NCBI GenBank assembly: GCA_030374765.1
Contig: JARGXX010000121.1
Span: 744,001-808,000 of the forward strand
Reading direction: 5' to 3'
Length of the DNA stretch: 64,000 bases
Source of the DNA: Agarophyton chilense
Lineage: Eukaryota > Rhodophyta > Florideophyceae > Gracilariales > Gracilariaceae
This document shows, one piece after another, positions 1-64,000 of the stretch (positions are counted from its first letter, which is position 1; each line of letters begins with the position of its first letter). A program made the position numbers and the translations under genes. The notes beneath the pieces are model-generated. The model had not been told where the DNA came from, ran no database searches, and saw only the letters and a list, made by a program, of their open reading frames with translations.

Positions 1-1
1 A

Positions 2-1192
2 TACGTCGATGATGTAATCATCTATTCCAGATCGGTATAAGAGCACTTTGCACACGTACTCAGCGTACTAACCCTCCTCTCTGAGGCGGGGAGGACGCTG
101 AAGCTACGCAAATGCGTCTTCTTTACCAGAACGGTTGAATACCTGGGACACATCATAGGCCCTAGTACCCTAGAGGTTGCGCCGAGTAACATTAGAGCCG
201 TAGAGAAGGTCAAGAGGCCACGATTCCAGACAGACGTACGATCTTTTATAGGTTTATGTAACGTCTATCGTCGCCTCGTGAAGGAATTCGCGAAAATAGC
301 AGCTCCTCTCAACAACAAGCTCCAGAAAGGTGAACCTGAACTGTTTGAGAATCTATCGAATCAAGAAATGGACACCTTTGACGAATTGAAACGAGCGCTG
401 TTGTCGCCGCCAATCTTAGTGTTACAGAAAACAGGTCTACCATACACGCTGGATACAGATGCATCCCATGCCCAAATTGGTTGTTGTCTCATGCAGGAGC
501 AGCACAACGGAGACAAATTACCTATAGGATACTGGAGCCGCGCTATGAATGAGGCGGAGCAGAACTACACGGTCACTGAGAAGGAATGTCTAGCAGTAGT
601 GTGGAGCATGTTGATGCTCCGTCCATACCTTTATGGTGAGCTCTTTAAGTTGCGCACGGACCACGACGCCTTAAGGTGGATCCTCAGACTCGCAGATGAG
701 TCTGGTAGACTTGCCCGTTGGAGGTTGAGTCTGTCGGAGTTTGAATACGACGTACAGTACCGTCCAGGTATCAAGCGAAAAATAGCTGACGCTATGTCGC
801 GCTTAAGCACCTCAGGGTTAAAGACAGAACCGGTGGACGGTGATATCCCTTGCTTTTTGGTGTCATCAAACCAAAATGGTACCGGCGAACACCTACAAGG
901 ATGTTGGGACTTACCTGAAGAAGGTGCTTTGCGGAACACCGACATGGCAATTCTGATACTGACCCTAGAGGAAACGAATGTCATGCCCGTAACCCGAGAG
1001 GAATTTCTACGAGAACAGGCCCAGGATGCGTACTGCAGAACCCTGGCTTACCAAATTTGTTTCAAAGGATCACCGTTCGATGTGGACCACAATGGGTACA
1101 TCGTGAAAAGGTCAACCTTGGATGGTAGCCTTCAAAAGGTGGTTCCGAAGGCACTGCGCCCGAGAGTCTTGTATCTCGCGCACTACCCGTGA
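2..1192 (+). pseudogene. pol: Element 1 pol: end of RT plus RNase H
   Basis: The frame opens on the RT active-site box YVDD (bases 2-13). A TAA at 38-40 interrupts it, then it stays open to a TGA at 1190-1192. The RT thumb region contains YLGHIIGP and the typical RSFIGLCNVYRR. RNase H follows with DTDAS (about 452-466), TEKECLAVVW (about 575-604) and RTDHDALRW (about 650-680), so the D-E-D residues are present. The normal product copies element RNA into DNA in cytoplasmic particles. With stops at both ends and no start in the window it cannot be made as seen. Similarity to elements 2-4 leaves the family assignment secure. Confidence 0.9.
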
Positions 1193-1626
1193 CTATCGGG
1201 ACACCCCGGTGCCACCAGGATGTATTACACCTTGAGGCAACAGTTCTATTGGCCTCATATGGCCCATGATGTCTATACTTTTGTAGGTCAATGCGAATCT
1301 TGTGTTCGTACCCGCGGTGGTATTCGAAAGCATCGAGAATACCTCAAGCTGTTTCCAGCAGCGGGTCGGCTGGAGTTTGTTGCGAAAGGCCTTCTAGGAC
1401 CACTTCCCAAGACCAAGAATGGGTATCAGCACATTCTAGTGATCACCGAGAGGATCTCGAAGCTCACGGGAGCGATTACTTTAAAGGATACGAAGTTAAC
1501 AACGCCGGCGATCGCGTTCCTCAACAATTGGGTCTACCCGTATGGTGCACCACTGTAATTACTTACCGATAATGGTTCAAACCTGGCATCGAAGTTCTTC
1601 GAAGCAGTCTGTAACCTCTTGGGTAC
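1193..1626 (+). pseudogene. pol: Element 1 integrase: zinc finger and first half of core
   Basis: The frame of the RNase H continues past the TGA at 1190. It shows an HHCC zinc finger, H..H (HYP and GHPG, split by the stop) followed by QCESC, then the integrase core. The first catalytic Asp, found as VAMDILG in element 3, is replaced here (VAKGLLG). The second lies in LLTDNG just after another stop (TAA, 1556-1558). Near 1617-1632 the bases CTTGGGTA occur twice in tandem. The 8-bp duplication shifts the frame, so the third catalytic residue is read in the next segment. This integrase is inactive. Confidence 0.85.
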
Positions 1627-2715
1627 TTGGGTATCAAGCACTATTTCACTACTGCCTACCACCCGCAGACGAACGGACAGGTCGAGCGCTTTAACCACAC
1701 ATTGGTATCAAGGCTAAAACACTATACGGAAGAGCACCAAACTGGGTGGGATGAGCTGGTGCAACCGCTCACCTACTCCTATAATCTTCAGGTACACCGG
1801 TCAACGCAGACCACTCCCTTTGATTTGGTTCTTTCTCGACACCACCCAGGTATTGTAGTGCAGGGAGATCATACCACCAGCACTGCAGCTGGCACACTGA
1901 CCCCTGCCCAAGTCAAGCGAAATACCCTTGTGAGGTTGAGGAGGGCTCTCAAACATGCAGAGAACCGCCTCACTGCAGCCCAGAAGCGGTACAAGGCCGA
2001 CTATGACGGTAGGGTGACCGAAGTGGTCTCTCTATCGTCGGGACAATATGTCTACATAGACAAACCGCCTTCAGGTAAAAGACCACGACCGGGTGATGAA
2101 TCGGAGGATGAAGCTATTGATAGAGATATCAATTCGAAGCTTTTACCCAAATCATTGGGACCTTATAAGGTATTGAACGCATTAGACCACACCGTTACGG
2201 TTAACCAGGACGGAATACCGAATATGATATCAAGTGACCGTATTACAGTAGCACCTGAAACGGTTCAACATCGCATGGAGGCGGACACCTCAGCTCGAGA
2301 GCCCAGAGCTGTAGCCCTGCGTACTCGACCCTCGGAGGACCCCGCCCCAATTGAGGTGAACGATGACCTACAAAGGGATGATCCGGATTACAACCCTCTA
2401 ACAGGGACGGAAATGCAACACCAAACGGTAACAGCGGGAGCTCCCGACCCGGCTCTCACACACGAAGCTCCCAACTTGGAGCATATGAACCCTCAAGGTG
2501 GCGTTCCCCCAAAAGATCAGGACCAAACCTCAGAGGAATTTTTTGTTGGCCGTCTGGTGGGCCACACGCGAACCTACAATGGTCTGAAGTACACCTTTAT
2601 CTGGTACGGCTGGGGCTCAGAAAGGGACACCCTCGAACCCCCAGCCGCAATTCCCCCACACTTCCGTATCAGGTATTGGCGCCGTCGCAAGGAGTCGATA
2701 CCTGCAGACGGCTAA
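1627..2715 (+). pseudogene. pol: Element 1 integrase second half, C-terminal domain and chromodomain
   Basis: The frame resumes after the 8-bp duplication with HPQTNGQVERFN, which carries the catalytic Glu of the DDE integrase. The C-terminal SH3-like region follows, with KLLPKSLGPYKVL. A Pro/Glu-rich linker leads to a chromodomain at about 2530-2690 (FFVGRLVGHT, FIWYGWGSERDTLEPP, RYWRRR). Chromodomains of this type are thought to steer integration by binding histone marks. The reading frame ends at TAA 2713-2715, and the opposite-strand gene ends about 250 bases further on. The first residues lie mid-integrase, so no start codon is expected here. Confidence 0.88.
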
Positions 2716-2963
2716 CCTTAGACCTTCGTGGTACTCAGGCCTAAGGAAGAGAGAGAAGATACGTCGTTTGACGCAGAAGGTGGACGCATATGCGTCAGAT
2801 TGCCTACAAGGGTGGAAACGAAAGAACAACCGAATGGAACAGTAGAAGAGACAACAACTTTCTTTGAGAAGGACCTGTCGGTTTATAAGCAATGGAAGCA
2901 GGAATACCCTGGTTATTTACTACCCACGGACGAAAACCCGCGGAAATACTAGGAGCCATCGAC

Positions 2964-5397
2964 CTAAGAGGTAGCGAAGGAGCGGTAGCCCCGCCATTGG
3001 GGAGAGGAGTCGAAACCAAAAGAGGATGGACGAAAGAAACCGCCGGAGCAGGTTGCAAGACTGCAGGGTATGAAGAAGATGCGACCCACAATTTGAACAC
3101 CATCTCGGTATATGTCGGAATCGGGATTGCGACAATCCCAATGGATACCGTAACGGGCGGCCTCCAGAGCCAGGATGGCAACCAATACGGTCCACTCCGA
3201 GAGGGCAATCGACGAAATGGGGCAATACCGCTCTAGGTTCCGGGAAATCTTACTCCCAAAGTACGGCAAAACCGGCGGAGTGGGCATGCTGAGCGATAAC
3301 AGAACCTCATAGGACTCCCACCACTCTGGTCGAAGCACGTACCAATCGCGTCTGTCCTTCGTAGGTTGTGAGAAGTACTCGAAGTTATGAAACATATGCA
3401 TAACGCGAGTGTACGAGTTGCGAGTGCGAACGCGAGTCTCCGTCGCTGCATCCTCGCCCGACCTACTACGGTCAGCCCAATTGAAAGTGGTGAAAGGCCG
3501 ATTCAGGGAAACCAAGTCAGTTGAAACCGGAAGGTAAGTCTCCGGATTAGACGGGTACAGGCACACTTGCACCACCAATCGACGGTAATAATCCAGCTCC
3601 GGTTCGATGCACACATACGACAAGTCGCTCGGATATATCGGCGGGATGAAATAAATCAAAGTTTTATGACGCTGCCGACTCTGGAAACATCCCAATTGAC
3701 CTTGAAAAGGTTGAGACTCTTGGTCCCTTTTCTTCAAGAGCAAGGGATCGGAGCGAAGGCGCTCGCAGTCCCAACGGGACAAACCCAATTAGGTATCCAA
3801 TTGTGGTCTGGTAAGAGCTGCCGGGAACGACGAACTCCCTACCGCCACAGGCCAGTCGTGCTTCAACAGGTCACTGTTCGTCACCTGGTCGAAGGTAATA
3901 CCAAAAGGTCCATACTGACTCGTCGTCCGGTTCGCCGCACCAAACGCGAGATTGTGAGCCCAATTGGTTTGGGTCGTCGAAGGAAGTCCACCACTGCGTT
4001 GCTACGGGTCAGCCGGAGTCCCAGGGGGGAACTCAGTCGCAGGGACAGGCATAATGCGAAACCCGATGTTGGTAGGCATTCGCGAAGTCGAGCGAGTTAC
4101 CCTCTTGGTAATACCACCGCCTCCACGGCCACGAGATGGGCCGCTACCTGACATGGTTGGGAAGGTCGTAGCTCGACCCAACGAACGAGGTGATGACTCG
4201 ACCTCCACCGCCGCGGTGAAAACCAGCGGGTATTTATCCTTCTGAAGTAGAGACTCCTCGGTCCGTTCTGAGGAGACAGCCAACGGATCCAACCTTTCCG
4301 GTAGTACCGACACTGAACTTTCGGGTACAACAGTGGCCGGCGCGCGGTCGCGAGCGGGTCCAGACCTTTGAAGTATCGTGGAACTGGACCAATCCGACCT
4401 TAAAGGCATAACTGCAGGGGTATCAATCCCCTCGGAATCTCCAACTTCTTCGACCTCAATGGTAACCGGTATCTCACGTCTCTCGAGCGCTGGTGCTGCT
4501 TGTGGGGAGAAACCACCCCTTCGAGGTATCGGTGACAAATCCACGAGGCGGCGCGAGGTGCACCGACGTGGTATCGAATGGGTTCGAACGCGTGCGCGGA
4601 GGTGGCGCGATCCTGTCATTACCTTGAGGGTAAACCGGAATGCAAAACCGAAAAAAGGTCGCGTAATTACCGACGGGGCCGCTTAACACCAATAAGGTAT
4701 CACAACCGGAAGCTTCCACCACGGACCCAGGCCAACACCTCAATGGTTGTATCGACGCAGGCTCAGACCCCACCGGCGCCACGTGTCAATCCTTAAAAGG
4801 TAGACGAGACCTGAAAGGTCGAGAAGCCAGGAAACCTTCAGGGAAACGCCGGACAGTACGGTTACGATCGCGACGCCGCCAATTAAGGGCAGTACTACCT
4901 GAAGGGTTGTCGAGCCGTGGGAACGATCAGGCGGGACGGCGCTGCGCAAGGACCTATGAGGAGAATGAAGTTGAAGTAACCGGGAAGGATGCGATACCCA
5001 CTTGGTTAGACAGTGGGCGATGCGGAAGCAGAATCGCAGGCAACCAGGGCCACTACCGAAAATGTGTCCGAGAGCGTGCTAGGTACACTGCATCGCCGTT
5101 ACGACAGTCCCTACCTGAGTGGTTGTTGCTCAATTCGTGCGCCGACGTCGTAGCGCTCCCTCCCCCAACCGATACTGGCGCCGAGTTATGAACCTCAAGG
5201 GATCCAGCGCCGCGCCCAGACACTACTCCTGTGCCCGCGCCGCTGTCGCTCGCTACAACTCTATGGTGTGATGAACGGAGACACGGGGCGTGCCTCGTGG
5301 GTAGGAAGGGGGTCTGTCGTATAGTGGCGAAAGGGCTGACCTTTGAGGTGTCCGATACACTACGCTGACCTTGTAGGTGAGGGGTGCGAGGAATCAT
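2964..5397 (-). pseudogene. Element 1 antisense gene (Ty3-associated opposite-strand protein), decayed
   Basis: This minus-strand region ends shortly after the chromodomain and reads toward pol. One open stretch (3788 to 2964) aligns with the intact antisense protein of element 2. DRRDWYVLRPEWWESYEVL matches DRRGRYVLIPPWWSNLEAC, and SEWTVLVAILALEAARY matches TEWEVRAAVFILWEVYDQY. Upstream minus frames (4619-4002 and 5397-5053) are Ser/Arg/Pro-rich like the N-terminus of the element 2 protein, but several frames are needed, so this copy is broken. The function is unknown. It has no recognisable enzyme motif, signal peptide or membrane segment. The ends are estimates from the position of the gene in elements 2 and 4. 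Confidence 0.6.
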
Positions 5398-6010
5398 CGG
5401 CCACGTAGCTCCGGGCGAGCTACCATCTAGGTGTTGTCAGCCCCGTGTAGTATCGACACGTACCTTTTGGTTGAGTAATTGTTAGTGATAGTAATTGTAA
5501 GTATGCATATTTTAGTACAGTAGTTGGGTGGCCACCTGGCACTATAGCCAGTGCTGGCCAGGTCTCTGACACTAGGTCAGAGACCGTGTCTTGCTGGCAC
5601 CTCCCGGGTGATCTGGAGAGTGCAGTCCACTGCATAGAGGGAACTGCACCTCCCCCATCCTTATCTGATAAAGACAGGCATAACATGGGTCACGACTGTA
5701 CCTTTTGGTTTATTGTTTTTCAACTACCACACAGGCTTTCCCGTGCGTTGACGCCTAACATCGTTTAACTACACGGTTTAGGCTAGTCGCCCCGCCGTTT
5801 GCCCCTGCGGGTTTTCACGGTGCCCTGTTACCATCGAGGTTTACTACGTCTACCTTCTAAGGTTGAGCTTCAACACGCTCCCTACGGTTGAGCGTCACTA
5901 CGCTCCCGAGGCACGACAGTAGCCTAAATGGGCGTCCCCCTGCGAAGGGTAGGTCTGGTTACCACGTGGCTACCCATTATATGTGCCGTTTTCAATCCGG
6001 TATTTCCCTA
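5398..6010 (+). repeat. Probable 3' LTR of element 1
   Basis: This stretch has no credible gene and sits where elements 2-4 have their 3' LTR, directly beyond the start of the antisense gene. It has LTR-like hairpins, including a perfect one at 5561-5585. The exact ends cannot be fixed because the matching 5' LTR is outside the window and no target duplication was identified. Confidence 0.4.
5561..5585. repeat. Perfect 10-bp hairpin in the element 1 LTR region
   Basis: GGTCTCTGAC (5561-5570) and GTCAGAGACC (5576-5585) are exact inverted copies separated by ACTAG. Elements 2 and 3 have shorter hairpins at comparable LTR positions, so this may be an RNA structure of the LTR transcript. Confidence 0.5.
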
Positions 6011-6484
6011 AAACGGTTCGAATCGGATGCGCAGTTTCAGACAGAGATCCCACGTGTAACATACCGCCTTATGGGCTATCTACGGGGTTCCGCATCAAAC
6101 TTCATCCTAGCCGTTGCACTCACTTATGAGTATCATCATACTTAGCCGAATAAATATTCCATCGGCATTCCGACAGTGTAGAACACTACACATCTCCCCT
6201 GTTAAGCGCGAAGCACGGACGACGCAAGACGTCTTTATATACCCCGAGCATGTATCGGCATTTCGAAATTTCCTCGTCTCCACGAAAGTACACCAACTTT
6301 TGCTTAACGTGAGACAATTCACAGTATTCTGTTTTGACTTGATATACGATGAATACTTACGCGCCGCAAAATTCCAACAACGGCGACGTACTCTCAGGGG
6401 GTCCTTTCGCCAGCAGTGGCTTTAACTCGCAATCTGCGGCGCCTTCGGCATTCCGATAAATTTGGTCTCCTTGCGTGAGTTTCC
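6011..6484. other. No gene recognised
   Basis: The stretch between the element 1 LTR region and the minus-strand chromodomain holds only short open frames with no recognisable motif. It may contain the end of the minus-strand Ty3 fragment. I found no match here to the LTRs of elements 2-4. Confidence 0.4.
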
Positions 6485-7660
6485 TTAAGTACTTCTTCTT
6501 CTCTCACATCCTTCTTCGAAAGGGAAAGAAGATTGGCAGTCGCTCCGCAAAATCTCGTCTGGAAAGCCCATTATCGCGGTGTCGATCTGTGCAGGGATTG
6601 GTAATCGAATGCGACGATGATAACGCACAACCTGCGAGTGCGAGATATGAGTTATAGGGTCCCACGAATACGCTTCCGGGAGAAAACCGTACCATCCGAT
6701 ACAATACAGTAGTCTGTTGGTGTCTTCGTCTACGCCATGATCGATCATGGGATCTATGACGTATTCCTGGGCATTTCCCAACGTTTCGGCGGATGGCGCA
6801 AGGTTCCCGTTCACCGGCTTATACTGTCTGACAAACAAACGCGTTGAATCCTGACGGGATATGAAAACGTTTTCGTTACCTTGAACCTCCCTAGAGAGCG
6901 CTTGGGAACCCTCTATATCTTCAGGATGAACTTGCTTAGTCTGTTCGGACAGCTGGGGGCTTTTTTGTGCCACAGTAGTGCAGTTCTCGGCTTCTGACTG
7001 TATAGTCGTCGGGTCCACAGTTACCTGTTTTTCTTCACGGTACGTGTTCTTTCTGTCCTTCTTAGGAACCTGAGCCAAAATAGGCTTCTTTACCGAAGGT
7101 TCGGCCGGGGGTGCATCCATGACTAATGAAGGTTTAGCCTCATTTTCGCCTTCTTATCTTTGATCGGATTCCAAGCACGATCACTCAGCCAGTGGCGTTT
7201 CACTTGACGGCTAAACTTAAACGCGTAATGGCGTGTGTGCAGCCACTTTTGGACGGGATCTAACTAAGCCAACTTTGAAGACATCTTCCCTGTCTTCAGG
7301 TACTTTGGTCGTACTAGAGTGCTGGCTCTTACGACGGGGCTTATTTGGATTTTTCGTAGAATTGCCGTGGAATGCCACTGTACTGCCACGAAGCGGGAGA
7401 TCACGAGCCGTGTCAGCGCCGTGGGCCACGGGAGGCGGATCGTCTGATTCGACGGGTAGCTCTCGTTCCTGCCGACAAAGAGCGCTTCTTTTCCCAGTTT
7501 CCTGGGGTTAAGAGTTGTCTGGTGGGGTTTCAACGCGATCGCGCGAAAATCGTTCAACGTCCTCTTTTGTCCTCCGGACTATTGTGTCATAGGTGAGCTC
7601 CATTATCTTGAAAGGTCCGCATGCTACCGGTAGCAATTTGTGAAATGGTGCATCCGGGAT
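6485..7660 (-). pseudogene. pol: Ty3-type integrase C-terminus, linker and chromodomain
   Basis: One minus-strand frame with two stops runs from about 7660 to 6485. It opens with HKLLPVACGPFKIM and ends that domain with RFSRDRVETPP. Element 4 has HKLSPVAEGPFRVV and RLSQDRI in the same place. A polar linker follows, then a chromodomain at about 6750-6570 (YVIDPMIDHG, YCIGWYGFLPEAYSWDP, VVRYHRRIRLPIP). That is closest to the element 2 chromodomain, which ends VVSYHRRTRTGIP. This is Ty3 sequence in the same orientation as the copia part upstream of it. The antisense gene expected beyond a Ty3 chromodomain was not found. Confidence 0.75.
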
Positions 7661-8611
7661 CCGTCCACTTTCCTCTCTTTTCATAGTCTTTCTTTTGGTT
7701 GACTTCAACAAAGTCACCAACTGCGATTGGTGGTTCAGTCACAGAATTTGAGCGAAGAATTAGCGCTAGTTTGCGGCGTTTTTGTAGCTGGTCACGAGCA
7801 TGCGAACATCGTCAGGTATAGCAGTTTTGTTAGGCTCGGCGGCAATAGGATTTGAGAAGCCTTTCGCTAGTTCAAATGCAGACAAGGTGTTGTTACCGTA
7901 AAGATCGTTAGAAATACACAGAGGCTTGTATGCAGCTACTTTGGGGTCAAACTCGGAACCAGCATCCTCTTTTAGGTTAATAAAGATGCTGCGAAAGATG
8001 TTATGCTTAGACACTATCGCATTTTTCGAGTGCCTGCCAGGAGGCACTCGATGAATCGGTATTTTAAGCTTCTTGGCGTAGCGCTTGAACGATCCGACTT
8101 GGAAGGCTTTGTCTGCACGAATAGAGTCAGGGTACCAGAACTGGGATAACCAGGAGGCTTCAAAGGCAAAAATAGCCTCTGTAAGACTTGTTGAAGTTAC
8201 TACAAGAGCACTTGAATATCTTGTAATTAGATCCATCAAGTGCATTTGCAGCATCTCATCAAAAAAAAAAAGATCGACACATAAAACCTCGTTGAAGTGC
8301 CTAGAAAGGGAACTAATGGAGACCTTGAGAATGGGTTGCGGCACCGCTGCGGAGCGACAAGCAGTGCAGCGATTGATCATTTCCGTGAGCTACGACTTTA
8401 CGGTCTCAATCCAGATTCCATTCCTCTCTAGCAAGAGCTTGTAGTCACTATAGCTTGCATGGCCACATACGTGTTTGTAGGCCTTGTCTATAATCTTCTT
8501 TACATCACACCATGGTGTGGTGTCAAGAGTTACTGCAGAAGCTCGAAAGAGTAGAGCCGTCATTGCAGTGAGATGTAAAGATTCCCAATGCCGAGTAGCT
8601 AAGGAAGCCAT
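7645..8611 (-). pseudogene. pol: Copia integrase: zinc finger, DDE core and start of C-terminal domain
   Basis: The minus strand shows the HHCC finger (HVCGHASYSDYK, then CTACRSA) with a TAG between its halves (8387-8389). The core has Asp in CVDLFFFDE and Asp in IRADKAF. The third catalytic position reads RHSKNAIVSKHN, so the Glu expected in this family is Val. It matches copia element C closely (DCTSCRSAAV; ANRGDKAFLLGAFRDHCK). A frameshift near 7800 is needed to continue into RRKLALILRS and GDFVEVNQKKDYEKRGKW, which aligns with RRKLRRILKS and GDLVEVYVKQEVEKRVRW of element C. After that Trp the similarity switches to Ty3. Confidence 0.85.
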
Positions 8612-8690
8612 TATTGATTATGGAAAGGTGGTCTCGGTGTCCGTGAGAGACGAACATAAGTGCATTTCTGCCTATGTGCTCGGTATTAGC

Positions 8691-9936
8691 TTATCGAGTC
8701 ACGTTTCTTCCAATGACCCACTGGGGTGATCCGTCTAGAACAAGGTGCTTGATCCGAACTGAATTACCGTGGTCAGATGTCGCAGTGAGGGCAATTGATC
8801 CTAGTATGTGACGTGCTGAACTGGTGTGCCGGCCAGTTCCGTACTGCCAGTGCGTGTGTCCGTTGAGTGCCAGGGGTATGGCATCTAGCTTCGGGTTAGC
8901 TGGCAATCCGATGTGATCGGCTAGTAAGTTCAGTTCTATTTATCCAATTGCGGAGAACGATGCTTCGTCGTCAAGCAGTGGTCCGAGTTCGACCAGAGAT
9001 GTATCGGTACTGGCGGATGAGCTAGTCAGAGTTGCCATATTAAATGAGACAGTCTTCCTCTTAGACTTGTCTCTGCTGTGCTGATCATGGTAAGGTGTGT
9101 TTCCAGTGCAATTAGAGTGACGACCGTTTTCTTTTGACCCAGATGGAGCATCAAATGACTTCATATGCGATGGGAATGAGCTGTCGGGATTGTGGTTGCG
9201 CCTCCAGTGTCCATATTTTCTGCATTCATCACAGGGATACTTTAAAATGGAAGATTGTCCCTTGTAACGGCTTCTGTGACTGCGAGGATGTTCTCGAGTA
9301 TGGCTTGTTCCAGCAGAGCTAGCAACAAGCGATCCAATTTCGCTGTTTGGGGAGGTCTTATCGCAGTGCTTAATGACCGAGGCTACTGATTGATCCGTGA
9401 TAGAGTTGATAAACTCTTCATTCGACGACTGCAAAATGAGATTCTCATCAGATGATTCGCCTGCTGCCATAACGGAAACCCGTTTGGAGTCATCAATGGC
9501 GGAATTAGATAGTAGCATTAAAGCAGTAATGCACTCGGGTAGCCTGGTAGTAGAAGATATGGAGTTGAACTTTGGAACTTGTGTCGAGAATCGAGACTCG
9601 AAGTTCTTCATGGTCTCGGTGCTGCAACGGCGAGTATTCCATAACATATTGAGCGCAGGAAGCTTCACTTACTATAGAGAGGGCATCCTTCTGATATATA
9701 TTGCCCACGAAGAAGTCTACTTCCCAATCTTCAATCAGCTCAGTCTGTGACATTCCAGTGCGAAGATCTTTTGCACGGCCATAAAATTGAGATTTGATAC
9801 AAACAGCCTGCATTGCTGTCGGCATCTTGCTGCTATTAGAGTCTGGGAGAGTTTTGTGAAACGTCTGCCAGAGCTTGACTGCATCTTGATATTCTTCCTG
9901 GTCACCCCTCCCATCAGTCCATGGAGGGGATCTCAC
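8691..9936 (-). pseudogene. gag: Copia gag and protease
   Basis: Gag begins around 9936 with PWTDGRGDQEEYQDAVKLW. It continues with FHKTLPDSNSSKMP and SQFYGRAKDL, which match FHEKLPDSKSSKI and SQLYGRSRDL of element C. A nucleocapsid-like finger (CDECRKYGHWRRNH) lies near 9240. The protease follows with GPLLDDEASFSAIG, where element C has GPLLDDGAPYSASG, then a stop and the stretch HLVLDGSPQWVIGRNVT. At least one stop and one frameshift interrupt the reading. The normal role is capsid formation and cleavage of the polyprotein. Confidence 0.8.
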
Positions 9937-9978
9937 ATCCCAGGAGAACTTGGTCCTAGACGAAAAGTTGGCTTAGAA

Positions 9979-9989
9979 TGCTGGGCCCA
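9979..9989 (-). other. Primer-binding site of the minus-strand copia element
   Basis: On the minus strand the bases TGGGCCCAGCA lie just upstream of gag, and the same 11 bases lie just inside the 5' LTR of element C (22810-22820). Shared position and sequence in two members of one family point to the tRNA primer site. The element's 5' LTR would start about 9990 and extend rightward, but its outer end is not resolved. Confidence 0.6.
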
Positions 9990-11040
9990 TCACTAAAAAT
10001 AATTAGACTGCGCCTTCGTGCTTGGTCGAGCTAGTCGACTGAGAACGACAAATTCAAGTGCTTTCTGTCAGTGTAAAACAAATTCCACATTGAGAGAGAG
10101 GTCTCTACCTCTTCCCGCTGGTTTACCAACTACAAACATGGTGATTTGTAAGGACACACAATTACAACATATAAGCGTGCGCAATACATTACAAAAACTG
10201 TTGCCACGAAATAATATCAACGAGTCACGGTACAGCCATGAAGAATACAAATACGAAAAGATGGGGCGGTTGCATCAAGAGAAGGTCAGTTTCATCAACC
10301 TACCATTCTAATAGAAGCATTCACGTTAGTCGGTTATCACAGTTTTTATGAATATAATCCGTTCATTGTAACAATTCCTATCATTGTCGATGACAGTACA
10401 CATTCATCTTTAGTGCTCAGTCTGCTTTTTCCCTTAATAAGATTTCTACACCAATCGTGCATTTGACTAACTTTACTTCTTCAATCAACACTTTTCTTTG
10501 AAAAACAAAGTATTGAGAGTGCTACCAAATAAAAGAAGAAGCTTATTTATCTTCGTAATCATCTTCGAGAACTCATACAAGTGCGTACGTTAAGTTTTTT
10601 TCAAACTCTTTGTAAGATTTTAAGTTGTGGTCGAGATCTGTTTGGCTACGTTTCCCCTTTCCAAAACAGTTTTAACACTACAGTCAAAGAACGTGGTATT
10701 TCTTTGTCATCGCAGATATTTCGAAATATTTACAGTGCTTCCTTCCAGTTATCAGTAGTTGTTTCGTTATGAATATTTAAAGGAGCCTGCCAATTTGGGC
10801 AAACTGTATATCAGATGAGACGTTCAGTCTAACCAGAGCTAGGGCTGCCCGCACATGGGAAGAGAGGCGGCCTGAGCCGGAAGCAGCCACTAGTATTGCG
10901 TGCTTTTTCTCAGCCGTTCCACTGGCTTTGGCTCAGCCGTGCCATCGTCTCATAACTCGCTTCGGCACGAGAACTCTCAGTAAAAATAATAGAGAAAGCT
11001 GGCCGCTGCTTCCAACTGCGAACAGATCCAGCACTGTTTG
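9990..11040. other. Non-coding; probable LTR remnant then AT-rich sequence
   Basis: No gene is supported. The first few hundred bases should contain the LTR of the minus-strand copia element, but a second LTR copy was not found. The remainder (10300-10800) is AT-rich with scattered stops in all frames. Confidence 0.4.
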
Positions 11041-11086
11041 TGCAGCCAATGAGAAAGGAGCCACTGACGTCTTTTCATTGGCTGCC
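11041..11086. promoter_or_regulatory. Inverted CCAAT boxes around a TGACGTC site
   Basis: CCAAT (11046-11050) and ATTGG (11077-11081) lie in 14-bp inverted arms with one mismatch. TGACGTC (11065-11071), a CRE/ATF-like core, sits between them. This is a classic NF-Y plus bZIP promoter layout. No gene start is evident within about 400 bases on either side, so the target is unknown. Confidence 0.35.
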
Positions 11087-11205
11087 CGCCGTAGTAGGAA
11101 CGGTCAGGCGGTCGCCGGCGCCTCCACTTAATGAGCCCGAGAATCGCGACGCTCCCGTACTTAATCCCGGACTCTGTTCACATCCTCGTATGGTGCGACT
11201 CACAC

Positions 11206-11375
11206 ATCTTCAGTCGTAGCTTCAGTCTCAGCTTCACTCACAGCTTCAGCCGCAGCTTCAACAGCACCTCGAGCAAATAGCTTCAGCGGGTTTTTGCAGT
11301 GTTCCCAAGCGCGACTCAAACAACTATCTCAGTCGCAGCTTTAACAGCAGCTTCAGCTCCAGTGTCAGATTCTTC
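11206..11375. repeat. Imperfect CAGCTTCA-type short repeat
   Basis: The motif AGCTTCAG and close variants (AGTCGTAGCTTCAG, CTCAGCTTCA, GCAGCTTCAA) recur many times with irregular spacing. It is low-complexity sequence next to the 3' end of RBR copy A and does not form a convincing protein. Confidence 0.5.
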
Positions 11376-11688
11376 AGCCAAGGAAATGTTTGAGCTTTTG
11401 CCTTCGTATCGTCTTTCGGACGAAATACCCATGAAAGCACCCAGAGACCAATAGCCCATTTTACAAGCCGAGGGGATGCTTCGGCTATGAGATGCTCGCT
11501 TGAGCTTTACCATCTTGTGAATCTCAGAACTGCTCTGGGTTGTAATCGGATATGTACATTTCTACGGAGCGCTACAACTATCTACTGCACCAAACTCACC
11601 TTCAGACCTCCATGTCGTCCCCATCGGCACCTTGCGACTCATTACCATCTTCCGCATCTCCTGAATCGGTCTCTGTACTGCTCAAAAC

Positions 11689-12828
11689 TCAACTTGATCT
11701 TCCGATGACTTCTTGCACCTCCCGCCGCACCGCGGTACATCTTGCGTCGGCAACCGGCCCGTCGAAACTCAGTGGTCGATACCGTCTTCTCTCCCGGCTT
11801 CTGTGACTCACTGCAACATTTCCGATAGGACTTTCTCCAAAGGCGAATGGTGACCGAGTACCCGGTGTCATTGAACCCAGATCGTTGCCTTGACTTCTCC
11901 GCACGCTGTGCTGTCGACTCAGAGCCATATTCCTCGTGGACGGTGACATGGGAGAAACAAAAATCGATCCGATTTGTTTTGGGGATCTTTGTGTCTTCAT
12001 GATGCCCATAGCACTCTGCAATAATTTACGATCAATATCCCCAAACATTTTCTTTTGTTCCCTTCCCTGACGGCGGCTTGCCCGTCTGGAAAGGTCATTC
12101 AAACCTTCTGAAGCTTGGTCGTCTGCCTTACTCGCTCGCAATGCTTCCGCTAATCTCTTTGCATCTCGGCCTCCATTATCTTCGCCCGTCAGTACGATGA
12201 AGTTGCTCATGTAAGGCACAAACACTTCGTTATAGAAGCGAATGATATCGCCTGTCTCTTCAGCCGTCGATTCCGGTCGTGGCCCACTATCATCGGCAGC
12301 ATCTTCCGCCAACAAATGCCCGAAATCTCCGAGAAAAATGTTACGGGACACTGGTGGAGATTTGCTCCGAAATGTGGAATCACTTGTGTGCTCCAATTGA
12401 TTGTAGTGCCACACGATATGGCGGAACTGCAGTTGGATATGTTGGATCTTGGCCACACCATCTATCACAAACAGGATGATCAAGTCAATATGTCTGTTGA
12501 CTGTCAAATTCCATCTACACCACAGAGCATACTGCACGCTTTTCCACACTGCCGAACGAAGGTTGGTGGGGCCAAGTCTTCCTAACAAATCCCCTATTCT
12601 AGTGCTTGCCAGGGCAAACAATTTTTCAAAAAAGAAGTCTAGAACTCTTGCTCTGGCTTCAACATCTCCGTACAGTCGTTCCGGACGCCCCATTTCTTTC
12701 AACCTTAGTGTGATCATCGCCTTTGTTTCTATACGTTGTCCTTCTTCGATCTTCTGCTTTTGCGGCGTAATCGGGGATTGTTCTACACTTTCTGGCTGTT
12801 CATTATGTTCTAGTGACTGGTCGGACAT
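11689..12828 (-). pseudogene. Retinoblastoma-related protein, copy A: B pocket and C-terminal region
   Basis: The minus-strand frame encodes the second cyclin-fold (B pocket) of a retinoblastoma-family protein. ARVLDFFFEKLFALASTRI leads to NLRSAVWKSVQYALWC, NRHIDLIILFVIDGVAKI, LQFRHIVWHYNQL and DIIRFYNEVFVPYM. The C-terminal part has SIFVSPMSPSTRN and TPGTRSPFAFGESP, like the IYISP and IGESF stretches of animal RB. RB proteins hold E2F factors and restrain S-phase entry. The segment is open for 379 codons. Its ATG at 12828 is probably internal to an exon, since the A pocket lies upstream. The gene is judged broken because of a deletion further 5' (see 13593-14560). RB identity is from motif recognition only. 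Confidence 0.75.
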
Positions 12829-12929
12829 CTGTGTGTCTCCACCAACTCTCTCTCCTTCAAATTTCTCTTTTGGTTAGAACGGGTTCTGCTCATCTTGCGT
12901 ACAAAGGAAATCTCGACTATATGCTTGAA

Positions 12930-13385
12930 GAACTCGTACCAGAGGCGAGTCATGTCTCCATGCCATCCATTCTAGAATACGAGCGTCACAGCTATTCGAA
13001 TGATTAACCAAGCGATGTGGCATCTGTGGTACAGGGGTATAGAATGTTTACAGCGACTCGTAAGCTCAAAGGGTGATACATTGAACGCACGATAGGCAAC
13101 TGTGAAAACGTGAAGATCCCTTCTACCCTAGGCATAGACAGCGGTATCCCACGCGAAAGTGAGAAAGCTTTTGTGTAGGATGTAGTTGTGAAGTACATTG
13201 CTATTAAACTTTTCAGGCTGTTCGCGTAACCGACGACGTTCCTTCTCGAGAATACCTTCGATGGTTGAGAAACAGATAGCCAGAGCTTCACGTTTGTACC
13301 GGGAAGTATTCAGATCCGTAATCACGTCACAAGGCATCAGAGTACCGTCTGCCAACATCAATGATAGCGTATAATGGGCGACCAC
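12930..13385 (-). pseudogene. RBR copy A: A-pocket segment
   Basis: On the minus strand, SRYKREALAICFSTIEGILE and EKERRRLREQPEKFNSNVLH resemble the middle of the RB A pocket. After a frame change, which may be an intron, the strand reads HSNSCDARILEWMAWRHDSP (about 13010-12950), like the RB stretch ending ESLAWLSDSPLF. The same sequence, nearly base for base, occurs in copy B, where a Tc1 transposon splits it. Frame changes between segments fit introns, but splice sites were not proven. Confidence 0.65.
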
Positions 13386-13592
13386 CCCCAGTGACCCTTC
13401 TCAGATCGTGCGATATAGCCACACTTTCTGGCGGGCATGTGAGACACGTTTCGCTTCGAGTTTCTAGTCGTTTCTGCTTCAGCTCACTGGTCCATGTTGC
13501 AGATCGATTGTTGTCAGTGCCGAGAGTGAGAGCAATGTTTGATGATGGAGGTATAGGAGGCACGATAGTCGTACAGTGCGGCGTAACGACAG

Positions 13593-14560
13593 CTACTGTG
13601 GCCAGTGCCTCCAATGCATCAGGGTGAGTGGATAGATAGCGTGAGAAGCGAACCGGGAATGAAAGTGACGAATGCATGGCAGATTGAGTGCGCGTGCGAC
13701 GCGGCGTGGGCGGGCGGGCTTATGATGGGGTGACGGCAAAGTCGGAAGCCTTCCGAAGCTGTCGGGGGTGTGGGGTAGGTGCTGCAGACTGGTTTTCGCC
13801 GTCCATACGACTTTTGTGATTAAGAGGTGTGGAAGGCTGTGATGAGGCTTTAGGCGTTGATGGTGCTGCGTTTGTAGTGGGCTGGGCCGGAAATCGTACG
13901 GGCACAGACGGGTCCTTGTTGCGTTTGGACGGTGCAGCGACGGATGGTTGTACTGGGCGGAGGCTTTGCCACGAAGTTGATGTTCCAGCGCATGAAGACT
14001 GACGTGGTAAGGGGAGCCAGAGTGGTAAAGCGGCAACGGCAGTAAGCTGTGGCGCGTGAAGAAAGATACGTTCGTCGCTTACAATACGGTCATCGACAGC
14101 GGTGAGTTGTTGTGCATACACTGCCATGGGCATCGATATCATCTTCAGTAGCCTGAAAGAACGATAACCGAGTGAGGATAGCGGGGGGTAGGAGAGTTAC
14201 AACTGCGCGTTGGTATTGGTGCAACTCGCTCGACACGGCGCATGTGATACGAAATACGGCGTTCTCAGGATCGTATGCTGCAATGAGACCGGACTGCGTG
14301 AGGCAGGCGAGCAGCAAATGGTAGGTTTTAAAATGGTGGTACCAGGACCCGGACGGAGATGAGAGCGAGGCCTTTGCAATGATGAACAAGAGCCATGCGA
14401 GGGTCGTGAAACAGAGGGGTGATTGTGAAGCAAACGGCGACCAATGAGAAAGCGTAGCTTTCTCCAAACGTTTGCTGCAACCATGAAGGCGGTGTGCGAT
14501 GCACGACCGTATGGTGTTGCTTTTTTGTAGCTCTTGAGACCGCTACCATCAAAGCTCGGC
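13593..14560 (-). pseudogene. RBR copy A: N-terminal region with a 14-base deletion
   Basis: The minus strand encodes RB N-domain-like sequence (LAWLLFIIAKASLSS, TYHLLLACLTQSGLIAAYDP), then VVTLLPPAILTRLSFFQATE. It then enters a Pro/Ser-rich linker (KASSQPSTPLNHKSRMDGEN). Copy B reads DDIDAHGKSIDEVYAQQL across about 62460-62520. Copy A lacks 14 bases there (near 14122-14127), which shifts the frame and makes this copy a likely pseudogene. Copy A and copy B also differ completely over about 14206-14520, so one has lost or gained sequence. Confidence 0.6.
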
Positions 14561-14564
14561 CGGA

Positions 14565-15342
14565 GTTTCACATCTGATCACTCGTGTGTTCATAGCTGCA
14601 AAAGATACTTTTCGAGCAACGTTATAGTAGTATGTATCGTTTTTGAATGGCAACGATACACTTGAGGGCTGTCCAACATGTACCTCTACCCCACTACAGG
14701 AGACAAGCCAGTGACCACCACAATCACTTACTGTCCAACTGTGTTGATATCTCGAATCACTTTGTTTCCTTCGACGACACCAACTGCGGCAACTGCACCC
14801 AGAGAAACGCCGAGCGCATTTCGTTCTGCTTGTTCGTGTCATCTGCACCAGCTTCTGATTTGCATACGCATGTGCGTCTCTTGGAACCCAACGAATGCTG
14901 TCGAATGACAGACACCAGCGCCTTGCCATGCGGTCGACATCCATGCTGCCATGCGCTTCCCTCTGTTTTGCAACGAATATCAAATGCTGTTCAGTCCGCG
15001 ATTTTGTTGGGGAGCACAGCTCCTGAGTTCTTTCTGTTCTGGTTTATTGAGACAAAACTGGTCCAAGATGATTCACACCGCGTTCAAATTTTGGTTTTCA
15101 CAGAGGATGGAAAGCAGTGTGCTTTTCGGCTGCGATGAGAGATGATGCTCCGTGACGAAAAACTTCGAGTACTTTCGGATACTAGATCGAATTGAAACAG
15201 ATCACACTTTTCAGTACTTGGTCGCTGGTGTCGCCGGCGAACACCGAGCTACCTTGCGTCTTTGCCATCAACGTTGGTCGAGAAATATCGCCCTCTGTGT
15301 GTTGAAGCGTGTCTCTCACCGTTCGTTCTGTGTACTTTACAT
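14565..15342. repeat. Segment R, copy 1
   Basis: This segment of about 778 bp recurs at 19932-20710 and 63315 to the window end, all in plus orientation and highly similar. In copies 1 and 3 it lies directly beside the 5' side of an RBR copy, so it is probably part of a larger duplicated locus. Open frames of 76-163 codons exist on both strands and are preserved in all copies simply because the DNA is similar. No known domain was recognised. Confidence 0.8.
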
Positions 15343-15469
15343 GCGTTTCAATCCTTGGGTCTTCCCTCGAAATAAGCAAGGCATCTCACACAACAAACAA
15401 CCCAATCGTTTAATATGGACAGTGAACTTGTTGCACACCAGTTTTCGGGGTTTCTCTAGAGAAGGCGAT

Positions 15470-16215
15470 TGCACTACACAAATCGCAGCAACCAAAACAG
15501 AAGAAGCTTAGATGAGTTTCCCCGCGCTCTCCGACTACCGCCGCTTGGAAACCCTCAAGCAGGGAGTCTTCCGAGCTTCCAATCTCTATTCGGCCGCCAC
15601 GAAGAGTCAAGACTTCCATCCGGCCATCGATTTGTTTCTCAACGACTATCGCCGCTTGGAATATCTCAACCGGGAAGTCTTCCGGGTTTCGAATCTTCAT
15701 TTGGCCGCCCAGGCGATTCCAGACTTCCATCCGGCCATCAATCTAGATCTCTTCGACTGCCGCCGCTTGGAATATCTCAACCGGGAAGTCTTCCTGGTTT
15801 CGAATCTCTTTTCGGCCGCCCGGAAGATTTAAGACTTGGATTCGGTCACCAACCCACTTCTTGCGATGTCCGTCGGAGTAGAAGTGGAACCGTTCGTCCC
15901 GTGTCTCTCGAATGGTTTCAGGAAGCAAGTTGCGCTTACCCCAACCAAGACTGCATTCCAGTCCCACGGAAATGAACAATACACGGAAATCCCACACCAA
16001 AACCGCCATGGGGGAACAGCGTGGCGAAGAGGCAACGTTCTGGAAGTACTTCAGGAACATAATAGCCCGGAAGAAGGAGCCCCAGAGATGGCACAGAGAT
16101 TTTCTTCAGGAAAAATTCACCAATATGCAGTTCATGTGCTTTGTTCTGCACCGCAAGCGTTGTATTACACGCAAGAAGTTCCCAACCAGTCTCCTGAGCA
16201 CAACCTCCATGAAGA
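15470..16215 (+). repeat. Left arm of a large inverted duplication
   Basis: This arm (about 746 bp) matches the reverse complement of 16760-17378 across the tandem repeats and the following coding-like sequence. The right arm is about 127 bases shorter, roughly one tandem unit. The spacer is about 545 bases. Confidence 0.75.
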
Positions 16216-16439
16216 TTCGTTTTTGCCGGAGAGTAAAGCTCCTGCTGATTGCTCGGCTTTCCCAAATCATCGACCAGGACTCGAAAAACTTGGCATCACA
16301 GGCTCCCGTACCAAACGTCCCAAGATTTTCCAGTGTGAGTGGTGTACGAAGTCGTTTGGTCGCAAGCATCATAAGGTGCGACACATCTAAGCCATTCATC
16401 GAAAAGTGAGTTACTTCAGCTTTCACTGCGGATCTCATT
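15512..16439 (+). pseudogene. Fragment of a tandem-repeat and C2H2 zinc-finger gene
   Basis: One plus frame, broken by TAA at 15830-15832, reads three 37-residue repeats (DYRRLE..L...VFR.SNL). After a polar region it reads FQCEWCTKSFGRKHHKVRHI, a stop, then AIHRK. The C-x2-C, Phe and H..H spacing is that of a C2H2 DNA-binding finger, and the stop (TAA, 16388-16390) falls between its two His ligands. The rest of the gene is not recognisable. The inverted arm at 16760-17378 carries a second copy of the repeats but not the finger. The function of the repeats is unknown. Confidence 0.5.
15533..15865 (+). repeat. Three 111-bp tandem repeats
   Basis: Units begin at 15533, 15644 and 15755 with GACT.(C/T)CGCCGCTTGGAA, a period of exactly 111 bp (37 codons). 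The period is a multiple of three, so the frame is kept through the array. Confidence 0.8.
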
Positions 16440-16759
16440 CACATCAGTCTTTTCTAACATTTCTCTTTGCAATTGCTTTAGAAACCATCTTCTTTGACAT
16501 ATTCATATTGGATCGGGTAGCCAGGTTTTGCAAAGAGCACTGATCGAATTCCACATGAAAACTGCTCATTAAGCTTTCGAGCATTTGCAATTTAGGCTGT
16601 ACAAGATCTACTTTACGGAGATGGAGGATAATTTGAGCCATGTACGCGCAGAGCACCCCAATCGTCACAGTTTACCAACGGGTGTGAGGAAAGTATAGCT
16701 TGCGACTCTAGCCGTAATGGAGTAAGTTACCTACAAGCTTCTATCAGTGTTCTATCGCC

Positions 16760-17378
16760 TGAAGGTTATGCTCAGGAGAACTGCTTGGAAACTTCTTGCG
16801 TGGAATACAACGCTTGCGGGGCAGAACAAGGCACGGGAACTGCATATTGGTGAATGTTTTCTGAAGAAAACCCCTGTGAAATCTCTGGCGCTCCTTCTTC
16901 CAGACTATTATGTTCCTGAAGTACTTCCAGAACGTTGCCTCTTCGCCACACTTTTTCCTCATGGTGGCTGTTGTGTGGCATTTCCGTGGGACTGGAATGA
17001 AGTCTTGGTTGGGGTAAGCGCAACTTGCTTCCTGAGACAAATTGAGAGACACCGGACGAAAGGTCCCACTTCTACTCCGTTGGACATCACAAGAAATGGA
17101 TTTATGGCCAAATCCAAGTCTTGAATCTTCCGGGCGGCCAAATGAAGATTCCAAACTTGGGAGAGTTCTCGGTTGAGATGTTCTAAGCGGGTGTTCTCGG
17201 AGAGAGCTGGTTTGATACACGGATGGAAGTCTTGAATCTTCCGGGCGGCCGGAGATGGATTCTAAGCGTGGAAGACTGCCCGTCTGAGGGTTTCCAAGCG
17301 GCGGTAGTTTAGTTGGAGAGCGGGGGGGAAACCCATCTGGGAGTCTTCTGTTTTCGTTGCTGCGATTTGGGTCGTGCA
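16760..17378 (-). repeat. Right arm of the inverted duplication
   Basis: The reverse complement of this arm matches 15470-16215. On the minus strand it reads the same products as the left arm, for example EEATFWKYFRNII and NRSNENRRLPDGF, with fewer tandem units. Differences are scattered substitutions, so the duplication is not very recent. Confidence 0.75.
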
Positions 17379-19931
17379 GCCCACATGCCGAAAGGCCTTG
17401 TGAGTAATTAGTATACCTATCTTGATACCGCTGGCAATCGTAAACTGAGAGAAATTCTCTAGTACGCGAAATAACAAGACACGCATTATAAGCTGTCTTC
17501 TTTTCCACACTTTTCTCGCGTTCTATCAGGACGCAAGACCGGATCATGTCCTCAAAAGACGGAGAAAGAAACCTCGGTCACGAAATCATAGGAAAGGGTG
17601 ATGTAGTCCACACCACACGATAACAAAGAAGAAGCGAGCTGTCCTAAACATAGTAGCGTTGCTATATTTTTGTTACGTTGTGAATGGCAATTATTTCTTG
17701 GAAAGACATTTGCTCCGAGTGGCGGACGCATGTTGAGTGGTCCGAAACTCCGCCACCATGGCGAAAGTCCACCGTGTGCGCCAACCAATCTGCGGATTAT
17801 TTGATATACTTGCTTGCACCAGAGGCTGTCGATGGTCAAATTTAGCAAATCTGGAGATAAGATGCGCCTGCAACTGCACGCGGTCGCAACTGTACAAATG
17901 CGCCCTGAAATGGTTTCAGCGCAGCTTGGCCACAGAACAGATAAAACTCCGACCAACTTCCACACTAGCTTCGACCGTTGAAAAGGATCAGGCGGCGAGC
18001 GCGGAGCCCGCGCCCGCAACAGCATTGTTTACCTTACCCACCGCACTTGGAAAGTGAACGATTGAAGCGGCAACCCTTGCGTCCGCCGGCTGTTGTTGTT
18101 GGAATGTTTTCTCTCTCAGGACACGGTCTGACGCGCCAAGAGGGCACCAGAACTCCTTCAACTAAAAGGGCTATGTACCTCGTGCCCAGCTTTCAGTGGC
18201 GCAATCTTCATCTAGCACCTTGGACGTCCCGGTCGAGCTTTGACGACAATGGTCTCGAGAACGGCGACAAACGTAGTAGTTGTGGTCCAAATTCGTTTCG
18301 GAGCCGCCATTCAAGTTCGACTCGACAAATCCTGTGTTAATTCCCATCGCTATTTGTCTGTAGGATCAGCCGCCCCATTCCTATTCAAGCGCTCCCGATG
18401 CAAGATTGTAGCCTAGCATCGCCTTACCTGCCAACCACTACAATGTATTTGAATTTCATGTAACCGTTTAGAACCAGAACCCAGCCGACTATTGCTCATC
18501 CCGACGCACTAAGGTTACTGAAACTACGCTCTTGTCTCCAATACACTACAGAGCGCCAAGCTCTGGTACGTTCTGAAGAATTGAGAAGAGTACCTGTACA
18601 ATTTGAGACAAGAAAGTCATGCCTAGGTCTCTCTATGCCACGGGCACCAGCGACACACTGTACCGCATCCACGCACACCGGCCTTGTATAATTGTGTGGT
18701 ACATGACGATCAACCCAAGTACTACCAGACTGCAGTGAAACAAACAGAAGACTTGGGATAACTTACACCCAGTCAATGGTGAACGGGCATTGGCGCGCAT
18801 TTCTGATTTTCGGCATGAACCTAAGCGCGTAGGGACACAGCATAAAATCAAAAGCAGTGGGCACTGGGTTGGGAAACCAAAGAGGACGGCGTTGAGCGTG
18901 CAGGAGGGAAGCGGCAAAACCAAAACCTGTGCTGGACAAGTGTTAATACATGCTACTGACCTGTCGCGATACCATCACGAGATTTCACAGAAAACCCTCG
19001 AACTGTTTTACAACAGCACTGTTGTGGGCTCTATGAATATCAACCGTACTGCTGGAAGAGTACGCTTAATTTCTCAGAAGACTTTGTGTTTTCCTGAACA
19101 ACGATGAAGGACATGGACGCCCGATGTGGAATGTCAGTTAAGCCTAAGCCAAAAGGGCACGCCACAACGATCGAAAAGACCTCGGCCTCGATCGAGCAAA
19201 CCAAAGTCGATGGCAGAATAGACAGGAGCGGAGAAAGATGATCAAGCCCCGGCCTGTGCTGAACAACTATTTATGAGCGTTCCAAATCTACAGCGGTTGC
19301 CCTACGAGATGTGAGACAGTCAGTACACTAAACTGTTTTAAATGTGCACCGTTTCGGCCAACTTTGAGCACGCATATACGGCCCATTGATCGCATTCTCA
19401 CCCACCGGGACATTTTAAGTTTCCAACAAATGATGTCACACTGGCCAATCCGTTTCCTCTTTAGAACACTTGCTGGAGTGTCACCTGCAAAACTGCTTGA
19501 TATCCACATTTGCGCCAGCTCATGAATACAGTTTGCTTTCGCTACGCTCGGGAGGAAGTATACCAGTACGGAAGGTACGCAATCCCCGTAGACAAACGCA
19601 AGTGCTGCACGTAAACAGTTGCCCATCTGCCAGTTTCAGATACGCTGCCGAATCAGCATCTGTTCAGATGCGGTCGAGGGACAAAGAGGTTGGAGACGGA
19701 AAGGTTACGGTGCACGTTTCTGTGCTTGGGGCACAGTCGCGAACAACATGTACATTTTACCAAAGCTGATATCATCCATCACGTGAAGCACTATCTGCCT
19801 ATGGATGTCCATTATTGCTTCCAAAGCGCACAGCTTTCCATCAAGCCTAAATTCCGTTCCCCCGCTAAGTAATCGCTCCCAATTCTGTAAACTGCACCCA
19901 CAACGCAAATTCTGTACCATCTTCGAATCGC
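17379..19931. other. No gene recognised
   Basis: Open frames of up to 157 codons exist on both strands (for example minus 18025-17552 and plus 17978-18340), but none shows a recognisable domain. None is repeated elsewhere in the window. It may contain intergenic host DNA or very old repeats. Confidence 0.4.
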
Positions 19932-20710
19932 GTTTCACATCTGATCACTCGTGTGTTCATAGCTGCAAAAGATACTTTTCGAGCAACGTTATACTAGTAT
20001 GTATCGTTTTTGAATGGAAACGATACACGTGAGAGCTTTCCAACATGTACCTCTACCCCACTACAGGAGACAAGCCAGTGACCACCACAATCACTTACTG
20101 TCCAACTGTGTTGATATCTCGAATCACTTTGTTTCCTTCGACGACACCAACTGCGGCAACTGCACCCAGAGCAACGCCGAGCGCATTTCGTTCTGCTTGT
20201 TCGTGTCATCTGCACCAGCTTCTGATTTGCATACGCATGTGCGTCTCTTGGAACCCAACGAATGCTGTCGTATGACAGACACCAGCGTCTTGCCATGCGG
20301 TCGACATCCATGCTGCCATGCGCTTCCCTCTGTTTTGCAACGAATATCAAATGCTGTTCAGTCCGCGATTTTGTTGGGGAGCACAGCTCCTGAAGTTCTT
20401 TCTGTTCTAGTTTATTGACACAAAACTGGTCCAAGATGATTCACACCGCGTTCAAATTTTGGTTTTCACAGAGGATGGAAACCAGTGTGCTTTTCGGCTG
20501 CGATGAGAGATGATGCTCCGTGACGAAAAACTTCGAGTACTTTCGGATACTAGATCGAAGTGAAACGGATCACACTTTTCAGTACTTGGTCGCTGGTGTC
20601 GCCGGCGAACACCGAGCTACCTTGCGGCTTTGCCATCAACGTTGGTCGAGAAATATCGTCCTCTGTGTGTTGAAGCGTTTCTCTCACCGTTCGTTCTGTG
20701 TACTTTACAT
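19932..20710. repeat. Segment R, copy 2
   Basis: This nearly matches copy 1 from GTTTCACATCTGATC through TGTACTTTACAT, where it stops abruptly. Unlike copies 1 and 3 it is not next to an RBR 5' end. It abuts the inverted arm that starts at 20711, so this junction is a rearrangement point. Confidence 0.8.
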
Positions 20711-21120
20711 CATCAACTCGACCATCAGAATCACGCCGTTCGTCATGCCGCTTGGACAGAAATTGCGCGCTTGCTCCATGATGCCACTCCGCATCCGCGC
20801 CTGGCGCACGCCATCCTTTCCCCGCTTCTTGCCGTGCTCCATCACCCTCACGAATATCACTTTGAAGTAGTCGCCGCCCTACTTCCCGACTTGCTCTCGT
20901 CCCTGTGCGCATCCGATCAGCCCAATTTCACCGCTCATCACACCACGCTCATGTGGGCCGTCATGGACGCCGTCTCTTTGCTCAACAAACCCAACCACGC
21001 ACTCGAAAACCTTCTTACGGTCTTGCGCGACGAGCAGTACGCCCGCATAATGCCCCGGCACGCTGCCAACCGCGCGCACTCGTTTCTTAGCACTGCTCTC
21101 TCTCTTGCCTGCGATCCCCT
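20711..21120 (+). pseudogene. Fragment of a helical-repeat protein gene
   Basis: The plus frame reads HAVRHAAWTEIARLLHDATP, LSPLLAVLHHPHEYHFEVVA, ALLPDLLSSLCASDQPNFTA and LLTVLRDEQYARIMPRHAAN. The alternating Leu-rich helices resemble HEAT or ARM repeats. No family could be named. The same fragment lies on the minus strand at 22575-22256 and 59627-59402, where it interrupts the RBR B pocket. It is a displaced piece of some other gene. There is no start codon of its own and it fuses into RBR sequence. Confidence 0.5.
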
Positions 21121-21203
21121 GATTTGGACACCCAAACCAACCTTCGTTCGGCAGTGTGGAAAAGCGCGCAGTATGCTCTGCGGTGCAGACGGAATTTGAC
21201 AGA
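20711..21203 (+). repeat. Left arm of the RBR/helical-repeat inverted repeat
   Basis: The reverse complement of this arm is found in two pieces, 22178-22575 and 59402-59533, now separated by the copia nest. Before that insertion the arms were about 490 and 530 bases with a loop of about 974 bases (21204-22177). The arm ends with a plus-strand scrap of the RBR B pocket (TNLRSAVWKSAQYAL), while the same RBR sequence is on the minus strand in the other arm. Confidence 0.8.
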
Positions 21204-21363
21204 ACTGCCTTCGGTTGCAATCGGATATGTACATCCCAACGGAGCGCTACAACTGTCTGCTGCACCAAACTCACCTTCAGACCTCCATGTCGTCCCCATC
21301 GGTACCTTGCGACACATTACCATCTTCCGCATCTCCTGAATCAGTCTCTGTACTGCTCACAAC

Positions 21364-22255
21364 TCAACCTGATCTTTCGATGACTTCTTGCACCTCCCGC
21401 CGCACTGCGGTACATCTTGCGTCGACAACCGGCCCGTCGAAACTCAGTGGTCGATACCGTCTTCTCTCCCGGCTTCTGTGACTCACTGCAACATTTCCGA
21501 TAGGACTTTCTCCAAAGGCGAATGGTGACCGAGTACCCGGTGTCATTGAACCCAGATCGTTGCCTTGACTTCTCCGCACGCTGTGCTGTCGACTCAGAGC
21601 CATATTCCTCGTGGACGGTGACATGGGAGAAACAAAAATCGATCCGATTTGTTTTGGGGATCTTTTTGTCTTCATGATGCGCATAGCACTCTGCAATAAT
21701 TTACGATCAATATCCTCAAACATTTTCTTTTGTTCCCTTCCCTGACGGCGGCTTGCCCGTCTGGAAAGGTCATTCAAACCTTCTGAAGCTTGGTCGTCTG
21801 CCTTACTCGCTCGCAATGCTTCCGCTAATCTCTTTGCATCTCGGCCTCCATTATCTTCGCCCGTCAGTACGATGAAGTTGCTCATGTAAGGCACAAACAC
21901 TTCGTTATAGAAGCGAATGATATCGCCTGTCTCTTCAGCCGTCGATTCCGGTCGTGGCCCACTATCATCTGCAGCATCTTCCGCCAACAAATGCCCGAAA
22001 TCTCCGAGAAAAATGTTATGGGACACTGGCGGAGAATTGCTCCGAAATGTGGGATCACTTGTGTGCTCCAAATGATTGTAGTGCCACACGATATGGCGGA
22101 ACTGCAGTTGGATATGTTGGATCTGGGCCACGCCATCCATCACAAACAGGACGATCAAGTCAATATGTCTGTTGACTGTCAAATTCCATCTGCACCACAG
22201 AGCATACTGCACGCTTTTCCACACTGCCGAACGAAGGTTGGTTTGGGTGTCCAAA
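21364..22255 (-). pseudogene. RBR copy B: B pocket and C-terminal region
   Basis: This is almost the same as copy A (11689-12575): NRHIDLIVLFVMDGVAQIQH, RFYNEVFVPYMSNFIV and TPGTRSPFAFGESP are all present. The 5' side stops at TNLRSAVW and runs into the helical-repeat fragment at about 22255. In copy A that point continues directly into LGRLGPT. The upstream part of the same gene now lies at 59628 and beyond. Copy B is therefore split by a gene-fragment insertion, then by the copia nest, and cannot encode RBR. Confidence 0.75.
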
Positions 22256-22575
22256 TCAGAGGATCGCAGGCAAGAGAGAGAGAGCATTGCTAAGCAACGA
22301 GTGCGCGCGGTTGGCAGCGTGCCGGGGCATTATGCGGGCGTACTGCTCGTCGCGCAAGACCGTGAGAAGGGTTTCGAGTGCATGGTTGGGTTTGTTGAGC
22401 AAAGAGACGGCGTCCATGACGGCCCACATGAGCGTGGTGTGATGAGCGGTGAAATTGGGCTGATCGGATGCGCACAGGGACGAGAGCAAGTCGGGAAGTA
22501 GGGCGGCGACTACTTCAAAGTGATATTCGTGAGGGTGATGGAGCACGGCAAGAAGCGGGGAAAGGATGGCGTGCG
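22178..22575 (-). repeat. Right arm of the inverted repeat, first piece
   Basis: Its reverse complement matches 20790-21203. The arm is cut at 22575 by the insertion of copia element C and resumes at 59400 after the target duplication GTGCG. Confidence 0.8.
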
Positions 22576-22805
22576 TATGAATGTCGACAGCTAGTGACAG
22601 GATGCCATGTAATGCGCACGCGAGCACTTACGTGCTCTGACGCCCGTTCCAACTTGCATTCGTAGTTAGTGCCTTTACATGAGCAATTACTATTGTCTAC
22701 ATAAACACAGCAAGATGAATCTGCAGGTCATCTGACTACACGGACGCCGGGGCACCCAAGTTGTCTAAGAAACATAGCTACAGTTGTTACCCCGCTCAAT
22801 ACTTA
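22576..22805 (+). repeat. 5' LTR of copia element C
   Basis: It begins TATGAATGTCGACAG and ends CAATACTTA, with an equal-length partner at 59170-59399. The ends were set by the GTGCG duplication. They do not follow the usual TG..CA rule exactly (TATG..TTA). Confidence 0.88.
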
Positions 22806-22809
22806 GTTA

Positions 22810-22820
22810 TGGGCCCAGCA
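22810..22820 (+). other. Primer-binding site of element C
   Basis: TGGGCCCAGCA lies four bases inside the LTR. The same bases precede gag in the minus-strand copia element (9979-9989). It would pair with a tRNA ending TGCTGGGCCCA. Confidence 0.6.
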
Positions 22821-22869
22821 CCAGCCTCATCCTCCGGCACGCGCAGCCGTCCACGTTTTTCTTAGGACC

Positions 22870-23690
22870 TGAAAAACGTCCTGTGGACTGACGGCAAAGG
22901 CAACCAGGAAGATTATGCAAAGTCAGTGGCACTATAAGACTTCATTTCACGAGAAATTGCCCGACTCAAAATCGAGCAAGATAGCGTTACCGCTTCGCAG
23001 AACAATTCTGAAGAGCCAGCTGTATGGAAGGTCTCGAGATCTGTGTTCTACGATCAGTGACGAAGATGTTGCTTCAGATGAAGAAGCCGACAAGATCGTC
23101 AAAACCATCTATAAGTGAGATTCGCTGTCTGTTGTCAGTGAGGTTTATGGGAACTTTATCACGCTTCTGAATATGAAGCGCTCCGGCAATTAAACGTTCC
23201 CCAATTTCGAACTTAGATTAGATGCTTCGGCGTCTAAGTTTCACGCTCAATCTGAATCCGCCAAGTTGCCAGAGTCGCTGACAGCCTTCATGCTTTTGAA
23301 AAACTCAGCTGTCGACAATGGGCAGCGTGTCTCGGTGCTTGCGGCGACATCAACGAACAGCACCTTGACTGCTACTGCGACGACGACGGATTACCTCAAC
23401 ACTATGTCGTATGAGAAAATGGCGTCTGTCTTTCGCCAGTGTGATGAAGTCCCTCATGCACACTCTACCGGCTCCCCACGGCCGCTTTCAATCGCTGCCA
23501 ATGCGACACAGCTCCCGCCGCGCAACCAGAACCGCCCCGACCGTCGCAGCAAGGGTAGACTCCTTTCCATGCGCTATCTTTGTGACATTTGCAAGAGGTT
23601 TGGTCAACGGAAAAGAACCACAACCCGTATGGTTCCTTACCCTCCCATGTGCGCTGCCTCGACTCCCCAGCTCCATCGCTGAACATGTCG
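22870..23690 (+). pseudogene. gag: Element C gag
   Basis: Gag begins near WTDGKGNQEDYAKS and shares FHEKLPDSKSSKI, SQLYGRSRDL, LPESLTAFMLLKNSAVDNGQ and CDICKRFG with the minus-strand copia gag. The Cys/His finger is degraded (CDICKRFGQRKR). Stops and frame changes occur near 22937, 23118 and 23580. The normal product forms the particle shell that packages element RNA. Confidence 0.75.
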
Positions 23691-24050
23691 CCGCCGAAAA
23701 AGTATGGACAGAAGAATGATGCCCCGAAGAAGGCTGTTTCATTTAACTGTGCCACCCTGACCAGTTCGACGGCAGCTGTCTCCGCAAATCCCGCGCCTGC
23801 CCGTCTCGGTCCTCTCCTAGATGACGGCGCACCGTACAGTGCCAGCGGACAAGTCGAGCTGCATCTCCTGTCTATCGAACTCGGATTGGCTCCCGACACT
23901 CCACATGAAACGATTCCTGCATCGCTCAACGGCCACACCAGGTAGCAATATGACGTGGGTGCTCATGCAAGCCTCCAGCGCAGCATTCTTGGCTAGATAG
24001 TCCTGCGCGCCAAGTCTGACCTCGGAAATGACATCAACATCACCCACTTA
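23691..24050 (+). pseudogene. pol: Element C protease
   Basis: The plus frame reads ARLGPLLDDGAPYSASGQVE, with Asp-Asp-Gly at 23820-23828 in the place of the aspartic protease active site, and later PASLNGHTR. The minus-strand copia copy has the same layout. A stop at 23943-23945 separates it from the integrase frame. The usual product cuts the Gag-Pol polyprotein. Confidence 0.65.
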
Positions 24051-25275
24051 GTGCTCGAAGGATCATCGCAGTGGGTGATCGGGAGAAATGTCACCCCCAA
24101 GGCGAACATTGTTCATTTTGGTATGAACGCTCTGTGCTTCGATGCCAACGGCGCGAACGATTCTTTGAAAATCGTTGATGACGGCTTCCTATCCTATATC
24201 TCTGTAGAACGCTTCGCATCATCCAAAGGATACCTTGTATTTACTCTCTACTGTCTGTCCGCTGTTGCGCTCGAGAAGTCGCCGTGGGGCGATGTGGAGG
24301 CTATCATTGACAATGTGCACGCGCATGTTTGCGGCCACGCCTGCTTTTCGGACTTCAAACTCTTGCTAAAGCGCAACAAGCTGTGAAACCGCACTGTCGC
24401 CCAGTACGTGGCAGACATGGTGTAAGATTGCACATCCTGTCGGTCTGCTGCCGTTCCACCTCCAACAAAGAAGGTGTCGATCAGCTCGTTGAACTCGACA
24501 TTCAACGACCTCTTATGCAATTGATCAATTGTTTCTGGATCGATTTTGCGTGCTACATTCAATGGACAATGTCTCCCGGCACTCCACTGCCCACGTGGTC
24601 AAGTCCACGTCTATGCAGGAGGCAGTTACCGGGTTCAAGGCAAGTAGGGTGGCTCACTTCTGGCACCCACAAGCCAACAGAGGGGACAAAGCGTTTCTCC
24701 TTGGAGCATTTCGAGATCATTGCAAGCGGCTTCACATCCCGCTCCATGCCGTGCCGCCCCGTCGCCATGCTAAAAACGCAACTGAGTGAAAGAATAACAT
24801 CATTCGCAATGTTTTCTTGAGGCTCAAGTCGGCAACCAGCGCAGACTTCAACGCTGACAGCTCTGCTTACATGGCTGTAAAAATAAGCAATGACTTACAT
24901 GGTAATGACATTATGTCAGCATTCGAGATGGCACAAGGCTTCACAAAACCCATCAATGGCAAGCCCCATGACAATGTGCTCCCAGCAGACGTGGCAGAAG
25001 CCCGCGAACTGTTTATCGCTCGTCGCAAGCTACGTCGCATTCTGAAGTCCAAAGCTATCAATGGCATACCATTCACCGCCGGCGACCTCGTCGAAGTGTA
25101 TGTCAAACAGGAAGTTGAGAAGCGCGTACGATGGTCGCTCACCAAAACAGTGACATCAGTCAACGCCGACAGCCGAATTGTCACTGTGCCTGGAAAAGCT
25201 GGAAAGGAATTGACAGCCGCTTTTGAGGATACGCGCATGGCAATCCCTGACATGATCTTCGCAAAGCTTTTGTAA
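24051..25275 (+). pseudogene. pol: Element C integrase
   Basis: The HHCC finger is HVCGHACFSDFK followed by CTSCRSAAV. The core has Asp in IDQLFLDRF (after a one-base insertion near 24520), Asp in NRGDKAFLL and Glu in RHAKNATE, directly followed by a stop where the family has Ser. The C-terminal domain has RRKLRRILKS and GDLVEVYVKQEVEKRVRW. All three catalytic acids can be seen, but the frame is broken. Copia integrase inserts element DNA into the genome. The order protease-integrase-RT identifies the element as copia. Confidence 0.85.
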
Positions 25276-25299
25276 GACGTTATTGATGCCCTGGAAGAC

Positions 25300-25531
25300 A
25301 TGAATGACATCGAAAGGCCACATGAATTCAATGAAAACTCCGAACCGACTGCTGACACTGCGGCTGTCGACACTGATTTTGGCACATATGCATTGAAAGA
25401 CGATGTCACTGACAGCATAGGTGACAGAGTCGAAATCTTCTGGCCGTTAGAGGACCAGTATTATTCCGGCACAGTGCATTCTGCCGTGGACGACGGGCTC
25501 GTCAATTTTTCACTATGACGACGGCGGCAAG
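25300..25531 (+). pseudogene. pol: Element C Tudor-like segment between integrase and RT
   Basis: The frame reads VTDSIGDRVEIFWPLEDQYY, SGTVHSAVDDG and then, after one extra T in a T-run near 25508, HYDDGGK. It continues across the element 2 insertion as EVLAL. The pattern W.L...YY.G.V...DDG...YDDG.KE.L.L is like a Tudor/PWWP-type beta barrel. In other proteins such domains bind methylated Lys or Arg. Its role in this element is inferred only. Confidence 0.55.
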
Positions 25532-26325
25532 TGAAGTGCAACCCTCGTGAGGGCCGTTTTCCAGGACTTGGTTGTTTTTCCGCCTCGGGGGATACTTGTG
25601 AGATCTATGAGTAGTACCGCTACTAGCGGGCTGGCGTAGCCAGGTGTATACGCGTTGTACGCGAAGTGCACCGGCGGCCGTGCGTCGTGGCCCCGATTCG
25701 GGTATGACTTACCCACGTGTACCACGGATGGCCCAGGACAGGTTGGCACAGCATAGCTGGACATTTTTCTATTTATTTAGCTTTATTACACTAGGTTAGG
25801 GAGCTCTCTACAGTATTCTACACTATATAGTGCCAGGGCGATCTCGCCCTGACACTCGGTAAACCTCCCCAACCAGGGTTCTTGGTTCTAAGTCTTTTTC
25901 CGCTTTCGCAAGTCTTCCACACTCTACGGAGGTGAAGCCGCGTTACTAACGGTAGACTTATCCACCCTGCGTCAACAGGAGACTCACCGCTGTTAGCGTG
26001 TATATGTTTCATACCACTGCCGTGTTCTCGCCCCAGTATTGGGTTTGCTACATATTCCTTTTGGCTCTCGTGGCCCATGCCCCCGATCGCCCCCACTGGG
26101 TGGTCCCTCCTTTATCACTTGCCCACTCCCGTGGAATACAGCTCATACCTGGTCTGCTCCCTTCTAGCATCCCGCACTCTCCCCGCTTGGCGTGCCGGTG
26201 AACCTCGGCCTTACACCCCGACTTAGTCGTGTTCACTCCGGAGAGGCTCCGTCGCCGTGCTACCCTCCTTGGAGGAAGACTCGGACATCTTCGTGTGTTT
26301 CCGCCGCCCTTGGCGTTGCACTACA
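25532..26325 (+). repeat. 5' LTR of element 2
   Basis: It begins TGAAGTGCAACCC and ends GTTGCACTACA. A 7-bp hairpin CAGGGCG/CGCCCTG lies near 25835-25852. The AT-rich CTATTTATTTAG near 25770 reads as a possible TATA on either strand. Confidence 0.95.
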
Positions 26326-26328
26326 AAC

Positions 26329-26348
26329 TGGTCTCCCGACTTAGAAGG
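26329..26348 (+). other. Primer-binding site of element 2
   Basis: TGGTCTCCCGACTTAGAA starts three bases after the LTR. Elements 3 (37286) and 4 (48317) have the same site with at most one change. The primer tRNA should end TTCTAAGTCGGGAGACCA. Confidence 0.8.
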
Positions 26349-26485
26349 CTAAGCGGACCTGGTTTGGTTGTTTTTCACCTTGCTGTGCTGTCTTCTCTCG
26401 TCGAGAACTGCTTTCCAATTTCTTGGTTTGGACCCACTTGGTGGAAGCTTTTGTTGTCCTATTCTTAGTGGTCAACGCTACAACC

Positions 26486-28613
26486 ATGTCACGACTACCG
26501 TCGGAAGCGGAACCCGCGATCACTCGGAGCCGTTCCGTCAATTACGTGGTGCCTGCGGACCCTGGAAGAGTTCCCCCGCCGTTACCTCAAGCCGCTCCGA
26601 AAGGCAAGAGTAAGGGGTCGAACTCCTCCAAGAACAACAAGCTACCGCCTAAGGCGTCGAAGAACGGACCCAATTCTGGTGCTGAACCGGCCCCTGCCGT
26701 GGATGACCCGGCTCCTGCCGACGAAAAGGCCCAGAAAAACGAGTTCCACATCGACATAAACTCAAGTGTGAGGCAGCAGATCCGCGAAATGCGGGAAGCG
26801 CACAATGCCTTCGTGGGAGAGTTCGAAGCCCTGCGTTCCAGGTGTGATGGCTCTTCTATGAAGGAAGTGATTGACGACCTCCGCGTGTTGTGGGCGGACG
26901 TCAACACCCTGTTGGAATGTTTTGGTGGTCCCGCCGCTTACGTGGAAGGTGTCGAGACCCGATTCAATCGTGTTAGCGCCCGTCTCCAGACGTTAGAGCA
27001 AACCATCTTGATGGAAGACGTCCCGGAGAAGCTGGTTGCTGTGTCGCACCGCGAAACACGAGAGGAAAAGGGACGATACCCGCCGTCGGCGTGGAAAGCG
27101 TGTCAGCAATGACTCGGACTCGTCGAACTCCTCACGGTCGTCGCGTGGCTCTCACCATTCAAATGGGTCGGACTCGTCAGATTCGTCTTCTGAAGATGGC
27201 CATCGCAGGCGTTCATCCCGTTCTAAACGGTCGTCTACCAACCAAGGTGTGATCCGCGCCCACGAGAAGAGAAGGAAACACTCCGGGTTGAAGGAGCTGA
27301 AATGCACCAACCCCCTGTACATGAAGTTGGTTTCTTACCGATACTATCGGCTAGAGAACTCCTCTTTGGATCGCACGCCCCGTGGCACGGGTAGAGTGAA
27401 GGATTGCATAAATCGTATGCAACTGTCCCTCAGGAACCAGAACTTTTCTGGAGGAGACTCCATTTTGGTGTTGGATTTCCTTGCGAGGTTCGTCGCCGAA
27501 GCGGATATTCTCGGTATGACCGAAGGACAGGCGTTTATTGCACTCCCGTACTTTATGAAAGGCCTCGCCGAGGATCAATACCATTCTGTAAGAGGTTCGT
27601 CTAGAGCCTCCGAAGGAGGGGTAACCTGCTGGCCAGAAGCAGTACAATACCTCTTGAGGTCCTACGCCACTAATCACGCGATTCAGTCGGCCATTCTCGC
27701 TCTTTGCGATACGCGCCAGAAGTCTGGAGAAACGGAAACCGAATTCTCGGTGCGCCTGAACAAGGCTTTCCACTGTAGTGGGAACGTACACTCCGCCGGA
27801 GAGCGCTGCACCATGTTCATCGATGGACTGGACCCCGCTATCCGAACACTCGTGGCCCGTTACCGGGAAGACCGAAGGAAAACCACGTATCTGGAGTTGG
27901 TCCAACACGCGCAAGCGGAAGGTGACGCTTTAAGAGCTCGTGCCCCCAGACACAGGTCGCAAACCGCCAAGGCGTTGGTAATGGAAACGAAGTCGCCATC
28001 CCTATCGCTGATTGCGAGTGAGCGCCCCCAACAGGAGTACGACAACGTACACTTCGCCCGAAGCGATATCCATTCGGTCCCGACAACCGAACTACCGTCT
28101 ACGACGGACGACTCATATGACACGGCCCAGGATGGACCCCTGCTGTACGCAGACTCTCCCCGTGTTCACGGACCTCGCATCCCGTATTCAAACGGTGCGC
28201 TCCGACAGAGTCGCCCTGGATGGAAGGATACCCGCCAAGCGGTGAAGTTCACGGATGCTCGCTCCGGTTTGCAGCCCTCACGCCAGGGACTCATATGCCA
28301 CATATGCTACGAACACGGTCACATTTCACCGGACTGTATCCTCACCATGAGGGAAGTAGCCCGAGTAATCGGTAATTATGAGGCGTTGACCCCAGTGGAA
28401 AAGCGGATTGTTCCGATGACGTCGTATCTTCGAGCGAAGATCGATTTTCCACGGAGTATTCCGGAGGCGAAACCGCGCCATGCGTTGCTTTACCCTGCCG
28501 AGCAGGCTCCCGACCACCGCCCCGTTCCTTCAAACCCCGCCGCTGGCGCCCCATTGCTAGTGGTTCAGGATTCTGAGGCCCCGCCTCAGGCGGATGGGAC
28601 TCAGGAAAACTGA
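26486..28613 (+). pseudogene. gag: Element 2 gag with one frameshift
   Basis: The start chosen is ATG 26486 (MSRLPSEAEPAITRSRS), at the position of the element 4 start. An N-terminal coiled-coil-like stretch (QQIREMREAHNAFVGEFEAL) is followed by a Ser/Arg/Asp-rich region. The capsid-like core follows (SYRYYRLENSSLD, YLLRSYATNHAIQSA, CTMFIDGLDPAIRTLVARYR). The zinc knuckle CHICYEHGHISPDC (about 28295-28336) is a perfect CX2CX4HX4C. A frameshift near 27070 splits the gene. Element 4 has no break there, so this is a mutation. The normal product assembles particles and packages RNA. Confidence 0.88.
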
Positions 28614-28668
28614 TTTCGGGAGTCTCCCCTTCGGGAGAGGCGTCCCCAACAGTGAGGTTGACGACGCC
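28604..28668 (+). promoter_or_regulatory. Candidate -1 recoding signal at the gag-pol junction of element 2
   Basis: The gag stop is at 28611-28613 and pol is in the -1 frame. TCTCCC (28623-28628) and GGGAGA (28633-28638) form a 6-bp hairpin with loop CTTC. A second pair, GGCGTC and GACGCC (28639-28644, 28663-28668), follows directly. Element 4 has the same structure at the same distance. The slip site here (GGAAAAC, 28604-28610) is not a perfect XXXYYYZ. Confidence 0.5.
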
Positions 28669-31021
28669 CGAGGCGTCTCCGCCTCGCTCCCCGGTCACAA
28701 TCCTCACGAGGAAACAGGCCGTCTCAGACGTGGACTCTGAACACTTTGGTGTTCTACGTCGACCGTGGAAACGTGTTCGTAACCGCCGGTTCCCGGATAG
28801 AGTCTTAGTAATGGCCAAGCGCAATTACAAGGTGTATGCCGACCTTGGCCTTTCTACCCAGTTTATCGTTCGAGTCCTTACTGTTTTGGACACAGGTGCT
28901 GGTCCGAATTTCATCGTGGAGTCGCTGCTGCCCCCGCCCTTGCGGTCTCAGATCCGCCTTGGCGTGGCGCCCGACGTCGCGGACGCGAATAACAACCCGT
29001 TTTCAACGGTTGGAACCGTCGCTCTCGTCGTTCGCTTGGGCTCCTTCGTGGTGAAACTAGACTTTATTGTATGCCGGAAATTGGCTGCCCCCATCATCTT
29101 GGGATGTGACTTCTGTGACAGATTCATTGACGCCATAAGGCCCCGCTTAAAGCGTTTTGAGATGGAAGACGGCTCGTCGGTCCCGATTGTCCGTCGTCCG
29201 CTGCGGCGTGCCTCCAAGAAGCACCTACCGCTCCCTGCCGCGCAGGAACCTCCACCCGCTTCTCGGGAGTCAACCAAGCTCCGCGTGGCTGCGTCTGTCC
29301 GAATCACGCCAGAGTCCCAAGTATGGGTGCGTGTCACTTCCCGTCAACACGGTTTACGAGTCATTCAGCCTCTCTCATCTCTATACGATGGATATCAACT
29401 CGCCGTGGCGAATGGAGTCGCGCAGATTGTCCCAGACAAGCCGTTCACCGTGCTCGTTGCCAATCTGGGCTCCACCCCCCAGTCACTGGTGAAAAACCAA
29501 GTTATGGGATCGGTAATGCCTCACCCCACCGCGATGGTCGCCACTAGGCTGACCGCTGCCGAAGTCCTCGGTCTTGTTCACTCTAAGGAGGGGGAGGAAT
29601 CTGCCGTCCAATCACCGAATGATTCGGAATCGCAACCTGCCGAAACAGAAAAGAAGCCCGTTCCGACGAGTTACGACCGGGTAGACCCCGTGAAAGAACT
29701 CGAGGAACTCGACCTCGGTCATGTACCGGAGTCACACCGTGAAAGTCTGCGTGAGATGTCACGGGAGTTTACCACAGTGTGGGATGGCTCTCTTGGTGAG
29801 ATAAATACAACGGAACACCGGATAGATTTATTGCCGAACACCCGACCGGTGGCTCAACACCCTTACAGGGCAGGCCCCAAGGCTCGAGAAGAGGAACAGT
29901 TCAAAGTGGAAAAAATGCTCCGAGCTGGAGTGATCGAACCGGCTCAGTCGCCGTGGGCATCCCCAGTGGTACTGGCTCCGAAACCCGATGGGTCCTGGCG
30001 CTTTTGCATCGACTACCGTCGCTTGAACGATGTTACCGTCAAGGACGTGTATCCGATCCCACGAATGGATGAGTACATCGACTCTCTCGGCACTGCTACC
30101 GTGTTCACGGCTTTGGACGCCAATTGGGGATATTGGCAGGTTCCCGTTAGGGAGGAGGACCAAGATAAGACTGCGTTTGTCTGTCACTCGGGACTCTACC
30201 GTTTTAAACGGATGCCTTTTGGTCTAACCAATGCTCCCGCTACCTTTCAGCGTGCTATCGACATTTTGTTGGCCCACTTTAAGTGGCGTACTTGCCTCGT
30301 CTATTTGGACGATATCATTGTATTCTCAGACAATCTGGATGACCATCTCACCCATGTCAGGGACATAATGACCACGCTACGTGATGCTGGAATAACCGTC
30401 AAACTGAGGAAATGTGAGTTCTTTACCGATACTGTGAAGTATCTCGGGCACATTATCCGCCCTGGACGTGTAATGATCGAGGAAGCTCGAGTGAGGTCCC
30501 TTCGCAAGGCGAAAGAACCCGCTACCCAGACGGAACTGCGCTCCTTTCGAGGATTGGTCAACTTCTACCGACGGTTTATCCCTAATTTCGCTGACATCGC
30601 GGCCCCCTTGAACGTGCTTCTGCGGAAAGGTCAACCACCTAAACTGGACCCCTTTACGTCCGCCCAGACGGATGCTTTTAACTCTGTTAGGGAGGCTGTC
30701 ACATCAGCACCGATTCTATCGTTATTGAAACCCGGACTACCGTTTTCCGTGGACACAGACTCTAGCGACTACCAGGTAGGCTGTGCGCTCCTTCAAACTA
30801 CTCCCGAAGGAGAACGCAAACCCATTGGGTACTGGTCACGCTCGCTCAATGTCCACGAGCGGAACTACTCCGTGTCGGAGAAGGAGTGCCTCGCAGTTGT
30901 GTGGGCACTCTCTACACTCCGCCCCTACCTCACGGGGGTGCACTTTACCGTTTACACGGATCACTCGTCCCTACGCTGGCTCATGACCATCTCGGAGCCG
31001 TCAGGCCGCTTAATGCGTTGA
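28614..31021 (+). pseudogene. pol: Element 2 pol: protease, RT, most of RNase H
   Basis: The frame is open from the gag stop and has no obvious own ATG at its head. Protease: VLDTGAGPNFI and later IILGCDFCDRF. RT: GSWRFCIDYRRLN, FTALDANWGYWQ and YLDD (YLDDIIVFS near 30303). RNase H: SVDTDSSDYQVG, SEKECLAVVWAL and VYTDHSSLRW. The frame ends with a TGA at 31019-31021 that replaces the Trp codon in MRWRLRL of element 4. A single G-to-A change therefore stops an otherwise complete RT/RNase H. Confidence 0.92.
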
Positions 31022-32821
31022 AGACTCCGCCTCGCGGAATATGACTTTGAAGTGATCTACAAGAAGGGCACTCAGAACGCGCAAGCGGACGCGCTCTCGC
31101 GTTTACCCACGAATGGGGAAGCTCTATCCGTCGATGACGAGGATATACCTTGCTTCGTCGTAGACGATAAAACACCGGGGGACCCGGATTGTTTACACGA
31201 TAAATGGAACGAAAGCCCGGAATCGGATGATGATATTGACGCATTGCTCGTCTCAGACGATTCACAGAAACCCCCGCCACCGACGTTGGAAGTAACCGAA
31301 ATGGGTCAACAATCCCTCTCTGAGGATGATGGTTCTCGGCACACAACAGTGGCTCAGCCCACTGCCGTGGTTTCCAGACCTTCGGCTTTACCACACCCTA
31401 CCCGGGGACTCTCTGACTTGCCGATCTTATCGGACCAAAGCCAGAATGGCCTCTCTTCTCTCACGCCACAGCGCGGTGTCTACCCCCGCCCGTTGGGCGT
31501 TTCAACCACTCCCCATGCCGCTCCGTCTCAGGAGGGGGAGGAGGCTCAGCCGTCGAGCGTTGACCCGCAGCCCATGGGTCTTGGTTCTTCGACACCAGCT
31601 ACGCTGGAAAACTTAGAGCACGCCCTCGCAGGCCTCTCTAGGCCAAATCGATCGGAAGTGGTCCCTCGTACTGTACGGCAGGACACACCGGCTAAGCCGG
31701 GAAATCACACCGTAGCAGACGGGAGATTCACACCGAGCACGCTTGATGCTGGTTCAGAACCCGCGCGCAGTCGCGGACGCACTCCGAGTGTCTCGGTTGA
31801 CCCCGACAGCGTTGTCAAAAGCGCACCGGTCACCCCGGAGAATGTGCCCGTCAAGGACGGAAGCACCTCGTCGCCGAGTGAAGTTGAACCCTCGAAAGGG
31901 ATAGTTGAGGACGAACTCGCTCCCCGCAGGGGTTCCTCGCCGTGCACTTCGCCGCCCGTTGGTGAGGAAGGCACGGTTGACCCGGAGTTGCACGCCCGTC
32001 GCGGTACTGTGTCGCTTAAGGGAGCAGACATACCGGCAGCGCCGTTGCACACGCCCTCACGTGAGGAGGCGGAACGCAGCTCGGCGCGGAATACTACCAG
32101 CCATCAGCCGGATGTGTCACGTGACCAGACGACACCCGGCTCGGGAGAAACGCCAATCAACGCCCAAGGCGGCTCACCCGGCAAGGCACGACGCCCCGTG
32201 ATGAAACCGCCTCCCGCGTCAAGTCCAGCACCGTCGCGACGTATTTCACCCCGACGACTCGCGGAACGCGACCGCGAAACCCAGCCTTGGGATGAGTCCG
32301 CGTTCCGCCGAAGGGTAGCCTCTGCACGAGAACTCTCGGAAAGCATTCCGACCCAAAAACTGGGAGAATTGCCCCACGGGAAGGCCTCCGGCCGAAGCCG
32401 TCGAACTGACGCTCTTCGTCATGACGCCTTGGCGGAAGCAACCCGCCAAGCGGCCAAGGAAACCCGGAACCCGGTTTGTTCCCCTACCCAGGGCATGAAA
32501 AGGCAACGCCAACCCATGGACCCCTCGGGGGAAGGGCACAGTAGCCCACATGCACCTGCGGACGTACACCGGTTTGGTCCGGTGACGCGTACACGGCAAG
32601 GGCGGGAAGTCTACGAGAAGGAGTTCGTGGTCGACCACATAGTGGAGCACTCATACCATCCGGATAGTTATATTCAATACCTCGTCCGTTGGTACGGTTC
32701 AGGGCCCGAATGGGATTCGGATGAGCCGATGGAACATCTCCCACGTTCAAAGGTGGTGTCATATCACCGCAGAACGCGGACGGGAATCCCGGCATTGGTT
32801 GTCAAAGCCCAGGTGGGATAA
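31022..32821 (+). pseudogene. pol: Element 2 pol: RNase H tail fused to linker and chromodomain, integrase missing
   Basis: The same frame continues past the TGA for 600 codons without a break. It starts with the tether (NAQADALSRLP) and DDEDIPCFVVDD. Near 31250-31330 it jumps to the post-integrase linker (SALPHPTRGLSDLPIL; element 4 has VVPHPSRGLSDIPTL). Zinc finger, DDE core and SH3-like domain are absent, so about 1.3 kb was lost in frame. The long linker is rich in Pro, Ser and Arg. The chromodomain is at about 32620-32790 (EFVVDHIVEHSYH, YLVRWYGSGPEWDSDEP, VVSYHRRTRTGIPA). The product could not integrate DNA alone. Confidence 0.85.
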
Positions 32822-33000
32822 CACCCACCTCGGTGGAAGAGAAAAGAGAAGTAGGTTTGCTTGAGAACAGGCTAGTGAAGGAAGGTTTTGGGTTACACAA
32901 GTCACTTGGTTTTTATTCGAAGCTATCGATGGAATACCGAGCACTCGGGATACTACTCTAAGTCACAAGGGAAAACTCCCCATCGGGAGCGCGTGCCCCG

Positions 33001-34938
33001 TCACGGGTTCGGCTCACCGCCCCCGGGTTGGTTACCTCCCTGGAGGCGGGTGATCAAGGCCTCGCGCATCGCGGCAACATCGCCACTCGCTGCGTTGGTC
33101 CCCAGCCCCACCTGTCGCAGGAACTGGGAGATCACGGCCGCCTGACCCGCCGCAGCGGAGCTCGCATCGCCTGGGGCGGACGCCCCACCACTTGGGAGAC
33201 TCACCGGTGGAACCGGAGGTGGTCCAGCTACCGCGTACTCCGACCCAGCCCCCGCGGGGTTATCCAAATCCACGTAGGGCGTGGCTGACGCCCCCGCGTT
33301 AGAGGGACCTTCAGCTTCGGATCCCTCGACCCCCGCCTCGGCGTACGCTTCCCCGTCGTCGGGTTCGTTGTCCACCATTGGATAGTCGCCGTCGTAGACG
33401 TGGTAATATTCATCCGCGTCCACGAAACCGATCGGATGCCCCTCAGGGATATGGCGCGGTGCAAACTGGAGTTCGTTCGCTTCCTCCGCGGAGATTTCGT
33501 GCCCTTCCCAAGGGTCAAAGTATACGAAATCACCTCCCAAGGGAGTACGCCTTCCTGGTGACAGGTCCTGACCCCGGCTACCCACGGTGCGCCCGCTTTG
33601 TTCAATCGGAACGGTGGTCCAGTCCAACTGGTCGATGTAATCGAGAAGACCCGCCACTTCTCCGGCGTTGGTTACTCCACCAAGTGGGATGCTCTGGTCC
33701 AGGCTGCGAATCGCGGACCTCAACCGGAACGGAAGGAACCACAGTCTGTACTGGTCATACACCTCCCAGAGGATGAACACCGCCGCGCGGACTTCCCATT
33801 CGGTAATCACCACGGACCACAGTCCGGACTCGGGATCCTCGATGAGGTACGAACCGTAATACGTGATGATTGGTGGCAGCTCGATGTAACAGCCCCGGCA
33901 GGCCTCAAGGTTCGACCACCACGGTGGAATGAGGACATAGCGACCCCTTCGGTCGGCCACGCGAAGGCGTTTGATCTCCACGTTTTGATACGGGACCAAA
34001 TACCCGAATCGGGATCGTGCTCGACGCTCGAAGCGGATCAAGGCGAGGAAGTTGGCCCGCGCAAGTCGACGCATGTAGCGGAATTCTGCCCGGATAATCG
34101 GTCGCGTCCAGCACATGGCCTCTTGCCGTGCTATCGGGATGCCCCTCCACGAGAGTGTTTCCAAACCCGCCAGGCGGTCGACGTAATTAATCTCACCTTG
34201 AGTGCCGTAAAGCCGAATGTCGGTGCCGAGACCATCGGGGATGGGATATTCGAAAGGAGCCCGGCGAAGCCGTTGATGGCCAAGAAGGACGAAGGCCGCA
34301 TGAGCGGAAGCCGAGGTTTCCCTACCCCGGCGCGCCACAGCGTGGACCAGAACCGCTACGCGGCGTCGCCAATCCAACGAAGTTGTCGCCACGGCCGGAA
34401 TATCGCCCGGCAGCATCCCGTTTCTATCGGTGTACATCGCTATGAGCGCTTCGTTTAACACCGCAATCGGGTGGAACCACGGCGCAAGCCAGAGAACGGA
34501 CGCATGATGCCCAGGATGGCGCCCGACAAGCATGTCGTATGGCGGCCACCCTCTCGGGGGGAACATTCCGTACGGAGCAGCAGCCGCGTTCGCGATAGGA
34601 ATCTGCGGCGCAGCCGATGACGCGCTTTGCAAAAGCGGAGCGGACCGGAAGCCGGAGAAGTACCCCGCAAAGAGACGGTTGGGTTGATTGTTTTGGTTGC
34701 TCATCGGTGAGCGAAGAGGCCGGATGACCGGAAGAGGAGACCGGCGAAGCGGGAGACGATGCCGAGGAATCGGAGGACTGGCACGCAAGGATGCGGATTC
34801 AGTTGAGATGGAACGTTGAGAACGGTTGTTGCCACGAGACTGGAGTTTTGCCGCACTGCGTTTGTTGGCACCGGATGAAGTGGATCCCAGCGAGCTGGTT
34901 GCACTCTTATGCATTCGTCTCGGCGCGTCGCCCACCAT
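33001..34938 (-). CDS. Antisense gene of element 2, intact, 645 codons
   Basis: This opposite-strand gene runs from ATG (34936-34938) to its stop at 33001-33003, convergent with pol and 179 bases from its end. Residues 1-90 are basic and Ser/Arg/Pro-rich. Residues 125-440 form a compact region with LAPWFHPIAVL (151-161), CWTRPIIRAEFRY (276-288), RRGRYVLIPPWWSNLEAC (330-347), WSVVITEWEVRAAVFILW (374-391) and EVAGLLDYIDQLDW (427-440). An acidic stretch follows, then a C-terminal helix-like motif (FLRQVGL to SGDVAAMREAL, 606-628). The same blocks recur in elements 1, 3 and 4. There is no signal peptide, membrane span or known enzyme motif, so it is not a standard Env. A promoter would have to lie in the 3' LTR. 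Function unknown. Confidence 0.8.
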   Translation of the reverse strand: MVGDAPRRMHKSATSSLGSTSSGANKRSAAKLQSRGNNRSQRSISTESASLRASPPIPRHRLPLRRSPLPVIRPLRSPMSNQNNQPNRLFAGYFSGFRSAPLLQSASSAAPQIPIANAAAAPYGMFPPRGWPPYDMLVGRHPGHHASVLWLAPWFHPIAVLNEALIAMYTDRNGMLPGDIPAVATTSLDWRRRVAVLVHAVARRGRETSASAHAAFVLLGHQRLRRAPFEYPIPDGLGTDIRLYGTQGEINYVDRLAGLETLSWRGIPIARQEAMCWTRPIIRAEFRYMRRLARANFLALIRFERRARSRFGYLVPYQNVEIKRLRVADRRGRYVLIPPWWSNLEACRGCYIELPPIITYYGSYLIEDPESGLWSVVITEWEVRAAVFILWEVYDQYRLWFLPFRLRSAIRSLDQSIPLGGVTNAGEVAGLLDYIDQLDWTTVPIEQSGRTVGSRGQDLSPGRRTPLGGDFVYFDPWEGHEISAEEANELQFAPRHIPEGHPIGFVDADEYYHVYDGDYPMVDNEPDDGEAYAEAGVEGSEAEGPSNAGASATPYVDLDNPAGAGSEYAVAGPPPVPPVSLPSGGASAPGDASSAAAGQAAVISQFLRQVGLGTNAASGDVAAMREALITRLQGGNQPGGGEPNP

Positions 34939-34961
34939 CGCGGATGTCGTACTCGCGCCTC

Positions 34962-34973
34962 AGGAAGGGGATA
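34962..34973 (+). other. Polypurine tract of element 2
   Basis: AGGAAGGGGATA lies directly before the 3' LTR and would prime plus-strand DNA. It lies only 24 bases from the start codon of the antisense gene. Confidence 0.8.
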
Positions 34974-35767
34974 TGAAGTGCAACCCTCGTGAGGGCCGTT
35001 TTTCAGGACTTGGTTGTTTTTCCGCCTCGGGGGATACTTGTGAGATCTATGAGTAATACCGCTACTAGCGGGCTGGCGTAGCCAGGTGTATACGCGTTGT
35101 ACGCGAAGTGCACCGGCGGCCGTGCGCCGTGGCCCCGATTCGGGTGTGACTTACCCACGTGTACCATGGATGGCCCAGGACAGGTTGGCACAGCATAGCT
35201 GGACATTTCTCTATTTATTTAGCTTTATTACACTAGGTTAGGGAGCTTTCTACAGTATTCTACACTATATAGTGCCAGGGCGATCTCGCCCTAACACTCG
35301 GTAAACCTCTCCAACCAGGGTTCTTGGCTCTAAGTCTTTTTCCGCTTTCGCGAGTCTTCCACACTCTACGGAGGTGAAGCCGCGTTACTAACGGTAGACT
35401 TATCTACCCTGCGTCAACAGGAGACTCACCGCTGTTAGCGTGTATATCTTTCATACCACTGCCGTGTTCTCGCCCCAGTATTGGGTTTGCTACATATTTC
35501 TTTTGGCTCTCGTGGCCCATGCCCCCGATCGCCCCCACTGGGTGGTCCCTCCTTTATCACTTGCCCGCTTCCGTGGAATACAGCTCATACCTGGTCTGCT
35601 CCCTTCTAGCATCCCGCACTCTCCCCGCTTGGCGTGGCGGTGAACCTCGGCCTTACACCCCGACTTAGTCGTGTTCACTTCGGAGAGGCTCCGTCGCCGT
35701 GCTACCCTCCTTGGAGGAAGACTCGGACATCTTCGTGTGTTTCCCCCGCCCTTGGCGTTGCACTACA
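34974..35767 (+). repeat. 3' LTR of element 2
   Basis: This has equal length to the 5' LTR with about 19 differences by eye, 16 of them transitions. It is followed directly by the target duplication GCAAG and copia RT sequence. Confidence 0.95.
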
Positions 35768-35772
35768 GCAAG

Positions 35773-36835
35773 GAAGTGCTGGCCTTGTCCAAGGATGTTT
35801 GGAAATTTTCCATTGCCATTCCCACCAGCTCAGTGACAACTACAGTTCCACCATCTATTGTAAGTCAAGAAGCTTCCGTGCTCAAGCAAATGCTTGAATT
35901 TTTTGGCAACAAGCCCTTCCTCCAGCATCAAGCTCAGGGCTTTGAGCAGTATCCAGTATACAATGCATATACCAAGGAGGAATATAGCTTCCTCAAAACC
36001 GGCCAGCCTGTGCTTCGTGGCCATGTCCCACCTAGCGGCAGAATTATCTCCAGCCATACCCTCTATAAGGTGAAGCATAATGACGACGGCTCTTTGAAGC
36101 TGAAGGCCAGGATCGCCCCCTATGGGAATGAAGACTACCTGAAAGACATGCTGAGCAAAGACTGTGCAACCTGCCCGCCCACAGGTTTACACATCTTAGA
36201 ATGTATCGCCTCCCTGCAAGGCTGGAACCTCAACAAGACCGACGTCACCCCAGCCTTCCTCCAAACTGGCAAAAGAGCAGGGCGATGTTTATGTTCGCCC
36301 GTCAAAAGAGAGTAAGATGATGTCAACGCACGTATGGCTCCTTCTTGCGGCTTCCTACGGTCTGTTGAATGCCAAGGCAAAGTGGCAGCACGCATCGGAC
36401 GAGGTAACGGAGAACATCGGTCTGATACAGTGCACTCATATCCCGCAACTTTTTTATCACAAGGCTAACGGCAAACTTGTGCTACTTGTAGCCAAGATTT
36501 TGGACAACCTCAAAGTAGCCGGTGTTGATGATCGCGCTCATCGATTTCTAATTGCATTCAACGATCGCTTTAAGTTTGTTGTGGTCAATAATGGTTCAGG
36601 GAAGCTGAGGTTTTTCGGCATTAACACCATTCAGCATGAAGAACTCTCCATCGAAACAAACGCTGAATATAAGATGAACAGTATCATGGAATACCCAATC
36701 ACCCGCATGCGCCGCAAAGAGTCCGATCAGTGCATGAACAAGATCGAGAAAGCTGAGTTTGCATCCATCAACAGCTCGTTGAGCTGAATTGGAACAGCTG
36801 CCTCCCCACTCTGTTCCTTCTACAGTAGTCACCTT
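35773..36835 (+). pseudogene. pol: Element C reverse transcriptase
   Basis: The copia frame resumes after element 2 with EVLALSKDVWKF. RT motifs are LKARIAPYGNEDYLKDMLSK, CATCPPTG, WNLNKTDVTPAFLQTGK (catalytic Asp) and, after a one-base insertion near 36275, LLVAKILDNLKVAG. In most copia RTs that last motif has Asp-Asp, and here the second is Asn, so the enzyme would be impaired even without the frameshift. After a TGA replacing Trp it reads on into TAASPLCSFYSSHL, where element 3 is inserted. Confidence 0.85.
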
Positions 36836-37282
36836 TGTGAAGGAGCGATAATAACGGTTGAGCCCGGTAAGCTGCCGGGCCCTGGGGGATCTTGGAGGTG
36901 ACACGTGTACGGGTCGACCTCAGGTGGACTCATGTAGATTATTATTTTAATTTAATTTGTGTACTAGATTAGCACTACAGTGCCAGGGAGACCTCATTGC
37001 CTCGCCAGTACTATTTACTTGGCTCGAGTGACGCTTGTCCCTTAGAGTACGGTAGGCACCGTTAGGATGCTAAATAACCCCCTTTGGTATATAAGTTCCA
37101 CCCTTTGGTTTTCAAGCCATCGTTTCCGTAGCTCCAACCTGTAGGACTACGCAGTAAACGCCAGCCCATTTCACCAAGTACTCTGGGAGTGCCTCCGTCA
37201 AGGATTCGAACCTTAGGACCCGCTCTATTACGCTACCACCAGTCGAGACCCGTACGCTGCCTTAACCAGGCATTGCGTTACA
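36836..37282 (+). repeat. 5' LTR of element 3
   Basis: It begins TGTGAAGGAGCGATAATAA and ends GCATTGCGTTACA, and it pairs with 46649-47089. It contains a tRNA-like stretch on the minus strand (37195-37260). Confidence 0.9.
37195..37260 (-). other. tRNA-like stretch with Pol III A and B box matches inside the LTR
   Basis: On the minus strand the LTR reads TAGCGTAATAG, a full match to the A-box pattern TRGYNNARNNG. About 12 bases later it reads GGTTCGAATCC (37203-37213), a full B box. A T-arm can form around the B box, but there is no anticodon arm between the boxes and the acceptor ends do not pair. It is therefore not a working tRNA gene. The B box is unchanged in the other LTR (47009-47019). 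Confidence 0.5.
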
Positions 37283-37285
37283 TTT

Positions 37286-37303
37286 TGGTCTCCCGGCTTA
37301 GAA
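37286..37303 (+). other. Primer-binding site of element 3
   Basis: TGGTCTCCCGGCTTAGAA lies three bases inside the LTR and differs from the element 2 and 4 sites at one base. Confidence 0.8.
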
Positions 37304-37599
37304 ACCTTTGGAATAATTGAACGGACCAATGGAACGAAGAATCATCCGGATTCTAACCTTTGGTTTGATTCCCCAACGGACCAGAAGTACATAAGCGACC
37401 GCCATTATGCATGCAGGAAGCACACCCAACCAACCAGACCATAGGACCCCTACGGCAGGACGAATTGCGACTACAATGCCGGTGATTTAGCCTAACCCTC
37501 AGGTTGATACCGCTAGCGACCGTAGGAGCAGAAGGAGCCAGCCGCAAGAAGTACTGACCCCACTGGATAACCCTGAAACGATTCGCCGAGAACCCACGG

Positions 37600-39627
37600 T
37601 GACAGCGCGTTTACGAGAACGCCTCACCAGGACCACCTTTAAACCAGGGAAACCTCAAGAAGAAACCCCCCCCAGACCGAAGGCATTCGAGAAAACCTGC
37701 CCGCAGATCTTGCCGACCTTCTCTGGCCCCGTCTCCGTGAGCTCTGCTCAGCCCACGTGGATTCCATTATGGACGTGCAACTCGCTACGGCGATCGCTGA
37801 CCATACGGATTGCCTCATCGCGCGAATCGTCCCTAAGGTATTGGAGTCTGACTTATTCATAGACTTCTTCCTACAGGCCTTTCAAGCAGCCATCACCCGC
37901 CAGGCAGGCAATTTGGTCCCTAGTACCACCCCACCACAAATTAACCATCCGGTTTTCACATGACAACCCTCTACCCAACCCCCAGGAGTGGCGGAATTAT
38001 CCGCCCCTCGCCGGGAATACCATCAGGAAAACCCCATGATGGGCCAATCTAGGAGCAGAAGAGAAGCTCTGCGTCTAGATGAGAGAGAGGTTGCCCATCA
38101 GGAGAATCGGAAGGAGGGACAAGCGAGGAGCAGAAGAGAAGCTCCGCGTCTAGAAGAGAGACCGCTGGCCCCACCTGACGGATTATACGAGGTACAGCGA
38201 CCTCAGGGCCCCATCGGATCTGGTAGAGAGATCGACCCTTTAGGTCTTTACTCCGCTGGAAAGAAGAAAAGAAGCAACCATAGGAGAAAGAAGAACAGAA
38301 GAAGCAAAAGAAGAGACCATTCGGACACGAGTGATTCCGATTCGGCCTCAACCCAAACGACCGACTCGGAAGTGGATGAGGCTGCCGTTCGAGGCCTCAG
38401 ACCACTGACAACCACAAACGAACTTTTCGTCAAGGTTGTAGACTACCGGAATTACCGGCTGGCCGACAGGTCCGCGAAATATTCTGGTTCGGTGTCTCGC
38501 AGAGTCGCCATATGGGCCCAACGGATGCAACTAACCATTACGGACAAGTTCTCGGGTTCCGATCCCATTTCTGTCCTTAGGTTCCTCAGTGTGTTCCGTA
38601 CGTCCTGTGATCAGAACGGTGTCCACGAGGGCGCCGCTCTGTACCATTTCCCATTCTTCCTTACAGGACAGGCGCGTGACCGAGTGGTTTCGAAGATATC
38701 TGGCACAACTGACCTCGTGGATGCTCAAGACCGTGAACTCCTCAGGTCATACCCTCAGGTTGTTCACTACTTCTTGGAAACTTACCCCACGGATGACGTT
38801 ATAATGGATGCCCACCAGGAAGTAATATCCTTTAGGCAGAGCTCCAACATGACCGAATCGGCTTTCGCAGACGACCTATGGAACAAGGCTTACTGATGTG
38901 GAAAGGTGTTCTCCGAAGGGCGGCTTAAACGCCACTTCATCACGGGATTGTTCTCTGCCATTCGAACACATGTGCGCAATTACCACACGGAAAACCCGCA
39001 ATACTCCTTCCGAAGGCTCGTTACTTACGCTAAAGGTTATGGCAAGACATACAAAACCTCCAGGCACAACGCTGATATAACCAGAGGACAGGTAACTCCA
39101 TTGCATAAACCCAATCAAGCCCATTTGGTTAGCTCCACGGAGTCGGACGTGGATGCTTCACTCCATTACCGCGATTCGAGAGACGTCCTTGCGGTCAATT
39201 TCAGTACTCCTCCGTCTGGACCCTCATCATCATATACCTCTCAGGGTACTTCAGCGGCCACTGGACCACCCACATCCAAGTATTTTCCCTTTCCGCCGCG
39301 CAAGGACGTTTTTTTCGCTCCCCAAGGGCCTGCTTCCTCTGCCTGTCACTGACCCAACCTTGTGGCTGTATGAGTTATCTACCTAAGGACGCACGAAAAC
39401 CCCTCCTAGCCCTAAGGGAACATAATTACCGGGTGCAGAGATCCGAAGGAATGTATAACAGGGCACAGCAACGAACCACAGGGACCCCTGGAAGCTCACA
39501 CTATGCCACGCCTCCAGACACTCCGATCAAAGCCCCACAGGTCCACTCCATTGTAGATCCAACGTACGACCCCGTGGAAGAACCCTATTCTCAGGACGAA
39601 ACGGAAACCCCATCGGAAAACTCCTAG
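37600..39627 (+). pseudogene. gag: Element 3 gag
   Basis: A frame open from about 37690 reads NLPADLADLLWPRLRELCSA and DSIMDVQLATAIADHTD, then a TGA (37961-37963). It continues with two copies of a short unit (RSRREALRLDEREVAHQENR and RSRREAPRLEERPLAP) and a Lys/Arg/Ser-rich region. The core (VVDYRNYRLADRS, ISVLRFLSVFRTSCDQNGVH) aligns with the gags of elements 2 and 4. A TGA at 38894-38896 and a frame change near 39352 break it, and no clear zinc knuckle remains. The start codon could not be placed. Confidence 0.75.
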
Positions 39628-39755
39628 AAAAACGGTTCGAGGCAAATCCTCCATCTTTAAGCCCCTGCCTCAACCAACTGGACGTTCATGAGCCAAAGAG
39701 CTCCTCATCTCCCAATACAAACCACCCACAATGGATAACTCAGGATGAACCACAA

Positions 39756-40200
39756 TTGGAACACAGTAACGACCCCTTCTGTATCCTCAGGAAAGAGAAC
39801 TGTAAAGCTCGAGTAACCGTAGGACTCCGTTCCAGCAACTCTCGAGTGATCACAGCTGTATTGGACACAGGCGCTGGTCCCAGATTGGGCCATCCTAAGC
39901 TGCTCCCACTGGGTTGGCAAGATTTCGTTCAGGCAAGGAAGACCCCAAGGATTACCGATGCGTCTTGTGGACCAACGGACATTAAAGGGATAGTACCACT
40001 TTAGCTCAAGGCAGGACAATTCAAAGTCCGCACGTGGTTCCTCGTATGTCGTAACTTAGGCACTGAAGCAATCCTAGGAACCTCCTTTTTCGACCGATAC
40101 ATTAAGGCCATTTATCCAAACCTTAGGCAAGGCGCGTTTTACCGCGCACCTTCTATCTCCATAACTGGTTCAGTTCCAGGGCCAGAAGCTAATTGTAAAC
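39756..40200 (+). pseudogene. pol: Element 3 protease
   Basis: The aspartic protease site VITAVLDTGAGPRLG is intact near 39857-39890. After a stop (TAG, 40002-40004) the second conserved stretch EAILGTSFFDRYIKAI follows, matching PIILGCDFCDRF of element 2. Confidence 0.75.
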
Positions 40201-40434
40201 GGGCGGTTGTCTCCGAAAACACGAAGTCCAATAAGGTTTCCCGTCAAAGGCCATGACGATACCCCCGACGCCCTAAATCGCTGTATCGGTCCATTCCCAG
40301 TCCTCAGGTCTCGTAACGATTCAGAATCACCCGAAAACGATTCTGAAGCATTTTAATTTTATGGCCAATGGTGTAATGGACATCCACCCTAACAGGTTCT
40401 TTTTGGTCACAATCTGCGGTTACCTTCAGGTACA

Positions 40435-42216
40435 ATGATTTGTATCACTGTCCCCGCTCCCATGGCCATTATGGAGGCCCAACTGGATAACCTTGCGATG
40501 CTAACTCCCGACGAGGACGTCGACTCTTGGGAAGGGACGGTCGCCATCGGCGCAGAATTCGAATCCTATAGGCCTCAGGTACTTGATCTCCTCAGGGAAC
40601 ACCAGGCCATGTGGTCAGGTAGATTGGGCATAATAAGAGCCACTACACACCACATTGACCTTCAGGATGATGTTAATCCACAGTTCCAGCACCCATGCCG
40701 CACCGGCCTTAAGGGTAGGGAAATTGTCGCCGACCGGATGGACAAGATGCACAAAGCTCAAGTCATTGAGACGACGCCTCCAAACCGTTCCTAATGGGCA
40801 AGTCCCTTTGTACTTGTGGCGAAGAAAGATGGCTCCGTCAGGTTCTGTGTCGACTACAGGAAGCTGAACGCAGTAACCAAGAGGGATTCATACCCGATAC
40901 ACCGCATGGACGACTGTATGGATTCTTTAGGCGAAGCTGTCGTATTTACCACACTGGACGCTAACTCTGGATACTGGCAAATCCCTATGGCCGAAGACGC
41001 GAGAGCGCTGAAAAACTTTACCACCCATGAAGGTCTGTTCATATTTACTCGAATGCTCTTTGGTTTGAAGAATGCACCAGCCACGTTCCAACGGGTAACG
41101 GACATTATACTGTCCAGAGTCAAATGGAAGTTCGCCCTGGTCTATTTTGATGACGTCATAATCTTCTCACGGACCGTAAAGGAACACTTTCGCCACGTGA
41201 AGAAGGTGCTAACAATCCTACAGAACGCTGGAGTAACACTGAAGCTCCGCAAATGCGCGTTGTTACAGGCCCCAGTGGACTATCTCGGTCACGTCGTCCT
41301 CCCAGGAAATCTAAAGGTGGCTACACGGACAACAAATGCGATTCGCCAGATCAAGCCTCGTAGGACCCACACGGAACTAAGATTTTTCGTGGGCTTGTGC
41401 AACGTTTACCGACGGTTCGTCGAAGGGTTTGCCAAGATCTCGGCCCCTCTAAACGCGATGCTGAAGAAGGGAACACCTTGGGAGTTCGAAGCCCTTACGG
41501 ACGCCCAGTACGAAGCATTTCAGACCCTAAAGGACAAATTGCTGAACCCACCCATATTGGCCCTACCAGAGCCCAATAGGCCTTTCGTCTTGGACAAAGA
41601 AGCCTCTGATGTCCAAGTGGGTTGTGCACTGCTACAGGCACAGGAGTCACCGAAGGACTATCGACCTATTGGCTACTGGAGCAGAACGCTCACCAGCGCG
41701 GAGCAAAAGGACAGTACTACCGAAAAGGAATGTCTAGCCAACGTATGGTCTGTATTGACATTCCGTCCGTACGTCGAAGGAACCAGGTTTATCAATAGGA
41801 CAGACCATGATTCACTCCGCTGGCTACTCAATATGACCGATGCATCGAGTCGCCTCGCTAGGTGGCGCCTCAGGCTGTCAGAATATGACTACGAGATAAC
41901 CTAAAGGCCAGGCATCAAGCACTAGGCAGCAGATGCCCTGTCGCCAATCATCACCTATGGAACTGATGACACCCCATTGGACGATCTAATTCCCTTCCCC
42001 TTTACAGATGATGGACCTCAGAACTACACGGAAAGAGATGACCTTATGGGTAAGGTTCCATCGGAGGATCCTGAAGTAAAGAAGAACGAAGTATACCTAT
42101 TGGACTGGGAAACAGTACCGTCCAATTTGGCACCACCTCAGCTTAATGCGATAGCCCCGGAGGAAAAAGAACTCCCCCCGATAGCTATTGGGGAACTCCT
42201 ACAGGCGCAGGTCTAA
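40435..42216 (+). pseudogene. pol: Element 3 RT and RNase H
   Basis: RT motifs are SVRFCVDYRKLNAVTKRDSY, FTTLDANSGYWQIP and YFDDVIIFSRT, where the usual Tyr-X-Asp-Asp has Phe at X. RNase H has LDKEASDVQVGCALLQ (the first Asp of DTDAS is changed to Lys-Glu), TEKECLANVWS and NRTDHDSLRW. In-frame TAA codons stand at 40792-40794 and 41902-41904, with another stop near 41932. The enzyme is inactive. Confidence 0.88.
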
Positions 42217-42243
42217 GACGAGTACTGCAAGTAAACAGCCCAG

Positions 42244-43382
42244 TTGGTAGGAACCCCAGGATGCCTATTCGAGTATGACCGATTTGGACTACTACGTCGC
42301 CGCTCAACAATGGATGGCGCACTCCAACGGGTAATACCAACTTTGCTAAGGGCGCGATTCCTATACCTCGCCCATTTCTCCCGCTCGGCTGGCCACCCTG
42401 GAGGCCAAAGAATGTACCAGACCCTAAGGAAGTTCTTCTACCGGCCACTAATGGCGCAGGGCATATGGCAAACCGCACGGAACTGTGCATCTTGCGCACA
42501 AATCCGAGGGTTACGCGCCAACCATCAGGCCAAACTGAAGCTCTTCCCCGCCGCAGGTCCAATGGAATTTGTAGCAATGGATATACTTGGGCATTTGCCT
42601 AAGTCGTCCCATGGGAAACGGATTGTTTTGGATATAACCGATAGGTTTACCAGACTTACCCAAGTCCTACCCCTGGGAAAGACAACGGCCACAGATGTAG
42701 CCACGGACTTGTTGTCTCACTGGGTATATCGATATGGCATTCCACTCTACCTCCTTACGGATAACGGCAGCTAGTTTATATCCAAATTCTTCTCGCATGT
42801 TTGTGCTACCTGAGGTATCAAACATGTGAACACCACGGCGTACCACCCACAAACCAATGGCCAAGCCGAACGCTTCAACCGCACCGTCTAGACCGATTGG
42901 CACACTACGTTTCGGAGCACTAATTGGACTTGGACGAATATGTTGGGCCACTGGTTTATGCCTACCACACGCAGGTGAACGCTTCTACAGGGACAACTCC
43001 TTTCGTCTTAACGCTAACGAGAGCGCCGCCGCCGATAGCTGTTGACCTTCAGGAGTCTATCATACCCCAGAACATAACTGATGGGATGACTCCTGCCCAG
43101 GCGAGGCGCTACTCAGGCCAACGCATTGACCGCATTCTGTAATCGGCCATAACTGTACTAACCAAAGCCCAACGGCGCTACAAGTCCAACTTCGACAAAG
43201 CCGTTTGGAACACACCGACCTTTGGGAAAGGAGATCTGGTTTACCTGGATCGGCCACCGAAGGACAGTGAAGAACTCGAGAACACTACGCAGAAGCTCTT
43301 ACCCCGCTCTACGGGACCATACAAATTCCTTAAGGCCAAGGATCACACCATCACTTTACTCATTGACGGCCTACAGGACACC
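42244..43382 (+). pseudogene. pol: Element 3 integrase
   Basis: The integrase has an HHCC finger (LAHF, GHPGGQ, then NCASCAQ) and a complete set of DDE residues: VAMDILGHLP, LLTDNGS and, after a stop (TAG 42772-42774), HPQTNGQAERFNRTV. Frame changes follow near 42890. The C-terminal domain is visible as KLLPRSTGPYKFLKAKDHTI near 43290-43350. Catalytic residues survive although the frame does not. Confidence 0.85.
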
Positions 43383-43973
43383 GTGTCTATTGACCGCGTG
43401 ACACGAGCTCCCAGTTCCTCCGGACCACGAACGTCCCAGCCCCCTGGCCCAACGGAAGCACCACGACCTCAGGTCGACACTCAAGTCTCCACACCCCCTA
43501 AGGCAGTTCCCGAGGACTCGACTAGCCCCACGGACACAATGGTCAGTGCCAACTACTATGACCCATCGCTCCCAACCGACTCCGATGGATTCGCCCCTCT
43601 GGACCACACTCTCCTTCCGGACGATGAACACAAAACGGAATATGTGATTGAGCGCATCATATCCGCCGGTATGGGAGAAGACGGAACTATGCACTATCGC
43701 GTCCGCTTGTTCGGCTACACACCTGAGGAAGATACTTGGCAAGAGACTCAAACAATTCCGGCTAGTTTTATCGCCCGCTATTGGCGCAGAATCAGCCACT
43801 TAGAGCGCGACCTTCAGGAGGGGGCAATCATTGGTCCGAATAATCCAACCATTGGCCCGAATAATCCCAAAACGACTCCCAAACCGCCTCCCGACACGAC
43901 TGTTCCCCGGAGCACGACGGTTCGTCGTAGCTCCCGCATCAGGGAACTAATTCAGTCCTTGGGAGACACCTGA
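43383..43973 (+). pseudogene. pol: Element 3 linker and chromodomain
   Basis: Following SIDRVTRAP, a Pro/Thr-rich linker leads to a chromodomain at about 43635-43790 (EYVIERIISAGM, YRVRLFGYTPEEDTW, FIARYWRRI). Unlike elements 2 and 4, about 60 further residues follow, ending VRRSSRIRELIQSLGDT. The frame stops at TGA 43971-43973, 182 bases before the end of the antisense gene. Confidence 0.85.
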
Positions 43974-44155
43974 GGAAGACACGGGACGCTCTCGAGATGG
44001 AACGCCGGCCCGGGGCACGCACATTTGAGATACAAAAAAGACCTTGGGAAAGCACAAGCACTACTTTATTTAACTTACTCGAGTGACTAACAGAGGCCTA
44101 ACAGCCCTCGGAATGACCTCAAGATTCGCGGAAGCGCTTCGAACACCAACAGGAC

Positions 44156-46333
44156 TCACTGGGGCGGCGCAGGAATAACTCCGTCGTTTTCATTGGAACC
44201 TGCAGCAGCTAAACCGGGATTACGGTCACCCGAAGAGCCAACTGGACCACCCGAACCGGCCCCAGCGAGCCAAGCACGCTTTTTCGGCGGGTATTCTCCT
44301 GAGGAACTATTGTAGCGACGGGAAACCTTCCGGTCACTCAAATTGAGACCATATCGGGCATCCAATTCGGCAATAACCCTCTGGGACATCGCCTGCGCAT
44401 TCTGCTGCAGGATATTGACCATGGCGGTCTTCAGGTCCTGACCCTGTTGGACAACCGCGGCGTAGCGAGCCGAGCGACACGCCCAGGAGCATGCTTCCCT
44501 CAGGACTGTTGCAATGTCCATCGAGGCCGTGATACCAACGGTACGGCAGAAATGACGGAGATCCGCGGCGGCAGCCGTGACCGAAGCAGGAAAGTGGACC
44601 AACGGAGAGGACGGAGCGATGTCGACGCCCCCAGTGGACGTCTGAGCAAGTGCCTCGCCTACAGGACTTTCGGTTTCGACAGTAACCTCACCAGGAGGAA
44701 TAGTCACTTGGGCGACGGGCGGCTCACATGAGAGCTCATCCTGAGGAGCAGAGCCAGGAGGAGCCGGAGGAGGGGAAGCAGTCGGCAAAATCACAGATGA
44801 CTCGACCGGAGGATGAACGCCCTCCACGGGTAAGACGAAGGGATCTTGACCGAAGGATTCTGCGTCGGACATACCAGCAGGAACCATCGCCGTGGCTTCC
44901 ACATCAGGCTCGAAGCACAGAGGATCGAAACCAATGGCCTTCGGATAATAGTCGGGCACATGACGCCTCGGAAATTACGATGGTTGATTCCTCAAAGACC
45001 TGGCAGGATAGGCACGAGCGTCGTCCCGATCCTGAGGATGCAGCGGATTCGCCGTGAATGAGTCGGTATCCCAGTCATACCAAAAGAACCCGGGAGTCTT
45101 GCCCCACTCCACCTCTAGTACATGATCCAAAAGGGCCTCGGTCTCCTCGACGTCGAACTGGGTTTCACGGACGATGTCTTGTATGCCCAGTTTTCTTAGG
45201 AAACGGATCATGATGTCCGGGAGCGGGATTAGGCGAGCTCGAGGACCGGGTATGTTCTCATCGTACCACACCCTCCAATCCTCCGAACGGACATCACCAC
45301 GGATTCAGTATTTCGCGGTATCCCGAAAGGCCGTAAGGAACATCACGCCGAACTCGACGAAGAGCCCCTGCCAGGATAGCCAGGACCTTCGGTCATGGTC
45401 AGCGCTCATGAGTTGGGACGAGTGGTACGCCACCACGGACGGCTTGGAAACCAGAAGGAGTGGCGAGACACGCCAATACACGGCCCATTGGTTCTCACCC
45501 TCCTGGGACAGGGAAAGGTACAACGGAATGCGTTTGTCGGCGCACATGTCGTGGAACTTTACTTGGTGCCAACAAAAGAATAACCCCGAGGATTGACGGA
45601 GACGACCATCGGGCTCGTGCATCACATTCCAATAGACCCGGTTGGACATCCAGAATAAGTGGTCGTACGTTGGCCGGAAGCACATAAGCGCCAAGAGGTT
45701 GTGACCAGCCGGAGGAGAGCGCACATGAGGTGAGATGAAGTCGGTATATAGGTCCGAAAGGAGTTTGTTCACCCTGAACTGGTAGTCGGCTTCTTCCTCG
45801 CAGCGGACGTACGGAATGTCCGCTTGGATTAAGGTGCGACATCGCGTCGCCGAACGCGGATCCACAGGACAATTCAACCATCGGTTATACCACGAGACGC
45901 TGCGCGCGTTCTTGCTGCCCCTCCGGAATTTTGGTATTTTGGAAAACCTTCGGGCGTCGAGAGAAATGTGGCAAAACCTTTGGTATTATTCCACGGAGGA
46001 CGGAAGAACGGCATGACGCACTGCCCGCGGGTTTCTTCCGATGGTATGGTCATAGCGGTCCCCCGGACGCTCGTAGGCTACTTGGTATCCCGAGGAGCTA
46101 CCCGCTGGGATTTTTGAGGTCACGGTACGGCTAGTCCCAGGGTGGTTCGCCAGGAAATAGATGGGAGAGCAGGTGGAGGAGACATAGTCCAAAGGAAGTA
46201 CGGCGTATCCGGCGGGCTTATAAGGTGATTTCGGCATCGCGCGCAACCAATGGAAAGGTACCACGAAGAAGAGACGAAGTAACGTAGTTGACCCGAACGG
46301 ACTGACAGGCGTCAAACACGGTGGACGAAGCAC
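44156..46333 (-). pseudogene. Antisense gene of element 3, diverged, with several stops
   Basis: One minus-strand frame covers 46333 to 44156 with at least three stops (near 45986, 45305 and 44975). It shares blocks with element 2: GHNLLALMCF (ANFLALIRF), ETEALLDHVLEVEWGKTP (GEVAGLLDYIDQLDWTTVP) and near the end DLRHFCRTVGI (VISQFLRQVGL) with VLREA. It adds a Gln/Ser-rich tail (NILQQNAQAMSQRVIAELDA). Position, orientation and order of blocks are as in element 2, so homology is likely despite low identity. The start is uncertain. Confidence 0.6.
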
Positions 46334-46634
46334 GGAGGGTCGCCGAGGGAAGACCGGAGACGAAGGAAGAACCCAATGGCCCGTCTCGGCAACGCGACGC
46401 GAGGAATATGCCGGCGATGCACCTACGGCCAGCGGTCACGGCGCGTGACAGTTTCACTCCTTAGGCAAATTAATTGCCCTTCGGCGCCAATGGTCAGCTC
46501 ACGCGTCCCCGTATCCCCGCACGTGGTGCCGACGCGACGTACCGTCGCACCCAATGGTATTGGTAGCAATGAAGTGCACGCATCCCCTGGAGCAGTTATG
46601 AAACCATCTGGACTTCGCCGTGACGGTCGAATTC

Positions 46635-46648
46635 TAAGGAGGGAGATA
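46635..46648 (+). other. Polypurine tract of element 3
   Basis: AAGGAGGGAGATA lies directly before the TGTGAAGG start of the 3' LTR. Confidence 0.75.
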
Positions 46649-47089
46649 TGTGAAGGAGCGATAATAACGGTTGAGCCCAGTACGCCGCCGGGCCCTGAAG
46701 GATCTTGCAGATGACACTTGTACAGGTCGACCTCAGGTGGACTCATGTAGATTTTTTTTTAATTAATGTAATAGATTAGCACTACAGTGCCAGGGAGATC
46801 TCAGCGCCTCGCAAGACCATTTACTTGGCTCGAGTGACGCTTCTCCCTTAAAGTACGGTAGGCACTGTCAGGATACTAAATACCCTCCCTTCGGTATATA
46901 AGTTCCACCCTTTGGTATTCAAGCCATCGTTTCCGTAGCTCCAACCTGTAGGACTACGCAGTGACTGCCAGACCATTGCACCAAGTACTCTGAGAGTGCC
47001 GCCGTCAAGGATTCGAACCTTAGAACCCGCTCTACCACGCTACTATCGGTCGAGACCCGTACGCTGCCTTAACCCGTCATTGCGTTACA
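46649..47089 (+). repeat. 3' LTR of element 3
   Basis: It matches 36836-37282 with roughly one difference per ten to fifteen bases by eye and a few short gaps. It keeps the B-box motif on the minus strand and ends GCGTTACA before copia RNase H sequence. Confidence 0.9.
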
Positions 47090-47449
47090 ACCTACAGCAC
47101 AAATACCCCATCTTCGAGTCTGGCACATCATGGAACAATTGACTACTTTTCGCAGGCTGAAAAAGCTGGGTACTGTGATCACATACTCTCGCCCTGCTGA
47201 CAAGCACGATTACGAGCTGAGCCTGCTAGTATTTTCTGATGCCTCTTGCATTGAGGACGTCGGTCAACTCGGCGTTGTCACTGGTTTGCTTGTTGGTGCC
47301 ATGAAAAAAGATGCAATCTACCACGTTTCATCATGGATCTCTCTCAAGGCCAAGCGACCTGTGAAGAGCGTACCTGCGGCTGAGATTTTCGCCGCAGATG
47401 GAGAGATCGATGAGGGCAAGAACGTGCGCAGCGCCTACAATGAGCTGCT
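47090..47449 (+). pseudogene. pol: Element C RNase H, first part
   Basis: The copia frame resumes after element 3 with HKYPIFESGTSWNN. RNase H follows: LLVFSDASCIEDVGQLGVVT (catalytic Asp), SSWISLKAKRPVKSVPAAEI (Glu region). It is cut within AYNELL by element 4, and its end is at 58845-59093. Copia RNase H removes the RNA strand after reverse transcription. Confidence 0.85.
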
Positions 47450-48313
47450 CGAAGAGCAACGTCCTCCAGGGAGGTTTTTGGGGACTTAAGTTTTTTCCGG
47501 AGCCTCCGGCGTGCAACCTCGTTATAAGTAGGAGTAATCCGCTTTCACGGCGACACCCGGAACGCCGGTGATGCACCGGCGGGACCGGGTGCCATACACG
47601 TGGCCGCAGCGCCCGCGCGACACGTGGCCGCCAGATTGGCCCCTTTTGTTAGACGGATATTTAGCTATTTAGGATAGACTTTATTTCTTGTATTCTACGG
47701 TGACTACAGTACTTAGGCCGCCGGCGTCGCGGCCGCTGGTCCAGTAAAGTCTCCCCAACAAGGGTGATCTTGGTCTTCCAGATCTTGGCTCTGGGTCGAA
47801 CCGCCTGCGCGGATATACAACTCCTTACGGAGGGATTTCCCGTGGTGCACGGCTTCCCAACCCCCTTGGACGTTCAAGCAGCCTTCGTGTGTTGGGTATC
47901 TATTCCCACTTTTGTGGTTCCGCCCGTGTATACGGTTTGCTACACCCTTCATTTCCGGCTATTCCCGAGTCCCCTCTTGCGACTCGTGGTCAACCTCGCC
48001 CTCTTGCCTCCGTTCCGATTTCCTTCCCTTTTCCTCCCCTTCATTGGGTAATTCCCGCTCTTGCGGCTCGCACTGACACCTGTCGTGCTCGCCACTCTCG
48101 TGGGTTTTGCCTCCTCAGAGGATACGCAAGCACCGCTTCAGCGGATATTCTCGGCTTCTTTCAGCCTCCCTGCGCCCGTCGCGACGGTTCGGCTCCGGCT
48201 TACACCCGGCATTGCGCGCCGATCCCTGGGAGGGCTCTACTGCGCCGGTTACCTCGTGAGAGGAAGATCCGGACGTCTTTGTGGGTTTTCCCCCTTGGGG
48301 GCATTGTCCTACA
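47450..48313 (+). repeat. 5' LTR of element 4
   Basis: The first base is C where the 3' LTR has T (CGAAGAGC against TGAAGAGC). Otherwise the ends agree (CATTGTCCTACA). The start was fixed by the CTGCT duplication. Confidence 0.93.
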
Positions 48314-48316
48314 AAT

Positions 48317-48335
48317 TGGTCTCCCGACTTAGAAG
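48317..48335 (+). other. Primer-binding site of element 4
   Basis: TGGTCTCCCGACTTAGAAG is identical to the element 2 site and lies three bases inside the LTR. Confidence 0.8.
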
Positions 48336-48436
48336 TCAAGACCGCTTGTGTCCTCTCTGAGGTTGTTTTCCGATTAAAGGGTTTTCTCCGGTCTCACCGG
48401 TTTGCTTTCTATTCTTTCGTCGAGACGGTGTGGCCA

Positions 48437-50548
48437 ATGCCAAGGAAACCGCCTAGCATGGAGCGTCCTGCAACATGCAGCCGTTTACGCCAGAGCGGTG
48501 ATGCCAGGGGCACTGATGTTCAACAGGCCCTGGCTCCAACACCGGATTCCCGGGAGATACCTGTCACCGGCACTGAAGACCCGCAGCCCGATTCCGGGTT
48601 AACGACCGTCGCAACGGTGGTTTCTCCGCCTCTGCGGTTGGTCGACCAAGCGCGGGTTGTACGCTTGGAAGAGCAGCTCCGCTCCCTGCGGGCTGCTCAC
48701 AATACCCTCTCGAGGGAGTTCACCTCTTTACGAGGAAGCCTCGCTAACCCCCCTACAAGTGAGTTAGCCGAGGATATCCGCGTATTGCGGTCGGACGTCA
48801 ATACACTACTCGAGTGTTTTGGCGCTCCGTCTTCCTTCGCAGAAGGTATGGAGAATCGCTTCGAGCGTCTCCGAAGCCGACTTGAGTCGGTCGAGAGGAC
48901 GTTAACCTCGCCCGCGAACGCGGCTAGACCGGTTGTCTCTCATAGAGAGACCCAGTCGCGGAACCGGAAGAACCGGAAGAACCGGAATTCTAACCGTAAG
49001 CACGGACACCCGTCCGACTCATCATCTGAGTCGGACGGTAAACCGAGTGACTCGGAGAGTTCCGATTCGTCTGTGAGCGATGACCCACAGGATCGTTATG
49101 GGCGCTCTTCCCGCTCAAAGCGGTCCTCTGCCACCTACAGGGCTATCCGGTCGCGCCCCAAGGTTCGGCGACATTCGGGCCTCAAACCCTTGAAGCCCAC
49201 CAACCCTCTGTACAGGACACTCCTGTCCTACCGGTATTACCGGCTAGAAGATTCCTCTTTAGGTCAGACACCGCGTGACACGGGTAAAGTGAAAGACTGC
49301 ATCAAGCGGATGCGGCTTTCACTTCGTAACCAGTCGTTTACTGGGGATGATCCAATTCTGGTCTTGGATTTCCTACACGGCTTTGTAGCGGAAGCCGATA
49401 TACTGGGAATGAACGAAGGACAAGCCTACGTGGCGCTACCCTACTTTCTACGGGGTGTCGCTGAAGATCAGTTTTTGTCGGGTCGGGGCTCGTCGCGAGC
49501 CTCCGAAGGAGGTGTGACCTGCTGGCCCGAGGCCGTGCAGTACCTCCTGCGTTCCTACGCAACCAACTCTGCGATACAAGCGGCAATACTCGCTTTGCGC
49601 GACAATCGACAACGCTCCGGCGAGCTCAAGACCGATTACTCGGTACGGCTGAATAAGGCTTTCCACCGTTGTGGTAATGTATACCCCGCTGGGGAACGCT
49701 GTACGATGTTCATTGATGGCTTGGATCCAGCCATCAAGACTCTTGTCGCCCGTTACAGAGAACAAGAGCAGAAGGTGACCTACCTTGAACTCGTACAGTT
49801 TGCCCGCGCAGAGGGAGATGCACCACGTGCACGCAATCCGGGAACCCGGTCGAAGGCCGCTAAAGCATTGCTGCTTGAGTCAGACTCTTCTTCACCGTCA
49901 TTTGCGACGGATGGCATCCCCAAACAGGGTTATGACAATATGAATGTCATCCATCACGATGGTTTATCTATTCCGACAACGGAATTACCGTCTACGACGG
50001 ATGGCTCGGTTGACTCAACCGCAAGGGACACGGAGAACGGGAAGGTCTTCTATCTAAAGGACCGCCGCACTCCGATCCCCCGTATGCCGTACTCAAACGG
50101 AATGACACGAAGTCAGCGCCCTGGATGGGTTGGAAACCGGGAACCCGGAAGATACACCGATGCTCGGAATGCCGTACCGCGAAACGCGGGAGTGACGTTG
50201 GTGTGCCACTTGTGCTACGAGCGCGGGCACACCTCCCCGCCATTCCTTTTATCGCTACGCGATATGGCGCGAGTGGTGGATAATTACGAAGCCCTCTCCC
50301 CGCAGGAGAAGGGCTCCGTGCCACTCACGTCATATCTCCGCGCGAAGACGGACTTCGCCAACGCATTGGCTCACACTCCGAATTCTCGGTACAAACCGGC
50401 TCAGCCGGCACGCGCCGCACCAGCGCCAAACCACGCTGGTGGGTCTCAACCCGCACCTGCGGTAGCTACCGTGCAACGGAATCATGCACTCGTTGCCGAG
50501 GAAGTCGGGCCTTCGCCCGACCAGGACCCTGTACAGGGAAAAGAGTAG
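48437..50548 (+). CDS. gag: Element 4 gag, uninterrupted
   Basis: The start is ATG 48437 (MPRKPPSMERPATCSR), giving about 703 residues. A leucine-rich coiled-coil stretch (VVRLEEQLRSLRAAHNTLSR, DIRVLRSDVNTLLECFG) precedes a long Arg/Ser/Asp-rich region (SESDGKPSDSESSDSS). The capsid-like core follows (SYRYYRLEDSSLGQTPRDTG, YLLRSYATNSAIQAAILAL, CTMFIDGLDPAIKTL). The nucleocapsid knuckle reads CHLCYERGHTSPPF, so the fourth ligand, Cys in element 2, is Phe and metal binding would be weak. Pol lies in the -1 frame. The product would form the particle. Confidence 0.9.
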   Translation: MPRKPPSMERPATCSRLRQSGDARGTDVQQALAPTPDSREIPVTGTEDPQPDSGLTTVATVVSPPLRLVDQARVVRLEEQLRSLRAAHNTLSREFTSLRGSLANPPTSELAEDIRVLRSDVNTLLECFGAPSSFAEGMENRFERLRSRLESVERTLTSPANAARPVVSHRETQSRNRKNRKNRNSNRKHGHPSDSSSESDGKPSDSESSDSSVSDDPQDRYGRSSRSKRSSATYRAIRSRPKVRRHSGLKPLKPTNPLYRTLLSYRYYRLEDSSLGQTPRDTGKVKDCIKRMRLSLRNQSFTGDDPILVLDFLHGFVAEADILGMNEGQAYVALPYFLRGVAEDQFLSGRGSSRASEGGVTCWPEAVQYLLRSYATNSAIQAAILALRDNRQRSGELKTDYSVRLNKAFHRCGNVYPAGERCTMFIDGLDPAIKTLVARYREQEQKVTYLELVQFARAEGDAPRARNPGTRSKAAKALLLESDSSSPSFATDGIPKQGYDNMNVIHHDGLSIPTTELPSTTDGSVDSTARDTENGKVFYLKDRRTPIPRMPYSNGMTRSQRPGWVGNREPGRYTDARNAVPRNAGVTLVCHLCYERGHTSPPFLLSLRDMARVVDNYEALSPQEKGSVPLTSYLRAKTDFANALAHTPNSRYKPAQPARAAPAPNHAGGSQPAPAVATVQRNHALVAEEVGPSPDQDPVQGKE

Positions 50549-50600
50549 AGGGAGTCTCCCCTTCGGGAGAGGCGTCCTCAGAGTTGAGGCTGACGACGCC
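50536..50600 (+). promoter_or_regulatory. Candidate -1 frameshift site at the gag-pol junction of element 4
   Basis: GGGAAAA (50536-50542) is in the phase G GGA AAA, four bases before the gag stop TAG (50546-50548). Twelve bases later TCTCCC (50555-50560) and GGGAGA (50565-50570) form a hairpin with loop CTTC. GGCGTC (50571-50576) and GACGCC (50595-50600) form a second. A -1 slip enters the pol frame directly. Element 2 has the same hairpins at the same distance. Confidence 0.6.
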
Positions 50601-52206
50601 CGAGGCGCCGATGCCTCGCTCCCCGGTGAAAATCCTGACAAGGAAGGACACCGCAGACGCGGACTCTAAACACCTCGGTGTGTTGCGTCGACCGTGGATA
50701 CGGATTAGAAATAACCGGATCCCGGATAGAGTCTTGGTAATGGCCAAGCGTAACTACAAGGTGTACGCTGACCTTGGTCTGCACACGCAGTTTATGGTGA
50801 GACATCTCACTGTCCTGGATGCAGGTGCTGGGCCGAACTTTATTGTGGAATCGGTTTTACCCCCGCCATTGCGGTCACTCATCCGTTCTGAAACGGTACC
50901 CGACGTGTCGGACGCCAATAAAAACCCGTTGAAAACGGCTGGTGTGATCGACCTGGTCGTCAGGCTAGGGCGGATGGTGGTTAAACTAACTTTTATTGTG
51001 TGCCGCTTGCTGGCCGCGCCAGTTATACTGGGATGTGACTACTGCGACAGGTTTGTCGACGCCATCCGCCCACGCCTTAAGCAGGTGGAACTTGAGGACG
51101 GATCGACCGTCCCCATTGTTCGTCAACCGCTGAAGCGGGCATCGAGGAAACACGTTCCTCTACCTGCTGCGCAGAAACCCACACCGGCGAACCGGGATTC
51201 TACGAAGCTACGCGTTGCCTCATCAGTAACCATACCCCCGGAGAGCCAGGTTATTGTTTCAGTCAATTCCCGTCAACACGGTCTTCGGGTTGTTCAGCCC
51301 TTGCCCTCGTTGTACGAGAAATTTCAGTTAACCGTTGCGAACGGAATCGTGCAAGTCACGCCGAACTCCCCTTTCAGGGTGTTGGTTGCCAATCTGGGAA
51401 AGGCTCCCCAGACGCTGGCAAAGAACCAAGTCATTGGGTCTGTGACGCCGCACCCGCTCGCGATGCTCCCTACAAAGGTGACGGCTGCCGAACTACTCGG
51501 AATAACTCCCTCTACCGAGGATGGTCTCCCGGTATCCGGTGCAGAAACCTCTGGGGAGGCACAGCAGTTGGCGCTCGATAAAACCGTCAAGACGGATGCA
51601 TTTCCGACCTCGTCGGTTCCCACACCTGACACCAGGGCACAGCCTACGAGCTACGATAAGATAGACCTGATCAAGGCCCTCGAGGACCTGGACCTGAGTC
51701 ATGTACTGGTCTCACACCGGGACCGCTTACGCGGAATGCTACTCGAGTTTACCACAATGTGGGACGGCTCACTGGGTGAGATCAATACAACCGAACATCG
51801 GATAGACTTGCTACTGGACGCACGTCCGGTTGCACAACCCCCTTACAGGGCGGGACCGAAAGCTCGGGAGGAGGAAGAGTTTCAGGTGGACAAGATGCTC
51901 CGTGCTGGAGTCATCGAGCCCGCCCAATCTTTTTGGGCTTCACCGGTGGTGCTGGCCCTCAAGGCTGACGGCACGTGACGGGTTTGCGTTGACTACCGCC
52001 GCCTCAATGCCGTCACCGTGAGGGACACCTACCCGATCCCGCGCATGGACGAGTGTATCGACTCGCTCGGGGACGCTACCGTGTTTACGGCTCTGGATGC
52101 TAACTGGGGCTACTGGCAAGTCCCAGTCCGGGAAGAGGACCGAGACAAAACCGCGTTTGTTTGCCACTCGGGTTCCTACCGCTTCAAGCGGATGCCGTTT
52201 GGTTAA
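50549..52206 (+). pseudogene. pol: Element 4 pol: protease and first part of RT
   Basis: The frame is open from the gag stop with no leading ATG. The protease reads VLDAGAGPNFI, so the DTG triad is DAG (50818-50826) and activity should be lost; VILGCDYCDRF follows. The RT starts after the linker YDKIDLIKALEDLDLSHVLV. A TGA at 51976-51978 replaces Trp of the G(S/T)WR motif, and a one-base deletion near 52203 (GGTTAACC for GGTCTAACC) shifts the frame. Confidence 0.9.
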
Positions 52207-53987
52207 CCAATGCACCGGCCACCTTTCAAAGGGCAATAGACATACTGATGTCGCGTTTCAAGTGGCGCATGTGCCTTGTCTACTTGGACGACATCATTGT
52301 CTTTTCCAGAAACCTGGACGATCACCTGACCCACGTGCGGGACGTGATGACCGTACAGCGAGACGCAGGAATAACCCTCAAATTGAGGAAGTGCGAGTTC
52401 TTCACCGACACGGTGAAGTATCTCGGGCACGTCATCCGTCCAGGACGGTTAATGATCGAACAAGTTCGTATCAAGTCCCTCTGCGAGGCGAAGGAGCCCC
52501 GTACTCAAACGGAGCTCCGATCCTTTTTAGGTCTGGTCAACGTCTATCGACGGTTTATACCGAGTTTCTCGGATATCGCCGCTCCACTAAACGCGCTACT
52601 GCGGAAGGGCCAGCCACCGAAGCTTGCGCCATTTACCACCGATCAGTCGGAATCTTTTCGCTCCTTGATTAAGGCAGTTACGACAGCTCCCATCCTATCC
52701 TTGCCCAAACTTGGGCTTCCCTACTCCATCGAAACCGACGCCAGCGACCACCAGGTGGGCTGCGCACTGTTCCAAACCACCCCCGAGGGGGAACGCAAAC
52801 CAATTGGCTATTGGTCCCACACGCTGAACGTCCACGAGCGCAACTACTCGGTCTCCGAGAAGGAGTGCCTCGCAGTGGCCTGGGCGCTATCCACTCTGCG
52901 CCCATACCTCATGGGCGTTCATTTCACCGTGTACACTCACCATGCCTCGTTGAGATGGCTGCTGAACATCGCAGATCCTTCTGGCCGCTCAATGCGTTGG
53001 CGCCTCCGCTTAGCGGAATTCGACTTCGAGGTCGTCTACAAAAAGGGTGTCCAGAACACCCAAGCAGACGCCCTCTCTCGATTACCTACGACAGGTGAAG
53101 CACTTGCCGACCCGGAGGTCGACGAGATCCCGTGCTTTACCTTGGAAGGGGAAACACCGACGGAGTCGGATTGGCCCGAAACCGGGGAAGACACCATGGA
53201 AATGGATGAGCTACTCGAAGCGCGCGAGAATGAAACACCCATACCCGGGACCTTTGTACCCATCTCCACCGAGGAGATGATCCGAGAACAGTTCGGCGAC
53301 CCGTTCTGCACGCGCATACGGGCCCGCCTAAACGGTGGAGAGGACCTCCCGTTCGAGGTAAACGACATCGTTTACCTCGTCCGGACGGTGGACCACCGAT
53401 CTCAGATCGTGGTCCCCCACACCCTGCAAACCAGGGTGCTCCACCTCTCACACTACCCCACCCTCGGGGGACACTCCGGTGGGAGAAAACTTTATCTAAC
53501 CCCGCGAAGGGACTTTTATTGGCCCGCTATGGCGGTTGATTGCTACGCTACGGTGCAGTTCTGCACCCAATGCGCAAAGAACCGGGTGAAACTCCGGAAG
53601 CACTCCAAACGGATGAAGCTTTTCCCCGCAAGGGCGCCCCTCGAGTTTGTCGCAATCGACATTCTCGGGCCTCTACTCAAGACGCGCAAGGGAAACAAGT
53701 TCCTCTTGGTTATCACTGACCGCTTTTCAAAGCTGGTGCGCACCGTACCTTTACGGAACATCACCGCTTTCACGGTTGCGAACGCCTTCGTTACGCACTG
53801 GGCGTTCGTTTATGGCCCTCCGATAGAGGTTCTATCCGATAACGGTAAGCAGTTCGTTTCTAAGTTCGTTCAGGACGTCTGCCGCATCCTCGACGTCAAG
53901 AACCTGTTTACTACCACCTACCACCCGCAAACAAACGGGCAGGTGGAACGCTTCAACCGCACCCTACTCGCGTCGCTACGCTCCTAG
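52207..53987 (+). pseudogene. pol: Element 4 pol: RT, RNase H and integrase core
   Basis: After the frameshift this frame is open for about 590 codons. The RT box YLDD is at 52281-52292. RNase H has SIETDASDHQVGCALF, SEKECLAVAWAL and VYTHHASLRW, where the usual Asp is His. The integrase has a clean HHCC finger (LSHYPTLGGHSGG to FCTQCAK) and all three catalytic acids (VAIDILGPL, VLSDNGKQF, HPQTNGQVERFNRT). The frame ends at TAG 53985-53987. This is the best integrase core in the window. Confidence 0.92.
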
Positions 53988-55826
53988 GTATCCGATCACC
54001 CAATGACGTGGGACATTTATTCTGATGCTATCACCTACGCCTACAACACGCAGGTCCACCAGACAACCGGTCTGACTCCCTTCGAGCTTGTGCTCTCCAG
54101 GACACCCCCGCCAGTGGCGGTCGAACCCCAACACAGGGTCAACTCTTTCCCATCCGTGGGCCAATACCGCCTCAAGTGAAAGAACTGGATTACCAAGCTC
54201 GTACCGGTCGCCCGGAAGTCCATGGAACGTGCCCAGGCCGCCTACAAGCGGGACTTTGATAACCGCTTACGCGGACCACTACCAGCACCGCCCAAGCCGG
54301 GAACCTACGTGTTCGTTCGCCGGTAGTACTACAACCCCCTGACCGACAAGCATCACAAGCTCTCGCCTGTCGCTGAAGGTCCGTTCCGGGTCGTGTCCTT
54401 CCTCCCCGGCACCGTTGTGGTGGACAAGAACGGCGACCACGAACGTCTTTCACAAGACCGCATCGTAGCCGCCCTACCGCCGCAGGCGGAAACCGCATTA
54501 GCCCCCGTCGAAACGGCCTCGGATACCACGGGTACAACGGTGGCACCACGCCCCGCCGTGGTACCGCACCCCTCACGGGGTCTCTCCGATATACCGACTT
54601 TATCGGAACCACCGGCAATGCCGGAAACACCTGGCCCTCGCGGCCAGCTACCCTTACGGGCGCCGCGCAGCGGTATTTATATCCGCCATGCGGTTAGCCC
54701 ACCATCACCCGTCGCTCCGTCTAAGGAGGGGGAGGGGACCCGCTCAATCGCGGAAGCATCGCCGTCGCAACGGAAGTTTAACCGGACACCCCGGGCAAGG
54801 CCCCCGAGCGGGCATCCAGCATCGTCGCCGGACGTTACTCCGCTCCCGCGGGACGCGGCGGTCAATCCGACCGCCATGCAACCCCGCAAGGGGAACTGAA
54901 GCGCTCGAAGACCCGAAGCCGGGAAGCGAGACCCTACGGACGCTCCGCATCGCGTGGAAGCAACTAAGGGCTCCCCGCGCATTCGCGGTCGCACACCGAG
55001 CGTTTCGGTCGATACCGGTACTCCGGCGGGCGCTGCGCAAGCAGGTCTAGCGAGCCACTCCGTTGAGAACGGTACGAACCCCATGGGGGAAAAGGGGCGC
55101 GACGACAAGTCGAAAACCGCCTCCCTTGCCGAACAATCGGAGCCAACCGTCCGCGAAGGCTCGACCACCCGTTCTCATGATCACGTGACCCGGGCGGGAG
55201 ATCGGACCAATGGGCACCCGGCATCCCGGTCATTGGCTGATAGCCACCCCGCCGAGGCGGACCGCCGGGACGGTGAACCCCTCACCGCCCGCGGCGCACT
55301 GCACGGCGGAAACTGCCCACCAATGGGAACGCCGCATGCCGCAAATCAAGCGGAGGCCTTCGGCGAACCGTCACCAAGACGGAAGGACCCCCGCAAACTC
55401 GTGGTAAGAGCGGACTTCAGGGAAGCCCCTACCGCCCAGCGGAAACACAACCCGGCCGCGCCGGCAACTTCCGCGAAACGGTACGGCAGCCCCGGCAACC
55501 CGGCAACAACCGCAGAGCGGAATGACAAACCGGGTGACCCGGAACAGGCTACGACGAGCCCAGCACCACGCGGCGCTGAGGCTCGGGCCACCACCACCCG
55601 GCAAGGCCGGCAAGTTTACGTGCAGGAGTACGTCCTCGACCGAATCGTCGGAGATAGCTACGATGGGTACGGGGTGCTCCAGTACCGGACCCGCTGGTAC
55701 GGATACGGGCCGGAGTGAGACACCCCGGAGCCCATCAAGCACCTCCCGCGCTCTGCGGTAATGCGATACCACCGCCTTGCGGGGACCGCACTCCCAGCCA
55801 CGCTGGTAAACGCCCAAGAGGGATAA
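53988..55826 (+). pseudogene. pol: Element 4 pol: integrase C-terminus, long linker and chromodomain
   Basis: The same frame continues with stops at about 54177, 54324, 54897 and 55716. It reads AYNTQVHQTTGLTPFELVLS, then HHKLSPVAEGPFRVVSF and RLSQDRIVAALPP, the SH3-like domain. A linker of more than 300 residues rich in Pro, Arg and Thr follows. The chromodomain is at about 55620-55800 (EYVLDRIVGDSYDG, YRTRWYGYGPE, stop, then PEPIKHLPRSAVMRYHR). The last stop replaces the Trp codon that element 2 keeps. TAA at 55824-55826 ends the frame. Confidence 0.88.
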
Positions 55827-56158
55827 ACCGTGAACACGGAATGGAATGGCTGATGGCGCCACGCGCCATCTCCGTCCATGCCCCAACGCGGGGAAGGAAG
55901 CAACCGCTCACGCTATCCCAACGTCCTTGGTGGTCGTGCCAGTTACCTGGTCCGCGCGCGAAGCGCCCACCGTTAAACACGGAACTCCCAGCTAGGCTGG
56001 TTCCCTGCAACGCCAGAACCCCGGTTGAAGGCCGGTACCCCGGAAAGAAAGAAGTGGACTTGGGAAAGGGCGTCAGAAAGGCGACCCTCTTCTTTTATTT
56101 TTCACTACTGGCAAGGGCGCTCTAGTGGCGCCGCCCTACATTCTACCGGAAGCTCCGG

Positions 56159-57934
56159 TCATTCCTCCGCACGAGGTGGACCCCCGCCCAGGCGGTTGGC
56201 TAAGGCATCCCGCATGGCGGCCACATCACCCGAGATCTCGGAAGGGCGAAGCCCCACCTCCCGAAGGAAGCGCGAGATGACCTCGCCCCGCTCCGCGCCA
56301 GCGGCAGTTGCGGGCGGGCCCGCCACCGATGGAGTCGGATAGGAATCCGTTCGCACGGCATCAGCAGCCCCGGATGGAGCCGCACCACCGTATTCAACGG
56401 ACTCCTCACCGGCCTCGCCGGACCCGTCATCCTCCATCGGAGCGTAACCCGGATCCTCCGGTTCGTTGTCGACCATCGGGTCACCATCCGCATAGTCGCG
56501 GTAATAGTCGCTCGAGTCGACATACCCTCTCGGGTGGTCGGCCGGGACTTCACGCGGCGCATGCCGGTTGGCTTCCGCTTCATCGCGGCTGATCTCGTGG
56601 TACTCCCAGGGGTCGAAGTAGACGAAAACCCCCGCTAGCGCGGTATTCCTCCCGAGTCCGGGGCCAGACCCGCGACGCGGTTGAATGCGTTGGGAGTTCT
56701 CCAGCGGGACCTCATCCCACTGGACCCCCTCCACAAAGTCGAGGAGGCCCAGCATCTCTTCTTCGTTCGCCTCGCCCGCGAGGGGGAAGCGCATGTCCAA
56801 ACGACGGATCGCAGCCCGCACACGCGGTGGCACGTACCACAATCGGTATTGGTCGTACGCCTCAGCGAGGATAAAAGCCGCAGTGCGGACGGCCCATTCG
56901 ATTACCACGACGGACCACCACCCCGACTGGGGATCGTTCAAGAACGACGACCCTACATAGGTGAATACTGGGGGCAGCTCAACGAAGCAACCCCAGCACG
57001 CCTCCAAGGAGGACCACCAGTCTGGGAGACTGACGTACCGACCACGTCGGTGAGCAGGCGCGATGCGCTCAATCTCCGTGTTCTGTTACGGTACGAAATA
57101 CCCGGTCCGGGCCCGCCAACGCCGCTCATCGCGGATGAAGTTCTGAAGGAAGTTCGAGCGCGACTGCCGCGGTTGATAGCGGAACTCGGCCCGAAGAATC
57201 GGTCGTGCCCAGCAAAGGGCTTCTTGCCGAGCGATCGGTGTGCCCCTCCAAGCGAGGGTTTCCAATCCGTTAAGACGGTCACAGTACGACATTTCCCCGC
57301 GAGTGCGGTAAAGGTGGACGTCGAATTCGACCTCTGGCGGTATCGGGAACTCGAAAGGCGCCCGATGGTGCCTGAGATAAGCAATCCGCACAAGTGCGGC
57401 TTGAGCCTCCGCAGAGGATTCACCGCCTCGGCGGAGTATGTGGTGTACCGGGATGGCGATACGATTACGCCAATCCCAGGACAGGGTCACCACGCCGGGC
57501 AGGTCGCCCGGGAGCATCTCCGAGTTATCGGTGTAGAATTGGATCGAATCCTCGTCGCGGACAGCCAATGGGTGAAACCAAGGCGCATACCGCAACCTCG
57601 CGGAGCCATGCCGAGTTCTCGGATTCGCACCCACAAGGGCGTCGTAGGTCGGCCACTGCGGTGGGTCCGCCTTTCTGCGAAAGCGGGCACCAATACGGCG
57701 GTCTTCGTACGCGAGGTTGGTAATATCCCCAGGGTGGGGTGCAGACCGAAAGCCGGTGGAACCGCCAAGGGCGGGAGTCGCAGATGTGTTATGACGGTCG
57801 GGGTTGGAAATGGTGCGTGTTGGTGTGCTGTTGTTGGAATCGGATGCAGGGAGCGTGCGTGGGATCCTTGGTGAAGGTGTGTTGGTTTCCGGAGACCCGG
57901 TGTCGGACGCGCTCTTATCATGACGAGCTGCCAT
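56159..57934 (-). pseudogene. Antisense gene of element 4, one stop codon
   Basis: ATG at 57932-57934 opens a minus-strand frame of 282 codons to a TAA (57086-57088), then about 308 codons more to a stop at 56159-56161. It aligns with the element 2 protein from end to end: YAPWFHPLAV, RQEALCWARPILRAEFRY, RRGRYVSLPDWWSSLEAC, WSVVVIEWAVRTAAFIL, EEMLGLLDFVEGVQW and VISRFLREVGL with SGDVAAMRDAL. The stop falls at the Tyr of VPYQN in element 2, so one base change broke it. It is convergent with pol, 332 bases away. The long plus-strand open frame across it is a shadow. Confidence 0.78.
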
Positions 57935-57968
57935 GCCGACTTCCTCTTCGAGGTGTTCGCCCTGTCTT

Positions 57969-57980
57969 AAGGGGGGGATA
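57969..57980 (+). other. Polypurine tract of element 4
   Basis: AAGGGGGGGATA lies directly before the 3' LTR, 34 bases from the antisense start codon. Confidence 0.8.
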
Positions 57981-58844
57981 TGAAGAGCAACGTCCTCCAG
58001 GGAGGTTTTTGGGGACTTAAGTTTTTTCCAGAGCCTCCGGCGTGCAACCTCGTTATGAGTAAGAGTAATCCGCTTTCACGGCGACACCCGGAACGCCGGT
58101 GATGCACCGGCGGGACCGGGTGCCATACACGTGGCCGCAGCGCCCGCGCGACACGTGGCCGCCAGATTGGCCCCTTTTGTTAGACGGACATTGAGCTATT
58201 TAGGATAGACTTTATTTATTGTATTCTACGGTGACTACAGTACTTAGGCCGCCGGCCTCGCGGCCGCCGGTCCAGTATAGTCTCCCGAACAAGGGTGATA
58301 TTGGTCTTCCAGATCTTGGCTCTGGGTCGAACCGCCTGCGCGGATATACAACTCCTTACGGAGGGATTTCCCGTGGTGCACGGCTTCCCAACCCCCTTGG
58401 ACGTTCAAGCAGCCTTCGTGTGTTGGGTATCTATTCCCACTTTTGTGGTTCCGCCCGTGTATACGGTTTGCTACACCCTTCATTTCCGGCTATTCCCGAG
58501 TCCCCTCTTGCGACTCGTGGTCAACCTCGCCCTCTTGCCTCCGTTCCGATTTCCTTCCCTTTTCCTCCCCTTCATTGGGTAATTCCCGCTCTTGCGGCTC
58601 GCACTGACACCTGTCGTGCTCGCCACTCTCGTGGGTTTTGCCTCCTCAGAGGATACGCAAGCACCGCTTCAGCGGATATTCTCGGCTTCTTTCAGCCTCC
58701 CTGCGCCCGTCGCGACGGTTCGGCTCCGGCTTACACCCATTATTGCGCGCCGATCCCTGGGAGGGCTCTACTGCGCCGGTTACCTCGTGAGAGGAAGATC
58801 CGGACGTCTTCGTGGGGTTTTCCCCTTGGGGGCATTGTCCTACA
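57981..58844 (+). repeat. 3' LTR of element 4
   Basis: It begins TGAAGAGCAACGTCC and ends TTGTCCTACA. It is followed by the CTGCT duplication and the continuation of copia RNase H. Confidence 0.95.
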
Positions 58845-59093
58845 CTGCTGAACGTCAAGGTCAAGCTTCGCATTCTGGTGGACTGCAAAGATGTGTTTAC
58901 GTCTATGTCGACGCAGAAGAATTCTGTGGAAAAGTCGATAAGGGGTGACGTAAGCAGCATTCGGTTTGAATTCGAGACTGGCAGCGTTGAGTCCATCTCG
59001 TGGATCCCAGATTGCGTAAACCTCGCTGACGCTCTGAACAAGGAGGATTGCTGCCTAAGCGAAGCGCTGCTGCTCACTCTCTATTCTGGTTGA
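58845..59093 (+). pseudogene. pol: Element C RNase H, last part
   Basis: The frame joins the part before element 4 exactly across CTGCT. It reads VKLRILVDCKDVFTSMSTQK (catalytic Asp), KSIRGDVSSIRFEFETG, SISWIPDCVNLADALNKED and a natural-looking end LLLTLYSG at the stop 59091-59093. Confidence 0.88.
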
Positions 59094-59152
59094 CTGGGTA
59101 TTGACTTCGAGGCTGTAGCCGAGACGAAGAGCTCTGAGAAGCACTTCGGCTA

Positions 59153-59169
59153 GCAAGAAAGAAGATTGA
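59153..59169 (+). other. Polypurine tract of element C
   Basis: GCAAGAAAGAAGATTGA stands directly before the 3' LTR of element C. Confidence 0.65.
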
Positions 59170-59399
59170 TATGAATGTCGACAGATAGTGACAGGATGCC
59201 ATGTAATGCGCACGCGAGCACTCACGTGCTCTGACGCCCGTTCCAACTGGCATTCGTAGTTATTGCATTTACATGAGCAATTACTATTGTCTACATAAAC
59301 ACAGCAAGATGACTCAGCAGGTCATCTGACTATACGGACGCCGGCGCACCCGAGTTGTCTAAGAAACATAGCTACAGTTGTTATCCCGCTCAATACTTA
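59170..59399 (+). repeat. 3' LTR of copia element C
   Basis: This is a 230-bp partner of 22576-22805 with about 11 differences by eye, followed by the target duplication GTGCG and the rest of the interrupted arm. Confidence 0.9.
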
Positions 59400-59401
59400 G
59401 T

Positions 59402-59627
59402 GCGCTAGGCGCAAATGCGGAGCGGTATCATGGAGCAAGCGCGTAATTTCTGTCCAAGCAACATGACGAACGGCGTGGTGCTGATGGTCGAGTTGACGAA
59501 CGGCGGGCGGGTTCGAATCGCTCAGCAGGAGGATGGTCTTCAGAGAGGGTAAGTCGGCGACGGCACTTGGCGGCGGTCTCCGACAACGCAAGCAGAGAGC
59601 GGCGCTTGTTCTCGTCGGGGCAACGGA
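59402..59627 (-). repeat. Right arm of the inverted repeat, second piece, with helical-repeat fragment
   Basis: The minus strand reads DLPSLKTILLLSDSNPPAVR and VRHVAWTEITRLLHDTAPHL, joining across the copia nest to AILSPLLAVLHHPHEYHFEV at 22570. The bases up to 59533 match the left arm (20711-20790). The remaining 94 bases extend further into the fragment. It ends at about 59628, where RBR sequence begins. Confidence 0.7.
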
Positions 59628-59890
59628 GTGGGGCCAAGTTTTCCTAACAACTTTCCTATTCTAGTGCTTGCCAGGGTACACATCTTTTCAAAAAAGAACT
59701 CAAGAACTCTTGCTCTGGCTTCAACATTTCCGTACAGTCGTTCCAGACGCTCCATTTCTTTCAACCTTAGTGTGCTCATCGCCTTTGTTTCTATACTTTG
59801 TCCTTCTTCGATCTTGTGCTTTTGCCGCGTAATCGGAGATTGTTCTACACTTTCTGGCTGTTCATTATGTTCTAGTGACTGGTCGGACAT
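59628..59890 (-). pseudogene. RBR copy B: start of B pocket
   Basis: The minus strand reads MSDQSLEHNEQPESVEQSPI, ARVLEFFFEKMCTLASTRIG and LLGKLGPT, matching copy A at 12828-12570. It stops at LGPT, where copy A continues NLRSAVW. Here the helical-repeat fragment is inserted, and the next RBR codons are at 22255. Confidence 0.75.
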
Positions 59891-60140
59891 CTGTGTGTCT
59901 CCACCAACTCTCGCTCCTTCAAATTTCTCTTTTGGTTAGAACGGTTTCTGCTCATCTTGCGTACAAAGGAAATCTAGACTATATGCTTGAAGAACTCGTA
60001 CCAGAGGCTAGTCATGTCTCCATGCCATCCATTCTAGAATACGAGCGTCACAGCTATTCGAATGATTAACCAAGCGATGTGGCATCTGTGGTACAGGGGT
60101 ATAGAATGTTTACAGCAACTCGTAAGCTCAAAGGGTGATA

Positions 60141-60270
60141 CAGTGCGTTTCAAAAACATATCCCTTTACAAAAACTGCACCAAAAAGGCATTTCACGTAC
60201 TGTAGAGCACATTTCACAACAAATAAAAACCACTAAGTCAATAACACTGTTTCAAAAGTATATCCTTTAT
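60141..60270 (+). repeat. Left end of the Tc1 element: outer and inner repeat
   Basis: Outer: CAGTGCGTTTCAAAAACATA at 60141. Inner: CACTGTTTCAAAAGTATATC at 60245. Two like motifs about 104 bases apart resemble the paired binding sites of IR/DR-type Tc1 elements. Confidence 0.7.
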
Positions 60271-60288
60271 ACAATCATTCGCTCAATT

Positions 60289-61284
60289 ATGGCTCGTGGC
60301 GCACCTCTGACACGCTCTGAACAGCTCGAAATCATGGAATTAGTAGGTCAGGGTATGATTCCAGCAGATATAGCCCGAAAACTCAAGCGCAGCCCAAAAA
60401 CAATCAGCAACTTCATCAAAAACCCCGCTACATACGGAACAAAGCGTTCAACCGGCCGTCCTACGGCACTATCCCCGGCCGATAAGCGCGGAATTAAGCG
60501 AGAACTATGTCGCAACACTTCATCTTGCGGGAAAATTGTCAAAAACCTAAATTTGCCTCTATCAAGATCTACAATATGGCGTGAAGTCAACCGTCAAAAT
60601 TTGTTCAAGTACACAAAAATCAGGAAAACTTTTTTTTTAAAAGATAATCACAAGAAAAGTCGAGTTGAATGGTGTGCTCAAAAGGCTTATTGGAAAACTG
60701 AATGGAATAATGTTATCTTTTCCGACGAAAAAAAGTTTAACCTTGATGGTCCAGATTGCTATAAATTTTATTGGCATGATCTACGAAAAGAAAAGAAGGA
60801 ATTTGTGACTAGGAATTCAGGAGGCGCATCAGTAATGGTTTGGGCTGGAATCTCTACTAAAGGAGCAACTGATATGGCTTTTGTTGAAACTACAATGAAC
60901 TCTGAGAAGTATGCTGAGGTTCTAGAAAACTATCTTTTACCTTTTTCATACTGTATGCATGGAGAAGAATTCATTTTTCAGCAAGATAATGCACCTGTGC
61001 ATAAGTCTAATTCTATGAAACAGTGGTTTAATAGTCTAAATATGTCGCTTATGGAATGGCCTGCGCGCTCTCCTGACCTCAAACCTATCGAAAACATTTG
61101 GGGAATGTTGGCCCGAATGGTTTATGGGCATGGAAGGCAATTTGATACAGTTTTTGATCTGAAGAATTGTATCAAAGATTGCTGGGAAAAGATTGACTGT
61201 AATGCTATCAATCCTTTTATAGAATCAATGCCAAAGCGTTGTATAAGTGTTATACAGGCTAAAGGAGCAAAAATAAACTACTGA
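60289..61284 (+). CDS. Tc1-type transposase, 331 residues
   Basis: The start is ATG 60289 and the stop is at 61282-61284. The N-terminal helix-turn-helix (MARGAPLTRSEQLEIMELVG, DIARKLKRSPKTISNFIKNP) is like Tc3, and a second one follows (LPLSRSTIWREVNRQ). The catalytic triad is Asp in VIFSDEKKFNLDGPD, Asp in FQQDNAPVHKS and Glu in SPDLKPIENIW, with 34 residues between the last two, so DD34E. The family cuts the transposon out and inserts it at TA. Length is typical (about 340), all motifs are intact and no stop is present. It may be active or recently active. Base use is more AT-rich than the surroundings, which fits a recent arrival. Confidence 0.95.
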   Translation: MARGAPLTRSEQLEIMELVGQGMIPADIARKLKRSPKTISNFIKNPATYGTKRSTGRPTALSPADKRGIKRELCRNTSSCGKIVKNLNLPLSRSTIWREVNRQNLFKYTKIRKTFFLKDNHKKSRVEWCAQKAYWKTEWNNVIFSDEKKFNLDGPDCYKFYWHDLRKEKKEFVTRNSGGASVMVWAGISTKGATDMAFVETTMNSEKYAEVLENYLLPFSYCMHGEEFIFQQDNAPVHKSNSMKQWFNSLNMSLMEWPARSPDLKPIENIWGMLARMVYGHGRQFDTVFDLKNCIKDCWEKIDCNAINPFIESMPKRCISVIQAKGAKINY

Positions 61285-61313
61285 ACTCGCGTTAGAATAA
61301 AAAGGATGCAATA

Positions 61314-61439
61314 AAGGTTATGATTTTGAAACAGTTTTTTACTTGAAAATTTTTTCACACTGATTTTGTTAGTTTTACTGTAGCCAAAACGTCGATTTTT
61401 GGAAAATTTGCGCGAGGGATATGATTTTGAAACAGACTT
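61314..61439 (-). repeat. Right end of the Tc1 element: inner and outer repeat
   Basis: On the minus strand the outer end reads AAGTCTGTTTCAAAATCATA. The inner copy (about 61336-61314) reads AAACTGTTTCAAAATCATAA. The spacing is about 103 bases, as at the left end. Confidence 0.7.
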
Positions 61440-61955
61440 TACATTGAACGCACGATAGGCAACTGTGAAAACGTGAAGATCCCTTCTACCCTAGGCATAG
61501 ACATCGGTATCCCACGCGAAAGTGAGAAAGCTTTTGTGTAGGATGTAGTTGTGAAGTACATTGCTATTAAACTTTTCAGGCTGTTCGCGTAACCGACGAC
61601 GTTCCTTCTCGAGAATACCTTCGATGGTTGAGAAACAGATAGCCAGAGCTTCACGTTTGTACCGGGAATTATTCAGATCCGTAATCACGTCACAAGGCAT
61701 CAGAGTACCGTCTGCCAACATCAATGATAGCGTATAATGGGCGACCACCCCCAGTGACCCTTCTCAGATCGTGCGATATAGCCACACTTTCTGGCGGGCA
61801 TGTGAGACACGTTTCGCTTCGAGTTTCTGGTCGTTTCTGCTTCAGCTCACTGATCCATGTTGCAGATCGATTGTTGTCAGTGCCGGGAGTGAGAGCAATG
61901 TTTGATGATGGAGGTATAGGAGGCACGATAGTCGTACAGTGCGGCGTGACGACAG

Positions 61956-62967
61956 CTACTGTGGCCAGTGCCTCCAACGCATCAGGGTGAGTGGACAGAT
62001 AGCGTGAGAAGCGAACCGGGAATGACAGTGACGAATGCATGGCAGATTGAGTGCGCGTGCGACACGGCGTAGGCGGGCGGGCTTATGATGGGGTGACGGC
62101 AAAGTCGGAAGCCTTCCGAAGATTTCGGGGGCGTGGGGTAGGTGCTGCAGACTGGTTTTCGCCGTCCATACGACGTTTGCGAGTGAGAGGTGTGGAAGGC
62201 TGTGATGAGGCTTTAGGCGTTGATGGTGCTGCGTTTGTAGTGGGCTGGGCCGGAAATCGTACGGGCACAGACGGGTCCTTGTTGCGTTTGAACGGTGCAG
62301 CGACGGATGGTTGTACTGGGCTGAGGCTTTGCCACGAAGCTGATGTTCCAGCGCATGAAGACTGACGTGGTAAGGGGAGCGAGAGTGGTAAAGCGGCAAC
62401 GGCAGTAAGCTGTGGCGCGTGAAGAAAGATACGTTCGTCGCTTACAATACGGTCATCGACAGCGGTGAGTTGTTGTGCATACACTTCATCTATTGACTTG
62501 CCATGGGCATCGATATCATCTTCAGTAGCCTGAAAGAACGATAACCGAGTGACGATAGTGGGGGGTAGGAGAGTTACAACTGCACGTGGGTGCCGCATGT
62601 TGCGATTGAAAAGGTCCTCGGGGGAGCGTGCGTTGAGTATGAACTCCGGAATGTGACGGACTTGGGCGTTGGCGGCGGAGAGTAACTGTGTGATGGGAAG
62701 CTGGGTATCTGATCGGCGCGGTAGGCGACGGAGCGATGTAAAGAACACAGGCGGAGGTGTATAGATTCGGGGACCGGGGCTCGGCGGAGTTGTGGATGGT
62801 GTGCGCCAAATTAGCGATACGGGTGGGAAGGGCGAGGCTTTGAACGAGGAGGTTGATACAATCCGCCGGGGGGGGACTGCGGTTGCTGTGGTTGCTTGGG
62901 CTGTTGGTGGTTGTGTTGCGAGTGAGTCTGTATGTGAGAGGGGGCGGGAGAGGAGGTAGAACAGCAC
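61956..62967 (-). pseudogene. RBR copy B: N-terminal region and linker
   Basis: The minus strand reads LPITQLLSAANAQVRHIPEF, ILNARSPEDLFNRNM and RAVVTLLPPTIVTRLSFFQA, then DDIDAHGKSIDEVYAQQLTA and a Pro/Ser-rich linker ending RKASDFAVTPS. It lacks the 14-base deletion of copy A and is open for 295 codons (62967-62083). The stretch 62600-62967 has no counterpart in copy A. Because its B pocket is split, copy B as a whole is not functional. Confidence 0.6.
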
Positions 62968-63314
62968 ACGTAAACGCTAATTCAGTGTCCCGAGAATACC
63001 GGGAAAATGGAAAGCAGCGCATAAATCACACAACCAGCTGAAGAAGCCATATAGTGCACGTGATGAAGCAAATATGAGTTTGTCTGGCGTTAGTGGAGCC
63101 AACATGGATGGGAGAACTTTTTGACCGAAGGCTACTTTCTTGCATCGTGAGCGCTTGAATGGAAATGGGGCGGCTGCTCCTACAGGTAGACAGCGTTGGG
63201 CATGAGCACAGGATTTGTCAAGTCGAATTTGAATGTCGGCTCCGAAACAAATTCGGACCACAGCTATTGCTTTTATGTAGCTCTTGAGACCGCTACCATC
63301 AAAGCTCGGCCGGA
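62968..63314 (-). pseudogene. RBR copy B: 5' part, unclear
   Basis: This links segment R copy 3 to the N-terminal region. The first codons (KLRPSFDGSGLKSY) are shared with copy A (about 14571-14525), after which the copies differ. The frame stops near 62977. An intron or untranslated leader is possible. Confidence 0.35.
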
Positions 63315-64000
63315 GTTTCACATCTGATCACTCGTGTGTTCATAGCTGCAAAAGATACTTTTCGAGCAACGTTATACTAGTATGTATCGTTTTTGAATGG
63401 CAACGATACACGTGAGGGCTTTCCAACATGTACCTCTACCCCACTACAGGAGACAAGCCAGTGACCACCACAATCACTTACTGTCCAACTGTGTTGATAT
63501 CTCGAATCACTTTGTTTCCTTCGACGACACCAACTGCGGCAACTGCACCCAGAGCAACGCCAAGCGCATTTCGTTCTGCTTGTTCGTGCCATCTGCACCA
63601 GCTTCTGATTTGCATACGCATGTGCGTCTCTTGGAACCCAACGAATGCTGTCGTATGACAGACACCAGCGTCTTGCCATGCGGTCGACATCCATGCTGCC
63701 ATGCGCTTCCCTCTGTTTTGCAACGAGAATCAAATGCTGTTCAGTCCGTGATTTTGTTGGAGAGCACAGCTCCTAAATTCTTTCTGTTCTGGTTTATTGC
63801 GACAAAACTGGTCCAAGATGATTCACACCGCGTTCAAATTTTGGTTTTCACAGAGGATGGAAACCAGTGTGCTCTTTGGCTGCGATGAGAGATGATGCTC
63901 CGTGACGAAAAACTTCGAGTACTTTCGGATACTAGATCGAAGTGAAACGGATCACACTTTTCAGTACTTGGTCGCTGGTGTCGCCGGCGAACACCGAGCT
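63315..64000. repeat. Segment R, copy 3, continues past the window
   Basis: It matches copies 1 and 2 from GTTTCACATCTGATC to the window edge. It lies next to the 5' side of RBR copy B, just as copy 1 lies next to copy A. Confidence 0.8.

Follow-up and report, generated by a model that had tools for sequence, protein, structure and literature searches.

A probable antisense accessory gene in chromodomain-bearing Ty3 retrotransposons of a red alga

We have found that chromodomain-bearing Ty3 elements of the red alga Agarophyton chilense carry, between pol and the 3' LTR, a minus-strand coding frame that has been held by purifying selection since before the reverse transcriptases (RTs) of the element families reached 49% identity. 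The frame was studied in a 64,000-nucleotide stretch of contig JARGXX010000121.1 (the window, to which all coordinates refer), where four elements contain it. We believe this frame to be an accessory gene on the antisense strand of a red-algal chromodomain Ty3 clade, with its own mRNA and with a regulatory protein that acts in trans, and we give this reading as a whole a probability of about three in four.

Results

Element 2 contains an intact antisense ORF

The original prediction held that each of the four elements has a minus-strand gene that converges on pol and fills the space from the chromodomain towards the 3' LTR. Related ORFs do lie in the identical place in all four, and the ORF is intact only in element 2. 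There we verified a frame that runs from ATG to TGA and is stop-free across 645 codons, as had been claimed, and the gap between the pol stop and the antisense ORF was measured at 179 nt, the same value as first given. Element 2 is made up as follows:

25527-25531 and 35768-35772: GCAAG target-site repeats, flanking both LTRs
25532-26325: 5' LTR, 97.6% identical to the 3' LTR
26329-26337 (+): likely primer-binding site, TGGTCTCCC
27036-28613 (+): gag-like ORF piece, so called from its place and its element-4 counterpart only; no Pfam match
28652-31021 (+): pol piece with RT and RNase H
31052-32821 (+): pol piece ending in the chromodomain (32624-32767)
32912-32917 (-): AATAAA, 84 nt past the ORF stop, found in 45 of 48 copies
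33001-34938 (-): antisense ORF of 645 amino acids, ATG to TGA, with homologues and codon constraint
34962-34970 (+): polypurine tract, adjoining the 3' LTR
34974-35767: 3' LTR, the presumed site of a putative minus-strand promoter

The LTRs of element 2 start with TG and finish with CA. Its chromodomain match in Pfam is weak (E 0.0018) and falls short of the curated cut-off; the motif was also seen by eye. The pol of the window copy is split into pieces; elsewhere in the element-2 family there are copies whose pol is open for 1,926-1,975 codons.

An open frame of this kind could be a chance product of high GC, the stretch being at 61% GC, or the shadow of a plus-strand frame, one of which shows some constraint-like signal (see below). 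When 2000 first-order Markov copies of the stretch were made at this GC content, the longest stop-free run in the six frames had a median of 195 codons and reached at most 404, well short of the 645 observed. Homologous ORFs also occur across six families and three other species, and the plus frame in question contains 19 stops in element-2 copies. The Markov maximum, the plus-frame stops and the constraint between families together lead us to rule out both forms of this explanation, whose remaining probability we regard as negligible.

Elements 1, 3 and 4 carry related, interrupted ORFs

From the retrieved loci we told apart six antisense-ORF families: A (element 2), A2 (L060 and L061), B (element 4), C (L059), D (element 1 and L062) and E (element 3 and L063). 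The ORFs of elements 1, 3 and 4 lie at the same place as that of element 2, each interrupted by stops:

2964-4782 (-): antisense ORF region of element 1, broken; L062-type match at 3054-4782
44065-44070 (-): AATAAA of element 3, 86 nt past the stop
44156-46435 (-): antisense ORF region of element 3, one frame with three in-frame stops
56094-56099 (-): AATAAA of element 4, 60 nt past the stop
56159-57085 (-): C-terminal part of the element 4 antisense ORF
57089-57934 (-): N-terminal part of the element 4 antisense ORF, with an in-frame TAA at 57086-57088

In element 4, the two parts form one frame with a single stop, and the protein is 49% identical to that of element 2 over 591 residues (E 1e-157). 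The protein of element 1 matches that of element 2 directly over 92 residues (E 8e-8), and its type, D, was also recovered by profile comparison (97% probability, E 1.4e-10) and by HMMER (E 5e-8, with 500 shuffled controls). Type E, that of element 3, matches A, B and C weakly by profile (32% probability, E 5e-4), and its HMMER value (E 0.34) is non-significant, though it lies over all 500 shuffled controls; its match to the element-1 type has 90% probability and E 1.9e-6. As the direct match to element 2 is weak, we base the homology of element 3 on the link through element 1, on colinearity and on the identical position. The earlier claim that the proteins of the four elements have ordered blocks in common was thus upheld, by direct matches for elements 4 and 1 and by profile matches for elements 1 and 3.

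The region 4500-11500 gave no match to the RT, integrase or antisense-ORF proteins of element 2. A 211-codon ORF at 6485-7120 (-) gives a weak chromodomain match (E 0.0079) and has 39.7% identity to the element-2 chromodomain.

The antisense ORF is retained beside pol throughout the genome

We searched the genome (79.8 Mb in 135 contigs) for further copies. There are at least 68 scored candidates (69 matches) of the element-2 type, at least 128 copies of the element-4 type, at least 141 (142 matches) of the element-1 type and at least 150 copies of the element-3 type; these counts are lower bounds, and a single copy can occupy two rows. A search with P0004 gave at least 98 places, in which the element-2 type is mixed with other groups.

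The original prediction had named absence of the ORF from other family members as an observation that would speak against a gene. For the element-2 family we used 69 pol ends, from 72 listed long matches to pol less three that do not extend to the end of the gene. The antisense ORF lies just downstream of 59 of these 69 on the opposite strand, among the matches listed; 56 of the 59 come from the element-2-type list and three from the P0004 list. In these 56 pairs the gap between pol and the ORF, measured from match end to match end, ranges over 150-243 nt, and 43 of them have a gap of 185 or 186 nt. Three of the ten pol ends without a listed ORF were retrieved, and all three do carry it, at 88-94% protein identity; these three had been passed over in the list of ORFs, whose count is a lower bound. 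Absence was therefore seen at none of the 62 element-2-family pol ends, out of 69, that were listed or retrieved. Twelve of the 68 element-2-type antisense ORFs are without a listed pol.

The RT/RNase H regions of A and B are 80% identical, and that of A is 49% identical to those of D and of E. Divergence of the antisense ORF increases in parallel with RT divergence across the families.

The antisense frame is constrained between families

The antisense proteins of different families are 39-55% identical. When A, A2, B and C are compared with one another (six pairs), the minus frame gives a dN/dS of 0.21-0.39, ratios that are rough in that synonymous differences are near saturation (pS 0.65-0.73) and that the protein-guided alignment, from which runs of less than 25% identity were dropped, favours the tested antisense frame; where D or E is involved the ratios are less trustworthy, and two of them were incomputable and print as 0.00. 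The antisense protein is constrained, but several-fold less than pol, for which the reference pair of elements 2 and 4 gives a dN/dS of 0.08 over 276 codons.

The other reading frames do not account for this pattern. In four of the five, pN/pS is above 1 in the same six pairs. The remaining plus frame shares its third codon position with the antisense frame, which explains its values of 0.63-0.72 in these pairs and of up to 0.90 when D or E is one of the pair. Between A and B, the differences at the three codon positions of the antisense frame are.36/.32/.59, with position 3 differing most.

Within the element-2 family, the pairwise identity of copies is 95.1-98.4% (48 copies of at least 68). 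Grouped by the number of copies that have them (one, two, or at least three), variants give a dN/dS of 0.87, 0.83 and 0.93 in the antisense ORF, and of 0.94, 0.75 and 0.82 in the 3' part of pol of the same copies. The ORF and pol both look like sequences in post-insertion decay, and the within-family comparison is uninformative. The proposed dN/dS check on the minus frame was therefore borne out between families, where selection is purifying, and not within the element-2 family, where ORF and pol are both near-neutral. Stops provide the sole hint of constraint within the family: among the ORF variants shared by at least three copies there are none in 88, compared with about three expected, and in pol there is one in 72. 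No in-frame stop is present in 21 of the 48 copies (three of the 21 with gap letters), and there are 1.23 stops per 1000 codons in the ORF and 1.81 in pol.

In sum, constraint between families, retention beside pol, conservation in other Gracilariaceae and a minus-strand poly(A) signal in three of the four judgeable families agree with the original prediction of a real gene kept by selection. We regard it as nearly certain that the antisense ORF is a protein-coding gene under selection.

Signals for a probable separate minus-strand mRNA

The spacer between the convergent genes contains a minus-strand AATAAA in elements 2, 3 and 4, at the positions given above. The internal region of element 3 (9.4 kb, 37283-46648) contains no other; elements 2 and 4 have additional minus-strand AATAAA elsewhere. 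In family B the signal lies 60 nt past the stop in seven of eight loci, and the eighth has ATTAAA. The spacers of A and B contain no exact match longer than 8 nt, and one of their two 8-nt matches is the AATAAA signal. The chance of finding AATAAA in a spacer of such composition is about 3.5%. AATAAA was not found in the 129 nt past the stop of A2 (L060), and in element 1 a TATAAA lies 77 nt beyond the stop; the spacer sequences of C (63 nt) and L063 (37 nt) are too short to judge. Judging from these sequence signals, a separate minus-strand mRNA that would end at the spacer AATAAA is highly probable.

We propose that this mRNA would be initiated within the 3' LTR: with the antisense ATG 35 nt away from it in element 2, and 47 nt away in element 4, a promoter would have no room elsewhere. 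No TATA-like box is common to the LTRs of elements 2 and 4. The element-2 LTR contains a perfect palindrome, CACTATATAGTG (35263-35274), each base of which is kept in 96-100% of 48 copies. As a candidate bidirectional promoter, this TATA palindrome was dropped, being without a counterpart in the element-4 LTR.

A relative of the element-1 type, 263 residues long and 62% identical, is encoded by a EukProt Trinity transcript (P0006). This transcript was set aside as proof of expression, since unstranded RNA-seq of sense genomic RNA would give the same ORF.

Convergent genes, the short spacer between them and the placing of the minus-strand AATAAA might also mean that the minus-strand RNA matters and not a protein: convergent transcription would then yield double-stranded RNA that limits copy number. 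Antisense RNA control of retrotransposons is discussed in the part of PMC7264820 drawn on here. An RNA-only role, however, makes no call for amino-acid selection between families, nor for full-length open frames such as those of the stop-free copies counted above. We consider it rather improbable.

The named homologues of the antisense protein are uncharacterised

The original prediction recognised no relative of the antisense protein. The named homologues, among the matches listed, are uncharacterised proteins from three genera of Gracilariaceae, the nearest being those of Gracilariopsis chorda, Gracilaria domingensis and Agarophyton chilense; an A. chilense protein is 89% identical to one copy in this genome. 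Each protein-database search scored the best 8000 candidates, and more distant relatives may exist. Pfam, PHROGs and NCBIfam gave no credible match to the antisense protein, the sole lines at E up to 10 having E values of at least 0.23, and a profile search of the PDB gave no match. Two lines for P0001 in a sequence search of the PDB, with E values of 0.17 and 0.26, were taken as chance; both were to a mitochondrial protein, over a low-complexity stretch. In IMG/VR there were three pattern matches, none of them confirmed, and an Rfam scan of the window gave none at gathering.

The proteins of A, A2, B and C and the outside proteins can be aligned across most of their length. They consist of a variable N-terminus, a conserved core of about 360 residues, an acidic linker and a conserved C-terminal segment: mean pairwise identity (A, A2, B, C and P0002) is 0.08-0.19 in residues 1-80, 0.42-0.64 in 121-480, 0.16-0.21 in 521-600 and 0.43 in 601-640. 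A, A2 and B begin with a basic quarter (pI 9.4-12.0), the corresponding pI in C being 5.4, and all four proteins end with an acidic quarter (pI 4.1-4.3). At the C-terminal end of L063 (type E) there is a PPKKRARL stretch, which we take to resemble a classical nuclear signal; an equivalent stretch is missing from the other family types.

The basic N-terminus of A, A2 and B, and the position of the ORF next to a chromodomain-bearing pol in the families seen, would also suit a structural or transport factor, with a role in the particle, in nuclear import of DNA or in the choice of integration site together with the chromodomain. The ORF, however, forms its own minus-strand unit outside the polyprotein, and its product has no profile similarity to the gag of the element. 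That comparison (hhalign probability 0.1%) also led us to reject a gag origin of the antisense protein. A structural or transport factor is in our view unlikely, if not to be dismissed.

An envelope-like protein might be suspected from D and E, each of which has one hydrophobic stretch (19-residue hydropathy of 2.04 and 1.82, respectively). The values for A, A2, B and C are only 0.93-1.35, the stretch in D includes a charged residue, and the gene is antisense; we find this identity very improbable.

Other repeats in the window

Two ORFs with a retinoblastoma (RB) B domain (PF01857) lie at 11689-12828 (-) and 21364-22287 (-), with E values of 3.7e-22 and 4.7e-16. They sit in a repeated unit (11525-12567 compared with 21200-22242, 97% identical). 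Further parts of the unit are repeated at 59628-62591, where they surround a Tc1/mariner-type transposase ORF at 60289-61284 (DDE_3, E 8.8e-17). The RB-like gene may be on a mobile unit.

Discussion

We propose a model in which the antisense gene would be expressed from its own promoter in the 3' LTR, its mRNA would end in the spacer that separates the convergent genes, and the encoded protein would act in trans on the life cycle of the element itself. By analogy with the systems described below, the protein would most likely be a nuclear regulator of the transcription of the element or of incoming DNA; such a role is proposed for the Grande and Retand proteins of plants and known for HBZ of HTLV-1. 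This nuclear regulatory role is tentative, and we put its chances at slightly less than even; silencing, copy number and nuclear targeting, the roles suggested in the original prediction, are likewise conjectural.

The closest parallels to the red-algal gene are the aORF-3R genes of plant elements (Grande gene23, RIRE2 and Retand ORF4), which are antisense and lie between pol and the 3' LTR. In the parts of PMC7264820 and PMC11963269 drawn on here, the Grande antisense product is described as nuclear, with its own promoter, and the Retand antisense proteins as carrying TRP28 (PF04195); similarly limited excerpts of PMC6317226 describe the extra ORFs of plant elements as highly heterogeneous. 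Three marks of aORF-3R genes, namely the antisense place between pol and the 3' LTR, presence in most copies of a family and conservation of the protein between families, were found for the red-algal ORF; a fourth, a minus-strand transcript with its own promoter, is putative here, with the spacer AATAAA as an indirect sign. Unlike in plants, the host is a red alga and the elements bear a chromodomain, whereas Retand belongs to a non-chromovirus lineage. TRP28 gave no match at E up to 10 in the two sets of six proteins scanned.

Outside plants, Boty of Botrytis and Sclerotinia, a fungal Ty3 element, has an antisense gene, brtn, between pol and the 3' LTR, according to the portions of PMC7264820 and PMC8365987 drawn on here. 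The red-algal gene is like brtn in this described arrangement; fungal proteins were absent from the best 8000 scored candidates of each protein-database search. The HBZ gene of HTLV-1 is likewise on the minus strand, next to the 3' LTR. In HTLV an antisense promoter lies within that LTR (PMC7264820, in part). The red-algal gene also adjoins the 3' LTR, where its promoter is putative. Unlike HBZ, its product is without a bZIP or other recognised domain in Pfam scans, and the two have no sequence link.

A further comparison can be made with Ty1, whose copy number is controlled by a gag-derived restriction protein encoded on the sense strand. The red-algal protein would resemble it as an extra element-encoded product that presumably acts on the element's own life cycle; it differs in being antisense and not gag-like.

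Antisense accessory genes are thus a known kind of gene. The protein family, the red-algal chromodomain setting and the retention across families look new, and no red-algal precedent for the antisense ORF is found among the open-access literature matches listed. A wider hypothesis would be that this undescribed protein family defines a red-algal chromovirus clade with a self-encoded regulator and a bidirectional LTR, which arose independently of HBZ, Grande gene23 and Boty brtn and predates the split of the families. We consider this possible, while leaning against it.

The role of antisense accessory genes of retrotransposons is unsolved, and the red-algal case provides an independent comparative system, with hundreds of copies and divergent families in a compact genome. 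With it one can also ask if bidirectional firing of LTRs is a solution that recurs. If our reading is true, the annotation of red-seaweed genomes would be missing a large family of retrotransposon proteins, or labelling its members hypothetical.
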